From: a virus
Strand: one strand, 5' to 3'
Virus record (IMG/VR): IMGVR_UViG_3300010354_000005
Coordinates: 1 to 56,337 of that record
DNA length: 56,337 nucleotides
Below, in pieces: positions 1 to 56,337 of the stretch. Under the pieces are notes generated by a model. That model was not told where the DNA came from. It ran no database searches and worked only from the letters and a program-made list of their open reading frames with translations. A program made the position numbers and the translations under genes. How positions within the stretch are numbered: position 1 is the first letter of the stretch; each line of letters starts with the position of its first letter.

Positions 1-123
1 CGGGGTATAAGCAACATTACTTGTTATTTTTCAAACAGGTTATGCTATACTTGTGGCAAAATGAAAATACATGTGCATATATAGTAACAATATCTAGCGC
101 AGCGTGGCGCAGCGGTAGCGCGA
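1..123. repeat. Left copy of 123-bp terminal direct repeat
   Basis: Positions 1-123 are repeated exactly at 56215-56337. The repeat holds a candidate promoter and the first 26 nt of the tRNA-Met gene, so only the left copy continues into a whole tRNA. It may be a true short terminal repeat, as in T7-like podoviruses, or the overlap an assembler leaves when a circularly permuted genome is opened. Either way the window is a complete genome. Confidence 0.95.
21..51 (+). promoter_or_regulatory. Candidate sigma70 extended -10 promoter
   Basis: TTGTTA at 21-26 is followed, 19 nt later, by an extended -10, TGC-TATACT at 43-51. Transcription would start near position 58 and read the tRNAs and the late genes. 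The spacer is longer than ideal, but the extended -10 can compensate. It lies inside the terminal repeat, so it is also present at the right end of the window. Confidence 0.55.
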
Positions 124-172
124 TGGACTCATAATCCATAGGTCACAGGTTCGAGTCCTGTCGCTGCAACCA
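98..172 (+). tRNA. tRNA-Met (anticodon CAT), initiator-like
   Basis: A full cloverleaf can be drawn. Acceptor 98-104 pairs with 162-168, D-stem GCGC/GCGC is 107-110/118-121, the anticodon loop is CTCATAA, the T-loop is TTCGAGT, and CCA is encoded at 170-172. The first acceptor pair is C98 x A168, a mismatch. A C1-A72 mismatch is the hallmark of bacterial initiator tRNA. The anticodon stem ends GGA/TCC rather than the full three G-C pairs, and the D-stem has C11-G24, so only part of the initiator signature is present. An elongator Met or Ile(CAU) tRNA remains possible. Confidence 0.9.
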
Positions 173-178
173 CTCAAC

Positions 179-251
179 AGCCCCCAAGCCTCTGTCTCCT
201 TCTACCCTGAGATTGAAGGAACCAAGCTCACCCCGGGGGCTTTTCTTTTTC
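179..251 (+). terminator. Terminator-like hairpin between the two tRNAs
   Basis: AGCCCCC at 179-185 pairs with GGGGGCT at 235-241, followed by a T-rich run at 241-250. An inner hairpin, TCCTTC/GAAGGA (197-202/215-220), lies in the loop. It could end a short tRNA transcript or set the 3' end for processing. The long interior loop makes it imperfect. Confidence 0.5.
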
Positions 252-254
252 TAC

Positions 255-328
255 TACCCATTGGTGTAATGGCAGCATCCTAGTCTCCAAAACTAATGGT
301 GGGGGTTCAAGTCCCTCATGGGTAGCCA
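255..328 (+). tRNA. tRNA-Trp (anticodon CCA)
   Basis: Acceptor 255-261 pairs with 318-324, the anticodon loop is CTCCAAA (285-291), the T-loop is TTCAAGT (306-312), G325 is the discriminator and CCA is encoded at 326-328. The CCA anticodon reads UGG. The U1-A72 first pair is unusual for tRNA-Trp and more typical of tRNA-Gln. One anticodon-stem pair (C280 x A296) is mismatched. Confidence 0.88.
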
Positions 329-340
329 CTCTATAATTTT

Positions 341-604
341 ATGTTACAACCTAAACAACTCCAAGAGTTCCTGAACAGGGTCGAAGCCCTGCGCGGCGTA
401 ATGGTCGGCTATGAGTCGCCAGAGAAAGAAGCGATAGCGCCACATGTGGTGATGCTTTCCGGTCTGGTGAACATCCACGGCACCCCTCACCTGTTCGAGG
501 CGGAACTGAATCTGGCTGAGTTCCATACCCAAGATGATCTGATGCTTCTAGCCAAGCGCATGATCGCAGCCTTTGAGAAGGCAGGGGTCGAAGTCAAAAC
601 CTAA
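341..604 (+). CDS. Hypothetical protein (87 aa)
   Basis: First protein gene of the late block, 12 nt after tRNA-Trp. No family is recognised. The middle alternates hydrophobic and charged residues (VMLSGLVNIHG, then LFEAELNLAEF) like a small alpha/beta domain, and no signal or membrane segment is seen. There is no Shine-Dalgarno before the ATG. A TATAAT hexamer at 332-337 lies almost on the start codon. It precedes the small terminase subunit by 10 nt. Confidence 0.75.
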   Translation: MLQPKQLQEFLNRVEALRGVMVGYESPEKEAIAPHVVMLSGLVNIHGTPHLFEAELNLAEFHTQDDLMLLAKRMIAAFEKAGVEVKT

Positions 605-614
605 AGGATATCAA

Positions 615-866
615 ATGGCAGCAAGGATTAAAAAGATTCGTCATGACGAGAACACACGTCTCAAGATCCAAGCGGCTCAGTTAATCAATCGTCTTGAGGC
701 ACACGCCAACGGCACAGTGGAAATGACCACTACCCAAGTTCGTGCCATCGAGATCCTCCTACGCAAGATCCTGCCTGACTTGGCCGATGTCCGTATGGAG
801 GTCGATGCCCAGCCGATTACCTTCAACCTGAACATGGGTGCTCCCCAAGAAGAAGGAGACGAGTAA
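615..866 (+). CDS. Terminase small subunit (putative)
   Basis: An 83-residue protein placed before the large terminase. The helical pattern RLKIQAAQLINRLEAH, then TTQVRAIEILLRKILPDL, resembles the small phage DNA-packaging subunits I know from other podoviruses (a lysine/arginine-rich helix, then Q-x-R-A-x-x-I-L-L-x-K-x-L-P-D). Its role would be to recognise phage DNA and load the terminase. The start was chosen at ATG 615, behind AAAGGATATCAA. The in-frame upstream ATG at 573 would overlap the previous gene. It ends in TAATG, overlapping the next start by one base. Confidence 0.75.
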   Translation: MAARIKKIRHDENTRLKIQAAQLINRLEAHANGTVEMTTTQVRAIEILLRKILPDLADVRMEVDAQPITFNLNMGAPQEEGDE

Positions 867-1243
867 TGGGTCACTGCGCTGATTGGAACAGGAAGTCATT
901 CAAGAAGGGCCCGGTCAAGATGGCTGATGGCGGTGACGTACCCAGCCTAGGCTACGAGCCTGATTCCGAAGAGTACGATACCCCGTTCGAGTTGTCCTAC
1001 TCCGCAGAAGGTCAAGGCGTTGGCGACTACGGTGGCGGTGGACGCATAGGTCGTACCCACCACTTCGACGACAAAACCTCCCTGAATGTTGGTGTATCCG
1101 GTAGCCACTGGAAAGGTGGCGGTCAATCTGGCCGTAGCATTGATGCTATTGATGCAACTTACAAGAATAAGTTTGGCAGCTTTGGCGCATCGTTCGAGCC
1201 CAACACCAAGAAGATCAACGTAAGTTTCTACAAAGAGTTCTAA
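866..1243 (+). CDS. Hypothetical Gly-rich protein with ADGG motif
   Basis: A 125-residue protein between the terminase subunits. It carries KMADGGDV near residue 20, a motif that recurs in three other virion-region genes here. The rest is glycine-rich with alternating short strands (TSLNVGVSGSHW, FGSFGASFEP, KINVSFYKEF), resembling a small beta-barrel or outer-membrane-like repeat. No signal peptide is seen. Its function is unknown; a minor virion protein is a guess from position and the shared motif. Confidence 0.7.
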   Translation: MGHCADWNRKSFKKGPVKMADGGDVPSLGYEPDSEEYDTPFELSYSAEGQGVGDYGGGGRIGRTHHFDDKTSLNVGVSGSHWKGGGQSGRSIDAIDATYKNKFGSFGASFEPNTKKINVSFYKEF

Positions 1244-1245
1244 GT

Positions 1246-2691
1246 GTGTCTTATCAATTTAACTACAACCCACCCGGCAAAGAAGCCGCCAAGTTCCACA
1301 AGGCCAATGGATTCGTCCGTGGCTTGATGGGGCCTGTAGGCTCAGGCAAATCCTCAAGCTGTTGCGTCGAGATTGTATCCCGTGCGCTACGGCAGCAACC
1401 GGGCAGGGATGGGGTGCGGCGTTCGCGCTGGCTGATTATTCGTAACACCTACCCCGAACTAAAGTCCACGACCATCAAGACATGGGAGCAATGGTTCCCT
1501 CCTGAAGTGGCACCTATCAAATGGGATACGCCCATCACCTCGACGCTGAACATCAGCAACATCGGGGATGGCACATCCTTGAATCTCGAAGTTATGTTTA
1601 TGGCATTGGATAAGCCTACCGAGACAGGTAAGCTGAGATCTCTGGAACTGACCGGCGCTTGGATCAACGAAGCATCCGAGGTTCCAAAGGAGATCTTCGA
1701 TATGGTCACGCAGCGTGTGGGACGTTACCCCGCTAGGACGCAAGGTGGCCCGAGCTGGCACGGTATCATTCTTGATACTAACCCACCAGACGACGATCAC
1801 TGGTACTACAAGGTTGCAGAAGAAGAGAAGCCTGAGGGCTGGGAGTTCTTCCGTCAACCCGGCGGTCTCATCAAGAGCATCAACGAGGAAGGCAAGGAAG
1901 TCTTTGCCCCCAACCCGTTTGCCGAGAACGTCAGGAACTTGCCAAATGGTTATGGCTATTACCAGCAGCAGCTTGCCAGCAAGACGGACGATTGGATCAA
2001 TGTGTTTGTCCTTGGCAACTACGGCTCGACGCTGGACGGTAAGCCTGTGTACCCAGAGTACAACGACAAGGTTCACTGCCTGAAAGAAGATGTTGAGGCC
2101 ACGCCCGGGATGCCGTTAGTCCTAGGCTGGGACTTTGGCTTGACCCCAGCTTGCATCATCATGCAGGAGACTGCGCGTGGTGCGCTGCACATCGTTGACG
2201 AGCTGGTATCCGAGGACATGGGTATACGGCAGTTCGCTAATGATGTAGTCAAACCATTCTTAAATCAACACTATGGCAACTTTCAACTCGTATCTTCTGG
2301 CGACCCTGCTGGTGGTATTAGAGCCCAGACGGATGAGCGAACCTGCTTCCAAGAACTTCTTGAGGCCGGCATTTATACGGAGCCAGCTCCAACGAATGAT
2401 TGGATCCCGCGCCGTGAATCTGTAGCCTACTTCATGACCAAGATGGCAGATGGCAAGCCGGGGTTTATGATTAACCCGAGATGCCGCAGCTTGAGGAAGG
2501 GATTCCTTGGGCGTTACAAATATGAAAGAATTAAAACTTCTGGCCTAGCCCGGTACAAAGATCGACCGCTCAAGGACGACTACTCGCACCCACAAGATGC
2601 TTTGCAGTATGGATGCTTGAAGATTCGTAGCGGGGTCGCACCGGCTCGGGCAAGATCCGTTAAAAAAGTCTCTGCTAGGGGATGGACATAA
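1246..2691 (+). CDS. terL: Terminase large subunit
   Basis: ATPase and nuclease motor that cuts and packages DNA into the prohead. A Walker A, GPVGSGKSS, lies near residue 30. A Walker-B-like strand, TGAWINEASE, lies near residue 135. The C-terminal RNase-H-like nuclease shows the acidic motifs LGWDFGLTP, SGDPAGG and SHPQDALQY. At 481 aa it has normal length. It starts at GTG 1246, two bases after the previous stop, and abuts the portal ATG directly. Confidence 0.95.
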   Translation: MSYQFNYNPPGKEAAKFHKANGFVRGLMGPVGSGKSSSCCVEIVSRALRQQPGRDGVRRSRWLIIRNTYPELKSTTIKTWEQWFPPEVAPIKWDTPITSTLNISNIGDGTSLNLEVMFMALDKPTETGKLRSLELTGAWINEASEVPKEIFDMVTQRVGRYPARTQGGPSWHGIILDTNPPDDDHWYYKVAEEEKPEGWEFFRQPGGLIKSINEEGKEVFAPNPFAENVRNLPNGYGYYQQQLASKTDDWINVFVLGNYGSTLDGKPVYPEYNDKVHCLKEDVEATPGMPLVLGWDFGLTPACIIMQETARGALHIVDELVSEDMGIRQFANDVVKPFLNQHYGNFQLVSSGDPAGGIRAQTDERTCFQELLEAGIYTEPAPTNDWIPRRESVAYFMTKMADGKPGFMINPRCRSLRKGFLGRYKYERIKTSGLARYKDRPLKDDYSHPQDALQYGCLKIRSGVAPARARSVKKVSARGWT

Positions 2692-4797
2692 ATGAGCTAT
2701 AGCTTACAGCGGCCACAGATTGAGGCGACAGTTACACAGGTAGACGATCAGGAAAGCAATGCTCGGTTCGAGTCTCGCCTGTCAGCTTATGTTCGTTCCT
2801 GCTGGGACGAGGCAAAGACCGCCAAGGTTCAAATCACTGAGCGTCTGTTGAAGTGTGAGCGTCAGCGTCGGGGCGAGTATGACCCTGAGCGTATGTCTGA
2901 GATCCAACGAGTAGGTGGCTCTGACATCTACATGATGCTTACCGATGTGAAGTGCCGTGCCGCTGAGTCGTGGATCAAGGACGTGATGCTAAATCAGCAA
3001 GAGCGTGTCTTTGATCTGAAGGTGTCTAGCTATCCTGACATTCCGCCCGAGATGAAGCGTGGCATCGTAGATCAGGTTCGTTCCGAGGCAGAAGAGTTCT
3101 TGGCACAGTCTGATGAGCCGCTACACCCTGAGGCATTCCGCGCACGGATGGAGGAAGTCCATGAGGCTACCCTAACCCGTATGCGTGACGAGGCCGAAGA
3201 TGCTGCACGTCGCATGGGTCTGAAGATCGATGACCAGTTGCGTAAGGGCAAGTTCCCTGAAGAGCTGAAGAAGTTCATCACGGACTTCACGACCTTCCCG
3301 ACAGCCATCATGAAAGGCCCGGTCATCAAGCGTGGCAAGGAGATGGCATGGGGCCCCGGGTTCACTCCCGTTGTGGTCAACAACTACCAAGAGAAGTTTG
3401 AGCGCGTCAGTCCTTACGACATCTTCCCTTCGCCGGCATCTACTGGCGTGAACGATGCGTACCTGATTCAGCGCCACTTCCTGAACCTGCGTTCCTTGGA
3501 AGCTATGCGTGGCACCCCCGGTGTCAACGACGAAGAACTGTCAACCGTTATCAGCCGCTTTGGTTTGTCTGGTTATCGCAACTGGATCCAAGGCGACAAC
3601 GAACAGCGTGTGCTGGCTGGCAAACCTTTCCGCTATCCGATCAATGCTGGCGAGGTCGAGACCGTCGAGTTCTGGGGTTCAGTCCCCGGCACTATGCTCC
3701 TTGAGTGGGGCATTGAGGACGACATCGATCCTGATTCTGTGTATGAGATCGACGCTTGGTGGACTGACGGTTGCCTGTGGAAGTGCGTCCTGAATCCCGA
3801 TCCTCTCGGTGAGCGTCCATATCAGATTGCTTCGTGGGAAGATGTGCCCGACTCCTTCTGGGGCGTGGCTCTGGGTGAGGTCATGCGTGATACTCAGGTA
3901 TTGTGCAACGCAGCAGCCCGCGCAATTGCAAACAACATGGGTGTAGCTTCTGGCCCGCAGGTCGAGGTCACTGTTGACCGTCTGCCTGATGGCGAGGACA
4001 TCACTGACGTTTACCCTTGGAAGATCTGGCAAACCACTTCGGACAAAACCGGCGGTGGTCAACCTGCTGTGCGTTTCTTCCAGCCTAGCCTGAATGCCGG
4101 CGAGTTGCTGCAAGTCTTTATGCAGTTCTCCAAGCAAGCAGATGAAGTCACTGGTATCCCTAACTATGTGTACGGTAGCGCCGCGGTATCTGGTGCAGGT
4201 CGTACCGCTTCCGGTTTGTCTATGTTAATGGACAACGCAAGCAAAGGTATCAAACAAGCAATTGCAAACATTGATACAATAGTAAGTGGTATAGTGCAGA
4301 AACTATATATTCACAACATGATGTTCGATCCTGATCCTTACATCAAGGGCGACTTCAGTGTTATTGCCAAAGGTGCAATTGGTCTGCTGCATAAAGAGAC
4401 CTTACAGATGCGCCGCAATGAGTTCCTCGTTGCTACGGCCAATCCGATTGATTCTCAAATCACAGGCATGCAGGGTCGTGCTTACCTGTTGCGTGAAGCT
4501 GCGCGTGGCCTTCAGATGGATACGGAGAAGCTTGTTCCCAATGCTGACAGCATGAAGGAGCAGGAGATCAATATGAAGGCGCAGGTGCTTGCTCAACAAA
4601 TGGTGCAGCAAATGGCGGCACAGATGCAAGCCCAGCAACCTCCAAGCCCAGCAGAAATCCCGCAGTCACAGCCCCTACCACCTGAGCCACAGATGTTGGC
4701 AGACGGTGGACAGGTCGGCATGACTGAGGATGAGATGATGCAAGCAGATATGGCTGACCAAATCCTACGGGCATTAGCCGTTAACAACGTAGTCTAA
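2692..4797 (+). CDS. Portal protein
   Basis: A 701-residue protein directly downstream of TerL and upstream of scaffold and coat, the standard portal position. Its length is in the range of podovirus portals (P22 gp1 is 725 aa). It has an N-terminal helical region, a central KFERVSPYDIFPSP stretch typical of these portals, and a Gln/Met/Pro-rich tail with LADGGQV near the end. It forms the dodecameric DNA channel at one vertex. The family call rests on position, length and these features. Confidence 0.88.
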   Translation: MSYSLQRPQIEATVTQVDDQESNARFESRLSAYVRSCWDEAKTAKVQITERLLKCERQRRGEYDPERMSEIQRVGGSDIYMMLTDVKCRAAESWIKDVMLNQQERVFDLKVSSYPDIPPEMKRGIVDQVRSEAEEFLAQSDEPLHPEAFRARMEEVHEATLTRMRDEAEDAARRMGLKIDDQLRKGKFPEELKKFITDFTTFPTAIMKGPVIKRGKEMAWGPGFTPVVVNNYQEKFERVSPYDIFPSPASTGVNDAYLIQRHFLNLRSLEAMRGTPGVNDEELSTVISRFGLSGYRNWIQGDNEQRVLAGKPFRYPINAGEVETVEFWGSVPGTMLLEWGIEDDIDPDSVYEIDAWWTDGCLWKCVLNPDPLGERPYQIASWEDVPDSFWGVALGEVMRDTQVLCNAAARAIANNMGVASGPQVEVTVDRLPDGEDITDVYPWKIWQTTSDKTGGGQPAVRFFQPSLNAGELLQVFMQFSKQADEVTGIPNYVYGSAAVSGAGRTASGLSMLMDNASKGIKQAIANIDTIVSGIVQKLYIHNMMFDPDPYIKGDFSVIAKGAIGLLHKETLQMRRNEFLVATANPIDSQITGMQGRAYLLREAARGLQMDTEKLVPNADSMKEQEINMKAQVLAQQMVQQMAAQMQAQQPPSPAEIPQSQPLPPEPQMLADGGQVGMTEDEMMQADMADQILRALAVNNVV

Positions 4798-4807
4798 GGA
4801 GACACGA

Positions 4808-4945
4808 ATGGCGCACAAACTTTTGAAGCACCCTCCTCGCAATTCCAAAGAGAAGAAAATGATGGAAGAGAAGGGAAAGAAAATGCCGATGCACAAAATG
4901 CCCGATGGCAAGATGATGCCCGGGAAGAAACATAAGGGGAAATAA
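4808..4945 (+). CDS. Small Lys/Met-rich basic protein (45 aa)
   Basis: A complete ORF with a good ribosome site (TAAGGAGACACG-ATG). The product is almost all Lys, Met, His, Pro and Gly (for example KKMPMHKMPDGKMMPGKK). No family is recognised. Small basic proteins of this type are common beside portal genes in environmental phages; DNA or RNA binding is possible but unproven. It is followed with no gap by the next gene. Confidence 0.7.
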   Translation: MAHKLLKHPPRNSKEKKMMEEKGKKMPMHKMPDGKMMPGKKHKGK

Positions 4946-5956
4946 ATGGCCGGATACGTTCCAGATTGGCTGCGAGACAGTCACAAGAAAACAGGGAAGG
5001 AAAAGGTTGAGCACGGTAAGCGTTCCATGCCCGGCTTCCATGCTGACCAGAAAGGCCACCCCCTGACAGAGAAGGCACCCCACACTGCGGCAGCTTACTT
5101 TGCTGATGGCGGTATGGTGTATATGGCAGATGGCCGCGACCCTACCGAAGCAGAGCTGAAGCAGATGGGTCTTGATGCGTCCAACCGTGAGCGTGAAAAT
5201 GCTGACGCTAATAACAGGCCCGGTATTGTTGAGGGCTTCAAGCGCCTAGCTTCCCGTTTCTCAGAAGGCAACATCGATGATCCTAACAGCCTAGCCTATG
5301 AGCGTTATGGTGCTGGCCGCGGTCGTCGTGAGTATGAGAACCAGAAAGCTTTCGCTGAGAACGCCAAGATGCAAGGCAGCGGTATGCGCGATGCTGGTAT
5401 GGTTATGCGCGGCGAGAAAGAGAAGAAGTCTGAAGGCCCGACCGTTATGGGCGACAAGGCGCAAGCCGTACCAACTCCTAAGGTTGACGAGGTGAGGCCG
5501 CTATCCATGAGTATGGACATGGACTCGATGAAGCGTAGTGCTATGAGTGGTGGAGCTGATCTTCCTAAGGTTGAGCCCAATGCTGTGCCGCGTCCGATGG
5601 CTACTGAGCCTGATCGTAAAGCCAAGCCAGCCGCAGAACCTAAGCGTCGCGGTGTTGCATCTGGCACTACCCCTGCTGGTGGTGGCGGTGGTTCACCAAA
5701 GCGCGGTGTTGAAACAGGCACTACTCCCGCTGAGCCAAGCAACAGTACCCGCAAGGAAAAGCCGGGTGCCCGCGGTGGCGACAACGAGAAGCGCAAGTCT
5801 AAGCCCTACCCAGCAGAGCAAGCAGTCCAGAACCTCGGCAAGAGATTCAAAGACGCTGACGATGCGCTGAAGGCTGATCCCAAGAATGCCGCCAAGAAGA
5901 AGGCACGGGATGAAGCGAAGATGCGGTACGAGAAGGCTGCAAAAGAATTGAGGTAA
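4946..5956 (+). CDS. Low-complexity virion-region protein with ADGG motif
   Basis: A 336-residue protein with no recognised fold. The N-terminus is basic. Near residue 50 it carries YFADGGMVYMADG, the motif shared with the portal tail and two other genes. From about residue 170 it is Pro/Ala/Lys/Gly-rich, with two near-copies of a RGVxxGTTPAxxG unit around residues 232-260. A disordered or decorating protein is likely. Position between portal and scaffold suggests a role in head assembly. Confidence 0.75.
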   Translation: MAGYVPDWLRDSHKKTGKEKVEHGKRSMPGFHADQKGHPLTEKAPHTAAAYFADGGMVYMADGRDPTEAELKQMGLDASNRERENADANNRPGIVEGFKRLASRFSEGNIDDPNSLAYERYGAGRGRREYENQKAFAENAKMQGSGMRDAGMVMRGEKEKKSEGPTVMGDKAQAVPTPKVDEVRPLSMSMDMDSMKRSAMSGGADLPKVEPNAVPRPMATEPDRKAKPAAEPKRRGVASGTTPAGGGGGSPKRGVETGTTPAEPSNSTRKEKPGARGGDNEKRKSKPYPAEQAVQNLGKRFKDADDALKADPKNAAKKKARDEAKMRYEKAAKELR

Positions 5957-5959
5957 TCC

Positions 5960-6202
5960 GTGTTATCACAAATTAGCAATGAAACAATTAACGCGCTTGC
6001 ACAGCTTGATGGCAACGTCCACTTCGAACAAGTGAAACGATGGCTTCAAGAATCTCTGCATGAACTTGATAGAACAACCCCTATCACCAAGGACGAGGTA
6101 CAGACTCGCTGGAACCAAGGGGCTCAACAAGTCTTGAACGAGATACTAGATAAGGCCGTAGGTGCCGAGCAAGCGATACGAAAGATTCGGTCGAGATTCT
6201 AA
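5960..6202 (+). CDS. Hypothetical protein (80 aa)
   Basis: Starts at GTG 5960, three bases after the preceding stop. It is mostly helical, with a charged middle (VKRWLQESLHELDRTTP) and a basic end (AIRKIRSRF). Phages often carry a small protein of this look just before the scaffold gene, but I do not recognise a family. Confidence 0.7.
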   Translation: MLSQISNETINALAQLDGNVHFEQVKRWLQESLHELDRTTPITKDEVQTRWNQGAQQVLNEILDKAVGAEQAIRKIRSRF

Positions 6203-6291
6203 TCGACAGATCCCTAAGCTAACAGGGCTGAGTTAGCAATAATGAAAATCTTGGATGACCTGACGAGGATCCAAGACTCATGGAGAAATTT

Positions 6292-7233
6292 ATGGCAATC
6301 CCACGCAAAGTACGCGAAGCAGAAGAACGAGCCAACGCTCTACACAAGCAGCTTTATGAGAGCCCGCCTGTGCCAGAGCCGAACCCAGCACCGGATCCCC
6401 AACCCGATCCTGCGCCGGCTCCCATTAACGACCCTGACCCAGATCCTAATCTGGAAGCAAATGGCGGGAATCCACCCCCGGAGCCGCCAGCCCCGCCTCA
6501 GGACGATAACAAATGGGAACAGCGGTACAAGGTAATCGAGGGGAAGTACCGAGCTGAAGTTCCTCGTATGGCCGCGGAAAACAAAGAGCTTAGGTCGCAG
6601 ATGGCCGAGCTTGCAGCACAGATCGAATCTCTTAAGAGTCAAGCCGAGTCCCAAAGGGCACCACTCATTACAGAGGCCGATAAGGAAAAGTACGGAGAAG
6701 ATCTGTTGGATGTTATTCAACGGGCAACTCAACAGGCAACTGCCGCTAAGGATGCGGAGATTGCTGAACTCAAACGCCGCATGGATACTGTGACTAACAC
6801 AGCGTCCAAGGTTACTGAGTCCAGCTATTACTCTGATCTGAATCGTGCTGCGCCGAATTGGGTACAACTCAACTCCGACGAAAGATTCCTGTCGTGGCTG
6901 GATGAATACGATCCCCTTACAGGTCGTACTCGACAAGAGCTATTAGAGATCGCTGAGCAAGAAAGGGATGCCGAACGCACTGCACGTTTCTTCACTTTGT
7001 TTGAAGAACTGCACGGCGACAAAAAGCAGTCTCCGCCGCCTCCTAATAAACAGGCGCACCAAGCACCAGACAGTCGTAAGAACAACCCGGCTCCTGCCGC
7101 GAAGAGATACTTCACGCGCAAGGAGATACAGGAGTTCTACTCTGCCTGTCGCAATGGGCGCGTGTCTCCTAAGGATATGGTGGCAATGGAGGCAGAAATC
7201 CATGCCGCATCTTTAGAGGGCCGAGTTCGGTAA
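6292..7233 (+). CDS. Capsid scaffolding protein (putative)
   Basis: A 313-residue protein directly before the major coat gene. The N-terminal third is Pro/Asp-rich and disordered (DPQPDPAPAPINDPDPD), then comes a long coiled coil (about residues 85-165). The C-terminus has a short basic helix (RYFTRKEIQEFYSACRNGR), the pattern of P22/T7-type scaffolds that bind coat through a basic C-terminal helix. The start was chosen at ATG 6292 behind GGAGAAATTT. An in-frame ATG at 6280 is less well placed. Confidence 0.8.
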   Translation: MAIPRKVREAEERANALHKQLYESPPVPEPNPAPDPQPDPAPAPINDPDPDPNLEANGGNPPPEPPAPPQDDNKWEQRYKVIEGKYRAEVPRMAAENKELRSQMAELAAQIESLKSQAESQRAPLITEADKEKYGEDLLDVIQRATQQATAAKDAEIAELKRRMDTVTNTASKVTESSYYSDLNRAAPNWVQLNSDERFLSWLDEYDPLTGRTRQELLEIAEQERDAERTARFFTLFEELHGDKKQSPPPPNKQAHQAPDSRKNNPAPAAKRYFTRKEIQEFYSACRNGRVSPKDMVAMEAEIHAASLEGRVR

Positions 7234-7279
7234 CTCTACATTTGCGGCGAAAACATATTAGATCTAAGGAGATCAAAAA

Positions 7280-8227
7280 ATGTCTTTACCCGTAAATGGT
7301 GGCTATCCTCAGTATAGCTATGCTGACAACCCCGGTGGTTCAGCTTTTATCCCAGAGATTTGGAGCGGCAAGCTTCAAGTCAAGTTTTACAAATCGACTG
7401 TCCTTGGTGAAATCACCAACAACGATTGGGAAGGTGAGATCAAGGGTATGGGCGATACCGTCCACATCCGTTCGATCCCCACTATCACCATCAACAACTA
7501 CAGCAAGGGTCAAACCCTGACGACTGAGACTCCTACCTCGACTCCGATTGATCTCTCAATCGACAAGGGTAAGTACTTCGCCGTTGTAGTTGACGATGTT
7601 GACGTTGTACAGGCAGACGTGAAACTGATGGACATCTTCTCGAATGATGCTTCCGAGCAGATGAAGATCGCCGTTGATAATGACGTTCTGAACAACGTAG
7701 CAGCCGACGCAGCCGCAGCCAACAAAGGCCCGACCGCTGGTGCTATTTCTGGTGACATCGATCTGGGCGACACTGGTGCTCCGATCCACATCACTGTGAA
7801 CAACGTGCTTGAGAAGATCCTCGACGTTGGTCTGGTTCTGGACGAGCAGAACGTACCTGAAGATGGTCGTTGGATGGTTATCCCTTCGTGGATGGCTCCT
7901 CTGTTGAAGAACTCCGACCTGAAGCAAGCTTACCTGACCGGTGACGACACCTCGCCGCTGCGTAATGGTAAGATCGGTATGATCGACCGTTTCACTTTGT
8001 TTGTCTCGAACAACATCAATGTTGTTGCTGACACTGTTGACGCATGGCACGTCATCGCTGGTACCCGTGATGCAATCTCGTTTGCTTCGCAGATCACCAA
8101 CGTGGAAACTCTGCGTTCGACCACCACCTTCGGTGACATCGTTCGTGGCCTGAATGTTTATGGCTACAGCGTTGTTAAGCCTGAGGCTTTGGTCGATCTG
8201 TATGTGTCCAAAGTTGCCCTGCCCTAA
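7280..8227 (+). CDS. Major capsid protein
   Basis: A 315-residue protein with a strong ribosome site (TAAGGAGATCAAAAA-ATG). It begins FIPEIWSGKLQVKFYKSTV, the N-terminal pattern common to P22-like/HK97-fold coat proteins. It also has the internal DGRWMVIPSWMAPLL and a final RGLNVYGYSVVKPEALVDLY stretch typical of these coats. It forms the capsid shell. The gene is followed by a strong terminator, as expected for the most highly expressed gene. Confidence 0.9.
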   Translation: MSLPVNGGYPQYSYADNPGGSAFIPEIWSGKLQVKFYKSTVLGEITNNDWEGEIKGMGDTVHIRSIPTITINNYSKGQTLTTETPTSTPIDLSIDKGKYFAVVVDDVDVVQADVKLMDIFSNDASEQMKIAVDNDVLNNVAADAAAANKGPTAGAISGDIDLGDTGAPIHITVNNVLEKILDVGLVLDEQNVPEDGRWMVIPSWMAPLLKNSDLKQAYLTGDDTSPLRNGKIGMIDRFTLFVSNNINVVADTVDAWHVIAGTRDAISFASQITNVETLRSTTTFGDIVRGLNVYGYSVVKPEALVDLYVSKVALP

Positions 8228-8241
8228 TTAGGGTAGTGGTA

Positions 8242-8287
8242 GGGAGGGGGCTCTTACACGGGAGCCTCTTCCCATTTTTTATTTTTG
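8242..8287 (+). terminator. Rho-independent terminator after the coat gene
   Basis: A 12-bp stem (8242-8253 with 8262-8273, two G-U pairs), an 8-nt loop, then ATTTTTTATTTTT. It begins 14 nt after the coat stop codon and probably lowers expression of downstream tail genes relative to coat. Confidence 0.9.
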
Positions 8288-8296
8288 TGAGGACTT

Positions 8297-8596
8297 ATGT
8301 CTATTACCGTAGCTCCAACCCCAACCCCAAAGCAGCGCGACAAGCATCGTTTGCTTATGCAGACTACTACCGGCGCGCTATACGCATGGGACGAACAATT
8401 AGCAAAGCGTCAGGATATGGTTGAGTACAAGCATCCGACGCGCGAGAAAGTTGTCAAGAAGGAAAAGAGAACTCCCGATCAGATCAAAGCAGATGCTATG
8501 AGATCCCGGGGTATCGAGCCTCCGACAGAGCCGACTGCCGCAGAGATGGCACAGATGGTTCTGAAGCACAGCAAAAAATCCGCAACTCAGGAATAA
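8297..8596 (+). CDS. Hypothetical protein (99 aa)
   Basis: First gene after the coat terminator, with a GAGGACTT ribosome site. A compact N-terminal part (LLMQTTTGALYAWDEQLAKR) is followed by a basic linker and a Glu/Ala-rich end. No family is recognised. It sits where head decoration or completion genes usually sit. Confidence 0.7.
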   Translation: MSITVAPTPTPKQRDKHRLLMQTTTGALYAWDEQLAKRQDMVEYKHPTREKVVKKEKRTPDQIKADAMRSRGIEPPTEPTAAEMAQMVLKHSKKSATQE

Positions 8597-8642
8597 TAAA
8601 AGTGAGGGCGGCGTGGGCTGCTCTTCATTAAGGAGAATCGCC

Positions 8643-8996
8643 ATGCGTCGCCTATTACTTTTACTTGCATTTCTTGCAACCCCTTTTGCTATCGCGCACG
8701 ATTATGCTGAGAAGCATGTCCATGCGAAGTACTTCAAAAACAATGTAGGCGGCTGGACTGTCATCACAGACAAAACCAAGTGGTGTGGTGCCATGCAAGC
8801 GTTTGATGGTTATGCCTTCTCTGCTGCTGGTGACAAGACTAGGTTCTGCTGGGTGCCGAGAGGCGAGATGGTTCTAGTCCGGTTCGAAGGAGAGCGTGAC
8901 ACTGGTATGTGGCCAATGCAAGCTTTCGAAGATCTTCCGCCAGATCAAGAGCCTGATGTAAGCACCATGTTCCCAGAGAATGCAAAGGAACTCTAA
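8643..8996 (+). CDS. Secreted protein with signal peptide
   Basis: A 117-residue product starting at ATG 8643 behind AAGGAGAATCGCC. Residues 1-18 form a clear signal peptide (MRRLLLLLAFLATPFAIA). The mature part has two cysteines (KWCGAMQ and RFCWVPRG) about 20 residues apart that could form a disulfide in the periplasm. It is odd for a gene inside the head-tail block to be exported. It may be periplasmic or act on the envelope during assembly or lysis. Confidence 0.78.
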   Translation: MRRLLLLLAFLATPFAIAHDYAEKHVHAKYFKNNVGGWTVITDKTKWCGAMQAFDGYAFSAAGDKTRFCWVPRGEMVLVRFEGERDTGMWPMQAFEDLPPDQEPDVSTMFPENAKEL

Positions 8997-9178
8997 TGGC
9001 AAAGAAAAAGAAGTGGATTCAAGATGCAATCCAAAAACCGGGTTCTCTGCGTAAGTCTCTCGGAATTAAAGAAGGTGAGACGATCCCTGCAAAGATGCTT
9101 GACAAGGCAGCTAAGGCCCCGGGCAAGATGGGTCAACGTGCGCGCTTGGCGAAAACTTTGAAAGGATTCAAAAAATGA
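8996..9178 (+). CDS. Small basic protein (60 aa)
   Basis: Starts on TAATG with the previous gene. The sequence KKWIQDAIQKPGSLRKSLGI followed by GETIPAKML resembles a short basic protein I have seen in many environmental podoviruses, of unknown function. It is one of three consecutive small basic proteins (8996-9584), which could be minor virion or DNA-condensing factors. Confidence 0.7.
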   Translation: MAKKKKWIQDAIQKPGSLRKSLGIKEGETIPAKMLDKAAKAPGKMGQRARLAKTLKGFKK

Positions 9179-9327
9179 AACAGGTATGGGACAAGAAGAA
9201 CCCCAAGAAGAAGAGCACTCCTCTTACTCCTGCACAAAAGGCCGAGGCTAAGCAACGAGCAAAATCGGCTGGTCGTCCCTATCCTAATCTTGTTGACAAT
9301 ATGGCAGCAGGGAGAAAGAAGAAATGA
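9175..9327 (+). CDS. Small basic protein (50 aa)
   Basis: An ATGA overlap joins it to the previous gene and another ATGA to the next. Lysine-rich (KKNPKKKSTPLTPAQKAEAK), with a short PYPNLVDNMAAG segment. No known family. The tight overlaps on both sides argue that it is translated. Confidence 0.68.
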   Translation: MKQVWDKKNPKKKSTPLTPAQKAEAKQRAKSAGRPYPNLVDNMAAGRKKK

Positions 9328-9584
9328 AGAAAGACTCTAGGCTAGAAAGAGCTGGGGTCTCTGGTTACAACAAACCCAAGAGAACGCCAGACCATCCTAC
9401 CAAGTCCCACATCGTTGTGGCAAAGGATGGCGATCAGATCAAGACGATTCGGTTCGGGCAGCAGGGAGTTGTGGGAGACCGACAGCCAACCAAACGTCAA
9501 GCTTCATTCAAAGCACGTCACGCGAAGAATATCGCCAAGGGCAAGATGTCTGCGGCCTATTGGGCAGACAAAGTTAAATGGTGA
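9324..9584 (+). CDS. Hypothetical protein with DGDQIKTIRFGQQGV core (86 aa)
   Basis: Third of the basic trio. The core HIVVAKDGDQIKTIRFGQQG, followed by QASFKARHAKNIAKGKMSAAYWADKVKW, resembles a conserved phage family of unknown function (DUF5872-like by memory only). Likely a small virion-associated or nucleic-acid-binding protein. Confidence 0.72.
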   Translation: MKKDSRLERAGVSGYNKPKRTPDHPTKSHIVVAKDGDQIKTIRFGQQGVVGDRQPTKRQASFKARHAKNIAKGKMSAAYWADKVKW

Positions 9585-9589
9585 GATAG

Positions 9590-9913
9590 ATGTCTACATT
9601 CCAACAAGTAATCGATGATGCGCGAGTAACGCTCAACGATGAGGATGCTGTTCGTTATACAACCCCTCAGTTGATGTCGTATTGCAATGATGGCATTCAG
9701 GAGATGTACCGTATTCGCCCCGACTTCTTGTTTGGTAATTACACAGCAGCTACCGTTACATACGTCGAGAGCGACAACCTCCCAATCACAGCTCAGTACC
9801 AGAACCTCTTACATCTTTATGTAGTGTTCCGAGCAGAGCTGCGTGATGATGAGTACTCCGCTGAGAGTCGCGCCGGCGCAATGCGTAGCCTGTTCCAAGG
9901 GAGTCTTACATAA
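9590..9913 (+). CDS. Head-tail adaptor-like protein (107 aa)
   Basis: A small helical protein of the gp6/P22-gp4-like adaptor type: it opens with a helix typical of these proteins (FQQVIDDARVTLND), has YTTPQLMSYCNDGIQEMYRIRPD, and its C-terminal helix has many charged residues. It would sit under the portal and extend the channel. It overlaps the next gene by one base. The family call is from pattern and position, not from a search. Confidence 0.65.
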   Translation: MSTFQQVIDDARVTLNDEDAVRYTTPQLMSYCNDGIQEMYRIRPDFLFGNYTAATVTYVESDNLPITAQYQNLLHLYVVFRAELRDDEYSAESRAGAMRSLFQGSLT

Positions 9914-10563
9914 TGAAAAATCACGATAAGTTCCTTGATTATGTAATGCCTCATGTCCCAGGATGCAATGTCAACTTGGCACTACACGAAGTCAAAAGCA
10001 CCATCATTGATTTCTGCGAGAAGAGCTTTATTCTTCAGGAGACGCTGGATCCTATTACCACAATTGAGAACATCCCTGACTACGATCTTGAGCCATCCAA
10101 GGACAGGATAGTAGTTAAGATTCTAAAGGGCTGGTTCAAGAACGCAAGACTATCGCCAGAGAGCGTAGATGAAATAGATAAGCCTTCCATCTACAACCAG
10201 ACGATTGCCGACGTTACTACCACCAAGGGCGACCCGAAAATCTTTACGCAAAAAGATCCGCGTACATTCTCGCTGTACCCTATACCGAACGAAACTGTGG
10301 CGAACTCTATAACCCTGCGCGTTGCAGTGAAGCCAACAAGATCGGTGGATACGATTGACGATTTTATCTACGAAGATTACGCGGAAACAATCGCTCACGG
10401 CACAATAGCTCGGCTTTGTCTCTCGCCAGATAAGCCGTACTACAACGAGAAGTTGGCTGTAGCAAGGGAGGCCCTGTATCGTGCTGGCCTGAATGTGGCG
10501 CGTGACCGTGCGCTCAAGGCGTTCGTGCGCGTCAACAAACAAGTGAAGATACGGAGAGTCTAA
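9913..10563 (+). CDS. Tail completion/adaptor protein (216 aa)
   Basis: Follows the first adaptor with a one-base overlap. A mixed alpha/beta middle contains FSLYPIPNETVANSITLRVAV, a pattern I associate with phage tail-completion proteins that report a measured parameter block (SLYPxP). The C-terminus is basic and helical. Probable second ring of the head-tail connector. Confidence 0.65.
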   Translation: MKNHDKFLDYVMPHVPGCNVNLALHEVKSTIIDFCEKSFILQETLDPITTIENIPDYDLEPSKDRIVVKILKGWFKNARLSPESVDEIDKPSIYNQTIADVTTTKGDPKIFTQKDPRTFSLYPIPNETVANSITLRVAVKPTRSVDTIDDFIYEDYAETIAHGTIARLCLSPDKPYYNEKLAVAREALYRAGLNVARDRALKAFVRVNKQVKIRRV

Positions 10564-10895
10564 TGGCAGACAAAATTAAATTAGTTCAAGGGGACACACG
10601 GCCTACCCTTATCTGCACCTTGACAGATGAGACTACGGGCGACCCGATCAACATCACTGATGCTACCGTTCTCCTGAAGTTCCGTCAGGTTGGATCTACC
10701 ACTCTGACCGCAACCATAACGGGAAGCGTTACTAATGGAGCTGGTGGCGTTGTAGCATTCTTCTGGACTGATGATCCTACTGCTCTTGATGGCCCGCCCG
10801 GAGAGTACGAGGGTGAGATCGAGATCACGTTTAGTGACAGCAGCATCCAGACTGTGTACGACTTACTAAAGTTCAAACTACGTTCGGAGTTCTAA
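10563..10895 (+). CDS. BppU-N-like tail/fibre protein (110 aa)
   Basis: The sequence QGDTRPTLICTLTDETTGDP then INITDATVLLKFR, with a later PGEYEGEIEITFSDSSIQTV, matches the beta-sandwich pattern of BppU-type N-terminal domains, which anchor receptor-binding proteins to tails. Single domain, no extension. It would attach the following fibre-like proteins to the virion. Confidence 0.72.
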   Translation: MADKIKLVQGDTRPTLICTLTDETTGDPINITDATVLLKFRQVGSTTLTATITGSVTNGAGGVVAFFWTDDPTALDGPPGEYEGEIEITFSDSSIQTVYDLLKFKLRSEF

Positions 10896-10896
10896 A

Positions 10897-11913
10897 ATGG
10901 CAAGAGTGACGGTTTCGTCCGTCCTCGCCTCTGCCCTTTCAGCGGAAGTTGAAGTAGTAAGCAGCATCTCCGTAGAAGCCATCAACGTAGTTGTTGAGAG
11001 GGTTCTTGTTCAATCCGCTGTGGCGGCGGGATACGCTACTGCTACGGTGTCTAGGGTAATACCAGAGGCGCTGGTCGAGTACGTTCTAGCAGAAGCCACC
11101 GCATACCTCGATGAAGAGGGCTGGTGGAAAAAGTTCAAGGACACCGTTGGGGCAACAGACCTCATATCTGTATCGGTATCCAAAACACTTACTGACAGCA
11201 CTGGCGCAACAGATAGTGCCACGCTGGGTGTTGGCAAGGGTCTTACTGACTCTGTGAGCGTGACAGAAAGCATAACAGTCACACTCGTTATTCTTCGAGA
11301 CTTCTTCGAAACGGTTACTGCAACCGACGCTGTTCAATCAATTGATATGGCGAAGGCGCTGACCGATACGGCAACCGCAACAGAAGCGGCGCAAAAAGAT
11401 TTCTCAAAAGCCCTAACAGACCAAGCAACATTAACGGATGCTGCGGCGCTCTTGATGAGCAAACCGCTGGCAGACAGCGTTACGCCTTCTGACGATTCTT
11501 ACTGGTCTTACGTCAAGGCACTGTCCGATGCGGTTGATGCGGCTGATGCAATAGCCTCCTTTGATATAACGAAGAGTCTATTGGACAGCGTATCTGCCAC
11601 AGAGGCAAAAGCTATCGACTTAAGCAAACCTTTGTCCGATAGTGTTTCACCAACCGACCTGTTTGCGAGAGTAGTAACTTTCAACAGGACGTTTACCGAT
11701 ACTGCTGTGGTGACTGAGGCGCTGAACCACGCGTTTAGCAAATCGTTGCAGGATTCGGCTACCCCATCTGAATCTGCTGCAATAGCCTTTACAAAAGCAG
11801 CAACAGATAGTGTCACCGTAACAGACAGCATTATCTCTATTGTAATAGTGAGTGGTGCAACACAACTAGTCAACAGCTTCCCGCTGAATGTATTCACATT
11901 AAATGGCCCGTAA
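10897..11913 (+). CDS. Repeat protein of the tail region (338 aa)
   Basis: The N-terminal 80 residues are Ala/Val-rich. From about residue 88 to 325 the protein is about eleven degenerate 18-19-residue repeats of the form (S/T)K-x-L-x-D-(S/T)-x-(S/T)-x-T-(D/E)-(A/S), for example SKALTDQATLTDAA and SKPLSDSVSPTDLF. Repeat length and composition suggest a thin beta or mixed fibre stalk. The end (ATQLVNSFPLNVFTLNG) resembles short C-terminal tips of fibre proteins. No catalytic motif. Confidence 0.75.
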   Translation: MARVTVSSVLASALSAEVEVVSSISVEAINVVVERVLVQSAVAAGYATATVSRVIPEALVEYVLAEATAYLDEEGWWKKFKDTVGATDLISVSVSKTLTDSTGATDSATLGVGKGLTDSVSVTESITVTLVILRDFFETVTATDAVQSIDMAKALTDTATATEAAQKDFSKALTDQATLTDAAALLMSKPLADSVTPSDDSYWSYVKALSDAVDAADAIASFDITKSLLDSVSATEAKAIDLSKPLSDSVSPTDLFARVVTFNRTFTDTAVVTEALNHAFSKSLQDSATPSESAAIAFTKAATDSVTVTDSIISIVIVSGATQLVNSFPLNVFTLNGP

Positions 11914-11923
11914 GGAGAACCAG

Positions 11924-12370
11924 ATGCAAGCCAAAGAACTTATCTCTGTCAAAGGTCGCCTGAAGATCCACGTTTTCGACGCGGAAACTCTTGAGACCAA
12001 AGACTACTTCGAAGTCGATAACCTAGTCGTAGACGCTGGTCTTGACTATATCGCTTCCCGTATGAAAGACGCAACCGCAACAGCTATGAGTCACATGGCC
12101 GTAGGTAGCGACAACACTGCTGCTGCCGCAGGTCAAACCGCACTAGGCTCAGAGCTTGGCCGGGTTGCCCTAACGAGCACTACCGTTACTTCCAATGTTG
12201 TTGAGTACATCGCCACCTTCGGCGCAGGTACCGCAACTGGCGCAATCGTAGAAGCCGGCATATTCAACGATGGTGTGGCTGGCACAATGCTTTGCCGTAC
12301 TGTCTTTTCCGTAGTGAACAAAGGCGCTGCTGACGCAATGACTATCACTTGGGAAGTCACCGTAGCCTAA
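11924..12370 (+). CDS. Tail fibre-associated structural protein (148 aa)
   Basis: The start ATG 11924 has the strong site TAAGGAGAACCAG; an earlier in-frame ATG at 11903 overlaps the previous gene. The sequence (VDAGLDYIASRMKD, then MAVGSDNTAAAAGQTALGSE, then VVEYIATFGAGTATGAI, VEAGIFND) is a familiar phage tail pattern in which a small beta-rich module precedes a large fibre. Alternating strand composition, no signal peptide. Confidence 0.75.
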   Translation: MQAKELISVKGRLKIHVFDAETLETKDYFEVDNLVVDAGLDYIASRMKDATATAMSHMAVGSDNTAAAAGQTALGSELGRVALTSTTVTSNVVEYIATFGAGTATGAIVEAGIFNDGVAGTMLCRTVFSVVNKGAADAMTITWEVTVA

Positions 12371-12382
12371 TAGGAGAATCCA

Positions 12383-13669
12383 ATGACTGTTAAGTGGACT
12401 AACAATGCGACGACCACGATAGCATCGGGTATATCTTCTGGGGATACTTCGATAACTCTTGCTGGTAGTACGGGCGCATTGTTCCCAACTCTGGGTGCTG
12501 GTGATTATTTCTACGGCACCCTGAACAACGCTAATAACGACATAGAGATCGTCAAGGTTACTGGTCGTTCAGGCGATGTTCTAACTGTTGTGCGCGGGCA
12601 AGAGGGCACGTCTGCTGCTGCTTGGATTGGCGGCGACAAGTTCGAACTTCGTCCTACTGCTGCTGGCTTCACTGATGCTGCCGCTGGCGAGAACATTGTT
12701 GACTTGGCAGTTGCTAAGGGCGGTACTGGCGCAGACAACGCTCTGGACGCTCGTATCAATCTGGACGCTGCACAAGACCCAGACACCAACGGCTTCATAG
12801 TTCGTAACGGCGACCACGTTTCAGTTTCACGTTCGATAACTGCTGGCGATGGTATCACTGTAACCAATGGTGATGGTCAAGCTGGCAACGTAGAGATCGA
12901 TAACACTGGCGTGCTTGCTCTGACTCAGGGCACTGGCATAACCATCAGCGGAACCAATGCCAATAAGACAATCACCAATGCTGGTGTGACTAGCTTCAAC
13001 GGATCGACAGGTGATATCACTTTTACATCTGATCCTCCGCAGTTAGTTGTATTTACTGCAAGCGGTACTTGGACAAAAGACCCCGGCCTGAAAGCTGTAA
13101 TTGCTGAGGTCATTGGCGCTGGTGGTGGTGCCTCTACTCGCGGTGCTGTTGGTAAGACAACTATTGCTGGTGCTGGTGGTGGCGGTGGTGGCTATGCGCG
13201 CAAAAGAATTGCTGAGGCATCCCTTGGTGCAACTGAGACCGTTACGATTGGCACTGGCGGTACTGCTTCCAAGACGGGCACAACCAATACTGATGGTAGC
13301 TCTGGCGGCACTTCTTCGTTTGGTTCGCACTGCTCTGCTACTGGCGGAACTGGTGGTCAAAAGTATGACGGAGCTGCACCCGCTACTACATCGTCTGTTG
13401 GCGGCACTGGTGGTACTGGATCTAACGGCGATGTCAATGTTCAGGGAGCTAAAGCACCAGACGTATTAACCACCCTAGCTGGTGATGGTGGCTTAGCTGC
13501 TCTTGGATTCGGAGCTGGTGGAGCTGGTGCTAAGACAACTGGAACCGCAATAACCAACGGCAGTAACGGCAATCTATACGGCGGTGGCGGCGGCGGAGGT
13601 TTCGCTAGCGGCACCAACAACGCTGGATCTGGCGCAGATGGTCTTGTGCTAGTATGGGAATTCTACTAA
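12383..13669 (+). CDS. Glycine-rich tail fibre/receptor-binding protein
   Basis: 428 residues. The N-terminal 110 residues contain the pattern GSTGALFPTLGAGDYFYGTL with VVRGQEGTSAAAW, seen in the N-terminal part of many podovirus tail fibres. The C-terminal half is a glycine-rich sheet (GAGGGGGGYARKRI, GGGGGGGFASGTN) ending in LVLVWEFY, like the glycine-rich C-terminal domains that act as adhesin tips (T4-type gp38 or phage S16). Probably the host-recognition protein. Confidence 0.82.
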   Translation: MTVKWTNNATTTIASGISSGDTSITLAGSTGALFPTLGAGDYFYGTLNNANNDIEIVKVTGRSGDVLTVVRGQEGTSAAAWIGGDKFELRPTAAGFTDAAAGENIVDLAVAKGGTGADNALDARINLDAAQDPDTNGFIVRNGDHVSVSRSITAGDGITVTNGDGQAGNVEIDNTGVLALTQGTGITISGTNANKTITNAGVTSFNGSTGDITFTSDPPQLVVFTASGTWTKDPGLKAVIAEVIGAGGGASTRGAVGKTTIAGAGGGGGGYARKRIAEASLGATETVTIGTGGTASKTGTTNTDGSSGGTSSFGSHCSATGGTGGQKYDGAAPATTSSVGGTGGTGSNGDVNVQGAKAPDVLTTLAGDGGLAALGFGAGGAGAKTTGTAITNGSNGNLYGGGGGGGFASGTNNAGSGADGLVLVWEFY

Positions 13670-13681
13670 TCGAGGGTCATT

Positions 13682-13885
13682 ATGAAAGCACTAATATCCC
13701 CCAATGAGCCAAGAGGTGAAGGACTTCGGGTGGCAGAGGTTATGCCATCCGAGTTCCCTGTCGCTGAGCCGTTGTTTTGGGTTGACTGCCCTGACGAGGT
13801 TGTTGCCGACATGTGGATCTACCTATGGCAGACAGGCACGTTTGAACAGATCAGATTTGCCGAAGAAGAACCGGAGGTCTTATAA
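13682..13885 (+). CDS. Small protein after the fibre gene (67 aa)
   Basis: Acidic 67-residue protein with PLFWVDCPDEVVADMWIY in the middle. The WVDCPD segment resembles a short domain often found next to fibre genes in marine phages. It may be a fibre-associated or chaperone-like factor. It overlaps the next gene by one base. Confidence 0.65.
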   Translation: MKALISPNEPRGEGLRVAEVMPSEFPVAEPLFWVDCPDEVVADMWIYLWQTGTFEQIRFAEEEPEVL

Positions 13886-14406
13886 TGAAGATGGATAGCT
13901 TTCGTTGTCACGGCTATGTTATAGTCAGGACTACGTTTCGTCGTGGTGAGGTAGTTAACGACGAAGCATTGTCGTCCAATTACTTTACGGTGGAGCAAGA
14001 TGGTTCTCTTCAAGGTTCGGGCTTCTATCACTGGTTTCTGGCCTCAGGTCATCACACACATGAGAATCTCGAAACTGGCGCGGTCGTTGACCAACATCGC
14101 GGCTGGAACACCAAAGACTTCCCATTGGTTGCTGGCGAATATAAATTGGAGGTTAGAGATCCATCAGTAGTGTGGTGCCTCAACACCAAGGCCAACGATT
14201 CACTGCCTGACTTTGACTTCCATCATGTCAAGATGGACGAGGGTTATGTAGACCACACCTTCAACGATGGAGACAAGATCTTCCTGATGGATGGCGGCTT
14301 TATGATTAACGGCAAGGAAATCAACGGCCCGCAACAGATCCGGTTCGTTGGCACCAAGCAGGTTACGTTCCATAAAGACAGCATGTGGATCCTTGTGAAA
14401 GGTTAA
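13885..14406 (+). CDS. Cupin-like protein (173 aa)
   Basis: Residues 40-65 (YHWFLASGHHTHENLETGAV) and the later DGGFMINGKEINGP and VTFHKDSMWILV make alternating beta strands with several histidines, resembling a single cupin barrel. If a metal site exists, the clustered HH and the H near residue 110 are candidates. It opens a run of four non-structural-looking genes (13885-16137) that may modify virion or fibre proteins. Confidence 0.6.
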   Translation: MKMDSFRCHGYVIVRTTFRRGEVVNDEALSSNYFTVEQDGSLQGSGFYHWFLASGHHTHENLETGAVVDQHRGWNTKDFPLVAGEYKLEVRDPSVVWCLNTKANDSLPDFDFHHVKMDEGYVDHTFNDGDKIFLMDGGFMINGKEINGPQQIRFVGTKQVTFHKDSMWILVKG

Positions 14407-14407
14407 T

Positions 14408-14947
14408 GTGTCAAAGTATTTCAAAAAGCTGGCGCTCCCTCAATTATGGGATGTTGAGCTGAACCCGGACAATCTCGAACCTCTGCAAACATACGACAAG
14501 TTTCAGAAGTTTGGGATTACCGCGGTCAAGCAATTTGAATGCTACGCACTTCATGTGGCCACATCCTATAAGGCTAGACCTCAGGATGTCATTAAGGCAA
14601 CAAGGTTCCTGCCCCGAGAGCTTCTCCGATTGGAAGAGCCTGAAGGGTGGGTTCTGTCTATGCAAGGTGATGGGTATCTTCCTGCTCATGTTGACAAAGA
14701 CAGGGAATGCACCATAAACTTTTACTTTGACTGCAATGGTCAAGAGTCTCGGTTCTTTGATTACCAGAACAGGGAGTTGACTGTCAAGGACAGATTTGTT
14801 GCTGAGCACGGTGATGTGTACCTGCTCAACGTCAAGGAAGTCCACGATGTCAAGCTATGCCCAGATAGTCCAAGAAAAGTTTTTGGTCTAACCTTCAAGG
14901 ACACGCCTTATGAGACAGTCCTCAGTCTATTGTCAAATAGAGAATAA
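14408..14947 (+). CDS. Putative 2-oxoglutarate-Fe(II) dioxygenase-like protein
   Basis: 179 residues from GTG 14408. A facial-triad pattern can be read: HVD (PAHVDKDRECTINFYFD, near residue 96), a distal His in VKEVHDVKL, and an Arg (SPRKVFGLTF) ten residues on, as in 2OG oxygenases that bind 2-oxoglutarate through an Arg. The downstream neighbour has the same triad, so the two are paralogues. A likely target is a virion or fibre protein, but the substrate is unknown. The double-stranded beta-helix fold is inferred. Confidence 0.6.
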   Translation: MSKYFKKLALPQLWDVELNPDNLEPLQTYDKFQKFGITAVKQFECYALHVATSYKARPQDVIKATRFLPRELLRLEEPEGWVLSMQGDGYLPAHVDKDRECTINFYFDCNGQESRFFDYQNRELTVKDRFVAEHGDVYLLNVKEVHDVKLCPDSPRKVFGLTFKDTPYETVLSLLSNRE

Positions 14948-14966
14948 GTTTCATGGGCTGGAATCT

Positions 14967-15443
14967 ATGGAAATGATTCATAAGAAAACTTTCCACAGAA
15001 ACCAGCACATGACGCAGGGTGAGAGATGGCACCCCAAGTCAACAGTTGTTCCAGTTGATATGCTGGACATAGCTGGCGACAGAGCAAAAGAATTGCTGTT
15101 CGATCAACTTCCATACGAGTTGTTAAAAGAAAAACCAGAGGTGTGTGTGTTCGAGGTGGTAGTGCCTTGGCATGCTATTCAACCAGTGGTTGCTTGTCAC
15201 GTTGACTTTGGCCGCACGTCTGCGCTCAACTACTTCATTGATACCAACGGAGAGGCTTTTATCTTCGCGGATCAAATGGTAGGATTCACCCCGAAGGACG
15301 GTGATTGCTATATACTTGACGTTACTAAGCCTCACTTTGTAGGGCTGTCTCCCGGGACTGTTCTTAGGGTGCTTAGCTTTAGTTTCGCCAAACTACCATA
15401 CGAAGAACTACGGAGGATGTGTGCATTTGACCTTTGTGAATGA
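14967..15443 (+). CDS. Putative 2-oxoglutarate-Fe(II) dioxygenase-like paralogue
   Basis: 158 residues. The same triad as the gene before it: HVD (ACHVDFGRTSALNYFIDTN), His (VTKPHFVGL) and Arg (VLRVLSFSF). The N-terminal halves differ, so the pair probably diverged after duplication, with different substrates. The start is placed at ATG 14967; an ATG two codons later (14973) is possible. It overlaps the following gene by 23 nt. Confidence 0.58.
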   Translation: MEMIHKKTFHRNQHMTQGERWHPKSTVVPVDMLDIAGDRAKELLFDQLPYELLKEKPEVCVFEVVVPWHAIQPVVACHVDFGRTSALNYFIDTNGEAFIFADQMVGFTPKDGDCYILDVTKPHFVGLSPGTVLRVLSFSFAKLPYEELRRMCAFDLCE

Positions 15444-16137
15444 GATTGATCGTGTTGCTGACATCTACCCGATAGAACGGGCACAAGATATTTCTTACAA
15501 GTGGCTGAACAGACTGCGGGAAGATTTCCGAAACGTAAGCAAGAAGTCTGGCTACAAAACATTTCCTGTCAACCATGCGGCTAGGTGTCCCGGCATATTC
15601 AACTTGCTGCGGCAAGGCTGGGTTATGCGAACCTATACGGACATAACCATAGAAAGAATTGGCGATGGTTTCGAGTGGAGAACTCCGCATGATTGGGGGC
15701 ACCCTGTCGTGGACTTCTTCCATGAGGAAAACTTAGTTAGGCACTTCGATGATTGGCCTCAACATTCATTGAGACATGTATTGAAGTACAACAGCGGGTG
15801 GCGCGTGAACGTCCCCAAAGGATACTACCTTCTTGAGATGGGGATACCGTACCAAGATGATAGTAGGTTTGAGGTGCTGCCCGGAGTCTTTGATAGAAAC
15901 TACGGATGGGCGGCAATGAACCCATTCTTCCGGTGGAACGGCGCAGACGGTGAGAAGTTGCTGATCCCTGCTGGGACTCCAATAGCTCAATACATCCTTG
16001 TTCCAAAAGACGAGGTGAGCTTTAGTTGTGAGAACTACAATCCCAACAAGCACCGAGACACACGCGCACTTGATTGGATAAAGCAAACCAAGTTTGTCCA
16101 AGACTTCGCTCATTGGAGGAAAACTTTCGGAGACTAG
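15421..16137 (+). CDS. DUF6065-like protein (238 aa)
   Basis: Starts at GTG 15421 behind GGAGGATGT, inside the end of the previous gene. The central part (YNSGWRVNVPKGYYLLEMGI, then EVLPGVFDRNYGWAAMNPF, then LIPAGTPIAQYILVP) matches my memory of the DUF6065 family known from cyanophages and other phages, of unknown biochemical function. Its consistent place next to 2OG-oxygenase-like genes suggests a shared modification module. Confidence 0.65.
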   Translation: MHLTFVNEIDRVADIYPIERAQDISYKWLNRLREDFRNVSKKSGYKTFPVNHAARCPGIFNLLRQGWVMRTYTDITIERIGDGFEWRTPHDWGHPVVDFFHEENLVRHFDDWPQHSLRHVLKYNSGWRVNVPKGYYLLEMGIPYQDDSRFEVLPGVFDRNYGWAAMNPFFRWNGADGEKLLIPAGTPIAQYILVPKDEVSFSCENYNPNKHRDTRALDWIKQTKFVQDFAHWRKTFGD

Positions 16138-16138
16138 A

Positions 16139-16660
16139 ATGATTGAAGCCGCAGTGTTGTTTGCGGTCTTTGAGGGAGCACAAGCAGCAGTCAAGGGAGT
16201 CAAGGCCGCTGTTCAGTTAGGCAAAGAGGTGCGTGAGGTCTACAAGGATCTCAGCACCTTTTTTCATGCCCAAGGCCAAATCGAAGTCGCATACCAGAAG
16301 TCGCAAGCTGGTGTACCAACAGTAGAAGAAGATGGAAGAACCGCAACACAAAAGGCACTAGACATTGTATTCATGCGTCGAGAGATGATCCGCATGGAAG
16401 TTGAGCTACGGGAGACTTTGATCTACGGCTTCAACGAGTCTGGCCTGTATGACGAGATGTGCAAGGAGCGCGCAAAGATAATTGCGGCAGAGCAAGATGC
16501 TATACGAGATGCAAGACTAAAGCAGCAAAGAATAGAAAGCGAAGCCAAGCGCAAGAAAGCAAGACAGATGGAGATAGCTTGGGGAATAGTTGGAGGCTTT
16601 GTTGGTCTTGCAATATTTGCATTTATTATCTGGATGTTTACGCAAGGAGGCAAGTGGTGA
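16139..16660 (+). CDS. Coiled-coil protein with C-terminal membrane anchor
   Basis: 173 residues. An amphipathic N-terminus (EGAQAAVKGVKAAVQLGKEV) is followed by a long charged helix region (about residues 60-140). A single C-terminal transmembrane segment (AWGIVGGFVGLAIFAFIIWM) is followed by a short tail. It directly precedes the holin and overlaps it by one base, so it belongs to the lysis cassette; an accessory holin, anchor or antiholin is possible. Confidence 0.72.
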   Translation: MIEAAVLFAVFEGAQAAVKGVKAAVQLGKEVREVYKDLSTFFHAQGQIEVAYQKSQAGVPTVEEDGRTATQKALDIVFMRREMIRMEVELRETLIYGFNESGLYDEMCKERAKIIAAEQDAIRDARLKQQRIESEAKRKKARQMEIAWGIVGGFVGLAIFAFIIWMFTQGGKW

Positions 16661-16944
16661 TGACAAAATGGTTCGGTGAAGATTGGATGACTACTAAGTG
16701 GCGACCCATGATGGCAATCGTCTACATGATAATCAACCTAGCAGACTTCCTTATCTTCCCTATCATTTGGTCTTTACTGCAAATCCACGGCAAGGGCGAA
16801 GTTGCGCAGCAGTGGGTTCCGCTCACCCTATCTAATGGCGGTCTGTTCCACATGGCGTTTGGTGCCGTGCTTGGGGTTGCCGCATTTACCCGCGGCCAAG
16901 AGAAAATAGAGAAAGTCAAAAATGCCAACTTGGATACTCAATAA
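16660..16944 (+). CDS. Holin (3-TM type, putative)
   Basis: 94 residues with hydrophobic segments near 17-40 and 60-77 and a charged C-terminus, placed just before Rz and the endolysin. Loop and spacing resemble the GTA/3TM holin family. It would permeabilise the inner membrane and release the endolysin. The start ATG 16660 lies 9 nt after AAGGAGG; two GTG codons just upstream are alternatives. Confidence 0.75.
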   Translation: MTKWFGEDWMTTKWRPMMAIVYMIINLADFLIFPIIWSLLQIHGKGEVAQQWVPLTLSNGGLFHMAFGAVLGVAAFTRGQEKIEKVKNANLDTQ

Positions 16945-17419
16945 ATGGACATGGATCGGCGTGGCAATGATTGCCCTATTTGCAACGGGCTGGTGGCTAG
17001 GGGATTCTCTGAAACAGGGAGAGTGGGATGCTGCAAGGGTCAAGGAGGCGGAAGCTGTGGCTGTGGCAGTAAAAGAAGCCCACGACAAAGCGATGTCCAA
17101 GGAACGCGAACTGACCCAAAAGTTGAACAGCCAATCGAAACAATACCAAACAAAACTACAGGAGAAGGATCGTGAAAAAGCTGCTGCTCTTGAGCGTTTT
17201 CGTTCTGACGGGTTGCGCATCAGCGTCGAAGCCAGTGCTGGTCAAGACGGAGTGTCCGGTGATCCCGCCAATTCCTGCCGATGTGATGGTGGAACGACAG
17301 CCAAACTTTCTGATGAGGTTGCCCAGCGACTTGTTGAACGAAGGACAGAAGCCGACAAAATAGTAGAGCAGTTAACTGCTTGCCAAGGAATTCTAAGGGA
17401 AATAACAAATGGTAAATAG
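16922..17419 (+). CDS. Rz: i-spanin (Rz-like)
   Basis: 165 residues. One N-terminal membrane anchor (KWTWIGVAMIALFATGWWLG), then a long periplasmic coiled coil (about 30-90), the classic Rz layout. A complete Rz1-type gene is nested inside it in another frame. With the o-spanin it would span the periplasm and fuse inner and outer membranes in the last step of lysis. It overlaps the holin end by 23 nt and the endolysin start by 11 nt. Confidence 0.88.
   Translation: MPTWILNKWTWIGVAMIALFATGWWLGDSLKQGEWDAARVKEAEAVAVAVKEAHDKAMSKERELTQKLNSQSKQYQTKLQEKDREKAAALERFRSDGLRISVEASAGQDGVSGDPANSCRCDGGTTAKLSDEVAQRLVERRTEADKIVEQLTACQGILREITNGK
17172..17363 (+). CDS. Rz1: o-spanin (Rz1-like lipoprotein), embedded in Rz
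   Basis: A 63-residue ORF wholly inside the Rz gene in the +1 frame, starting at GTG 17172 behind GGAGAAGGATC. A lipoprotein signal with lipobox LTGC ends at Cys15; the mature part is proline-rich (CPVIPPIPADVM). These are the features of Rz1, the outer-membrane lipoprotein partner of Rz. The fully embedded arrangement matches the lambda type. Confidence 0.9.
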   Translation: MKKLLLLSVFVLTGCASASKPVLVKTECPVIPPIPADVMVERQPNFLMRLPSDLLNEGQKPTK

Positions 17420-17828
17420 TCGAAAGATTGACGATCTGCTACCCGTTGTTCAATCTAGGGTAAGAAAGTTTTTGGAACTGTGTCACGAAAATGACATAGA
17501 TCTTTTGATAACATCTACCTTCCGCGACAACGAAAGCCAGAACGCTCTATACGCTCAAGGCAGAACAGCGCCCGGGAAAATTGTAACCAATGCAAAGGCT
17601 GGAGAAAGTTGGCATAATTATAGGTGCGCAGTAGATGTGGTACCATTGCGTAATGGTAAGCCAGTGTGGGATGGAAAAGATTCCGTATGGCAAACCGTGG
17701 GCGAGTTGGGTAAACAAGCGGGCTTAGAGTGGGCTGGCGATTGGAAGAAATTCAAAGAGCTGGCACATTTCCAATACACGGGCGGAAAGACTATGGCCCA
17801 ACTCAGAATGGGTGAGGTGATAGCATGA
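17409..17828 (+). CDS. Endolysin, M15 peptidase family
   Basis: 139 residues. The zinc motif SWHNYRCAVDV (His and Asp ligands, usually SxHxxGxAxD) and a second His in LAHFQYTGG are present, with TSTFRDNESQNALYAQGR before them, as in T5-type L-alanyl-D-glutamate or D-Ala-D-Ala endopeptidases. It cuts the peptide cross-bridge of peptidoglycan. The usual Gly in the motif is Arg here. No signal peptide, so export depends on the holin. Confidence 0.9.
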   Translation: MVNSRKIDDLLPVVQSRVRKFLELCHENDIDLLITSTFRDNESQNALYAQGRTAPGKIVTNAKAGESWHNYRCAVDVVPLRNGKPVWDGKDSVWQTVGELGKQAGLEWAGDWKKFKELAHFQYTGGKTMAQLRMGEVIA

Positions 17829-18001
17829 GCGATGAATTGCAAATAGAAGTACAACGAGAACTTGAACGGCACTCTAACAAGATTGACCAAATAGAGAAAG
17901 AGTTGTGCAATATAAAGAAGTTGATGTACACAGTCATCGCCGTGTCATTAGGTTCGCCACACATAGGTGCAATTGGAGAAGTACTCAAGCACCTCGTATA
18001 A
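17825..18001 (+). CDS. Small coiled-coil protein (58 aa)
   Basis: Overlaps the endolysin end by ATGA. Residues 1-33 are a charged helix (QRELERHSNKIDQIEKELCN), then a weakly hydrophobic stretch and a GAIGEVLKHLV end. The pattern is reminiscent of XhlA-type lysis accessory proteins, but too short to call. It is the last gene of the lysis block. Confidence 0.68.
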   Translation: MSDELQIEVQRELERHSNKIDQIEKELCNIKKLMYTVIAVSLGSPHIGAIGEVLKHLV

Positions 18002-18012
18002 GGAGTGCCTTT

Positions 18013-18948
18013 ATGCTTAAGGTCAGCGACCAAGAGTTTATATCCGCATGGGACAGACTCAAGAGTGCTGCTAAGGTAGCAAAAGCTTTTGATATGAACG
18101 TCCGATCTGTTTACCGCAGACGGAAGAGTATGGAGGGGAAGATTGATCGACCACTAACCAGTGACGATCCAAGATCCCCCACATTCACTGTTAGGGAGCA
18201 CTCGCCTAGAGTTGATTGCGAGCTTGCTAATGGGGTAATCATTGTGGCATCTGACGCACACTATTGGCCGGGAGTTGAAAGTACCGCGCACAAAGCGTTG
18301 CTGAAAGTTGTTGATGACCTCAAGCCATCCATGATCGTTATGAACGGCGATCTGTTCGATGGTTCCTCTATTAGCAGATTCCCCAAGATGGGATGGGGAA
18401 GAACACCCACAGTGAAAGAAGAACTCCAAGCTGTTGCTGAGCGACTAGCAGAAGTTGAGGCTGTTGCAGGTAACGCTAAGCTCTGGTGGACGATGGGCAA
18501 TCACGACATGCGCTTCGAGGCGCGGTTGGCTCAGGCTGTCCCAGAGTACGAGGGAATCGGGGGCTTCACTCTAAAAGATCATTTCCCCAACTGGAACCAC
18601 AGCATTAGTTTGTTCGTTAATGACAACCTAATGATTAAGCACAGGTTCCGTAACGGGGTACATGCAACGTGGAATAACACGCTCTACAGTGGAGTGTCAA
18701 TGTGTACCGGCCACCTTCATAGGTTGCAAGCCACATTGTTCACGGACTACAAAGGAACTCGCTGGGGCATAGACAGTGGCACCCTAGCCGAGATAGATGG
18801 CGACCACATGCACTACGGTGAGGACAACCCAATGAATCATTGCTCTGGGTTTGCTGTCCTAACAATAGTAGATCATGAGCTTATCTATCCTGAGTTCTGC
18901 TCTGTTCATAACGAGCGCGCGTTCTTCCGGGGCAAGCTTATCGAATAA
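18013..18948 (+). CDS. Calcineurin-like metallophosphoesterase
   Basis: 311 residues from ATG 18013 (AGGAG 8 nt upstream). Residues 10-40 look like a helix-turn-helix (AAKVAKAFDMNVRSVYRRRK). The phosphoesterase core has all metal motifs: SDAHYWPG (D-x-H), NGDLFDG (GDxxD), MGNHDMR (GNHD), a later HRFRNG and CTGHLHR (GHxH). It hydrolyses a phosphoester, perhaps nucleic acid or nucleotide. Its place between the lysis block and virion genes is unusual. Confidence 0.88.
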   Translation: MLKVSDQEFISAWDRLKSAAKVAKAFDMNVRSVYRRRKSMEGKIDRPLTSDDPRSPTFTVREHSPRVDCELANGVIIVASDAHYWPGVESTAHKALLKVVDDLKPSMIVMNGDLFDGSSISRFPKMGWGRTPTVKEELQAVAERLAEVEAVAGNAKLWWTMGNHDMRFEARLAQAVPEYEGIGGFTLKDHFPNWNHSISLFVNDNLMIKHRFRNGVHATWNNTLYSGVSMCTGHLHRLQATLFTDYKGTRWGIDSGTLAEIDGDHMHYGEDNPMNHCSGFAVLTIVDHELIYPEFCSVHNERAFFRGKLIE

Positions 18949-18959
18949 AGGAAAAGTAA

Positions 18960-20828
18960 ATGGCGGGTCTCAAGCTGATGACTCAAGGTGGCTTCAACCC
19001 AAAAGTTGCTGCACACCTACTAGACAATGCGACAGGTCAGCGCGCTGTCAATACAAAAGTTTACGCGGGAGACCTCAGGGGGTGGTACAAGAGCAAAGCA
19101 GTAACCCCCGCCTTTTCTACTATCGCTAATGGCGAAACAATCTACAAGATCCTAGATCAATCAAATGATGATCGCTGGATAGTTTGGGATAGTACTGTAT
19201 GGGCGGCTAGGTCTCCGTTGCTTGACGAGACTCAGCCTCCCGGCAGCAATATCTTCTACACAGAAAACCTAACGCTCAAGAAAACCAACGCTACTCTGGC
19301 TGGCGACTCTGCCTTCAACGGCGAACCCCCACAAGATTGGTACTACGGCGGCGTTCAAGCCCCGATGACAGCTCTGTCTGTTGCCCGTGTTGGCGGCGGT
19401 GTGGTTGCTGAGACCCGTGTGTACACATACACCTTTGTCGAAGAGTTTGGCGGCACCGAGCAAGAGTCTGCCCCGGGGCCGGTATCAGCAGAAGTTGATT
19501 GGGCTAGTACGAACACCATCGATCTTTCTAACTTCGATGATCCGTTTGTTTATCCAAACACCAATATAACCAAAGTTCGAATCTATCGTTCAGTCACTAG
19601 TTCTGGCGGAGATCCTACGTTCCTTTTGGTTGCTGAGATCAATGCTTCGTCCCTTTTGCCAACACCTTCGGCTCACGTCTACAACGACTCTGTAGATGTT
19701 GCTGACTTGGGCGTACCTCTACCTAGCTCGACTTGGTTAGAACCGCCCGACTTGAGTGGTGTTGTATTGCACCCCGGCGGGTTCCTGATCGGCTGGCATC
19801 GTCGCGAGATCGTCATCTCCGAGGTTAACGCTCCCCACGCTTACCCACTTGCTTATCGATATGTTATCGACCACGACATTGTAGGTATGGGTGTGTACGG
19901 ACAATCTGTTGCAATTATGACAGAGGGTTATCCGTATGTGATGAGCGGCCTCCTACCAGAAGCTATGTCTCCTGAGAAGGTGCCAATCCTTGAGCCCTGC
20001 GTTAGTCAACGGTCGATTACAGCCGACGACATGGGTGTGATGTACGCAAGCCCGAACGGAATCTGCATGATCGGTTCTGGTACTGGCGGTCTAGCAACTG
20101 GCAACTTGTTTACACGGGATGAGTTTTCTAAGTTCAACCCAACTACTATCCGGTCTGCTGTATATAATGGCAAGTATTTTGCCTTCTACATGCAGGGCGA
20201 ACAAAAGCCGTTACCTAGTGGCGGGATAATCCTAGACAGAGCTTTGCCTTCTAGCCCATTGTCCCTGACTAGCGTAGAGGCTGCGGCTGCTTATGTTGAC
20301 CCCGCTACTGCTAAGCTGTATTACTTAGATGGCACAACGATCTACGAGTGGGAGGCTGACAAACTTAACAACTTCCCGTTCGAGTGGTTGTCAAAGCGGT
20401 TTATCTTTGAGGCACCCACTAACCTTGCTGCGATTGAGATTGGCGCAGACTTTATTAGCATCGAAGCAGCGGAACAGGCGGAGCAAGCTAGGCAAGAAGT
20501 TATTGATGCGAACAACGCTTTGTGGGCCAGCGGCGATCCGTTGAACAGTACGCTTAATGCAGCACCGCTCAACGTATACGACATCAATGGTTCGATAATG
20601 CAGAACATACCGAACCTTGTTGATGACCGGTTCGTCCAGTTTACTTTGTATGCTGAGAAGGACGGTGCGATGGTTGAAGTGTACAACGCGACCTATCTTG
20701 CTAACGGAACTTACAGACTCCCATCTGGCTTGAAGTCTCAGAAGTTCGAGATCAAACTGGCGGGTAACTTGGAGTTCCGGTACATCAAGATGGCATCCTC
20801 CATGAAAGAACTTGCGAGATTGGAGTAA
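18960..20828 (+). CDS. Large tail/virion structural protein (622 aa)
   Basis: Starts with a GGAAAAGTAA site. The N-terminus (QGGFNPKVAAHLLDNATGQR, then AVNTKVYAGDLRGWYKS) and the central repeats of beta-rich blocks (RIYRSVTSSGGDPTFLLVAE) match a large phage tail protein type I know from podoviruses between the connector genes and the ejection genes. It is probably part of the tail tube or stem. No enzyme motif. Confidence 0.72.
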   Translation: MAGLKLMTQGGFNPKVAAHLLDNATGQRAVNTKVYAGDLRGWYKSKAVTPAFSTIANGETIYKILDQSNDDRWIVWDSTVWAARSPLLDETQPPGSNIFYTENLTLKKTNATLAGDSAFNGEPPQDWYYGGVQAPMTALSVARVGGGVVAETRVYTYTFVEEFGGTEQESAPGPVSAEVDWASTNTIDLSNFDDPFVYPNTNITKVRIYRSVTSSGGDPTFLLVAEINASSLLPTPSAHVYNDSVDVADLGVPLPSSTWLEPPDLSGVVLHPGGFLIGWHRREIVISEVNAPHAYPLAYRYVIDHDIVGMGVYGQSVAIMTEGYPYVMSGLLPEAMSPEKVPILEPCVSQRSITADDMGVMYASPNGICMIGSGTGGLATGNLFTRDEFSKFNPTTIRSAVYNGKYFAFYMQGEQKPLPSGGIILDRALPSSPLSLTSVEAAAAYVDPATAKLYYLDGTTIYEWEADKLNNFPFEWLSKRFIFEAPTNLAAIEIGADFISIEAAEQAEQARQEVIDANNALWASGDPLNSTLNAAPLNVYDINGSIMQNIPNLVDDRFVQFTLYAEKDGAMVEVYNATYLANGTYRLPSGLKSQKFEIKLAGNLEFRYIKMASSMKELARLE

Positions 20829-20831
20829 ACG

Positions 20832-21080
20832 ATGGCAGCACCTCAACCACCTAGAACCCACATTGACATAGTAGGTAGGCAAAAGAAGCCAGCTATACCA
20901 GCGATACAAACAAACAGTATTGCTGATCGTAGGCTGGTTTCTATTTTGCAACCTCTTAAACAAAATGTGGAAATGCTTACCGGAGTACGAGGCGGTCGTG
21001 TGGAGCAGCTTGACAATACTGCAACACTAGACGACGTAATTCAAAAACTTAACGAAGTGATTGCAAGACTCAACTTCTAA
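20832..21080 (+). CDS. Hypothetical protein (82 aa)
   Basis: Three bases after the tail gene. The C-terminal part is a helix with heptad pattern (DDVIQKLNEVIARLNF); the middle is rich in basic and polar residues. No family is recognised. It may be a small virion protein or a chaperone of the neighbouring tail gene. Confidence 0.68.
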   Translation: MAAPQPPRTHIDIVGRQKKPAIPAIQTNSIADRRLVSILQPLKQNVEMLTGVRGGRVEQLDNTATLDDVIQKLNEVIARLNF

Positions 21081-21084
21081 CTGT

Positions 21085-21492
21085 ATGGAAAAACTAATCA
21101 ATGATCCTGACCGAGTGTGGCACTTCCTAAAAGATCTGGGGGTGCCGGTCATGTATTCCGCTGGGATGCAGGGAATCGGAAGGGAGATAGAAGGTGGCCT
21201 CGTAGGCGGCGTTCTTTACGAGGGTTGGACAAAGAGAAACATCTTCATGCACTGCGCTGGCAGAGGTAAGAAGTGGATAAGCAAGTCGCTTTTACGGGCG
21301 GCTTTTTCATATCCATTCCACCAACTGAACTGCGACAGGGTATCGGCTTGGGTCGATGAGTCAAACACAGAGTCTCGAACCTTGGTGGAGAAGATTGGAT
21401 TCACAGAAGAAACGCGGCTGAAGGGTGCCGCACCCGATGGTGGGGATGTAGTCATCTATGTCTTGTGGCGTAAAGATTGTCGATTCTTGTAA
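21085..21492 (+). CDS. GNAT-family N-acetyltransferase (putative)
   Basis: 135 residues. The pattern HCAGRGKKWISKSLLRAAFS (CoA-binding motif A region), NCDRVSAWVDESNTESRTLV and EKIGFTEETRLKG is the GNAT layout, where a residue stretch ending EKxGF follows the acetyl-CoA loop. It would acetylate an amine, perhaps a virion or host protein. It sits among virion genes, which is unusual. Confidence 0.72.
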   Translation: MEKLINDPDRVWHFLKDLGVPVMYSAGMQGIGREIEGGLVGGVLYEGWTKRNIFMHCAGRGKKWISKSLLRAAFSYPFHQLNCDRVSAWVDESNTESRTLVEKIGFTEETRLKGAAPDGGDVVIYVLWRKDCRFL

Positions 21493-21502
21493 GGGATAAA
21501 AA

Positions 21503-22672
21503 ATGTTCGACAAACATGATAGCTTTATGGAGTTCTACGGGGATGTATGCGAAAACCCAAGAGATCCAGTTGAGCGCAAATTAGCAGTATTGCAAAAGAG
21601 AAACATAGCCTTTGGTGGTAAGGGTAGTGCGCCCGATCCCAACCCGGGTATGGTTGCTTCTGCTGATGCTGCGGCAAAAACTGCTGAAGCTCAGAAGGAG
21701 ATTGCGAAGAACACTCTTGACTTCTATAAGCAGCAGTATGCAGATATGAAGCCAATTCTAACTGAGGTTCTTCAGGGTCAGGTTGATACGCAAAGAGAAT
21801 CAATGCGTCAAGCCGCCGAGTACGAAGATTACATGAAGCAAACCTTCCGTCCTCTGGAAGAGCGTCTGGCCGAAGAGGCTGGTATGTACGACACCGAGGC
21901 TGGCCGTGAGCGTCTTGCTCGTCAGGCTGCTGGCGACCTTGCTACTTCGTTCCAAAGCATGCGAGAGCAGGGCAACCGTCAAGCTAGGTCTATGGGTCTG
22001 CGTCCTTCGTCTGGCCGGTTCGCCGCACTGAACCAACAGCTCAACCTGCAAGAAGCGTTAGCCCGTGCTGCTGCTAAGACCGGTGCCCGCGAAGGCGCAT
22101 TGGACAAAGCCCGCGCATTGAAGTACGACGCTGCTGCTCTAGGTCGTAACCTTCCGACCAACATCACTGGCTCACAACAGATTGGTCTTGGCGCTGCGGC
22201 TGGTGCTCAACAGGGCGCTATGGTTCCCGGTCAAGTAATGGCACCCGGCTTCCAAGGCGCAATGCAAGGATACCAAGGTGCTACCCAAGCTTACGGTACC
22301 GCTGGAAACATCTACGGCCAAGAGTACCAAGGTCGCATGCAAGCCTATAACGCTCAACAGGAAGCAGCGGGTGGTTTGTTCAAAGGTCTTGGCGGTCTGG
22401 CAGGTATGGCTTTTGGCGCACCAACTGGATCTATCGGTGGCAAATTGTTAGGCTTCGCTGACGGTGGCGCACCAAGGAAGCGCGGTATGGTTCGCGGCCC
22501 CGGCGGCCCTGTAGATGATATGATACCGGCAATGTTGTCGGACGGTGAATACGTTCTGCCAGCAGATACGGTCAAGGCTATCGGCAAAAAGAAATTGGAT
22601 AAAGTTGTCGATAAGACACATACCCCCGCTGCTATTCAACGTAAGCGCGGCATGAAGAAGAGAGGCAAATAA
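21503..22672 (+). CDS. Internal/ejection protein with coiled coil (389 aa)
   Basis: Ala/Gln-rich, with a long coiled coil (about residues 50-200) and a glycine-rich tail. The C-terminus has GFADGGAPRKRGMV and GPGGPVDDMIPAMLSDGEY followed by VLPADTVKAIG, a conserved pattern seen in phage virion proteins near the ejection block. First of three genes likely to be carried in the head and ejected. Confidence 0.75.
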   Translation: MFDKHDSFMEFYGDVCENPRDPVERKLAVLQKRNIAFGGKGSAPDPNPGMVASADAAAKTAEAQKEIAKNTLDFYKQQYADMKPILTEVLQGQVDTQRESMRQAAEYEDYMKQTFRPLEERLAEEAGMYDTEAGRERLARQAAGDLATSFQSMREQGNRQARSMGLRPSSGRFAALNQQLNLQEALARAAAKTGAREGALDKARALKYDAAALGRNLPTNITGSQQIGLGAAAGAQQGAMVPGQVMAPGFQGAMQGYQGATQAYGTAGNIYGQEYQGRMQAYNAQQEAAGGLFKGLGGLAGMAFGAPTGSIGGKLLGFADGGAPRKRGMVRGPGGPVDDMIPAMLSDGEYVLPADTVKAIGKKKLDKVVDKTHTPAAIQRKRGMKKRGK

Positions 22673-23820
22673 TGGCTATGGCACGCGGATTAGGCGCATT
22701 CGCTGAGGGCTTCACCCAAGGCTACGCGCAAATGAGTGAGATTGATGCTCGTCGTCAGGCTGTTGAACGCGAGAAGCAGCGTATGGCTCTTGAGGAAAGA
22801 CGTGCCGACTTGGAGCAGCAGCGGTTCGGCATGGAGAAAGAAAACTTCGAGCTGGGCAAGCAGAGAACCGGAATGGAGATTGCTGCCCTGAAGCGCGAGG
22901 AGGATTTCCAAAACGACCTCAGACAGACATTAGCAAATGTGCAAAAAATGTCTATGCCCGGATACGAGGGCGAGGTCATTGATAGCCGCACTGGTAAATC
23001 CCAAGGTGTCAAGCGATTCCAAAATCCAGACGAAGAGATCGGCCCGATGAAAGAGCGTGGCTTAGCGTTCCGTGCTGGCTCGATCAAGCAAGTCGGCCCT
23101 ATGGATCCATTGGATTACCAGATGAAGTTCGCTGATGAGTTCATGGCTGCTCAAGCTCGTCACGGGAAACTTACCCCTGAGATGTTGGATGCTGCGAAAG
23201 CACGGCGCAAGCAGATTGAGGGCGAAGGCGCAATCGAAGCTGCACGTTACTTCATGACTACTGGTGATGAAGCCGGCGCTAAAGCTATGTTTGCAAAGCA
23301 GGGCAAGATAACCCTTGGCAAAGATGTAACTCTCTCAGTTGTAAGAGACCCCATCACTGGCCCCAAAATTATTGGCACCCGTGGAGGTAAGCAGGTCTTT
23401 GATATGTTTGACGATGTTATACTTCCGTCAATGTCTGCTGAATCTTATAGCAAGACAATGGCTGAGCTTAAGAAACTTGGCATACAAGAATCTGGCGAAA
23501 ATCTTCGTGCTGGTCAAGCAGCAAAAGCAGCAATGGATCGTACTGTTTACGAAGCCAATGCTCGTATGGCTGCGGCTAACAAAGACAAGGGCGATGACGC
23601 TGCCAAAGAACTCTACAAGTACACCTTGGAGTTCGCTGGTAAGTTCGCAAGCAACCCGACCTTTACATGGGATCCTGCCCAATACATGCGCTGGGCAAGT
23701 ACGGTTGCAGCAAAAGCAGAACAGCACCGTCGCGGTGGTCTATCTATCCCCGAGGCGGCAGCAAAAGCCACCAACGAAGTTCCGGTACCGGACGCTGTGG
23801 TGGGCAAAGCAAAAAAATAA
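22672..23820 (+). CDS. Coiled-coil ejection-block protein (382 aa)
   Basis: Overlaps the previous gene by one base. The first 85 residues are almost purely charged coiled coil (IDARRQAVEREKQRMALEER). The rest is mixed alpha/beta with no catalytic motif I can name. It precedes the giant protein and, by position, matches the internal virion proteins of T7-like phages. Confidence 0.75.
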   Translation: MAMARGLGAFAEGFTQGYAQMSEIDARRQAVEREKQRMALEERRADLEQQRFGMEKENFELGKQRTGMEIAALKREEDFQNDLRQTLANVQKMSMPGYEGEVIDSRTGKSQGVKRFQNPDEEIGPMKERGLAFRAGSIKQVGPMDPLDYQMKFADEFMAAQARHGKLTPEMLDAAKARRKQIEGEGAIEAARYFMTTGDEAGAKAMFAKQGKITLGKDVTLSVVRDPITGPKIIGTRGGKQVFDMFDDVILPSMSAESYSKTMAELKKLGIQESGENLRAGQAAKAAMDRTVYEANARMAAANKDKGDDAAKELYKYTLEFAGKFASNPTFTWDPAQYMRWASTVAAKAEQHRRGGLSIPEAAAKATNEVPVPDAVVGKAKK

Positions 23821-23830
23821 GGATACCTAA

Positions 23831-26800
23831 ATGGCAACTTCTCCGCTCTATAAGACTTCTGACGAAGCAGGAACCGAATCACGGAGAAAGGGTCAAGCGA
23901 TATCAAGCGGCAAGTACGAACCGGGCGCATTCGCACGTCAAGCAATTGGCACCGAATATGTCCCGGGTCAGTACGCAAGTCAGCAGATTGGTCAAAACTA
24001 CACCCCCGGAGTTGTAGCTGACCAAGCTCTTGCCGCTGGACTCCCTTCCCCTTCCTCACGTCGTCGAGGCATTGCGCCCTCCCCATCAGGCCCCAGCGCC
24101 GCCCCCACGTTTGATCCCCTAAAAGCCTACGAAGAATCGATCCTCAAGGATCAACCCCAATCAGAACTTCGTTCGTCTGCACCAGAAGGAAACTTCCTTG
24201 GTGACTCAGCCAACGATCTAGTCATTGGTGGTTTACAGCTTTATGGTGCTGGCTACGAGATTGCCAACTTGGTATCTGGTGGTGCAATCGATCAAGCCAT
24301 TAAGGATCGCACGGGCAAGACGGGTACGCAAAACTTGGCTGAAGGTCGCCGCATGCTTCAGGCGGATCAGTCTCCTGCGCTGAGAGCCCAACAGAAAGAA
24401 CTGGAAGATGCCAAAGGATTTGTTGACAGCTTTGCAACTGTCCTAACCAACCCACGTCTGGCCGGCTCGTTGACTATGCAGATGGTTCCGCAGCTTGCGA
24501 CTATCGGTATGGCTGCACGGGCTGTGGCTATGAAAACTTTGGCTTGGGGTGCCGAGGCTGGTCTGAGCGCCGAAGCCGCCACTGCTGCTGCATCTACTAA
24601 CGCGGCGCGTACTGTCCTTGGTTTGAACGCTGCGATGGAAGGTGGTATGGCCGGGGCTGATACCCGCAACCACATCCTGAATATGACAGAGGCAGAGCTT
24701 TCGAAGTCTCCTCAGTATCAGGCACTTCTGCGGTCGGGTATGGATCCGATGCTTGCTCGGCAGAAACTAGCCAACGATGCGTCGCTGATCTCTACGGCTC
24801 TGGCAGCTTCGATCTCTGCTGTTGCTTCTAAGGTAACTGGTGCAGCTAAGCTTGAGGCCGCAGTCTTGGGTGGTGTGGTTAACAAGGTTGAGCGCGAGGT
24901 TGGCAAGAAGTCAGGCATGACAATCGCTAAAGAGCTTGGCTTTGCTGGCGTTAAGGAAACCGCAGAGGAAACCCTGCAAGAAGGTGGCGCGCAATTTGCC
25001 CAGAACGTAGCTAAGCAGCAGAAGATCGACGAGCAGCAAGCCTTGATGGAAGGTGTACCCGAGGCCGCTGGTGCTGGTGGTGCTATGGGTCTGCTTGCCG
25101 GTGCTGGATTCGGTGGTGCAAAGGTCGCAATAGAGAAAGGCGCTGAAGCTATCGCCACTCCCCCCGGATCTTCAACTACTGGACAAACATACAGTGGCCC
25201 CGGAGCTGGACGACTCACCGACGTTGAGATGGTGTCAGCCGCACGGTCGCCAGCGTTTATGGCATACCAATGGTCTGTGGCTGATGACGCTACACGAATC
25301 CGTTTACAGAATGCTAACCCCAACCTGAACCTACAAGCTCTGGCACAAGACGTTGATCTTGTTGCTCAGGGTAAGCGGCTGTCTGATTCGGCACCGCAGT
25401 TTGGCCAGACCTTCCTGAACCAATTGGAAGAGTTTGACCTTACAACTGCACAAGCCGCGGCAGACCAGACTCAGCGTATAGCCGGCGCTCCTTCGATGGA
25501 GGGTGTCAAGACTGATGCCGACCGCGCTATGCAGGAAGCTGGCGAAGGGATTGTCTCGACTCCACCCGCTCCGTCCACTGACCAAGAGGCTGATGTTGGC
25601 GGCGATACGGGTGTGCCACAGATTACCGACATGTCGATGGAAGAGCAGATCAACCGTCTGCGTGGCTACAAGCGTCGTGCTCAGAACCTAGAGGGACTGC
25701 CAGAGAACTACCGTCGTCAGCAAGCCGAGCTGTCCGTACAGGAAATGGTGGATCAGGGATTCCCTGAAACCGTAGCCCGTGGCGTGTTCGGCGGCCTACT
25801 GTACGGCCCCAGCCTAGAGACCGTCCTATCAGAAGGAGGCCATACGGCTTCACAGGAGCCCGCTGGTGAGGTCGAAAGCATTGGCGGTACACCCATAGCC
25901 ACCCAGACCACGCTCGTTCAGGAGACCCCGCAGAAGCCCGTTACGGAGGTGTTGACGGAGTTCGGTGACAAGCGCATGTCTGACGGTACGATGACAGACG
26001 ACCAGTTCAGGGATGCTCTTGTCAATTGGGACAACCGCCGCCAAGGCACCGATGGCAAGTCTACCCGCTCCGACTACGAGATCGTCCCCCTGCCAGCCCC
26101 AATGCAAAAGCTGGCCGATGCTCTGGGGATTCAACTCAAGGGTTGGGCATGGAAGGGTGATCCCTACCGTCTGGTCAGCACCCGTCAGGGTATCTCGATG
26201 GGCAAAGGGGTTATTGGTATCAACTTTGGTACCACATCCCAAGGCGGCGAGTTCGTTGTCTTTGGGCATGAGCTGTTCCATGAGCTTGCCAGCCGTGATC
26301 GTCAGGCCGCAGACAACCTTATTGCTGCAATGCAGGACTTCCTTGATGGCGACATCACCGAGGATCTGCGTGAGAAACTGCGTCAGGTTGGCTACAAAGA
26401 GGACATCCTAGCCGAAGAGATTGTTGCCGACGTTCTTGGCGTTCTGTTTGCAGAGCAGTCGTTCTGGAAGAAGATGGCGGAAGTGCAACCCACTCTGCTT
26501 GAGAAGATCATCGACATCATTCGTCAGATGATTAACCGTATGTCCCAATTTGGGACTAGGGAGAAGATGGTTCGCAACGCCATCAAAGATCTTCAGAGAG
26601 TTGAAGATATGATGGTTGGGTTCCTGAACGATGCCATCAACAAGCAAGCCGCTGGTACGTCCGTACAAGACAACATACAACTTAACGCAACTCAAGCAGA
26701 AGCACTACAAAACGTCAGGTCTCTTCTCAAGGAAGGCAAGCGTTCTGAGGCTGCCGCTGCGTTCAAGGCTGCAAACCTGTGGAAAGAAACTGGCCTGAAC

Positions 26801-29800
26801 TTCAATGAGATCGAGACTCAGGAGGTTGCTCCCATTGCGGAGGAGGCCGAAGTCCCGATGCGCCGGCCACAGGAAGAGGTTGATGCTGAGAACGCCTACC
26901 GCGCAATGCTGGAAACAGTTGATCTGCTCCGCGCTGGCAATATTCCAGCAGCAGCTAAGGCTTTCAAAGCTGGCAACCTATCAGCCTTTGGTGAGAACTT
27001 CAATGAGCTTGCAGCGCAGATTGCTTCAGAGCGTAAGAAGCGTGTCAGCGAAGCACAGTTCCAATCTGATGAGCAGAAGCGCCTAACCCTCAAGTCCAAG
27101 CGCTCCATGTTCGACCGACAGATCGAAAGTATTACGTCGGGCGTAACACGTCGCGTTGAGGAGATGATGCAGCAGCGTAAGGATCTGGCTATTGCTGGTG
27201 CCCGTGCGTTCCGCGAGACTCAGACCCAAGAACGCGCCGCCGCCTTGATGGGAGAGGAAAAGCAACGTGGCTTGCTGGCTGACGATACTGGCGGTGTAAT
27301 GACCCAGATGGCAGAGCTTGGCATGTACGGTGGTGCAGAAGCCCAAGCCGAAGCCTCAGAGAAGCGCACCAAAGCAGAAGCCGCCCGTGCCGAATCTGAT
27401 CGTCTGGCAGAAGAGAACGCGACCATCCACAACAACCGCGTCCGTGCATTACTCTACAACGCAGACCGTGGATTGGATCAGCTTGCCAAGGTTCGTCAGG
27501 AGATGGCAGCAGTTGGCTACAGTTCGAATGAGATAGAAGCAGCAGTCGGTAAGTCCGAGGCTGATCTGAAGTCTCTTCGTGATGGTGAGCTGCGCAAATT
27601 GGCAGAAGAACAACTGCGTGACGCTAAGAACATTGGTCAGCGTGAGGTTGTTACCAAGACTGAACCAGAACAGTACCCCGGATTCAATGAGATTCAGGCT
27701 GAGCTTGACCTCAATGATGACCAGAGACGCAATGCACTTGCATTACTTGATGCTGTCGAGCGCAAAGAGATGTCGATGGACGACGCGCTCAAGGCAATCA
27801 AGGTCAACAAGATTGGCCAGATGCAACTGTACGATGCGATGCGTCAGCGCGGTGTTCCTGTACCTAAGGCATGGATCGACATCAGTGGCAACATCGCTGT
27901 CAACTATCCTCTGAATGAGTGGGTCAAAGGATTCCCGAACTCAGCTATGGCTGCGCGTGACGCTTGGTTCCGTGCCGTTGATGCTGTGCCAGAGGGCGTG
28001 ATTGACCTGACCGAAGGCGAGATGGTGTCGTACCGCAACTGGAAGAAGCAAACCACCGAGCTGCGTAAGCGATTGCAAGAAAGGCAAGATCCTTGGGGAG
28101 GTGAGTTCAACTCAATGGAAAATGCCTTCCCCCACGCACTGCCGCTGAACTACACCCTCAACGAGATGCGCAATCCAGACAGCATCCCTGAGGGCGACCG
28201 CCGCCAGATGATTAAGATGGAGTTCGAAGATCCGGTCAGGGCTTGGTTCAAAGATGTTCAGTATATTGAACAATCTCGCCCCGACCTTGGGCCGCAGTTT
28301 GCAAACTTCTTGACAAAAGCAGAACAAGAAGCATACGCCGAGTTCAAGGAGCGTGAGGCCAGCGAGGCTCGTCGTGCTGTCGAAATGAAAACGAAGTCGG
28401 CATTGTATTCTCAGATTGATGGTTTGAGATTTTTGTCTCCAAAGGTTTATACCGACTTCCGTACACAAATTTCTCAGGCAGAAGAGAACCAGCTACCTGC
28501 AATCATGCAAGCTGCGTTCGAGGCTAATGAGTTTGCGGAAATGGCTAAGGCCGGTGGTGCCGAATTTGAAACTATCGGTGAGCTGATGAACCGTCGCGCT
28601 GGCGAGGACGAGGGCTTAGCACAATCCCCAGACCAGATGAGCACCGAGGAAGAACTCGACGATGACGGTAACTACATTGGCTACGACGACAGCATCAGGT
28701 TCAAGCGCGGCACCAACTCCGGTGTCCTGCCAGCCCTGAACACTATCGAGTCTGTGACTGAGATGTTCCGTAATTGGAAAAACGTACCAGCTCACACCGT
28801 AGTGCAAAACCCGAACCAGTTGCCTGATGATGTACGGGCTCGTATCCAATCCAGCTTTGCGGCAAGCGGGTTCAAGGCTGCAACAGATCCCAAGACAGGT
28901 CACATGTACTTATTCAGTGACTTCCTTGATGGTGATACCGATACGCAGTTTGCCGTGTTCAATGAGATCTACGGTCAGTTCGGTGTCCGCGGCTTCATGG
29001 GCGACTCCTTCAAGACGTTCCTTGATAACCAGTACCGCCTGAACCGCAAGACGATCATAGCAGCAGACAAGTTGATCGCGGAGCGCCGTGCTATGGGCAT
29101 CCCGACCACAACTGCCGAGGCTACCTATGCCGTACTTGGCGATACCGCAATACACACTATACACACTAAGTTCGCAAACTGGCTGGACAAGAACGGATTC
29201 CCTGCTGTTGCCGATTGGATAAGATCCTCGACCAACACTGAGGTGTCAAGCATCCTGTCAGGTGTAACTGAAAGTGCTAAGTCAAACGGTATTTCGCCTC
29301 TTGGCGGGCAACCTAACGATAGCATGTCCTTTGATCGCAAGAAAATGCCGGTCGAAGGCTACGCTTACCGCAACGGTCAGATCACCGCATACGCACGGGT
29401 CAACCCGATCACTGGCGATTGGATTGTGTTCACGATCAAGCCGGGTGCCGACTCTATCAACTCGGGTGACTACAACATCACTACTACCGACGACCTTCAG
29501 ATTGCTCACGACATGATGAAGCAACACGGTACTGTGCGCCTAGCCCGTGCCCGCGAGACCCTGCGCTACATCGGCCCCGAGAACATCGAGAAGATCAAGA
29601 CTTGGAATGAGGACGATCCTTCGTGGAAGAAGTTCTACCGCTGGGTTCGTCAAGGTGCTCAGAACAGGTTCCTCCCGATCTGGGAGGTGGCACACCAGAT
29701 GATGATGTCTGGCAAGTCCAACACTGTCATTGATGATCTGGTCAAGTACGAGTCGCGCACTGGTTATTATATTGATAACTACAAGCGTCGTTACATGTAC

Positions 29801-32611
29801 CCGATCATGAAAACCCTGAAGCGTCTTGGTGAGCGCGGGTTGTCAATTGAGGACGTTGATCTGTTCCTGATGGCACGTCACGCAGAAGAGCGTAACTCCA
29901 CCATCTCGGCAATCAATCCTGACAACCGTAAAGGTTCCGGTCTAACTACAAAGGATGCGCAGAAAATCCTCAGTTCTAGGAATAACGGCGCTTGGGATGT
30001 AGCGGCTATGAACGATTTGGAAATCATTGGCCGGCTGATGGATCAGATGTCAACAGATAAACTCAACTATCTGTTGCAGACAGGCATGATCTCGAAGTAC
30101 CAGTACGAGGCGCTGAAGCGGTACAAGCATTACGTCAATCTGTCTGGTAATACCGAGACCGATCTGGATAAGTTCGACACTACTCAGTTGGGCGGTCGCG
30201 CATTCAACGTGCGTGGTACGGACATTATCCGCTCGACAGGCCGCGGCACCGTAGCAGTTGACGTACTTCAAAACACGATGAACTCCTACCTATCGGCAAT
30301 CATCCGTGGCCAGAAGAACCGTCCGTTGCAAGCCATCCTCGATATGTTCGAGCAGAACCCTGACAAGACCTACGTCGAGGTGAATCCGATTGAGACTGTG
30401 CAGCGCGTCAACATCGAGAAGTTCAACTTTGACAACAAGATCCTGAAGATCCTCGGTACCGACAAGGATGATGTGCGGGCTGGCAAGAACTTCTTGGTTG
30501 GTCTGAAGGAGCGCATGAAGCGTGGCGAGATCGATTCGGATGACGCACTGGCTGAGATCGTTCAGCGTATCCGTCAGGCCGAGGAGCGCCGTGCAATCCA
30601 ACCGGATGAAGCTGCCCGTGCCCTGCGCAACCTGAACGAGCAAGTTGTCATGACTGCAAGACTGTCCCCCGATGGCTACGTCAGTATGGTTGAGTTGTCC
30701 GGTCGCCGCGATCCTAACGAGGTAGTGGTCAAGGTCGGTGGCAAGAACATCAGTATGGTATTCAAGAACGGTGGTCTGCCATTCTTCCAATCCATCACTG
30801 GCATGGACATCCAAAGAAGTAATGCTGTCGTAGAGTATATGGCTAAGTGGGCTCAGTTCTTCAGCCAGATGGTCACTACTTGGAACCCAGCTTGGATCCC
30901 GATCAACATGATCCGAGACATACAAACAGCCTACTCGAATATGGCCGCTGACCCAGAAGTCGGGGCTGCTCTCGCTAGTAAGATGACCAAGGCATACGGT
31001 CGAGCTTACAAGATTGCAACCAGACACCTTCTTTACGATTGGGCTAATGTCAAGGATGGCCGGTTCCGCAATATGGTTGACCGTATGCAAACCAAGTATC
31101 CGATGAGTGCCGAAGATGCCAAGCTAATCGAAGAGTTCTTTGAGGATGGTGCCGGCACCTACTTCCTTGACAGGGGTAGCGTTGAGATGTCTCTGCAAAA
31201 TATGCAGAGCGCAATGAACGCCAACAAGGGTGGTGCTACCGGAATGACCTTAGCTGCAATCAAGGAACTCGCCGCCAGCGTGGAACTGGTTGGTATGGCT
31301 GGCGAGATTGCTCCGCGTCTTGCTGCGTACAAGGTTCTGCGCGAAGCCGGTAAGTCCCGCGAAGTTGCCGCACGGTACGCCAAAGAACTGACAGTCAACT
31401 TCAACATGAAGGGAACCAGCAAAGCCTTGCGCGGTATGTATGTGTTCTTCAACCCAGCAGTACAGGGCACGATGCGTATGTTCAAGGATCTCAAAGCTGG
31501 CAACTTGGGACGCTTTGGTACAACCGCTGGTGTCTGGATGGGTCTTGGCTTCTTGTCAACTATGGTTGCTAGAGCCCTCAGCGGAGATGACGAAGATCAT
31601 CCGGGCGTAGACACAATCGATATGGTTGCTGGCTACAAACGCAACACTAGCTTGACTTGGTTGCCGGGAGTTGTCGGCGGCTCGATCCCTGTGGCTTACG
31701 GCTGGAACGTGTTCTCCGCAGCAGGTCAGTACATGTACGATGTGGTGCATGGACACATGCCTTCAGGCGAAGCTGCTCTGAAAGTTATGTCAGCAGCATT
31801 CGACTCGTTCTCGCCAATTGGTTCTGGCGCAGATTCGAAATCTCTGATGGGCATGGGCATCAAGACGATTACACCTAGTATCGCTGTGCCGGCTGCTGAA
31901 TGGCTGATGAACGAGAACAGGTTCGGCGCTCCGATCTACAAGGCGCAAAGTCCTTACTCTGACATCAAAGAGGCGAACGCGTACATGCACTTTGATTCGG
32001 TCAACCCGATCTCGAAGTGGGCTATGCAATCGCTGGTGGAAGTTGGCACCAACAAGAACGCTAGGTACACCCCGGGTCTGGTAGATGTCAATCCCGCAAT
32101 GGTAGACCACATGATTAAGTCGTATGTCCCCGGCCTATTCGCTGAGGCATACAACGCAGCAGGTGTGTCCATCAAAGCAGCAAGGGGAGAAGAGACCAAG
32201 GATATGCCGGTGCCATTCTTAGACCGCTTCAAGGCAAAAGCGGAAGCTGAAGGTTTCGATTCCTCAGCAGTTCGTAACCTCAAGGTTACAATTGACACGA
32301 TGTGGGAATCTTGGAAACAGCCTGACACAACTCCAGAGGAGAAAGCGAAGATGAAGCGCGACTATCCTGAGTTGGCAAAATTGAAAGCTCTGTCTCAAGC
32401 CAATGAGCAAGCAATCAAGTCTGCTCGTCAGTCTGCCGCCAAAATAGAACGCGACCCCAAAGTCTCAGACGAATACAAAGTCGAGGTTCGGAATCGCGTC
32501 AATGACCTTGAGCGTGGCTACAATGCGCGGCTGGTCAAGAAGGCACTGGAAGCTGGGTGGAGAGATACTATTCTTTACGGCGACGGTGAACCTGCTCCTC
32601 CGCCTCGGTAG
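23831..32611 (+). CDS. Giant internal virion protein with HExxH and LPD38-like end
   Basis: 2926 residues, by far the largest gene. The N-terminal 200 residues are disordered; residues 200-450 are Ala-rich helices. Near residue 813 it has VVFGHELFHEL, a zincin HExxH motif; EEIVADV about 45 residues later supplies a possible third ligand, so a zinc metallopeptidase domain is likely. Long coiled coils follow. Near residue 2348, NPAWIPINMIRDIQTAYS, and near 2522, TVNFNMKGTSKALRGM, match the LPD38 polyvalent-protein pattern. Such giants are packaged and ejected. It may remodel cell wall or host proteins on entry. Confidence 0.85.
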   Translation: MATSPLYKTSDEAGTESRRKGQAISSGKYEPGAFARQAIGTEYVPGQYASQQIGQNYTPGVVADQALAAGLPSPSSRRRGIAPSPSGPSAAPTFDPLKAYEESILKDQPQSELRSSAPEGNFLGDSANDLVIGGLQLYGAGYEIANLVSGGAIDQAIKDRTGKTGTQNLAEGRRMLQADQSPALRAQQKELEDAKGFVDSFATVLTNPRLAGSLTMQMVPQLATIGMAARAVAMKTLAWGAEAGLSAEAATAAASTNAARTVLGLNAAMEGGMAGADTRNHILNMTEAELSKSPQYQALLRSGMDPMLARQKLANDASLISTALAASISAVASKVTGAAKLEAAVLGGVVNKVEREVGKKSGMTIAKELGFAGVKETAEETLQEGGAQFAQNVAKQQKIDEQQALMEGVPEAAGAGGAMGLLAGAGFGGAKVAIEKGAEAIATPPGSSTTGQTYSGPGAGRLTDVEMVSAARSPAFMAYQWSVADDATRIRLQNANPNLNLQALAQDVDLVAQGKRLSDSAPQFGQTFLNQLEEFDLTTAQAAADQTQRIAGAPSMEGVKTDADRAMQEAGEGIVSTPPAPSTDQEADVGGDTGVPQITDMSMEEQINRLRGYKRRAQNLEGLPENYRRQQAELSVQEMVDQGFPETVARGVFGGLLYGPSLETVLSEGGHTASQEPAGEVESIGGTPIATQTTLVQETPQKPVTEVLTEFGDKRMSDGTMTDDQFRDALVNWDNRRQGTDGKSTRSDYEIVPLPAPMQKLADALGIQLKGWAWKGDPYRLVSTRQGISMGKGVIGINFGTTSQGGEFVVFGHELFHELASRDRQAADNLIAAMQDFLDGDITEDLREKLRQVGYKEDILAEEIVADVLGVLFAEQSFWKKMAEVQPTLLEKIIDIIRQMINRMSQFGTREKMVRNAIKDLQRVEDMMVGFLNDAINKQAAGTSVQDNIQLNATQAEALQNVRSLLKEGKRSEAAAAFKAANLWKETGLNFNEIETQEVAPIAEEAEVPMRRPQEEVDAENAYRAMLETVDLLRAGNIPAAAKAFKAGNLSAFGENFNELAAQIASERKKRVSEAQFQSDEQKRLTLKSKRSMFDRQIESITSGVTRRVEEMMQQRKDLAIAGARAFRETQTQERAAALMGEEKQRGLLADDTGGVMTQMAELGMYGGAEAQAEASEKRTKAEAARAESDRLAEENATIHNNRVRALLYNADRGLDQLAKVRQEMAAVGYSSNEIEAAVGKSEADLKSLRDGELRKLAEEQLRDAKNIGQREVVTKTEPEQYPGFNEIQAELDLNDDQRRNALALLDAVERKEMSMDDALKAIKVNKIGQMQLYDAMRQRGVPVPKAWIDISGNIAVNYPLNEWVKGFPNSAMAARDAWFRAVDAVPEGVIDLTEGEMVSYRNWKKQTTELRKRLQERQDPWGGEFNSMENAFPHALPLNYTLNEMRNPDSIPEGDRRQMIKMEFEDPVRAWFKDVQYIEQSRPDLGPQFANFLTKAEQEAYAEFKEREASEARRAVEMKTKSALYSQIDGLRFLSPKVYTDFRTQISQAEENQLPAIMQAAFEANEFAEMAKAGGAEFETIGELMNRRAGEDEGLAQSPDQMSTEEELDDDGNYIGYDDSIRFKRGTNSGVLPALNTIESVTEMFRNWKNVPAHTVVQNPNQLPDDVRARIQSSFAASGFKAATDPKTGHMYLFSDFLDGDTDTQFAVFNEIYGQFGVRGFMGDSFKTFLDNQYRLNRKTIIAADKLIAERRAMGIPTTTAEATYAVLGDTAIHTIHTKFANWLDKNGFPAVADWIRSSTNTEVSSILSGVTESAKSNGISPLGGQPNDSMSFDRKKMPVEGYAYRNGQITAYARVNPITGDWIVFTIKPGADSINSGDYNITTTDDLQIAHDMMKQHGTVRLARARETLRYIGPENIEKIKTWNEDDPSWKKFYRWVRQGAQNRFLPIWEVAHQMMMSGKSNTVIDDLVKYESRTGYYIDNYKRRYMYPIMKTLKRLGERGLSIEDVDLFLMARHAEERNSTISAINPDNRKGSGLTTKDAQKILSSRNNGAWDVAAMNDLEIIGRLMDQMSTDKLNYLLQTGMISKYQYEALKRYKHYVNLSGNTETDLDKFDTTQLGGRAFNVRGTDIIRSTGRGTVAVDVLQNTMNSYLSAIIRGQKNRPLQAILDMFEQNPDKTYVEVNPIETVQRVNIEKFNFDNKILKILGTDKDDVRAGKNFLVGLKERMKRGEIDSDDALAEIVQRIRQAEERRAIQPDEAARALRNLNEQVVMTARLSPDGYVSMVELSGRRDPNEVVVKVGGKNISMVFKNGGLPFFQSITGMDIQRSNAVVEYMAKWAQFFSQMVTTWNPAWIPINMIRDIQTAYSNMAADPEVGAALASKMTKAYGRAYKIATRHLLYDWANVKDGRFRNMVDRMQTKYPMSAEDAKLIEEFFEDGAGTYFLDRGSVEMSLQNMQSAMNANKGGATGMTLAAIKELAASVELVGMAGEIAPRLAAYKVLREAGKSREVAARYAKELTVNFNMKGTSKALRGMYVFFNPAVQGTMRMFKDLKAGNLGRFGTTAGVWMGLGFLSTMVARALSGDDEDHPGVDTIDMVAGYKRNTSLTWLPGVVGGSIPVAYGWNVFSAAGQYMYDVVHGHMPSGEAALKVMSAAFDSFSPIGSGADSKSLMGMGIKTITPSIAVPAAEWLMNENRFGAPIYKAQSPYSDIKEANAYMHFDSVNPISKWAMQSLVEVGTNKNARYTPGLVDVNPAMVDHMIKSYVPGLFAEAYNAAGVSIKAARGEETKDMPVPFLDRFKAKAEAEGFDSSAVRNLKVTIDTMWESWKQPDTTPEEKAKMKRDYPELAKLKALSQANEQAIKSARQSAAKIERDPKVSDEYKVEVRNRVNDLERGYNARLVKKALEAGWRDTILYGDGEPAPPPR

Positions 32612-32963
32612 TATTTCCAACCATCAACATGCACCTTGATAGCAGTGTTAGGAGAGGGGTGGTTCGTACAGTAACATGTTTGCTGAGCGGCCACCCTTCT
32701 GCTTCAGCTCGTTGAGCTTGGTCGAGCAATTCGTCTGCGCGTATCGACAGAAGTGCTTGGCGGATAGAGTCAAAACACATACGAGGAACAGCCGATATGC
32801 GGGACTCCAACTTTGCGTAGTAGGCTGCCATAGCCACGGCCTCTGAGTATTCCCGTTCCAACTGTTCGCGTGTAAAACTTGCCGCTTCCGCCAAAGCTTC
32901 TTCGCCAATTGACTGCCCATACCGTCTAGCCTCCATAGCGATTTCGTCATTTATCCCAATCAT
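32568..32963 (-). CDS. Hypothetical protein (131 aa)
   Basis: Last gene of the left-hand minus operon. It is helical and Ala/Glu-rich (EEALAEAASFTREQLEREYS), with no membrane segment. Its 3' end overlaps the end of the plus-strand giant gene by 44 nt, so the two transcripts converge here with no clear terminator. A second minus-strand frame over the same span looks less natural. Confidence 0.65.
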   Translation of the reverse strand: MIGINDEIAMEARRYGQSIGEEALAEAASFTREQLEREYSEAVAMAAYYAKLESRISAVPRMCFDSIRQALLSIRADELLDQAQRAEAEGWPLSKHVTVRTTPLLTLLSRCMLMVGNTTEAEEQVHRRRKE

Positions 32964-33126
32964 TTTTCCCCACTATGATTCCAATTATTTGACTAACAAC
33001 AAAGAGGAAAGCTGCGCAAGCAATTGCCATTGCGAATACTATCCCGGCGAAAGAAAACAAATAAATCAACATCTGAGCTAGAGCTTCCCATAGGACGTGC
33101 TCAAGTTCTGGTGAAAGGTCGGACAT
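32947..33126 (-). CDS. Small membrane protein (59 aa)
   Basis: Starts at ATG 33126, 26 nt inside the end of the gene before it. One long hydrophobic stretch (AQMLIYLFSFAGIVFAMAIA, then ACAAFLFVVSQIIGIIVG) could form two transmembrane helices. No cysteine pair or lipobox. Function unknown. Confidence 0.65.
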   Translation of the reverse strand: MSDLSPELEHVLWEALAQMLIYLFSFAGIVFAMAIACAAFLFVVSQIIGIIVGKNDWDK

Positions 33127-33613
33127 CGCTCTTGCCCCCACTAGGTGTGTTTGGCTTGATGGTGAATACATAGTCTGAATCATCCAGAGCCAATATGTCA
33201 ATACCCATGCCGCAGTTAGAATCATACTGGCATGCGGCCTTCACTGCGTCTACTGCTCCTGCCCCCATCCACATCGCGCCCATAGCGTAGTCCCGCCCAC
33301 AACCCTGTGCGTATTGCGTCTCCTCAATATACATCGGGTACGGTTCCCTCTCGTACTTCTTGACGATGCCACCGGGTGCGATCTCGCACATGTATACCCA
33401 ATCCTCGCTGTCGCGCTGGAACGCCGGCCACTTCTCGGGGTCTTTGCCATTCTCAACCCAATGGAACAAAGCCATACAACGATCAAAGGAACCAGATACT
33501 CCATACAGGCTATCCCCTATCTTTCTGATCTTGGTAACTTCGCGCTTTATCCCACTGCTTGTTGCCTGTCTATCCGCCGCTAGGATCTTTCCATCCCAAA
33601 CGATGATTGTCAT
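33101..33613 (-). CDS. Proteasome-like Ntn hydrolase (170 aa)
   Basis: Begins MTIIVWDGKILAADRQAT, the N-terminal pattern of HslV/proteasome-beta-like proteins found in many phages. After loss of Met, Thr1 would be the nucleophile, and D in the WDG and AADRQ region would support it. It is shorter than 20S beta subunits, and a matching ATPase is not seen in the genome. A small self-standing phage peptidase of unknown target is the likeliest role. Confidence 0.8.
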   Translation of the reverse strand: MTIIVWDGKILAADRQATSSGIKREVTKIRKIGDSLYGVSGSFDRCMALFHWVENGKDPEKWPAFQRDSEDWVYMCEIAPGGIVKKYEREPYPMYIEETQYAQGCGRDYAMGAMWMGAGAVDAVKAACQYDSNCGMGIDILALDDSDYVFTIKPNTPSGGKSDVRPFTRT

Positions 33614-33891
33614 ATCAAGTCCTTGCGTCTCATGTCAAACAAATCTACTTCTTCATAGGCATCATTGATCTGCTCCCACTTGATACCATCCCTAGTCTTG
33701 GGGTCGTCACCCTTCTTGTAAGACTCTACGAACTTCGCAGTCTCCCGTGCAGCATCATCCCCAATCTCAGCGCGCCACTTCTTGTACAGAATCTTTCGAT
33801 CCTTCGCATTCAGCCTTATCGCCGCTTCGAACCGTTCCTTGAACCTTCGACGCGTTTCGTTCAACTGCTGTATTACTGCTTGGTTTATCAT
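33610..33891 (-). CDS. Hypothetical protein (93 aa)
   Basis: A well-placed TAAGG 6 nt before ATG 33891 and an ATGA link to the next gene support it. The product is basic and helical (NETRRRFKERFEAAIRLNAK), with an acidic tail. The start lies 125 nt inside the end of the upstream small membrane protein, in another frame, so the two genes genuinely overlap. No family is recognised. Confidence 0.6.
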   Translation of the reverse strand: MINQAVIQQLNETRRRFKERFEAAIRLNAKDRKILYKKWRAEIGDDAARETAKFVESYKKGDDPKTRDGIKWEQINDAYEEVDLFDMRRKDLI

Positions 33892-33973
33892 CTTTGACCT
33901 TATCCGCTACCCAATACGCCCCCATAGAACCAAAGGCGGCAAAGAACCCCCATATAATCATATCGCCTATCAC
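33767..33973 (-). CDS. Small membrane protein overlapping the next gene
   Basis: 68 residues from a GTG at 33973, behind AGGAGTGCGTG. One N-terminal transmembrane helix (DMIIWGFFAAFGSMGAYWVA), then a polar tail. The stop of the upstream gene overlaps the start (GTGA), a sign of coupled translation. Its C-terminal 40 codons overlap the next gene. Function unknown. Confidence 0.55.
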   Translation of the reverse strand: MIGDMIIWGFFAAFGSMGAYWVADKVKDDKPSSNTAVERNASKVQGTVRSGDKAECEGSKDSVQEVAR

Positions 33974-34218
33974 CACGCACTCCTGTCTATGTTGTCAAGC
34001 TGCTTCTCCATAGACTTGAACCTATTGCCTAGCTCGGCCAAGTTCATTTCAATCTGGCGGGTGGGTTGCGTCGGGTCAATCCCATGCTCAATCAAAAGAG
34101 TTCGCAGTCGGATAATCTCCTGATCTCTTTCCCCCAACTTCTTCAGCAAGCTGCGTGACATATCGTAGTGGTAGTCTGCCGCCCTGTCCAGCGCATCTTT
34201 GAATTCTTGCAATCTCAT
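33970..34218 (-). CDS. Hypothetical coiled-coil protein (82 aa)
   Basis: Charged helix (LLKKLGERDQEIIRLRTLLI) with a later helix (ELGNRFKSMEKQLDNIDR). It shares one base with the upstream gene and overlaps the next start. Probably a small regulatory or scaffold-like protein; no family is recognised. Confidence 0.7.
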   Translation of the reverse strand: MRLQEFKDALDRAADYHYDMSRSLLKKLGERDQEIIRLRTLLIEHGIDPTQPTRQIEMNLAELGNRFKSMEKQLDNIDRSAW

Positions 34219-34550
34219 TATGTGAAGTCTCCCAAACCTAGGTCTCTCATTGCATCCTGAACGTCAGACGTATGATCGTACTCTTCATACATGTCGTCAA
34301 GATCCTCTCTCTTTTTCTTGGTGGGCTGCGGTTTCCCACGCTTTGCTTGGACTACCTCTGGTGGCTTGGCTGCTGTCTCTACCAGCTTTTTAGGGCCACG
34401 AACTGCGATGTCAATATCATCCAGTATTTCTACTGTTGCGTATCTGAAACCACAATTCGGGCACTTGCGCTTGCGGCGAAGATCTCCATCAACTGTCAGC
34501 CTTGAATCGTATACGGCAGTCTTTGTCCCGCACTTGATACAGTTCTGCAT
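34218..34550 (-). CDS. NrdR-like zinc-ribbon protein (110 aa)
   Basis: The N-terminal 45 residues have CIKCGTKTAVYDSRLTVDGD and RRKRKCPNCGFRY, a CxxC...CxxC zinc ribbon very close to NrdR, the host repressor of ribonucleotide reductase genes. The ATP-cone domain is missing; a 60-residue acidic/basic tail replaces it. It may bind host or phage promoters, or mimic NrdR to release ribonucleotide reductase. Confidence 0.75.
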   Translation of the reverse strand: MQNCIKCGTKTAVYDSRLTVDGDLRRKRKCPNCGFRYATVEILDDIDIAVRGPKKLVETAAKPPEVVQAKRGKPQPTKKKREDLDDMYEEYDHTSDVQDAMRDLGLGDFT

Positions 34551-34813
34551 TATTGTAGGGTAGCTGCCATTACTTTGTCACCAGCGTTCTTGTAAACCTG
34601 AGAGGTAACTTCAGATAGAGCCTGAATAGCTTCTTCAAGATCGCCTTCTTCTAAGTCGCAGATCCGCATAGCCAGTGCAGCACACACACCAAAGGCACGA
34701 AGCTGGGTGCCAAGCATTAACTCTGGATTGTCGTGCGTGTAATTGATCCACATCTGAACTAGCTCGTTACACATTCTGAACTGCTGTTCATCGGGGAAGT
34801 GTGCGTTTGTCAT
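34550..34813 (-). CDS. Hypothetical protein (87 aa)
   Basis: Mostly helical and acidic (EEGDLEEAIQALSEVTSQVY), with a single Cys-rich-looking start (FRMCNELVQMWINY). It overlaps the next gene by ATGA. No membrane segment and no known family. Confidence 0.68.
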   Translation of the reverse strand: MTNAHFPDEQQFRMCNELVQMWINYTHDNPELMLGTQLRAFGVCAALAMRICDLEEGDLEEAIQALSEVTSQVYKNAGDKVMAATLQ

Positions 34814-35010
34814 ACAGTCTCCGGTTGGTGTTGCAAAGTTTTGTACTGCTGCTGCAAGAAAGAATCTATGTCATCTTTCCTGAACCTATAACCACGTCCG
34901 ATCTTGGCGGCGGGAATGATTCCATCCCTAGCCATCTTGCGAACCGTGTACTCTGAAAGCCCAAAATAAGCAGAGGCATCAGAGACATCCATTAGCTTTC
35001 CTGTATCCAT
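34810..35010 (-). CDS. Excisionase-like helix-turn-helix protein (66 aa)
   Basis: DVSDASAYFGLSEYTVRKMA then DGIIPAAKIGRGYRFRKDDI is the MerR/excisionase-family HTH_17 pattern (helix-turn-helix followed by a GRGYRF wing). No integrase exists in this genome, so it is more likely a small DNA-binding regulator or recombination accessory factor than a true excisionase. Confidence 0.8.
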   Translation of the reverse strand: MDTGKLMDVSDASAYFGLSEYTVRKMARDGIIPAAKIGRGYRFRKDDIDSFLQQQYKTLQHQPETV

Positions 35011-35228
35011 TCCAGCTCTTCTCCATACTTGATTAAAAATTCATGCTTGAACTCGATACGTCTTGAGTCGTAAGCATCTTGCTTCGTCATGCGAATCATC
35101 TCGCTTGACTTAACTGGTGGTGCATCGTACATACAGATCCATGTGCCGCGACCTGTTGACTCAACTACCGAGATAGTTCTACCACTCGGCAGCAGAAGTA
35201 TCTTGCCGGTCAGGTCGGTACTGTTCAC
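34992..35228 (-). CDS. Hypothetical protein (78 aa; start uncertain)
   Basis: Set here from GTG 35228 (GGAGTTTT before it). A longer form from ATG 35321 (109 aa, AGAGG site) would overlap the upstream nuclease by 143 nt. The core (DLTGKILLLPSGRTISVVES, TGRGTWICMYDAPP) is a small beta domain. No family is recognised. Confidence 0.5.
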   Translation of the reverse strand: MNSTDLTGKILLLPSGRTISVVESTGRGTWICMYDAPPVKSSEMIRMTKQDAYDSRRIEFKHEFLIKYGEELEWIQES

Positions 35229-36042
35229 AAAACTCCGAGACTTCACAATAGTCTGCACATCGTCTATATGTACCCCGCCTTTCCTCAACAAAACATCCGT
35301 CAGTGAGTTTTTCTTCAGCATCCTCTTTCCTCTCAAAGATCTTGATTGCTCGTTTGCCACCCTCTTTCATCAGAGCGTAGGAGTTACCACTAAACCAACG
35401 CTCCTCGTCAGAGCAAGGCTTGACCTCACCATCTTCAGCCATCTGATGAATCCATACCCTGTTGTCAACGTAGGTCTTGGTTTCACCTATGTCCCACATT
35501 GGGATCTCAATAATCTTTACCGGAATCGGTGGGTAGTTATTGGGGTCACGAAGCAAACCAGACTTGTGCCAATCGCGAAGGATAGCCACAATGCGCAGCT
35601 TGTTGACAGTGTACCCATTGACCACAGCCAGCCAACGCAAAACATTTAACTGGCGCTCCCACTCAACGTGCTCATCCATCATTGCCTTGTATGTGCCCGT
35701 AACCTTGTAGTCGTCGAGCACACCATCACGCAAGTCCATGCGGTCGAACTGGCCTGAGATCTTCCAGCCGGCAACGTCAGCGTACAAGCGATCCTCTGCA
35801 ATGACAGACTTGCCTTGGTCTTGACGCTCTAGGATTGTGTGAACAGCCTGACCAAGAAGAGACCATACTCGTTCGCTTGCATCCTCAACGATATGCTCCC
35901 TGTATTTCTTCAGGAGAACCCTACGCTGAGGAGAGTCGATCAGCTTAGTAACAGATATGTTACTGTTACCTGCCGAGTATGGATCGTTCTTGACCGCTTC
36001 AACAAATGCTTGCGGTAAGCCGTGTACGTTAGATATGTTCAC
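35179..36042 (-). CDS. PD-(D/E)XK nuclease, RecB/Cas4-like
   Basis: 287 residues. KISGQFDRMDLRDGVLDDYK is the RecB-family nuclease core (GxxD...DxK). It continues to a C-terminal cysteine set GCFVEERR, CADYCEVSEFC that resembles the Fe-S cluster cysteines of Cas4/AddB nucleases. It would act as a 5'-3' or single-strand exonuclease supplying ends to the ERF annealing protein encoded in the same operon, a common phage recombination pair. Confidence 0.82.
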   Translation of the reverse strand: MNISNVHGLPQAFVEAVKNDPYSAGNSNISVTKLIDSPQRRVLLKKYREHIVEDASERVWSLLGQAVHTILERQDQGKSVIAEDRLYADVAGWKISGQFDRMDLRDGVLDDYKVTGTYKAMMDEHVEWERQLNVLRWLAVVNGYTVNKLRIVAILRDWHKSGLLRDPNNYPPIPVKIIEIPMWDIGETKTYVDNRVWIHQMAEDGEVKPCSDEERWFSGNSYALMKEGGKRAIKIFERKEDAEEKLTDGCFVEERRGTYRRCADYCEVSEFCEQYRPDRQDTSAAEW

Positions 36043-36469
36043 TGTCGTGTACTGGATTCAATGGTTGGTTCCGGTCTGTTTCGTAGTAATAGTGCGAATG
36101 AATAATGTCTGGTTCTCGCCACTCTTCTCTCATTATTCCGCAAGAACTCTTGGCTATCTCGTATGGGTACTTAGGCACACCAACCAAGTCGCGATAATTC
36201 TTGCGCTGCTCTGCCAACAAGTATCCCTCAAAACTATACAGCTTGTCAATGGCATCGTTGAATGCAAGTATCTCACCCTTTGACTTACTGTAAAGCGCGG
36301 GATCAACACAAGCAGACTGACCAATAACCTTGAATCCATTCTGCATTTCAACAAGACATATTGTCAAGGTGCCGCGAGTTATGTACTCCATGTTAACAAT
36401 CTTGTTACGAATCATTTGCAGGTCTACCTTGTCAGGAAGATCACCGTGCTTGTATTGTGTCGGACTCAT
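36029..36469 (-). CDS. N4-gp49/Sf6-gp66-like protein (146 aa)
   Basis: The sequence TLTICLVEMQNGFKVIGQSA then CVDPALYSKSKGEILAFNDA and SFEGYLL matches the N4 gp49/Sf6 gene 66 family (PF13876), widespread and uncharacterised in phages, often next to replication or recombination genes. It overlaps the nuclease gene by 14 nt. No clear Shine-Dalgarno precedes ATG 36469, and a structured leader lies upstream. Confidence 0.82.
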   Translation of the reverse strand: MSPTQYKHGDLPDKVDLQMIRNKIVNMEYITRGTLTICLVEMQNGFKVIGQSACVDPALYSKSKGEILAFNDAIDKLYSFEGYLLAEQRKNYRDLVGVPKYPYEIAKSSCGIMREEWREPDIIHSHYYYETDRNQPLNPVHDSEHI

Positions 36470-36495
36470 CGGAAACTTTCACAAAGTGTAAGGAA

Positions 36496-36660
36496 GTGTG
36501 CGGTCTCTCCCGCAGTCACGCCGATGCACATTACCCTGACGTTATGGGCTGGGACTAGCCGGCGCGCCCATCAAGCACACAGACTAGTAGGAAGTTAACC
36601 CCGGGCACTTTCGATCCTCGCATTGGATCTAACTACAAGACAGTCAGAGCGTCACCCGGG
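36496..36660 (-). other. Structured non-coding leader (putative RNA)
   Basis: The 227-nt gap 36470-36696 has no good ORF. GTGTGC (36496-36501) pairs with GCACAC (36575-36580), enclosing GCGG/CCGC (36500-36503/36510-36513) and ATGGGC/GCCCAT arms. Two CCCGGG palindromes (near 36603 and 36655) bracket a GATCC/GGATC hairpin. It lies upstream of the 36469 gene on the minus strand and may be a regulatory leader, a processing site or a degraded RNA gene. No known riboswitch is recognised. Confidence 0.35.
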
Positions 36661-36696
36661 CACATGTGCAATATGATGAACACCCACTCTGACCCA

Positions 36697-37080
36697 TTAC
36701 ACCATCAACAGTTTCATTGCCTTGTTGGACTGATTCTTTTTCTGAATCGGCCCGAGGCCACCAGCTTTCTTGGCCTTGTACCTCGCTGTGCGCTGGGATG
36801 CGGTAAGCTTTGTTCGAGGTGCATCCTCGTTCTCACCCCACCGATACACAGGGATGGAATCTCGATCCTTGGTATCTTTTATCCAGCCACACACATGAAT
36901 CAACTTGTGCTTTCTGAAGCAGTTCATTAGAGACTGAGCGGTCAACAAATGGCACCCAGCATGCTTGGCTACATCATGAGCACTGTGAGCGCCATTCCCA
37001 ATCAGCTTAAGGATAATCGCGTACATCTCTTGATTAACCTTGACCTGCTTAGTTTTCTTGCGGTCTATTTCGTGGAGCAT
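36697..37080 (-). CDS. HTH-like hypothetical protein (127 aa)
   Basis: Residues 15-70 read as a winged-helix-like region (MYAIILKLIGNGAHSAHDVA, then HAGCHLLTAQSLMNCFRKHK, IHVCGWIKD), with a basic C-terminus. A DNA-binding regulatory role is plausible. It is separated by two bases from the upstream gene. Confidence 0.65.
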   Translation of the reverse strand: MLHEIDRKKTKQVKVNQEMYAIILKLIGNGAHSAHDVAKHAGCHLLTAQSLMNCFRKHKLIHVCGWIKDTKDRDSIPVYRWGENEDAPRTKLTASQRTARYKAKKAGGLGPIQKKNQSNKAMKLLMV

Positions 37081-37081
37081 A

Positions 37082-37330
37082 TTACCAATCCACCAAGTCC
37101 TCTTCTACCTGCCTCTTCGGAGCCTGACGCTCCTGACGCTCTGGCTTCTCGCCGTCATCAAGCTCAAGATTACCAGATAGGTACTGCATACCACCCTTAG
37201 AAGTGCGAGGCCACAGACCGCCACGCCACTTGGTGCCATCAGCAAACTCGATAGCTACGTTGTGGGTGGGTGCCTTAGGATTGTCGCTAGGCTTGTTCTT
37301 GAAGATTGCAATGTTGTTGTACTGAGCCAT
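37082..37330 (-). CDS. Hypothetical protein (82 aa)
   Basis: A compact N-terminal domain (NNIAIFKNKPSDNPKAPTHN, then VAIEFADGTKWRGGLWPRTS) with an acidic basic-mix tail (DDGEKPERQERQAPKRQVEE). The acidic tail recalls phage single-strand DNA-binding proteins, but the core is too short to call. It lies between the ERF gene and an HTH gene. Confidence 0.6.
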   Translation of the reverse strand: MAQYNNIAIFKNKPSDNPKAPTHNVAIEFADGTKWRGGLWPRTSKGGMQYLSGNLELDDGEKPERQERQAPKRQVEEDLVDW

Positions 37331-37333
37331 ACC

Positions 37334-38008
37334 TTATTCACCTTTCGATTTGATTTTCTGTTGCAACTTGCCGGCAATGGTAGCGAACTGAGCCTTAGCT
37401 ATTTCGCCAAACGAGCCAACCTTGTAGATGCCCAGCAATTCTTCCATACTCATGCCGGCTTCGTCAAGAAGTTTCGTAATTATTTTTTCGTCCTCGTCAT
37501 CCATCGTGGGAGCGGCGGCCTTACCCTTGACTTCGTGGGTATGCTTGTCTGGATCCTCATCAATTGGGATAGCAAACAACTGGAACGCCATATACTTGTA
37601 CGCAATTGACAGTGCCTTGTTAGTTGCCTTGTCGCCTGAGTCCATAGCTTCGCCAACTGTGACCACCGTAGTTTCACTACCGTCAACAGCAGACTTGATA
37701 GTGTACGCTACGTTCAATGTCACATAAAACAAGGCGTTGCCCCGAGCATTGGTGCGCTCATGAACGTCACGACTGAGTACTTGTGGGATTATTACAAGGT
37801 TAGCTTCGACCAGATGTTTTGACAGCCGGTTGAGCACATCGTCAATACCGCGGAACTTGAAGCCTTGGCTTTCGTTCTTACTGTTCTTGCCGATTCCCTG
37901 CTCTGAGAATGCCGCCATCACCTGATGGATGCCTTGATAAACGTGCAGACCTTGTAGTTTTTGCTGGCCTGACGCATTGACTTCGGGTAGGGTTTTCACT
38001 AGATTCAC
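37334..38008 (-). CDS. erf: ERF-family single-strand annealing protein
   Basis: The core SQGFKFRGIDDVLNRLSKHL, LFYVTLNVAYTIKSA, and GEAMDSGDKATNKALSIAYK then YMAFQLFAIPIDED is the ERF family signature. It anneals complementary strands for recombination and repair of phage DNA. Start GTG 38008 (GGAGG 4 nt before) is preferred. The ATG at 38068 is at or upstream of the candidate transcription start. The C-terminal 60 residues are acidic and variable. Confidence 0.88.
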   Translation of the reverse strand: MNLVKTLPEVNASGQQKLQGLHVYQGIHQVMAAFSEQGIGKNSKNESQGFKFRGIDDVLNRLSKHLVEANLVIIPQVLSRDVHERTNARGNALFYVTLNVAYTIKSAVDGSETTVVTVGEAMDSGDKATNKALSIAYKYMAFQLFAIPIDEDPDKHTHEVKGKAAAPTMDDEDEKIITKLLDEAGMSMEELLGIYKVGSFGEIAKAQFATIAGKLQQKIKSKGE

Positions 38009-38070
38009 ATAGCCTCCGTGTTGAAGAGAGACGTAGTATGTCACAAGATCTAGGTTTATTGTGACCATCC

Positions 38071-38101
38071 TTTATATCTTTTCGTAATATAGCCTTAACA
38101 A
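38071..38101 (-). promoter_or_regulatory. Candidate leftward promoter of the early operon
   Basis: On the minus strand TTGTTA (complement of 38096-38101) is followed by an AT-rich -10, ATATAA/TATAAA (38071-38077), spaced 18-19 nt. Transcription would start near 38064, leaving a leader before GTG 38008. The -35 hexamer is the same as in the terminal-repeat promoter. Confidence 0.45.
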
Positions 38102-38104
38102 ATT

Positions 38105-38130
38105 GTAGGTATTTCTGAATAAGTACCTAC
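38105..38130. promoter_or_regulatory. Inverted repeat, operator-like
   Basis: GTAGGTA (38105-38111) is repeated inverted as TACCTAC (38124-38130) with a 12-nt spacer. It lies just upstream of the candidate leftward promoter, in the position of a repressor or activator site. Confidence 0.5.
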
Positions 38131-38139
38131 GTTTTGTCC

Positions 38140-38150
38140 GTACAATGTAC
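38140..38150. promoter_or_regulatory. Palindrome GTACAATGTAC
   Basis: An 11-bp near-perfect palindrome, itself flanked by GTCCG (38136-38140) and CGGAC (38159-38163). It looks like a second operator in the divergent control region. Confidence 0.4.
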
Positions 38151-38219
38151 ACACATTTCGGACAGTGTAAACCTAGCCTGACACTTTTACCCTAGTTTTC
38201 TGACATTGCATGAAATTTT

Positions 38220-38238
38220 AATGAGAACAATTCTCATC
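38220..38238. promoter_or_regulatory. Fur-box-like inverted repeat
   Basis: AATGAGAACAATTCTCATC at 38220-38238 is a perfect 7-bp inverted repeat (ATGAGAA-CAA-TTCTCAT) inside a 19-bp window. It matches a typical Fur box (AATGAGAATNATTCTCATT type) at about 17 of 19 positions. It lies between the two divergent operons. It may bind host Fur, or be a phage operator that resembles it. No direct proof. Confidence 0.45.
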
Positions 38239-38501
38239 ATGGCATCGGATGTCAGAAAGAGTCTATATCTAGGGGGACGGGTTGTGGTATTATTCGCATC
38301 CCGGCGTTGATCGACCCGACGCTCCCGACTCAGGCACGAAGGTAGGGGATAAAACCCAAACACATGGGAATAAACGAGAGTGCCATCCTTTTTGGATACA
38401 CCCCTTTATGGGGTTAGGTTTTTATTGTTCAAAATTTATTGTATGTCCTTAGGACAAAAAATAAATTTGACGAACACAAAAAAAATATTTATGATAGGGA
38501 C
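38239..38501. other. Non-coding leader of the rightward operon
   Basis: No ORF stands out in this stretch of the 38009-38501 control region. A rightward transcript would carry a hairpin (ACCCC/GGGGT, 38400-38404/38410-38414, then AGGTTTTTA) and a small ATCC/GGAT hairpin (38385-38397) before the primase gene. A replication origin would be expected in this region, but I see no clear iteron or DnaA box. Confidence 0.5.
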
Positions 38502-40190
38502 ATGCAAACATTTTCAGATTATGGAATCCAAGTAAGGGGTAGTGGTCAAGTAAAGACCGTGTGCCCTAAGTGTAGTCCTACAAGAAAAAAGAAAAACTAT
38601 CCTTGCCTTAATGTGAATGTAGACGAAGGTCTATGGAACTGCTGGCATTGTGGTTGGTCAGGTGCATTGGGCACCAAGAAGAAGGGAGCGTTACCAGTGG
38701 TACAACCGAAGTATCGAAACCCCGAAGTAAAACTTAGTGTCTTACCACAAGAGGCACTAACGTATCTTGAAGAGCGCGGGATCACCCCTGAAGTAGCCGC
38801 TCGAAATCAAATCTCATTCACCAAAAAGTACATGCCTCAGCGCGAGGAAGAAGTTCCGGTTATGGCTTTCCCTTACATAAAGGAAGGCAAGATCGTGAAC
38901 GTCAAGTATCGCGACAAGAACAAGTACTTCACACAGGAGTCAGGCTGTGAACGAACTTGGTATAAATACGACGATATCGATCCGAAACAAACGATTATTG
39001 TTGAAGGCGAATTCGATGCGTTGGCGCTTGAGGTCGCTGGCTTTAGACATTGCGTCTCAGTTCCCGATGGTGCGCCGACTTCTAATGCTAAGAACCTCAC
39101 GCAGAAATTCTCGTTCTTGGACATCGAGGATACGCGTATCGATGAGGTGGAGAAGTTCATCCTTGCGGTGGACGCTGATGCACCGGGGCGTAAGCTTGAA
39201 GAAGAACTCGCCCGTCGGCTTGGCAAGGATAGATGTTATACGGTACGGTGGCCTGACGACGCGAAGGATGCGAATGATGTTCTTGTAAAGTATGGCAAAG
39301 AAGAACTTGCTCGGATCATAGAAGCGGCAACACCATACCCTGTTGACGGTATCTTCGAACTCAATGACTTCGGTGTTGAGCTGGACGAGATCTTTGAACA
39401 TGGGATGCCAGCGGGTGTGTCAACAGGATGGAAGAACGTCGATGACTTCTACCGCCCACTACCCGGACAATGGACACTGGTAACAGGGGTGCCCGGGATG
39501 GGTAAGTCCGAGTGGCTGGATGCCCTAGTCATGAACCTGACCAGAGAACACTTCTGGATAACAGGCATCTGCTCACCAGAGAACCAGCCCATAAGCTACC
39601 ACGCCTCGAAGCTGATGGAAAAATATGCTGGGAAGAGGCTTCACAAAATGTCGAAAGAAGAGTATGATGAAGCTAAGGAGTGGGTGAACACATTCTTCAA
39701 GTTCATCATGCCAGAGGATAGGACGCTTGAGTCTTTGTTAACAAAAGCGAAACTATTGGTCAAGCGGTACGGCATGAAGGGGCTAATCATCGACCCCTAC
39801 AACGAGATCACCCACACCCACAGGAAGGAAGGCATATCCGAGACCGAGTACATCTCAGAGTTTTTGGCACAGATGCGAAGCTTTGCTAGGAACATGGGGG
39901 TACACATCTGGCTAGTCGCCCACCCTACCAAGTTGCAGAAGGGGATGGACGGTAAGTATCCGGTTCCTACGGGGTACGATGTTGCGGGAAGTGCGCACTT
40001 CTTTAATAAAGCTGATAATATTATTGCAGTACATAGAGATAAGTCTGTGCAGGGGGCACCAAGTGAGATCCATATCCAGAAGATACGGTCTCGTTGGCTA
40101 GGGCAGTTGGGCAGTACCAACCTAACATGGGATCACCAATCAGGGCGGTACGATACACCTGTTAATTATGTTGGCGACTTCATGAGGTAA
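38502..40190 (+). CDS. Primase-helicase (T7 gp4-like)
   Basis: 562 residues from ATG 38502; an in-frame ATG at 38439 would add 21. Zinc-ribbon primase head: CPKCSPTRKKK then NCWHCGW (CxxC...CxxC). Toprim core IIVEGEFDALALEVAG. C-terminal DnaB-like helicase with Walker A TGVPGMGKSEW. It unwinds DNA and lays primers. No DNA polymerase is present in the genome, so replication probably uses host polymerase III. The preceding AGGGA is very close to ATG 38502. Confidence 0.93.
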   Translation: MQTFSDYGIQVRGSGQVKTVCPKCSPTRKKKNYPCLNVNVDEGLWNCWHCGWSGALGTKKKGALPVVQPKYRNPEVKLSVLPQEALTYLEERGITPEVAARNQISFTKKYMPQREEEVPVMAFPYIKEGKIVNVKYRDKNKYFTQESGCERTWYKYDDIDPKQTIIVEGEFDALALEVAGFRHCVSVPDGAPTSNAKNLTQKFSFLDIEDTRIDEVEKFILAVDADAPGRKLEEELARRLGKDRCYTVRWPDDAKDANDVLVKYGKEELARIIEAATPYPVDGIFELNDFGVELDEIFEHGMPAGVSTGWKNVDDFYRPLPGQWTLVTGVPGMGKSEWLDALVMNLTREHFWITGICSPENQPISYHASKLMEKYAGKRLHKMSKEEYDEAKEWVNTFFKFIMPEDRTLESLLTKAKLLVKRYGMKGLIIDPYNEITHTHRKEGISETEYISEFLAQMRSFARNMGVHIWLVAHPTKLQKGMDGKYPVPTGYDVAGSAHFFNKADNIIAVHRDKSVQGAPSEIHIQKIRSRWLGQLGSTNLTWDHQSGRYDTPVNYVGDFMR

Positions 40191-40193
40191 CAA

Positions 40194-40421
40194 ATGTCAG
40201 ACACCATTAAGATTGTGACACCGGAAGGCAAGGAGATGGAGCTTGTTTTCCAAGAGGGTTGCTTTGATTCTTTGATAGAGGCTGGCGTATCGCTGGAAGA
40301 AATCGAGGAACTGAAGCGCGAGACTATTGAGATGTTCAAGTCTGGCAAAGCCTTTGAGGATGCCACCCCCGTCAGCGAAGAAGAGTTGGCTGAGTTTTCA
40401 AAACCTAACACGCGGCATTGA
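40194..40421 (+). CDS. Hypothetical acidic protein (75 aa)
   Basis: Directly after primase-helicase. Helical and acidic (DSLIEAGVSLEEIEELKRET). No known family; possibly a loader or inhibitor partner of the helicase, judged only by position. Confidence 0.7.
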   Translation: MSDTIKIVTPEGKEMELVFQEGCFDSLIEAGVSLEEIEELKRETIEMFKSGKAFEDATPVSEEELAEFSKPNTRH

Positions 40422-40711
40422 TGTACAGGAACAAGAAGCTACTTGCCGGCGCGAGAGGTAAACCGTGCGTCATGTGTGGTACCGAAAATGGTACGACTGT
40501 TGCAGCGCACAGCAATTTGCTTGAGCATGGGAAGGGCAAGGGTATCAAGGCACACGACGGTATGATGGCGTGGCTTTGCTATACCTGCCACTTCAACTAT
40601 GACCAAGGCACAAGGATGGACAAGCAGGAGAAGAGGGACTTCATACTGACTGCGATATGCAAAACTTATATGAAGATGTGGGATGAGGAAGTCATTGAGT
40701 ACAAGGGGTAG
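40421..40711 (+). CDS. HNH-like protein (DUF1364-type, putative)
   Basis: 96 residues. ARGKPCVMCGTENGTTVAAH and GIKAHDGMMAWLCYTCHFNY form a CxxC...H...CxxC zinc pattern with the W and H of DUF1364 phage nucleases. It may be a Holliday-junction or structure-specific endonuclease. The start ATG 40421 overlaps the previous stop; a TTG at 40418 is possible. Confidence 0.7.
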   Translation: MYRNKKLLAGARGKPCVMCGTENGTTVAAHSNLLEHGKGKGIKAHDGMMAWLCYTCHFNYDQGTRMDKQEKRDFILTAICKTYMKMWDEEVIEYKG

Positions 40712-40714
40712 TAA

Positions 40715-40954
40715 ATGGCTAGGCGCAGTAGATTATTCTACCTGCCACCATCATTCACAATGGAAACAATAATCCGAATTGCGGAACATACCGTGAAAGA
40801 GATGGGGTTTGAGGGTGAGGACGAGGAGTTGCACGGAGCGATAGAGACGTTCGCTGAGTACGTCTGTGGCATCGAACGCCATGAGGTTATTAAAGCGATC
40901 CGCAAGTGCAAGACCGTCGAGGAAGCTATTGACCTAATCAAACAGAGAGGCTAA
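40715..40954 (+). CDS. Hypothetical protein (79 aa)
   Basis: Three bases after the HNH-like gene. Alpha-helical (FTMETIIRIAEHTVKEMGFE, and VEEAIDLIKQRG), acidic middle. No family is recognised. Confidence 0.68.
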   Translation: MARRSRLFYLPPSFTMETIIRIAEHTVKEMGFEGEDEELHGAIETFAEYVCGIERHEVIKAIRKCKTVEEAIDLIKQRG

Positions 40955-40955
40955 G

Positions 40956-41048
40956 ATGTGGGATAAGATCCGCTGCGGTATTGATGATGTTCTTCGGTTG
41001 TTGTGGTTGGTTGTATTGGTTGGCTGGATTATACATGGGTGGGCATGA
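40956..41048 (+). CDS. Very small membrane peptide (30 aa)
   Basis: A 30-residue ORF starting one base after the previous stop and overlapping the next start by ATGA. One transmembrane segment (LLWLVVLVGWIIHGWA). The tight overlaps on both sides are the main support. Function unknown. Confidence 0.55.
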   Translation: MWDKIRCGIDDVLRLLWLVVLVGWIIHGWA

Positions 41049-41293
41049 TGAGTGCCGAGCTATGGAATGAAGAGGAACACGGAGTAAGTTACGAGGATTT
41101 ATCTGCCGCTTGTGCAGAGTACATATCGCTGATTACTATGATGTGTACTTTGATGAGGGCTTATCGTAACACAAAGGATGACAACTTGATGGAAGTCATG
41201 GATCATCTACTTTCTGACTACGACGTGAACGATCCAGACTATTACGATGATGTGGAAGTAGAGGATGGCGGGGATGACGGGCAGCGACATTGA
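41045..41293 (+). CDS. Hypothetical acidic protein (82 aa)
   Basis: Starts at ATG 41045 or 41048. N-terminal Glu-rich helix (WNEEEHGVSYEDLSAACAEY), a helix with several methionines, then a very acidic tail (DVEVEDGGDDGQRH). No family is recognised. Confidence 0.65.
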   Translation: MMSAELWNEEEHGVSYEDLSAACAEYISLITMMCTLMRAYRNTKDDNLMEVMDHLLSDYDVNDPDYYDDVEVEDGGDDGQRH

Positions 41294-41489
41294 AGGTACA
41301 AAGCAGTCAACAACAGATGAGTTGTACTTCAAAGACCCAAAGGTTTACCCGCCGCCAAAGGGGACGAGCATGTTGTTACTCAACCCCGGCGGCATCTGCA
41401 TCATAGGTCAGTGGACTGATGATTGTATTGGTTGGTGCCCAAAGCCCAAGATACCAAAAGCATTGAAAGAGAGACTAGTAAATGGATAA
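41274..41489 (+). CDS. Hypothetical protein (71 aa; start uncertain)
   Basis: ATG 41274 chosen (an in-frame ATG at 41265 is possible), overlapping the end of the previous gene. A short conserved-looking core (KVYPPPKGTSMLLLNPGG, CIIGQWTDDCIGWCPKPK) resembles a small beta-hairpin protein of tail or packaging type. No family assigned. Confidence 0.6.
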   Translation: MTGSDIEGTKQSTTDELYFKDPKVYPPPKGTSMLLLNPGGICIIGQWTDDCIGWCPKPKIPKALKERLVNG

Positions 41490-41820
41490 CGACATTGAAC
41501 GATTGCTTCATGAGTACAGGGAGAAGGTGGAAGAGTACGCCAAAGCCCGTGCTCGTCGAACGTACATCGAAGAGTTCAAGAAAAGCAAGTTCGCAATTCT
41601 AATGCGACAAGCAGACCGTGATGGGTTCAAGACTGCGGCGGCTCAGGAGCGCGAGGCTTACGCCGCCGACGAGTATATCGAATTTTTATCAGGGCTACGA
41701 GAAGCCGTAGAAGCAGAAGAGAGACTGCGTTACGACCTGCGCGCACTAGAGATGAGAGCAGAAGTTTGGCGTACATTACGAGCAGACGAAAGGTTCGAGA
41801 AAAAATCCTATGGCGCTTAA
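41482..41820 (+). CDS. Hypothetical coiled-coil protein (112 aa)
   Basis: Very charged helix throughout (LLHEYREKVEEYAKARARRT). No membrane part. Overlaps both neighbours by a few bases. Function unknown; one of a set of small charged proteins of the rightward operon. Confidence 0.68.
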   Translation: MDNDIERLLHEYREKVEEYAKARARRTYIEEFKKSKFAILMRQADRDGFKTAAAQEREAYAADEYIEFLSGLREAVEAEERLRYDLRALEMRAEVWRTLRADERFEKKSYGA

Positions 41821-42190
41821 AGGAACAGCACAAACAAGACGTGCAAGAAGTCCACGTCAAGTACTAAACAGGGGTGAAGGTTGGTTCCCGCTGTGCTTTC
41901 AATCGAAAGAGCAGTACGAAGATTATAATGCTTTGATGAACTCATCGTCTAACCCGAGTGACAACTTAGGCACATTCTGTATGGACTGCACACCACAGTA
42001 CAAAACAGAAATGCTAGAGTGTGGGAGATGTGAGCACCCCGAAACTCGATTCGTTCTATACAAGAACCACGTCGAGCAAGAGGTTGAACAGATAGGGGTG
42101 GCAGAGAACAGCCGCTTCTGGTCTAAGGTTCAGCGTGGTATCACGATCATCAATTGGGGTCAAGATGGGAAAAATAAACAGCCGAGCTAA
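41810..42190 (+). CDS. Zinc-ribbon-like hypothetical protein (126 aa)
   Basis: Residues 50-80 carry GTFCMDCTPQYKTEMLECGR then CEHPETR, a CxxC...CxxC pattern suggesting a small zinc finger. Basic N-terminus. It overlaps the following nuclease-like gene by 26 nt. Nucleic-acid binding is plausible. Confidence 0.65.
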   Translation: MALKGTAQTRRARSPRQVLNRGEGWFPLCFQSKEQYEDYNALMNSSSNPSDNLGTFCMDCTPQYKTEMLECGRCEHPETRFVLYKNHVEQEVEQIGVAENSRFWSKVQRGITIINWGQDGKNKQPS

Positions 42191-42578
42191 AGGTAAGTCA
42201 GCGGAGCGTGAGGTCATTGGCATACTGCAAGAGCTGATACCAAAGCTGAAGCTGGAAAGAAACCTTGACCAGACCAGAGATGGTGGCTATGATATCAAGG
42301 GGCTGGAAGGCTGGGCACCAGAGGTAAAGCGGTATGCTCAGATTACATGGGGCGACGTAGAGAACTTCTGGAAGCAGACGTGTACACAAGCAAGAGATAC
42401 CGGACGTAAGCCAGTACTATTCATGCGGGAAGATCGGTCGCCGTGGGTAGTGGTAGTCAGGTTGACAGATGTAATGGACAACGTACTAGCTGAACACGAT
42501 TGGAGTGTAGCGATGACTTGTCAGTTAACTATGGCTGGTTTTGTGTTGGTATATAAACAACATGATTGGGATATATAA
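42165..42578 (+). CDS. PD-(D/E)XK nuclease, resolvase-like (137 aa)
   Basis: The pattern KGKSAEREVIGILQELIPK, RDGGYDIKGL and GWAPEVKRYAQI (E...D...E-x-K) is that of small PD-(D/E)XK or Holliday-junction resolvase-like nucleases. Such an enzyme would cut branched replication or packaging intermediates. It shares a TAATG with the next gene. Confidence 0.75.
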   Translation: MGKINSRAKGKSAEREVIGILQELIPKLKLERNLDQTRDGGYDIKGLEGWAPEVKRYAQITWGDVENFWKQTCTQARDTGRKPVLFMREDRSPWVVVVRLTDVMDNVLAEHDWSVAMTCQLTMAGFVLVYKQHDWDI

Positions 42579-42961
42579 TGCCAAGAGTATATGATAATGA
42601 GTGGCAGGGTGAAACCAAGAGGGTACTGTGCCTTTGTAGTGCGAACATGCTGCGGTCGCCAACGATGCAGGTGGTTCTGTCGGCGGAGCCTTTCAATTAT
42701 AATACGAGAAGCGCCGGCGTCTATGAGTACGCGCTGATACCGCTATCGCATGACTTGCTTGATTGGGCAGATGAAATCATTTGCGCCGACACCGAGCACT
42801 TCGAACGAGTCCACGCAATCTTGGACAGACTCCCAACCAGAGAGGTAAAACCAATTGTTAACCTTCGTATTCCTGATATCTATGGCTATCGTGATCCACA
42901 ACTTGTGCAACTCATTAGAGACCGCTACCTAGAATGGGTTGACACCGGTGAAGTTCAATGA
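42578..42961 (+). CDS. Low-molecular-weight protein tyrosine phosphatase-like (COG4551 type)
   Basis: 127 residues. The active-site loop LCLCSANMLRSPTM has Cys-x5-Arg-Ser as in LMW-PTPs, followed by NTRSAGV. The C-terminus (NLRIPDIYGYRDPQLVQLIR) matches the COG4551 predicted-phosphatase pattern that ends DIPDxYxxxDPxLV. It may remove phosphate from a host protein or nucleotide. The usual acid/base Asp is not obvious in the part I can read. Confidence 0.8.
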   Translation: MPRVYDNEWQGETKRVLCLCSANMLRSPTMQVVLSAEPFNYNTRSAGVYEYALIPLSHDLLDWADEIICADTEHFERVHAILDRLPTREVKPIVNLRIPDIYGYRDPQLVQLIRDRYLEWVDTGEVQ

Positions 42962-43196
42962 CAAATACCCGAGGTTGGTAAGAGAAGAGAAACTCTGTTA
43001 CCATCCCGGGTTTTCTAGTATGGTGCTTGCCGTTCGTACAGGGTGGGAAGATGAGTATGGTTTTGTTAAATGGGAACCCGGAGTAGAGTATGTTCAAATC
43101 CCCCGATCAGGCACTAGCGTTTGCCTTCAGGATGAGGAACGCATCAATCATATCTATCCCGAGCGCGACGTACATAGCCAACAAGACGGACAATGA
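42939..43196 (+). CDS. Hypothetical protein overlapping the next gene
   Basis: 85 residues if TTG 42939 is used (other starts at 42948 and 43020). Core KLCYHPGFSSMVLAVRTG and WEPGVEYVQIPRSG is conserved-looking. It overlaps the next gene by 107 nt in another frame, so its C-terminus may be spurious. Translation not certain. Confidence 0.4.
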   Translation: MTPVKFNDKYPRLVREEKLCYHPGFSSMVLAVRTGWEDEYGFVKWEPGVEYVQIPRSGTSVCLQDEERINHIYPERDVHSQQDGQ

Positions 43197-43575
43197 ATCG
43201 ACTAGCGACAGGCTAACTCAGTACGACCTACATGCCCAAGTCGGCATGATCTTCAGCTTCCTTTCCCGCAGACCAGATGACGAACAGGCGTATGCTTTCT
43301 ATTTGCACGGAGCGATAGAGGAGCAACGCGTCGCGGCAAAGTTGTTGATCGAGAAGTTCGGAGAGCGTTTTTCTAAATACGAATTAAACAATGTGCAATT
43401 GGAAAATGCTGCACTGTCTCGAAGTGTTCGAGAAGTGAAGGACAAGGTTGGCTTAACCCAACACAAGGCTTGGAAGTTCAGACGGAAGTTGGCTGATGCA
43501 CTAGCACCCGTACAGAACAGTTTGATGGATGCGCTGTGGGATTGGTTGCGACATCCAGAGGGAGTGGTAGAATAG
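43090..43575 (+). CDS. Hypothetical protein of the rightward operon (161 aa)
   Basis: Good site GGAGTAGAGT-ATG. N-terminal FKSPDQALAFAFRMRNAS and a helix-turn-helix-like C-terminal half (LSRSVREVKDKVGLTQHKAW, KFRRKLADALA), so a late regulator or antitermination-like protein is possible. Last gene before the strong terminator, a common place for a late-gene activator. Confidence 0.65.
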   Translation: MFKSPDQALAFAFRMRNASIISIPSATYIANKTDNESTSDRLTQYDLHAQVGMIFSFLSRRPDDEQAYAFYLHGAIEEQRVAAKLLIEKFGERFSKYELNNVQLENAALSRSVREVKDKVGLTQHKAWKFRRKLADALAPVQNSLMDALWDWLRHPEGVVE

Positions 43576-43662
43576 TTCTGCGAGTTAATCACTTGCACCC
43601 TTCTACCTTATCACAAGGTCTTTGCCCGGGAACTCCTTGAATGGAACCCCCGGGCTTTTTTT
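43566..43662 (+). terminator. Triple-hairpin terminator of the rightward operon
   Basis: Three hairpins in a row. GGTAGAA/TTCTACC (43566-43572/43601-43607) encloses a GCGAGT/ACTTGC arm. ACCTT/AAGGT is 43605-43609/43615-43619. The real terminator is GCCCGGG/CCCGGGC (43624-43630/43649-43655), then seven Ts (43656-43662). The 43576-43824 gap between convergent operons holds this and nothing coding that I trust. Confidence 0.88.
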
Positions 43663-43824
43663 CGACCAACGGCGGATATGGTTTTGCTTGGCTGTACAGT
43701 ATGACCGGCCTCAGCGCACAGGACGGAACGCTCCACGCTTGATGGGTGGATTGTAACGTGACTGATCTAGCTACCCCCGGACTGACCTGAATGTCTCCTC
43801 ACATATTCTGGCCGTTTACTTCTA

Positions 43825-44370
43825 CTACACTTCAGTCGATATAGCTACAGAGGTACTACTCTCAGCCATGCGACTCTTCAAACGACGCTCTGCTTTCTTA
43901 CGCTTGTGCGCTGCTCGGATATTCTCCAAAGCTTTGCCCGTGCGCTTCTTGCCATAGTCTGAACGTGTTACTGTTCGTGGACTTAGACGACGCCCAAGTG
44001 AATCATACTGAACATCATCGTCCTCGTCAATGGCTTCTGGGTGTGGATTAGCCGTTGCGGAAACCTTCTCCTCAGCGGGACTTACCTTACGAGGTAAACC
44101 CTTCTTCGTCGCAGCTTTCCTCTTCCGACTCTTCTTTGCAGAAGCCATAATGAATTCCTTCAGTTTGTCCTGAAGTTCTTCGACTAGATCTACCTGCTTG
44201 AACATCCACATCATCTCAGCTTCCGTAGATCTGAAGTTATCTTTTGCTACGGTTGCGGTGCGCTTGAGAAGAGCTACCAACAAGCGCGGATTATGGCAAG
44301 GTATTAGATCATCTGGTGCTTCATTAGATGCTCCGTTGCCAGAGCTAAGCTTTACTAGCATTGTGTTCAT
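43825..44370 (-). CDS. Hypothetical protein with basic region (181 aa)
   Basis: Last gene of the long minus operon. N-terminal acidic/helical part (TEAEMMWMFKQVDLVEELQD), then a nuclear-localisation-like basic stretch (AKKSRKRKAATKKGLPRK) and an acidic middle. The highly basic end suggests nucleic-acid binding. No family is recognised. Confidence 0.68.
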   Translation of the reverse strand: MNTMLVKLSSGNGASNEAPDDLIPCHNPRLLVALLKRTATVAKDNFRSTEAEMMWMFKQVDLVEELQDKLKEFIMASAKKSRKRKAATKKGLPRKVSPAEEKVSATANPHPEAIDEDDDVQYDSLGRRLSPRTVTRSDYGKKRTGKALENIRAAHKRKKAERRLKSRMAESSTSVAISTEV

Positions 44371-44828
44371 GCTACTGCCCTCCCTGTGAACTTAAGTGAT
44401 TGAGCCTTGAAGGTCGGCTCGTTTGGTAGATAGCTTGGTTCGATGTGTCTACCTGCTATCTGCTCAAAGACAATCTTGGTCATCTTCCACATCAGCTTCT
44501 TGTCGATGATGTAGTTACGCCAAGCCATCATGCGACCGTCATTAGTAAAGCCAGAACGACGGCGTATTAGATTGTTGTATTCATCGGCGGTCATCGTGAC
44601 TAAGTGGTTGCTGTAGTCTTGGCGACGGGGGCCGATGATAAGACTGACCATCCGATCAAGAGGGCAATCTTGACTAGCCGACAACGAAACATATTCGCGA
44701 GGCAGGTTATCGATACCCACCCTGAAACAATAGGTGGGCATGACGTTAGACAAGCAGCGGAGTATTACATCCTTCTCCGCCATCTCGCCTATGAACTTAC
44801 TATATAGTCGTGTCATCTTACTGCACAT
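44367..44828 (-). CDS. Hypothetical protein in amidotransferase operon (153 aa)
   Basis: Start ATG 44828 behind AGGAG (9 nt), 11 nt inside the end of the amidotransferase gene. It has CFRVGIDNLPREYVSLSASQ, with later RMMAWRNYIIDKKLMWKMTK. No family is recognised. It travels with the amidotransferase and the amidoligase, so it may be their partner or substrate protein. Confidence 0.65.
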   Translation of the reverse strand: MCSKMTRLYSKFIGEMAEKDVILRCLSNVMPTYCFRVGIDNLPREYVSLSASQDCPLDRMVSLIIGPRRQDYSNHLVTMTADEYNNLIRRRSGFTNDGRMMAWRNYIIDKKLMWKMTKIVFEQIAGRHIEPSYLPNEPTFKAQSLKFTGRAVA

Positions 44829-46101
44829 AGCTGTGTGCTCCTTTCGAAGAGTGAGGTTTAACAATGCCAGCCAACTCAAGCAGAAGATCTTCGTGCTCTG
44901 CCCACATATCAATCACGCAATCTGCACCGTAGTTAGCATCGCTGTTGATACGATCAGACAGAACTTCTGAGTTGAACTGCTTGGATGACTCGTCACCGTA
45001 CATCTCATACAGTAGAGCTGCGCACTTCATTGGGTTCTCACTTACCCAACGAATAACACCGTGATAATCCTCGGTCATCATTGCGTTATAGCTTGAGCGA
45101 ACGATGCGGGCGAGGGCTTCGGTTGATAGTCGGACTTTAGGGTTAATGCGCCGAGAGGCCATCGGTGTATTATCGCGTTTGATACCGGCTTGAACTGCGG
45201 CCTTATTAGCTTTAGCCTTGGCTTTAGCTTTTGCCCGACGTACTCGTTGGCGATTAGCTTGAGCCTTGGCCTTACCATCCCACGGGAGTTGAGCTTGAGC
45301 TGAAGCTGTTGTGGTTTCTTGTTGCTTACGTTCGACCGAAGGAGATCGGTACCCTTCCGCTTCCCACTTTTTGTACTCGCCTTCTTCTTCGAGTTCGTTC
45401 CAGTAACGCCACGAACTGCTGCTGCCGTAGTGGTTCCGCGCTTTGGGAGAGTGGTTGGTTTCTTGGTACCGACTTTTGGTGCTTGGCGACGTGTTCGTCC
45501 CACCTCCATAGTAGTTGTATGAAGGGGCTTGCTCGTATCCGTGCTTCCAAGGAGTCCATGCGTAAGTGTTTGAATACCAGACACCATCGTACTCAACACC
45601 AGCATGCTTGTTGATAATGTAAACATCGCCAGCAGCATTCATGAAGCCGAACTTATTGGACGCGCCAATGTGAACGCCGATGTACCCACGGATGTACGGA
45701 TTCTCAAGAGAGTCGGGGCTTTGCTCAAGCATAGGCTTAAGAAAGTCTTGGATGTAATGCCATGTGTCGGATTTGGTTAGATCCTTAGAGTTGCCACTTG
45801 AGAGAATACCGTTGTGTGCCATCCACAAACCATCTACCACATCGTATGGATGACAGTTGTGCAGATCAATGTCGCCGTGAGTTTTCATGCGGAAGTGGAT
45901 GACAGCTTCATAGCATGCGATCTCTTTGTAGTACAGCTCAGTTACTTCCTTGAGCGAACCGACATGCTTGTAAACTACAACGCCGCGCTCATCACCGTGA
46001 TTGACGATGGCACCGAACCCGTCTGGATTTTTTGCGTAGAAGTCCGTTAACTGTTCTGCCGTGAAGCAGTAATCCTTCGGCTGATGAATGAGAATACACA
46101 T
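44818..46101 (-). CDS. Class II glutamine amidotransferase-like protein (Ntn)
   Basis: 427 residues. Begins MCILIHQ, so Cys1 after Met removal is the Ntn nucleophile. NPDGFGAIVNHGD, HFRMKTHGDIDLHNCHPYDV and MAHNGIL are the amidotransferase class II loops (HxR...G...NxHP, HNG). It would release ammonia from Gln, or cleave gamma-glutamyl bonds, acting with the next-upstream amidoligase. The C-terminal 200 residues are Gln/Ala/Lys/Arg-rich and disordered, unlike usual family members. Good site AAGGA before ATG 46101. Confidence 0.85.
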   Translation of the reverse strand: MCILIHQPKDYCFTAEQLTDFYAKNPDGFGAIVNHGDERGVVVYKHVGSLKEVTELYYKEIACYEAVIHFRMKTHGDIDLHNCHPYDVVDGLWMAHNGILSSGNSKDLTKSDTWHYIQDFLKPMLEQSPDSLENPYIRGYIGVHIGASNKFGFMNAAGDVYIINKHAGVEYDGVWYSNTYAWTPWKHGYEQAPSYNYYGGGTNTSPSTKSRYQETNHSPKARNHYGSSSSWRYWNELEEEGEYKKWEAEGYRSPSVERKQQETTTASAQAQLPWDGKAKAQANRQRVRRAKAKAKAKANKAAVQAGIKRDNTPMASRRINPKVRLSTEALARIVRSSYNAMMTEDYHGVIRWVSENPMKCAALLYEMYGDESSKQFNSEVLSDRINSDANYGADCVIDMWAEHEDLLLELAGIVKPHSSKGAHSYVQ

Positions 46102-46133
46102 AGGTCAATTCCTTTTTGTTAAGTTGGTTGAAG

Positions 46134-47696
46134 TTATGCTGCTGATGCTTGAGGAGTGGTTTGCTCGTTATCATTTCCGCTATCCAATGATAAGTAAGAA
46201 CGCAGGTAACGATTCTCTGCCTTGCGTTCTGGTTGCATGAGCCACTGCTTGAAACCGATTGCTGTAAACTGAGTAAGTGAAACCTCGCCGGGAGTGCAGA
46301 AGGTTAGCAAGGAGTTAACAAACTCTAGGGCTGCCATTACTGATTCGTATCGCAGTGAACCACGGAAAATCCTGAACTCGATTGTCTCTGCATTCGTGAC
46401 GTTCAGGGCCTCGTAACGCTCGGTACTGTGCTTGCCGTGTATGGTGAACTTAGCCATGTGCGGCTTGAAGCGGCAGTAGTTATTGTCATAACGGCGGGCA
46501 ATCGAACGAATCAACGCCTCGTTACGGACATCGTTAAGGAAGGACTGCACACGGTAGATCTGGCCTTGAGTCAGGAACTCACGACCGACGTGGACATGCA
46601 GACCACAGGCACCACCCTCATGAGAACGGAAGCCCATCTTCAACTGAGGATTATTAAGGAACAAAGCTAACCGTTCCCGGTGTACGTCGAGACCTGCTGG
46701 TTGTGTGACCATCTCGAAGCCCTCGCCGATTGAACCGTCGCGCTCGAAGAAGCAGTACTCGCCGGTCTGCTGGGTCTTGTAGTTGACAGCCTCATGGATT
46801 GCCGCCAGCTTCTTATCCAACTGACCAGATCGGATCTGAACCTCAAGCTCGATGCCGAATGCCCTGCGGTTTTGACGGAACCACGGGGAATCTATGATGT
46901 CAAAGCCACGATTGCGAGAGCTGTGATAGCTACCCAACAGATCGCCGTAAGGAGTCCAGTGTTGGTCGCACCAGATACTAAGGCGGTCATTCCATATCAG
47001 ACCAGCAGTACGCCTGTCATCAATGTATGTATTGTTTGCGCGTGTATGAATCTGCACAGCAAACGACGTGAGGATCAGTTGACTACGGTTGTTGTGAATA
47101 CGGGTACCATTCGCTAGTTCTTTCTGCGCACATTCTCCGCAGTAAGTACCCTCCGCAGTGTAGTCTGCGTCATTACCACGCCAGCGGAAAGCCTCACCGT
47201 GTACTTCGTAGTGACCGCAGTGTGCGCGATTGAAGTGATATGTGCCAAGCCAGTTACTAAACCAAGTCTCTTGACTGTGGTTAGCTTGGGCTCGATCAGT
47301 AGATATGAAAGCATTGTGCCACTGATTAGCTATCTTTTGATAAGCTGTGGATGGACGACCGCTTTCAAGGTTCATTGTACCCGGGCCAGCATGGATACCA
47401 AGAGCAAGTATATCCATAGTGAAATGAGAGCGAAGCAGACCGGTCTTGTAGTTCTTGCCAACCTCATCAACAACTCCACGAAGCCACGCTACCATCTGGA
47501 TGCGCTCATCGCTCGTCATATTCTCCATGACGTACTGCAATAGGCAGAACCACTTGTTACGGTGTACGTTGCTACCGTTCGAGCGGCTCATCGAATACAT
47601 ATACTTCTTCATGAAAGCTTTGAAGTACCCTCTATTGTTACGGTAGTCCGTTGCTTTCCTGCGAGTGTAGTCATACAGACTGAACAGTGTGCTCAT
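46134..47696 (-). CDS. Amidoligase (COOH-NH2 ligase, Amidoligase_2 type)
   Basis: 520 residues from ATG 47696, behind AGGTGGCGGAG. About residues 160-195 have a Cys-rich CGHYEVHGEAF...EGTYCGEC zinc-ribbon-like segment. The glutamine-synthetase-like amidoligase core follows: RRAFGIELEVQIRSG, ERDGSIGEGFEMVTQP, CGLHVHVGREFL and ETIEFRIFRGSL, with the conserved Glu, His and Arg residues of the family. It would form an amide from a carboxylate and an amine using ATP. The adjacent amidotransferase makes a two-gene system. Confidence 0.82.
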   Translation of the reverse strand: MSTLFSLYDYTRRKATDYRNNRGYFKAFMKKYMYSMSRSNGSNVHRNKWFCLLQYVMENMTSDERIQMVAWLRGVVDEVGKNYKTGLLRSHFTMDILALGIHAGPGTMNLESGRPSTAYQKIANQWHNAFISTDRAQANHSQETWFSNWLGTYHFNRAHCGHYEVHGEAFRWRGNDADYTAEGTYCGECAQKELANGTRIHNNRSQLILTSFAVQIHTRANNTYIDDRRTAGLIWNDRLSIWCDQHWTPYGDLLGSYHSSRNRGFDIIDSPWFRQNRRAFGIELEVQIRSGQLDKKLAAIHEAVNYKTQQTGEYCFFERDGSIGEGFEMVTQPAGLDVHRERLALFLNNPQLKMGFRSHEGGACGLHVHVGREFLTQGQIYRVQSFLNDVRNEALIRSIARRYDNNYCRFKPHMAKFTIHGKHSTERYEALNVTNAETIEFRIFRGSLRYESVMAALEFVNSLLTFCTPGEVSLTQFTAIGFKQWLMQPERKAENRYLRSYLSLDSGNDNEQTTPQASAA

Positions 47697-48033
47697 CTCC
47701 GCCACCTTTCTTCTCCTTAGGGAATGGAACTTTAGTAAAACTACCAACTGAATCGATCTTCTTGTTGAACTTCTCATCAAGTTTACGAACTCGGTTGGCA
47801 GTCAAGGATGTATTGCATTGCAGCTCATTAAGAAGCTCGTGGTTATCCCAGCACTCGATGTCATCGTAGTCTGCTTCCCATGTGCCTCCATTGGTATGAA
47901 TCTCACCGATGCAAGAATAGTCACTGTCATAAACCACATCCCAACTAAACTCACGGCGCATAAAATCTATAACCTTCTGCGCAATGTGTCCGTTGCCGGG
48001 ACGAAATGCCCTCAGCCAAACTCTATCAGTCAT
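47671..48033 (-). CDS. Hypothetical protein (120 aa)
   Basis: Overlaps the amidoligase start by 26 nt, so it is likely translationally coupled to it. The middle (EIHTNGGTWEADYDDIECWD, NHELLNELQCNTSLTANRVR) is mixed alpha/beta. The tail is basic (KKEKKGGGDE region). No known family; a partner or small regulator is possible. Confidence 0.65.
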   Translation of the reverse strand: MTDRVWLRAFRPGNGHIAQKVIDFMRREFSWDVVYDSDYSCIGEIHTNGGTWEADYDDIECWDNHELLNELQCNTSLTANRVRKLDEKFNKKIDSVGSFTKVPFPKEKKGGGDEHTVQSV

Positions 48034-48412
48034 CGCTGTCTCCTTTTTGGTGCTTCTCTAGTTCATCATGAATACGATCCATGCCTACGTCAACGGTGTC
48101 GCTTATCTTCTCGCACCATTGCATTGCTTCTGCAATGTCCTCGTCACTGAAGTTAGCCAGCTTGAATATGAGTGTCGCACCGCCGGCTGATACCGCAGCG
48201 AACTGCATGCCAACGGGTGCGCGAACGTGTTCTGGTGCCCTGCGTGTGCCAATTGAGATGAGCTTGGCCGCATGTGAAACACCAGATAAGTAGCGAACTA
48301 TCTCAGTGAATGTCTCGCCTTTGATGGCCCTCAAGTTATCGAAGTACTCTTGCAAGCTACTCTCGATATACTTTTTGTTGTCCTCAATTGCTTTCTTGAT
48401 TGGATCAGTCAT
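48026..48412 (-). CDS. Hypothetical protein (128 aa)
   Basis: Helical and acidic (EDNKKYIESSLQEYFDNLRA), with a small domain in the middle and a SDEDIAEAMQWCEKISDTVD helix. No family is recognised. It overlaps its neighbours by a few bases. Confidence 0.65.
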   Translation of the reverse strand: MTDPIKKAIEDNKKYIESSLQEYFDNLRAIKGETFTEIVRYLSGVSHAAKLISIGTRRAPEHVRAPVGMQFAAVSAGGATLIFKLANFSDEDIAEAMQWCEKISDTVDVGMDRIHDELEKHQKGDSDD

Positions 48413-48642
48413 GACTTCTCCTTGTAAGGATCTCCTTGTTCATAATCCATGCCCATGAGTTTGTATGCTTCGTCAAGTTCTTCTTGGGTCATGTCCGTAC
48501 TACCCCAACCCCTAGGTGGAGCTGGTTGCTGCTGCTGCCTTGCTGCTATCTGCTTGAACTTCTTGCGTAGATCTGTGTCAAGCGAGGTCGTATAGGCGAA
48601 GTCACGCCTGACCTGCTTGCGTAAGTCGCGTCGAGTCATCAT
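48409..48642 (-). CDS. Small basic hypothetical protein (77 aa)
   Basis: Start ATG 48642 behind GGAGATTCCA (a second ATG follows at 48639). Very basic start (MMTRRDLRKQVRRDFAYTTS), a Gln-rich middle and an acidic end (QEELDEAYKLMGMDYEQGDP). Possibly nucleic-acid binding. Function unknown. Confidence 0.6.
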   Translation of the reverse strand: MMTRRDLRKQVRRDFAYTTSLDTDLRKKFKQIAARQQQQPAPPRGWGSTDMTQEELDEAYKLMGMDYEQGDPYKEKS

Positions 48643-48676
48643 TGGAATCTCCAAAGGTTGAAGATGAGAAAGGGGA

Positions 48677-48709
48677 GTCGCCCTCCCGTTAGGGAAAGAG
48701 GGCGGCGAC
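48677..48709 (-). other. Intercistronic hairpin
   Basis: GTCGCC (48677-48682) pairs with GGCGAC (48704-48709), with CCCTC/GAGGG stacked inside, between two minus genes. It could slow RNA decay or act as an attenuator. No long T-run follows, so it is not a clear terminator. Confidence 0.45.
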
Positions 48710-48715
48710 CCGAGG

Positions 48716-49042
48716 TTAAAAAGGTGAGAAGTGTGGGACTTTAGACTTGACCTTAGTGCCGAGGTTGTCGATAACATCATCGACCTCCCATCCCTCGACT
48801 CTTGATATTGATTCAAGTAAGGCCGGGTTCTTGTGGATTACTTCTAGTGCTTTGCGCTCTGCTTCTCCTGCGCTGCTTGCTTCTACTGGATAGTCGCACA
48901 CCAAAAGCTTTGACATCTGAACGATATACTTCTTGGTTCTTACTGGCATCTCGGGCCCCGCTCCGGTGTCACTCTTCTGGAACTTGACCTTGGAGATCGG
49001 TGTTACTGGTTGAAACAACGGCGTGAATGGATTGACTTTCAT
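48716..49042 (-). CDS. Hypothetical protein (108 aa)
   Basis: N-terminal Pro/Phe-rich stretch, then ASSAGEAERKALEVIHKNPA and a WEVDDVIDNLG segment, which resembles a small alpha/beta fold. No membrane part. Function unknown. Confidence 0.62.
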   Translation of the reverse strand: MKVNPFTPLFQPVTPISKVKFQKSDTGAGPEMPVRTKKYIVQMSKLLVCDYPVEASSAGEAERKALEVIHKNPALLESISRVEGWEVDDVIDNLGTKVKSKVPHFSPF

Positions 49043-49065
49043 TACCCTTCTCCTTATCGTATGAT

Positions 49066-49377
49066 TTAGTTATGAACATAAGGTAGATCTTTTAACTTCT
49101 CCATGCACTGCGAGAAGTATGTCATGTAGAGCACCTCACCACAGTGACCTAGCGTGACACTCAACTTGCAGACATGCCCCTCAGGTAGATCCCCTCGGAG
49201 TACATGACCGTGTGAGTCAACCGGTATCTCCGTTTGTCCCACCTGAATTGAAGCCCCCTGACTGCACATTGCTTCCTTTGTTTCTTGGAGACTTCCTGCT
49301 TCTGCGTTCCTTACTAGCAGATGCACCGCTAACAGGGCAAGCAGAAGGTATATGCAAAGACGGTACCATAGCGACAT
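49066..49377 (-). CDS. Secreted cysteine-containing protein (103 aa)
   Basis: Start ATG 49377 behind GGAGGGAATCAAG. A classical signal peptide (LCIYLLLALLAVHLLVRNAE-A) is followed by a mature domain with four cysteines (CSQG, HVCKLS, HCGEV, QCMEK), likely disulfide-linked in the periplasm. It shares the HxCKxS pattern with the 50134 gene, so the two are probably relatives. It overlaps the upstream membrane-protein gene by 161 nt. Confidence 0.65.
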   Translation of the reverse strand: MSLWYRLCIYLLLALLAVHLLVRNAEAGSLQETKEAMCSQGASIQVGQTEIPVDSHGHVLRGDLPEGHVCKLSVTLGHCGEVLYMTYFSQCMEKLKDLPYVHN

Positions 49378-49582
49378 CTTGATTCCCTCCATCAAACTCT
49401 CGCTCCTTGATCTCATCTCTGATATAGATATAGATCGGGATGCTAGAGTACATCAAAGAAGCGAAGAAGGCGTATACATCAGGCACCCTCAACGCACCCA
49501 TAATTACCCATGCCATACCAAATGTCAACAGTATGACAAAGACGGTAAACGTAGATACAAGCAAGTTCATTAGTCTATTCAT
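49217..49582 (-). CDS. Two-helix membrane protein (121 aa)
   Basis: Two hydrophobic segments (LMNLLVSTFTVFVILLTFG, then AFFASLMYSSIPIYIYIR) and a long polar, glycine-rich tail (residues 80-120). The tail overlaps the next gene in another frame, an arrangement like Rz/Rz1. Start ATG 49582 is coupled to the previous stop. Function unknown. Confidence 0.6.
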   Translation of the reverse strand: MNRLMNLLVSTFTVFVILLTFGMAWVIMGALRVPDVYAFFASLMYSSIPIYIYIRDEIKEREFDGGNQDVAMVPSLHIPSACPVSGASASKERRSRKSPRNKGSNVQSGGFNSGGTNGDTG

Positions 49583-49583
49583 A

Positions 49584-50132
49584 TCACCACCATGAGTCGT
49601 AGAATATTGCATTATCTTTAACATCTTTGCTGGCTTTCAGTAGGAACGAGTCAAGACTTTCAAGATCCTCAGGATAGATTGTCTCTGCTCCGAAGAAGAA
49701 TCCGCTCCGTGGTTTGAGCTGATCCTTGTCCCTAGCGTTGGCTAAGTCTGCAATGTCCTCAGCAAACAACCTTACTGTTGCACAATTGAAAACTTCAGCA
49801 CCGCCGGCACCTGTACGTTCTCGCCACAGATCTTCCATCCATCCATGAAGAGCATTGAACTTGCGCCAGTAGTGGTACTGTGAATCTATACAGCCACTCT
49901 CATGTGCAAGTTTGTCTGCCTTCATCAAAGAACTCCAATAGGCTTCACGATCATTAGTTGTCATCAATGAAAGCTCTGCGTCACTCTTGTCAGTAAAGCC
50001 AGAGAAGTATCTTGCTGCTCTCCGAGCTGGGAAATTATATGCAGTAACATCACCTACTGGATCATCCAAGTGCCTAACGTACTTCTCTACAACTGGTAGT
50101 GGTACTTTATATGCGTACATATCGAGACCCAC
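49584..50132 (-). CDS. Hypothetical phage protein MGLDMYAY family (182 aa)
   Basis: Begins MGLDMYAYKV, a start I recognise from a common uncharacterised phage family (GLDMYLxxK). It has a FSGFTDKSDAELSLMTTN segment and a helical middle with YHYWRKFNALHGWMEDLW. Cytoplasmic. Function unknown. Confidence 0.72.
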   Translation of the reverse strand: MGLDMYAYKVPLPVVEKYVRHLDDPVGDVTAYNFPARRAARYFSGFTDKSDAELSLMTTNDREAYWSSLMKADKLAHESGCIDSQYHYWRKFNALHGWMEDLWRERTGAGGAEVFNCATVRLFAEDIADLANARDKDQLKPRSGFFFGAETIYPEDLESLDSFLLKASKDVKDNAIFYDSWW

Positions 50133-50133
50133 G

Positions 50134-50415
50134 TTACCTCCCTTTCAAAGTAGTGATACATTTTTGATAAGTACTTTCGTACATCTTCTGCTTACAAGCT
50201 TTCTCAAAGTATGAGAACTTGCATGGGTGAGACATAGGCCAGCCGCTAGAATCTACGGCACCAGCCCGTGTCTCTATCTTAAGCTCTGTAACTGAACGCT
50301 GCGCATTCTCTTGGCACTGAGCGATAACTTCCTCAGTTGTTAGTCTGCGCGAATCGCTGTCGGCAAGATGCACAGAGCCAGCAACCAATCCGACAGTGAG
50401 TAGTTGGTATATCAA
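50134..50415 (-). CDS. Secreted cysteine protein (93 aa)
   Basis: Signal-like start (MIYQLLTVGLVAGSVHLA), then four cysteines (IAQCQE, HPCKFS, KACKQ, QKCITT). The HPCKFSY...ESTYQKC segment is close to the 49066 product and weakly to the 50412 product, suggesting a small family of exported disulfide proteins. Overlaps the next gene by ATGA. Confidence 0.65.
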   Translation of the reverse strand: MIYQLLTVGLVAGSVHLADSDSRRLTTEEVIAQCQENAQRSVTELKIETRAGAVDSSGWPMSHPCKFSYFEKACKQKMYESTYQKCITTLKGR

Positions 50416-50747
50416 TAGTCATCCCTCCATATACATTCCATGCTGTAATCAAAGTCATCAATCCCCATGTAGGTAGTTACATCGTACATTGGGAAGTTGA
50501 CAATGAACACACGCTGAGTAGGAGAGTAGATCGAACAGCCCTTCATGATGTACCCCTTATCATCTATGACTGTCACTGATCCACCCGGCATACCCCTGAA
50601 TTCGCATGGATGATTAAAGAAATGCCTGACCTTGGGTTCAGTCCTGCTTTCCCAGCAGTGCTCAACCTGAACTGGCTTGGCATCGGCGGTCAGATAGTAG
50701 GCACCCAACACTGCAAGTATCAGTGCCCCTGCTGTTAGCTTGCTCAT
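50412..50747 (-). CDS. Secreted cysteine protein (111 aa)
   Basis: Signal peptide MSKLTAGALILAVLGAYYLT-ADA, then cysteines in EHCWES, HPCEFR, KGCSIY and MECIW. The NHPCEFRG part resembles the neighbouring HPCKFS proteins. Likely periplasmic. Part of the envelope-protein run 49-54 kb. Confidence 0.68.
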   Translation of the reverse strand: MSKLTAGALILAVLGAYYLTADAKPVQVEHCWESRTEPKVRHFFNHPCEFRGMPGGSVTVIDDKGYIMKGCSIYSPTQRVFIVNFPMYDVTTYMGIDDFDYSMECIWRDDY

Positions 50748-50929
50748 TCGGGATTCTCCAAGCAGTTAATCATCTTCTTGATAGCTTCGTACTCGTCAGT
50801 GCTATTGACCGGGAGTTCTTTGGCTAACTCGGACAAGAGGATGAGGGAGTTATCTTCTATGATCTTAAAGGATCTGGTGCCCGAGTCACTGAGGATCCTG
50901 ATGTGTGCTTGTATTTCATAGTCTAACAT
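50744..50929 (-). CDS. Small acidic hypothetical protein (61 aa)
   Basis: Start ATG 50929 behind AGGAGGAGCA, overlapping the next gene by ATGA. Mostly helical (LILLSELAKELPVNSTDEYE). No membrane helix and no family. Confidence 0.65.
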   Translation of the reverse strand: MLDYEIQAHIRILSDSGTRSFKIIEDNSLILLSELAKELPVNSTDEYEAIKKMINCLENPE

Positions 50930-50937
50930 TGCTCCTC

Positions 50938-51483
50938 CTACCAAAATGTATTTGATACAGCAACTACGATTGTTAACATAACTGCAACAGATAGCCATAA
51001 GAAGAACAGGTTGGGTTTCTCTGCATCTCTTACGCCCTGTTGGTACAGTTCCTCCGCTTGCTCACTGACACGACGGTCGAGTGCCACGCCGATGTGATAA
51101 TCAATCAGCTCATCTAGTGCTAGTCGAGCGTTAGTCTCATGCTCCATGCGGTATATGTGGGTAGTAACCAGACCCTCTATGACTACGAACTTGAACGGGT
51201 TCTCGTTGTAGCTGTCGAGTGATCGGAGCTTATTGTCCTCGCTCTTGGCTTTCTGGTACCCCATCTCGTATCCCTCTTGGAATGGATCGACACCGGCGGG
51301 AACAGGATTAGTTGCAAGATTGTCAGCACCAAGTGAGTAACCACCCATGTACTCATTAGGATCACAGAAGGAACAGTACTCCTTGTCCTCTGGTACCTTA
51401 ATCATTTTGCAATCTTTGCAAACCTTCTTGCCCTTGCCAATACGCTTGATCTGACCAACCCAATCTTCAAATGAATTATCCAT
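50938..51483 (-). CDS. Zinc-ribbon protein with C-terminal membrane anchor (181 aa)
   Basis: Near residue 22, CKDCKMIKVPEDKEYCSFC is a CxxC...CxxC ribbon. The middle is helical. The C-terminus is one transmembrane helix (LFFLWLSVAVMLTIVVAVSN). A membrane-bound nucleic-acid or protein-binding adaptor is plausible. It overlaps its neighbour by 8 nt. Confidence 0.65.
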   Translation of the reverse strand: MDNSFEDWVGQIKRIGKGKKVCKDCKMIKVPEDKEYCSFCDPNEYMGGYSLGADNLATNPVPAGVDPFQEGYEMGYQKAKSEDNKLRSLDSYNENPFKFVVIEGLVTTHIYRMEHETNARLALDELIDYHIGVALDRRVSEQAEELYQQGVRDAEKPNLFFLWLSVAVMLTIVVAVSNTFW

Positions 51484-51724
51484 CGGTCTCTCCACATTCT
51501 TGTTGGAATCTACGGTAGCGATACGATGCCTCTGCGCTACCACCCTTCGGGTTCTTCTCACGCCACTCTGCCATAGCTTGCTCTGTGCAGGTAGGCTTAG
51601 GAGTACAGCCAACCATCAAGATAATTACAGCAGCTACCAAGATGTAAGGCCACAGCTTAGCTATGCTGTCTCCGATGTCGTCGAACCACCCGATTTCAAA
51701 CCACGCTTTCTTTTGTTTACACAT
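51476..51724 (-). CDS. Small lipoprotein-like membrane protein (82 aa)
   Basis: Hydrophobic segment ending in a lipobox-like LMVGC (LVAAVIILMVGCTPKPTC), with an upstream cytoplasmic stretch of about 25 residues. If processed it would be a lipoprotein with a short cytosolic tail; otherwise a one-helix membrane protein. A good site AAGGAGACCAAAGC precedes ATG 51724. Confidence 0.6.
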   Translation of the reverse strand: MCKQKKAWFEIGWFDDIGDSIAKLWPYILVAAVIILMVGCTPKPTCTEQAMAEWREKNPKGGSAEASYRYRRFQQECGETDG

Positions 51725-51894
51725 GCTTTGGTCTCCTTACGAAGTAGCTGGGATGCAAAGGCTTGGTTCTCGACGAGCAAGTCTTGGATGTACTCTTCCT
51801 TCTGAACTAGCTCACCGTGAAGCAGGTATGCTGCGACCCATCCCAGAAAGGCAACAACCATTAGTATACAAATGACAACATATTCAAATACCAT
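51661..51894 (-). CDS. Small membrane protein (77 aa)
   Basis: Start ATG 51894 behind AAGGAGATTGAT. One N-terminal transmembrane helix (VVICILMVVAFLGWVAAYLL), then a charged coiled stretch (GELVQKEEYIQDLLVENQAF). It resembles the topology of an i-spanin or lysis-inhibition protein, but no partner Rz1 is nested here. It overlaps the next gene by 64 nt. Confidence 0.6.
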   Translation of the reverse strand: MVFEYVVICILMVVAFLGWVAAYLLHGELVQKEEYIQDLLVENQAFASQLLRKETKACVNKRKRGLKSGGSTTSETA

Positions 51895-51895
51895 A

Positions 51896-52189
51896 TCAAT
51901 CTCCTTGCTTAAGTTCTCCCTTAGTACACATTCTTTCAAGCTTTGTCAATAGCTTTGTATAGCATGTGAACGAAGAGTCTTTGGGGTTACAGATCTTCTC
52001 TTTCTTCATGATGTTGAGCTGAGTTTGCTGGTCTATCTTGATACTCATGAGTTCTTTGACATGATCTGCGGCGTATTGCTTGCAGTCCTGCTGTGTCCAA
52101 GGCTTGATCTCTTGTGCGATTGCGCGGGTAGAAGAGATGAACAGCATCAGAAGTATTGTCAATAAGACAATGAATAAATATCTAGCCAT
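51896..52189 (-). CDS. Secreted cysteine protein (97 aa)
   Basis: Start ATG 52189 behind GGGAGGTGAG. Signal peptide (FIVLLTILLMLFISSTRAIA) and mature cysteines (DCKQYA, ICNPKD, TCYTKL, MCTKGE). Mostly helical. Fourth exported cysteine protein in this run. Confidence 0.65.
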   Translation of the reverse strand: MARYLFIVLLTILLMLFISSTRAIAQEIKPWTQQDCKQYAADHVKELMSIKIDQQTQLNIMKKEKICNPKDSSFTCYTKLLTKLERMCTKGELKQGD

Positions 52190-52190
52190 C

Positions 52191-52307
52191 TCACCTCCCT
52201 GCAAAGATCATTACCAATGCCCATACCGTGAAGCACAAGGCGGCAAGGACAAGCAGCAGCATCTCATCTATCGGATCGATGAGTGGGTCTTTGTCGTCGT
52301 CATCCAT
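52191..52307 (-). CDS. Very small membrane peptide (38 aa)
   Basis: Short ORF MDDDDKDPLIDPIDEM then a transmembrane helix (LLLVLAALCFTVWALVMIFA). The acidic head and clean spacing to neighbours support it. Membrane topology N-in. Function unknown. Confidence 0.5.
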   Translation of the reverse strand: MDDDDKDPLIDPIDEMLLLVLAALCFTVWALVMIFAGR

Positions 52308-52318
52308 TAGAAAATCCT

Positions 52319-52483
52319 TCAACTAGCAAATGACAAGATAGCAACAACCCAACCTACGATCCAGAGTGTTGCCAATATTGTATGAACCCACTCAGCGTTA
52401 TACCAAGCGTTGCTTTCGCCACAGTTAGGACAGTCGCCCTCGCAGACGGGGCCGTGGACGTGACCGCAATACTTACAAGACAT
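52319..52483 (-). CDS. Small zinc-ribbon membrane protein (54 aa)
   Basis: A CKYCGHVHGPVCEGDCPNCG ribbon (CxxC...CxxC) followed by one transmembrane helix (ILATLWIVGWVVAILSFA). Site GGAGGAATAGAT. The same ribbon-plus-helix layout as the 50938 product, in miniature. Confidence 0.55.
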   Translation of the reverse strand: MSCKYCGHVHGPVCEGDCPNCGESNAWYNAEWVHTILATLWIVGWVVAILSFAS

Positions 52484-52485
52484 AT

Positions 52486-52698
52486 CTATTCCTCCTGCTT
52501 CTGGTTAGCGAATCCCTGCTTGTGCGTCTTGAAGAAGAGATCGATCTCCTGCCTGATCTCAGTTTGGTCAACGCCGTGCTTCTCGCAGGGTTCAATGGGG
52601 TTGCCGCAGAAATCTCTGGGCACCGGACGGTGAGTGATCCGCCAGACAACGATAGCATAGATCACCAGCCATACCCAAGGTTCGGCTATATCAACCAT
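52486..52698 (-). CDS. Small membrane protein (70 aa)
   Basis: N-terminal helix (PWVWLVIYAIVVWRITHRPV), then a polar C-terminus with IRQEIDLFFKTHKQGF. The IVVWRITH pattern resembles the DUF1360-type WRxTH motif known from small phage and Bacillus membrane proteins. Function unknown. Confidence 0.6.
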   Translation of the reverse strand: MVDIAEPWVWLVIYAIVVWRITHRPVPRDFCGNPIEPCEKHGVDQTEIRQEIDLFFKTHKQGFANQKQEE

Positions 52699-52885
52699 CT
52701 GCTACCCTCCAATCTGTCTCGGTGACTATCTCCACGTCAGTCCAAGCTGCCAGATGAACTACCCCACCTGACATGTCCGTACAATAGGAGTACATGCCAT
52801 CGATGTGATGGAAGAACAGCACCCCATCCTCCTCGAATCCCTTGATGCGGATACGGGTATTATTGGGTACGTTATAGAGTTCCAT
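52691..52885 (-). CDS. Small hypothetical protein (64 aa)
   Basis: Soluble, alpha/beta-looking (FEEDGVLFFHHIDGMYSYCT). The VNNTRIRI-type start and GGVVHLAAWTDVEIV end suggest a small beta domain common in phages. Overlaps its neighbour by 8 nt. Confidence 0.6.
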   Translation of the reverse strand: MELYNVPNNTRIRIKGFEEDGVLFFHHIDGMYSYCTDMSGGVVHLAAWTDVEIVTETDWRVADG

Positions 52886-52895
52886 AGTTCTTCTC

Positions 52896-53105
52896 CTATG
52901 TATTGAGCAAGTTGTTCATCTGTTGGATGCGCTGCTGGTACTCAAGCTGGTCGAGCCGCTTCTCTGTCTCCGTCCTAGTGTCAGGCGCGGGAACACGGGA
53001 GGCACAGCCAGATAGGAAAGTGATAACAACTACAGCCACGCCAATGAGGAAGGCATGCCATAGTCCAGTGAGTATAAGGTCGAGTAGTTCTTGCTTGGTT
53101 TTCAT
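52896..53105 (-). CDS. Small lipoprotein-like protein (69 aa)
   Basis: Start ATG 53105. Signal-like hydrophobic segment ending in FLSGCASR (lipobox LSGC), then a polar, charged tail (LDQLEYQQRIQQMNN). Probably an outer- or inner-membrane lipoprotein. Overlaps the preceding gene by one base (TAATG). Confidence 0.65.
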   Translation of the reverse strand: MKTKQELLDLILTGLWHAFLIGVAVVVITFLSGCASRVPAPDTRTETEKRLDQLEYQQRIQQMNNLLNT

Positions 53106-53407
53106 TAGAGTCCTCCGGTAATAAAGTAAATCAAAGACATACTGATTGCTGCTGTCCATAAGAACACGGGTAGATGGGTGATGCGCGCCGCCCATGTTGC
53201 CCGTCTTATGTAACTCTTGATAACATCTTCTAGGTCTGTACTGCGTAGGTCAAAGGCTTTCATATTCTTAAGCATGAACGGCCAGAAGAACATGTAACCA
53301 AAGGTTGTAGCTACAGTGCCCGATGATCCTTGGATCCCACGTCCGATGCAATGTGTGGCAATCAAGTAACCTATTAAGAAGTACGAGCATATTATGATAC
53401 TAAGCAT
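53105..53407 (-). CDS. Membrane protein (100 aa)
   Basis: Two or three hydrophobic segments (IIICSYFLIGYLIATH; TTFGYMFFWPFML; FLWTAAISMSLIYFITG). No obvious catalytic motif. Part of the envelope run. Confidence 0.65.
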   Translation of the reverse strand: MLSIIICSYFLIGYLIATHCIGRGIQGSSGTVATTFGYMFFWPFMLKNMKAFDLRSTDLEDVIKSYIRRATWAARITHLPVFLWTAAISMSLIYFITGGL

Positions 53408-53416
53408 AGTTTCCTC

Positions 53417-53542
53417 CTATGTAAACAAGTTGATAAGTTTCCTAGTGTAGTAGCAGATAGGCCAGCCGACCGCCAGTGCCACATAAAGCAATGAGAAAGG
53501 CCACATATACTTCCACCACAGATCGTCCAATAATTTCCTCAT
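53417..53542 (-). CDS. Very small membrane peptide (41 aa)
   Basis: One hydrophobic helix (WPFSLLYVALAVGWPICYYT) with a basic C-terminus (RKLINLF). A GAGGAGATTGTC site precedes it. The 53543-53638 gap upstream holds a GCCTT/AAGGC hairpin that may be an intercistronic stabiliser. Confidence 0.5.
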   Translation of the reverse strand: MRKLLDDLWWKYMWPFSLLYVALAVGWPICYYTRKLINLFT

Positions 53543-53638
53543 GACAATCTCCTCAGCACGGAGCGATCACTCAGGCGAGAGGTAGCCTTGGCGAACGCTA
53601 AAAGAAGGCGAAGGCCGGGAGAACCCCAGCCCCCACCG

Positions 53639-53755
53639 CTAGTGCCCACTAATCTCATCGTTAACGTAGGCAATGACATAACAAAGGACTCCGATACCAG
53701 CTAGAGTCCACGCAATTAACCACAGATCCCATAGTATTTCAAGTAGTAAGGACAT
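53639..53755 (-). CDS. Very small membrane peptide (38 aa)
   Basis: Almost entirely hydrophobic (WDLWLIAWTLAGIGVLCYVI) with a short polar end (NDEISGH). A single transmembrane helix. The start was chosen at ATG 53755. Confidence 0.55.
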   Translation of the reverse strand: MSLLLEILWDLWLIAWTLAGIGVLCYVIAYVNDEISGH

Positions 53756-53756
53756 A

Positions 53757-53918
53757 TCAATCTCCTTTGTATTTGTTGAAGCCTTCAACGAACACCCCAG
53801 CTGCGAAGAACATATTGAGTGACCATATTGGTGAGTGCTCGGGAGAAACCCAAGAACCAATAAAGCATACTGCTGAAGCCAGCCCTCCGATTATCATCAT
53901 TCCGGGATCTTTGCTCAT
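53757..53918 (-). CDS. Very small membrane protein (53 aa)
   Basis: Two short hydrophobic stretches (MMIIGGLASAVCFIGSWV; SLNMFFAAGVFVEGF). Short basic tail KYKGD. Starts two bases after the previous gene's stop. Confidence 0.55.
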   Translation of the reverse strand: MSKDPGMMIIGGLASAVCFIGSWVSPEHSPIWSLNMFFAAGVFVEGFNKYKGD

Positions 53919-53919
53919 G

Positions 53920-54072
53920 TCATTCTCCTCTAGGTTGATAGGTGAAGTCCAAGCCGCAGCGATACAGCTTGGAGTATACGTTCCAACTGATCGGCTGGAA
54001 TCCTTGGAACTGAGCACGTTGACAGTACCGATAGTACCCTAATGCTACTTGTGATAGGTATCGTGAGTCCAT
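53920..54072 (-). CDS. Very small aromatic-rich protein (50 aa)
   Basis: A 50-residue ORF with a good site (GGGAGG 7 nt before ATG 54072), overlapping the upstream membrane gene. Tyr- and Arg-rich (ALGYYRYCQRAQFQGFQPIS) with a Cys pair. No family. Confidence 0.5.
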   Translation of the reverse strand: MDSRYLSQVALGYYRYCQRAQFQGFQPISWNVYSKLYRCGLDFTYQPRGE

Positions 54073-54317
54073 GATCCAGCCTCCCAGTTGTCAAACTCAT
54101 AACGGAACATGTAATCCCTGCGGAATTCGAGGAAGTCCTGAGCGATAAGACCGACACCGAATCCCATGCCGAACCCCGACAGCATAACGCCGACCGCCCA
54201 ACCACCAAAGACAAAACCACATGCTACGAACGCTAGGATAACGCAAGCCAACATAACTGGATAGTCACGATCAGATGCTAACCAACGTAAGAAGATAGAT
54301 TCATTGACTGTGGACAT
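54045..54317 (-). CDS. Membrane protein (90 aa)
   Basis: Two transmembrane segments (YPVMLACVILAFVACGFVFG; AVGVMLSGFGMGFGVGLIAQ), Gly-rich in the second, and a charged, aromatic tail (FLEFRRDYMFRYEFDNWEAG). The Gly-x-Gly-rich second helix could pack into an oligomer or pore. Confidence 0.6.
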   Translation of the reverse strand: MSTVNESIFLRWLASDRDYPVMLACVILAFVACGFVFGGWAVGVMLSGFGMGFGVGLIAQDFLEFRRDYMFRYEFDNWEAGSWTHDTYHK

Positions 54318-54334
54318 AGTGGACTCCTAAGTAG

Positions 54335-54379
54335 AAAAAAAAGAGCGACTACCCAGCACGCTTGAAACTGGATAGCCGC
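54335..54379 (-). terminator. Rho-independent terminator on the minus strand
   Basis: On the minus strand a 12-bp stem (54379-54368 with 54356-54345, two G-U pairs) is followed by TC and then eight Us (54342-54335). The G-U pairs are only paired as minus-strand RNA, which fixes its direction. It would stop or attenuate transcripts from upstream (54655-54990) before the small-membrane-protein run. Confidence 0.85.
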
Positions 54380-54387
54380 CCGAAAGA

Positions 54388-54415
54388 ACCGTAGGAACAT
54401 GGCGAAACCTACGGT
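54388..54415 (-). repeat. Perfect hairpin upstream of the terminator
   Basis: ACCGTAGG (54388-54395) pairs with CCTACGGT (54408-54415), loop 12. First of three hairpins read before the terminator. Could be a structured untranslated RNA or an RNase site. Confidence 0.6.
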
Positions 54416-54433
54416 GGAGAACTAGCAGCAAGG

Positions 54434-54503
54434 AGGATTTACCCAACTTAGGTTGGCGACCTCCTGCTGACCTGAGGATTTACCCAGCTTGAGCTGGCGA
54501 CCT
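54434..54503 (-). repeat. Two tandem 29-bp hairpin repeats
   Basis: Units at 54434-54462 and 54475-54503 match in AGGATTTACCC and GGCGACCT and differ in the stem: CCAAC...GTTGG-type in one, CCAGCT...AGCTGG-type in the other (compensated changes). On the minus strand each folds as a hairpin with a shared GGGTAAATCCT tail. Compensatory changes suggest a real, maintained RNA structure. Confidence 0.7.
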
Positions 54504-54588
54504 AGGTATCGAGTATTGCTAGGATGATAATTGCTATCATGGAGATGAAATAACCGATAGCTAGATAGAGTTCGAGAGCTGGTGACAT
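54502..54588 (-). CDS. Very small membrane peptide (28 aa)
   Basis: ATG 54588 behind CAGGAGATCATC. One hydrophobic helix (IGYFISMIAIIILAILDT). The short length and clear site resemble single-helix phage or bacterial toxins; no other evidence. Confidence 0.4.
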   Translation of the reverse strand: MSPALELYLAIGYFISMIAIIILAILDT

Positions 54589-54654
54589 GATGATCTCCTG
54601 AGGTTATCGCGGGGAATACCTGAGAACAGGCACCCCCCACGGAAGAACTACCAA

Positions 54655-54990
54655 TTAAGAGTTAGTAGCCTTAGCACAGAACATAGAACGAAGAAGGATC
54701 TCAGCTTCGATAACCAACTCATCCTTAGAACCAGAACGAGAAAGCTTATCCAGAGCCATGAGAGCCTTACCGGTCATCTCAACCTCCGAAGAAGTCATAC
54801 GAGCCAAGACACGACCACCCTTAGCTGCCAGTTCAGTCTTGTCACGCTTGGAGGCAGGAGAAGTCCGAATAGCCCAAGAAGCTTCCCACGAAGTAGTAGG
54901 AATCGTACCAACAAAGATACCACGCTGTGCCATAGCCTCCAAACGAGACTTCTGTGCATCAGTAATAGGACGAGCTGTAGCTGTAGTCAT
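54655..54990 (-). CDS. Hypothetical protein, first gene of the minus operon (111 aa)
   Basis: Start ATG 54990 behind GGAGGTTGCT. Residues 1-50 contain DAQKSRLEAMAQRGIFVGTI and SWEASWAIRT, then a helical half (EVEMTGKALMALDKLSRSGS). No membrane part. As the first gene after the leader it may be abundant early. Family not recognised. Confidence 0.72.
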   Translation of the reverse strand: MTTATARPITDAQKSRLEAMAQRGIFVGTIPTTSWEASWAIRTSPASKRDKTELAAKGGRVLARMTSSEVEMTGKALMALDKLSRSGSKDELVIEAEILLRSMFCAKATNS

Positions 54991-55037
54991 AGCAACCTCC
55001 AAAAAGAAATAAAGATAAAAGAAAGAAGAGGTGACGA

Positions 55038-55061
55038 GCCCCTTCACGAATAGTGAGGGGC
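55038..55061. promoter_or_regulatory. Hairpin in the divergent control region
   Basis: GCCCCT-T-CAC (55038-55047) pairs with GTG-AGGGGC (55053-55061), with one bulge. On the minus strand it lies 48 nt upstream of the 54990 start, followed by a T-rich tract. It looks like a 5'-leader hairpin of the long minus transcript. The 54991-55130 gap holds this and, presumably, the promoters; I did not find a convincing -10. Confidence 0.55.
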
Positions 55062-55130
55062 GAGGAACCGTGAAGGTTGAAGCCAAAGGAAGGTGACAGA
55101 AAGCACCCTAGTCAGTTCCAAAAAATCCTT

Positions 55131-55451
55131 ATGAATCAAGGGGAGTTCCCGCACGCGAGTCTAATTGTTCCCAAAACAGCAACAAAGTACCCTGATTGTC
55201 GCTGGAAATGGGTAGAACAGACGCTAAGAACTCCGAGAAGTAGCATACCTACAGTGTATGAGTACCCCCTACCGGCACCCAAAGGGTATCACCCCCGGGG
55301 GTTGAGACTCAGCAGTATCCCATACACATACGCGACACCCGACTTTGAAGTAGAATACCTTATGGACTTTGACCCGAAAGACTTTGAAGATGAAGCTTTG
55401 ATATTGTGTGCCATCTTTGTATGGCTAATCATTACGGTTGTGTTGAAGTAA
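55131..55451 (+). CDS. Hypothetical protein with C-terminal membrane helix (106 aa)
   Basis: Start ATG 55131 (or TTG 55077, which adds 18 residues); no good ribosome site precedes either. Pro-rich middle (YEYPLPAPKGYHPRGLRLSS) and a C-terminal helix (ALILCAIFVWLIITVVLK). Reads towards the last gene. Start uncertain. Confidence 0.5.
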   Translation: MNQGEFPHASLIVPKTATKYPDCRWKWVEQTLRTPRSSIPTVYEYPLPAPKGYHPRGLRLSSIPYTYATPDFEVEYLMDFDPKDFEDEALILCAIFVWLIITVVLK

Positions 55452-55462
55452 ACGGAGGCGCA

Positions 55463-56209
55463 ATGAGGATAATGGACTATGGTCAGAACTGGCTGAGGTT
55501 AGATGAGACGGATTACAGGTTAAGGGCTTTGGCCCGGCTGTTGCCTAGGGTGGAGCAGTGGATTGGTGAGCACGACCGGCGGGTACTGGATGCGCAGTAT
55601 TGGGGGATAACGAAGGATAGTCCTGAGGAGACATGTGTTGTTAATTTGGGAAGTGATTCTGGGTACAGTGGGGACGAGCTTGAGATTGATTACTACGATG
55701 TGATGCGACAGTTCCCTGAGTTGAAGGAGTTGTTCAGGGAGTTGGAGTTGCAGCCTTACCTTGGCACCAACAAGATTGGGAATTGGGGGATACACCGGCA
55801 CTGCTATAACCCCACCTCCCGGTGGAACCTAGTACTTCTTGGGGAGGGGAACGATGGTGGACGTGGGGAATTTTTTGAATATACTGGTGAGCATCCCAAG
55901 GATCCTGAGTACGATCTGGTATACGGTGTTCTGGATGAATGTGAAGAACGGGAAGCGAAGAGTATTGAGGTGTCTTACATAAATAGCAACGAGTGGTATA
56001 GCATAGATACTTGGTGTTGGCATGCGCACCATGCGCCATGTGGGGAGAAGTGGCACCCAGCTAGGGCTTGGCTGATGCACTTCAAGTACGCACCTGACAA
56101 GGTAGCGGTGCAGGAAGTTTTGAAGAACCTGAAGCTGTGGGGTGTGAGGCGGTTGATGTGGAGATGGGATCAGGAGAGACGCTACCGGCACGGGACTCAC
56201 TCCCTCTAA
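55463..56209 (+). CDS. Putative Fe(II)-dioxygenase-like protein (248 aa)
   Basis: Start ATG 55463 behind GGAGGCGCA. Residues 100-125 have GIHRHCYNPTSRWNLVLLGE and the end has WCWHAHHAPCGEKWHPARAW, the His-rich and Arg motifs expected of an aspartyl/asparaginyl hydroxylase-like or 2OG-oxygenase fold. It resembles in layout the 14408 and 14967 proteins but is more distant. Ends 5 nt before the right terminal repeat. Confidence 0.55.
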   Translation: MRIMDYGQNWLRLDETDYRLRALARLLPRVEQWIGEHDRRVLDAQYWGITKDSPEETCVVNLGSDSGYSGDELEIDYYDVMRQFPELKELFRELELQPYLGTNKIGNWGIHRHCYNPTSRWNLVLLGEGNDGGRGEFFEYTGEHPKDPEYDLVYGVLDECEEREAKSIEVSYINSNEWYSIDTWCWHAHHAPCGEKWHPARAWLMHFKYAPDKVAVQEVLKNLKLWGVRRLMWRWDQERRYRHGTHSL

Positions 56210-56214
56210 CACCC

Positions 56215-56337
56215 CGGGGTATAAGCAACATTACTTGTTATTTTTCAAACAGGTTATGCTATACTTGTGGCAAAATGAAAATACATGTGCATATATAGTA
56301 ACAATATCTAGCGCAGCGTGGCGCAGCGGTAGCGCGA
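56215..56337. repeat. Right copy of 123-bp terminal direct repeat
   Basis: Identical to 1-123. It begins 5 nt after the stop of the last gene, in a CCCCGGGG palindrome, and ends inside the D-arm of the tRNA-Met gene. The truncated tRNA piece is 56312-56337. Confidence 0.95.

What the first reader, a model, noticed from the sequence alone, without database searches (positions are those of the whole stretch)
44818..47696. Amidoligase plus class II glutamine amidotransferase: a predicted peptide-bond-forming system
Two adjacent minus-strand genes encode an Amidoligase_2-like COOH-NH2 ligase (FGIELEV, GLHVHVG, FRIFRGSL) and a Cys1 Ntn glutamine amidotransferase (MCILIHQ, HNGIL). Established knowledge: phage amidoligases are predicted to be genomically linked with class II amidotransferases, and together could make novel amides or isopeptide links or modify cell-wall peptides. 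Here the amidotransferase has an unusual 200-residue Gln/Ala/Lys/Arg-rich tail. Flanking genes 47671-48033 and 44367-44828 overlap the pair and may be its partner or substrate. The pair ends an operon of many small envelope proteins, so an envelope target is possible.
Basis: partly seen in the sequence, partly recalled or inferred. Interest (0 to 1): 0.85.

Follow-up and report, generated by a model that had tools for sequence, protein, structure and literature searches.

The report
Phage amidoligase–glutamine amidotransferase gene pair
Two neighbouring genes of an uncultivated tailed phage encode an ATP-dependent amide-bond-forming enzyme and a partner that probably splits ammonia off glutamine; the two are inherited as a fixed pair in many unrelated phages, a pairing already published, but nobody knows what they modify.

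Summary
The gene at 46134-47696 encodes a glutamine-synthetase-fold amidoligase (Pfam Amidoligase_2, 22.4 bits against a cut-off of 22; predicted fold matches glutamine synthetase, YbdK, glutamate-cysteine ligase and PafA, Z 9-11). The gene at 44818-46101 encodes a class II, Cys1 Ntn-fold glutaminase-like protein (GlmS Z 10.9, EgtC Z 10.8). Their catalytic residues are invariant in 59 non-redundant relatives. Ligase then glutaminase, same strand, median gap 30 bp, is the order in every locus whose contig runs far enough. The two diverge together (Mantel r 0.87) and are under purifying selection.

The pairing is not new: it is published for OM43, LUZ24-like and Marvin phages. What I add: almost every ligase carries a zinc-ribbon-like motif before the catalytic core; no third gene is universal, so the flanking genes are poor candidates for a dedicated substrate; and chromosomal amidoligases of the same Pfam family sit beside an unrelated class I (C26) gamma-glutamyl-hydrolase-like protein instead.

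Best reading: a self-contained, glutamine-fed amidation module in a non-structural gene block. The acceptor is unknown; an envelope target is a guess. A gamma-glutamyl ligase/hydrolase cycle is a serious rival.

The parts
46134..47696 (-). Amidoligase (LIG), 520 aa: N-terminal helical domain (about 1-152), zinc-ribbon-like region (C160, H162, C186, C189), GS/GCS-fold ligase core (about 271-503)
46188..46886 (-). Approximate ligase core (residues about 271-503) holding E283, E285, D320, E328, H367, H369, E440 and R442
47130..47219 (-). Zinc-ribbon-like CGH...CxxC motif (residues 160-189)
44818..46101 (-). Class II (Ntn) glutamine amidotransferase-like protein (GAT), 427 aa
45532..46101 (-). GAT catalytic domain (residues 1-190): C2, R71, T74, H75, H96, N97, G98, D112
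45124..45339 (-). Q/A/K/R-rich low-confidence linker of GAT (residues 255-326)
44863..45123 (-). C-terminal helical segment of GAT (residues 327-413), present in close relatives, degraded or absent in distant ones
47671..48033 (-). Upstream overlapping gene, 120 aa, unknown; homologues in 9 of 59 representatives (window included)
48026..48412 (-). Second upstream gene, 128 aa, unknown; homologues in 18 of 59 representatives (window included)
44367..44828 (-). Downstream overlapping gene, 153 aa, unknown; homologues in 3 of 59 representatives (window included), fast-evolving

Best explanation
A two-protein, glutamine-dependent amidation enzyme. GAT uses its N-terminal Cys (Cys2, after removal of Met1) to hydrolyse glutamine to glutamate and ammonia. 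LIG, a GS/GCS-fold ligase, phosphorylates a carboxylate on an acceptor with ATP, and ammonia from GAT converts it to an amide. The net reaction is acceptor-COOH + Gln + ATP -> acceptor-CONH2 + Glu + ADP + Pi. Shown here: both folds (by prediction), intact active sites, fixed ligase-then-glutaminase gene order, co-divergence and purifying selection. Inferred: that the two proteins form a complex, that ammonia passes between them, and that the module acts early in infection (its gene block is separate from the structural genes; homologous pairs lie beside replication genes; the glutamine amidotransferase of phage SU10 is listed among early products). Not known: the acceptor. Candidates are peptidoglycan stem-peptide carboxylates, a host or phage protein, or a small molecule.
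For: Folds: LIG model mean pLDDT 82.6, with glutamine synthetase, YbdK, GCL and PafA at Z 9-11 over 170-225 residues; GAT model residues 1-190 match GlmS (Z 10.9), EgtC (10.8) and PurF (10.2). Residues: GAT C2, R71, T74, H75, H96, N97, G98 and D112 are 59/59; LIG E283 and E285 58/58, D320, E328, H367, E440 and R442 59/59. Linkage: 160 of 165 loci hold both genes; in the five others the contig ends where the partner would be. In the set, found by the ligase alone, every locus with enough contig has GAT directly downstream. In 59 non-redundant representatives the strand is the same and the median gap is 30 bp. Mantel r 0.87, 0 of 2000 permutations reach it; dN/dS against L001 about 0.25 (LIG) and 0.10 (GAT). 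Self-containment: no third gene is universal. Early position: pair at gp06-07 just before primase, helicase and polymerase in MEP402 and near the start of MW202733; GAT, ATP-grasp and YtfP-like proteins listed as early products in phage SU10 (PMC4281155).
Against: From my own knowledge, no characterised GS-fold ligase takes ammonia from a glutaminase partner; the known GS-fold plus GAT-like pairs (PuuA/PuuD, EgtA/EgtC) make and cut gamma-glutamyl amides. EgtC ties with GlmS as structural match to GAT. Chromosomal amidoligases of the same Pfam family sit next to Peptidase C26, a gamma-glutamyl-hydrolase-type protein (19 of 23 loci). No complex could be modelled here, so no ammonia channel was tested. 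dS values are near saturation, so the dN/dS ratios are rough.
Confidence: 0.5

Rival explanations
1. A gamma-glutamyl cycle or tag. LIG joins a glutamate (or another carboxylate) to an amine, as in EgtA, PuuA or PafA, and GAT removes the gamma-glutamyl group again, as in EgtC. GAT would then be a hydrolase, not an ammonia donor.
For: GAT matches EgtC (Z 10.8) as well as GlmS (Z 10.9). LIG matches glutamate-cysteine ligase, YbdK and PafA/Dop as well as GS. In Proteobacterial chromosomes, 19 of 23 PF12224 loci have a Peptidase C26 / class I GAT neighbour and none of these has the class II protein, so two unrelated gamma-glutamyl-amide-cleaving folds partner the same ligase family.
Against: A ligase and a hydrolase with no conserved enzyme between them would be a futile cycle unless timing or specificity differs; no third gene is universal. 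C26 relatives can also serve as amidotransferases.
Confidence: 0.25
2. Cell-wall or envelope modification for superinfection exclusion: the pair amidates a carboxylate of peptidoglycan or another surface molecule so that competing phages adsorb or lyse poorly. This names a target, and is compatible with the best explanation.
For: Suggested in the literature for phiEco32 and repeated for OM43 phages (PMC10580990) and C. clostridioforme prophages (PMC11318856). Several genes further upstream in the block are membrane or secreted proteins.
Against: Those membrane genes are not conserved with the pair. Neither LIG nor GAT has a strongly hydrophobic segment (maximum KD19 1.13 and 0.85). I found no experiment that tested the idea.
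Confidence: 0.25
3. A phage counter-defence or defence module rather than a biosynthetic one.
For: One neighbour among the 48 scanned matches the Antirestrict (PF03230) family; the pair is an accessory cassette in very different phages.
Against: No PADLOC match for LIG, GAT or the flanking genes; anti-restriction neighbours are not recurrent.
Confidence: 0.1

Closest known systems
Amidoligase-GATase pair of OM43 phages MEP401/MEP402 and the Manatee Spring podovirus MW202733
   Same: Same two genes, same order, adjacent; 28-39% (LIG) and 34-38% (GAT) identity
   Different: Different phage groups; GAT tails differ
Mycobacteriophage Marvin group, gp108-gp109 in MosMoris
   Same: Amidoligase then GAT, adjacent, same strand
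   Different: 27% identity over the core only; both genes annotated 'glutamine amidotransferase domain'
phiEco32/SU10-, LUZ24- and StenR_269-type amidoligase cassettes
   Same: Amidoligase and class II GAT in the early or non-structural region
   Different: These add ATP-grasp ligases, a second GS/COOH-NH2 ligase or gamma-glutamyl-cyclotransferase-like genes; here only the two-gene core is present
Chromosomal Amidoligase_2 with Peptidase C26 in Proteobacteria
   Same: Same ligase family (PF12224) beside a gamma-glutamyl-amide-acting partner
   Different: The partner has the unrelated class I (C26) fold; no class II protein
EgtA/EgtC and PuuA/PuuD
   Same: GS/GCS-fold ligase with a gamma-glutamyl hydrolase (pathway roles from my own knowledge)
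   Different: Small-molecule pathways with further enzymes; sequence similarity of the phage proteins to them is very low

Membership tests
Amidoligase_2 (PF12224) | Profile match above the curated cut-off | tested here: met
   22.4 bits against 22, E 1.3e-4: marginal; supported by phrog_2443 'amidoligase enzyme' 2.3e-10
Amidoligase_2 (PF12224) | GS/GCS-superfamily fold with conserved ExE, Glu, His and Arg residues | tested here: met
   Z 9-11 to GS, YbdK, GCL, PafA; residues conserved in 58-59 of 59
Amidoligase_2 (PF12224) | ATP-dependent amide ligase activity | not testable with these tools
   needs biochemistry
Class II glutamine amidotransferase | Pfam/NCBIfam match above the cut-off | tested here: not met
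   GATase_4 21.5 bits against 23; GlmS models far below their cut-offs. A curation threshold, not a biochemical feature; the fold and residue tests below are met
Class II glutamine amidotransferase | Ntn fold of the GlmS/PurF type | tested here: met
   GlmS Z 10.9, EgtC 10.8, PurF 10.2 over 166-184 residues
Class II glutamine amidotransferase | N-terminal Cys nucleophile plus gamma-glutamyl-binding Arg, Thr-His, Asn-Gly, Asp | tested here: met
   C2, R71, T74, H75, N97, G98, D112 in 59/59; profile alignment to GlmS 1xff. The same residues would fit EgtC-type hydrolases
Class II glutamine amidotransferase | Glutaminase activity coupled to a synthase | not testable with these tools
   no complex model and no biochemistry
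phiEco32-type amidoligase cassette | Amidoligase plus class II GAT | tested here: met
phiEco32-type amidoligase cassette | Additional ATP-grasp ligase and GGCT-like gene in the cassette | tested here: not met
   No credible Pfam match other than LIG and GAT among the genes tested between 43825 and 50132; genes elsewhere in the window were not all scanned with Pfam
Pup ligase/depupylase system | Pup-like tag encoded nearby | tested here: inconclusive
   Fold is shared with PafA/Dop; no conserved small third gene, but a non-adjacent tag was not searched for
EgtA/EgtC-like gamma-glutamyl cycle | Ligase makes, and GAT-fold protein cuts, a gamma-glutamyl amide | not testable with these tools
   EgtC ties with GlmS in fold comparison

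The most novel reading that the evidence does not exclude
The phage pair is a reversible gamma-glutamyl or amino-acid tagging system acting on a host molecule: the GS-fold ligase attaches, the Ntn protein removes. Phages would have paired the ligase with an Ntn protein where bacteria pair the same family with an unrelated C26 hydrolase, so two folds were recruited independently for one role.
Probability: 0.15. Interest if true: 0.75.

Novelty: new member of a known kind. Interest (0 to 1): 0.42.

Why it matters
Phage amidoligase-GAT pairs have been noted and given predicted functions in the literature, but I found no functional test of them in the papers held here. The obligate two-gene form, with no other conserved gene, is the minimal unit for such a test: two proteins, candidate assays and clear catalytic mutants. 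The contrast with the C26-partnered chromosomal amidoligases turns the question 'ammonia donor or gamma-glutamyl hydrolase?' into something that can be settled in vitro.

Tried and rejected
Flanking genes as dedicated substrate or partner: rejected, because they are not conserved with the pair; a collection scan for 47671 relatives found none, although the fetched loci do hold some, so that scan is insensitive. Defence-system membership: no PADLOC match. Sequence search of solved structures: nothing for the LIG profile, weak GlmS and amidophosphoribosyltransferase hits for the GAT profile. Conserved third enzyme by clustering neighbours: none; Pfam on 48 representative neighbours gave scattered single hits, including RecT, YqaJ, Antirestrict and a weak R2K ATP-grasp. 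Megablast of the region against phage records: no match. The Iyer 2009 and Marvin papers are not held, so their content is cited only through other papers or from my own knowledge. A complex of the two proteins could not be modelled with the tools on hand.

Full report
What is there. The window is a 56,337-base virus record, a tailed phage with podovirus-type genes (terminase, head-tail adaptor, major head protein, internal virion proteins, a 2926-aa giant protein). The structural genes run on the plus strand; the pair lies near the end of a minus-strand block of small genes (about 55086 down to 43825). LIG (46134-47696) and GAT (44818-46101) are separated by 32 bases.

Are the enzyme calls right? 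Sequence profiles are marginal: LIG 22.4 bits against a cut-off of 22 for Amidoligase_2, GAT 21.5 bits against 23 for GATase_4, with firmer PHROG matches (phrog_16683 1.1e-30 and phrog_2443 'amidoligase enzyme' 2.3e-10 for LIG, phrog_25883 4.5e-7 for GAT). The structure predictions decide it. The LIG model (mean pLDDT 82.6) has a GS/GCS core matching glutamine synthetases, YbdK, plant glutamate-cysteine ligase and PafA at Z 9-11, with Dop and PafA also in the Foldseek list. The GAT catalytic domain (residues 1-190; whole-model mean pLDDT 64.8) matches GlmS (Z 10.9), EgtC (10.8) and PurF (10.2).

Are the active sites intact? In 59 non-redundant relatives (below 90% GAT identity, window included) the GAT nucleophile C2 and R71, T74, H75, H96, N97, G98 and D112 are present in all. 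In LIG, E283 and E285 (58/58) and D320, E328, H367, E440 and R442 (59/59) are invariant. Assigning these to metal, ATP and gamma-glutamyl binding rests on established knowledge of GS and class II amidotransferases; one search aligns the GAT profile to GlmS through the HxR..THG and HNG motifs. Against the closest relative, dN/dS is about 0.25 for LIG and 0.10 for GAT, with synonymous sites near saturation.

How tight is the link? 160 of 165 fetched loci contain both genes; in the other five the contig ends where the partner should be. Several contigs were fetched twice, so the fair count is the 59 representatives: always ligase then GAT, same strand, median gap 30 bp. The set found with the ligase alone has GAT directly downstream wherever the contig allows, so the link is not an artefact of searching with GAT. 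Core distances of the two proteins correlate at r 0.87 (0 of 2000 permutations); part of that reflects shared phage ancestry. Pairs also occur in contigs assigned to Polynucleobacter, Azoarcus, Candidimonas and other bacteria, next to each other in an Acinetobacter phage (by annotation) and in Marvin-group mycobacteriophages. The rule is not universal for the ligase family: a Clostridioides phage amidoligase is followed by an RlaP-family gene, not a GAT.

New anatomy. A zinc-ribbon-like motif (CxH or CxxC, then CxxC) lies upstream of the ligase core in 57 of 59 representatives by a loose pattern. In the window it is C160, H162, C186 and C189. Its role is unknown; substrate recognition or GAT docking would be guesses. 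The GAT tail is a Q/A/K/R-rich linker (255-326) followed by a helical segment (327-413) kept in close relatives only.

No third gene. Counting the window, homologues of 48026 occur in 18 of 59 representatives, 47671 in 9, 43825 in 7 and 44367 in 3; clustering all neighbours found no other universal family. Around this pair I found none of the ATP-grasp or gamma-glutamyl-cyclotransferase-like genes seen in StenR_269 and reported for SU10 and UFV-P2.

A comparison that matters. In 398 genomes of the phylum of a Polynucleobacter genome carrying the pair, 24 have Amidoligase_2. Of 23 loci with a scorable ligase, 19 have a Peptidase C26 (class I amidotransferase-fold) gene alongside, and only the Polynucleobacter locus has the class II GAT. 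No C26 gene was found in the phage loci. So the same ligase family is partnered by either of two unrelated folds that act on gamma-glutamyl amides. Both partners may supply ammonia, or both may be hydrolases; sequence cannot say which.

Mechanism. I favour glutamine-dependent amidation (0.5): it is self-contained, whereas a ligase-hydrolase cycle without intermediate enzymes would be futile. The rival (0.25) has the precedents: from my own knowledge, characterised pairs of GS-fold ligases with GAT-like proteins are gamma-glutamyl pathways (PuuA/PuuD, EgtA/EgtC). The target is open. Cell-wall modification and superinfection exclusion are published suggestions (PMC10580990; PMC11318856), not results.

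Novelty. The pairing is published: OM43 phages (PMC10580990), LUZ24-like UFV-P2 (PMC3890496), and Marvin and phiEco32 as cited there. This is a new member of a known kind, with a clearer definition of its minimal form.

Noticed in passing
window 33101-33613 (-): HslV/proteasome-beta-like Ntn peptidase (phrog_1040 5.8e-32; TIGR03634 2.8e-5); homologues lie near the primase gene in L003 and L006. A second Ntn-fold protein in the same phage.
   Followed up: partly
window 23831-32611 (+): 2926-aa giant protein: N-terminal part resembles phrog_2206 'virion RNA polymerase', C-terminal part phrog_14770, phrog_616 and DarB-like antirestriction families.
   Followed up: no
window 17905-18948 (+): Metallophosphoesterase (phrog_221, 1.2e-24) inside the structural gene block.
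   Followed up: no
window 49066-49416 and 49217-49624 (-): Two overlapping ORFs in different frames, both with strongly hydrophobic N-termini and both with homologues in relatives.
   Followed up: no
window 98-172 and 255-328 (+): tRNA-Met(CAT) and tRNA-Trp(CCA) at the left end.
   Followed up: no
L065 8822-9595 and four related loci: A gene that looks like an R2K-type ATP-grasp ligase lies a few genes downstream of the pair in 5 loci; the Pfam R2K_3 hit among the scanned neighbours is weak (0.0088) and was not tied to this gene.
   Followed up: partly
L176-L194: Chromosomal Amidoligase_2 genes sit beside Peptidase C26 in 19 of 23 Proteobacterial loci: a conserved bacterial two-gene module.
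   Followed up: partly
L169 3668-5857: Clostridioides phage AR1086-1 amidoligase is followed by an RlaP (RNA repair nucleotidyltransferase) gene instead of a GAT.
   Followed up: no
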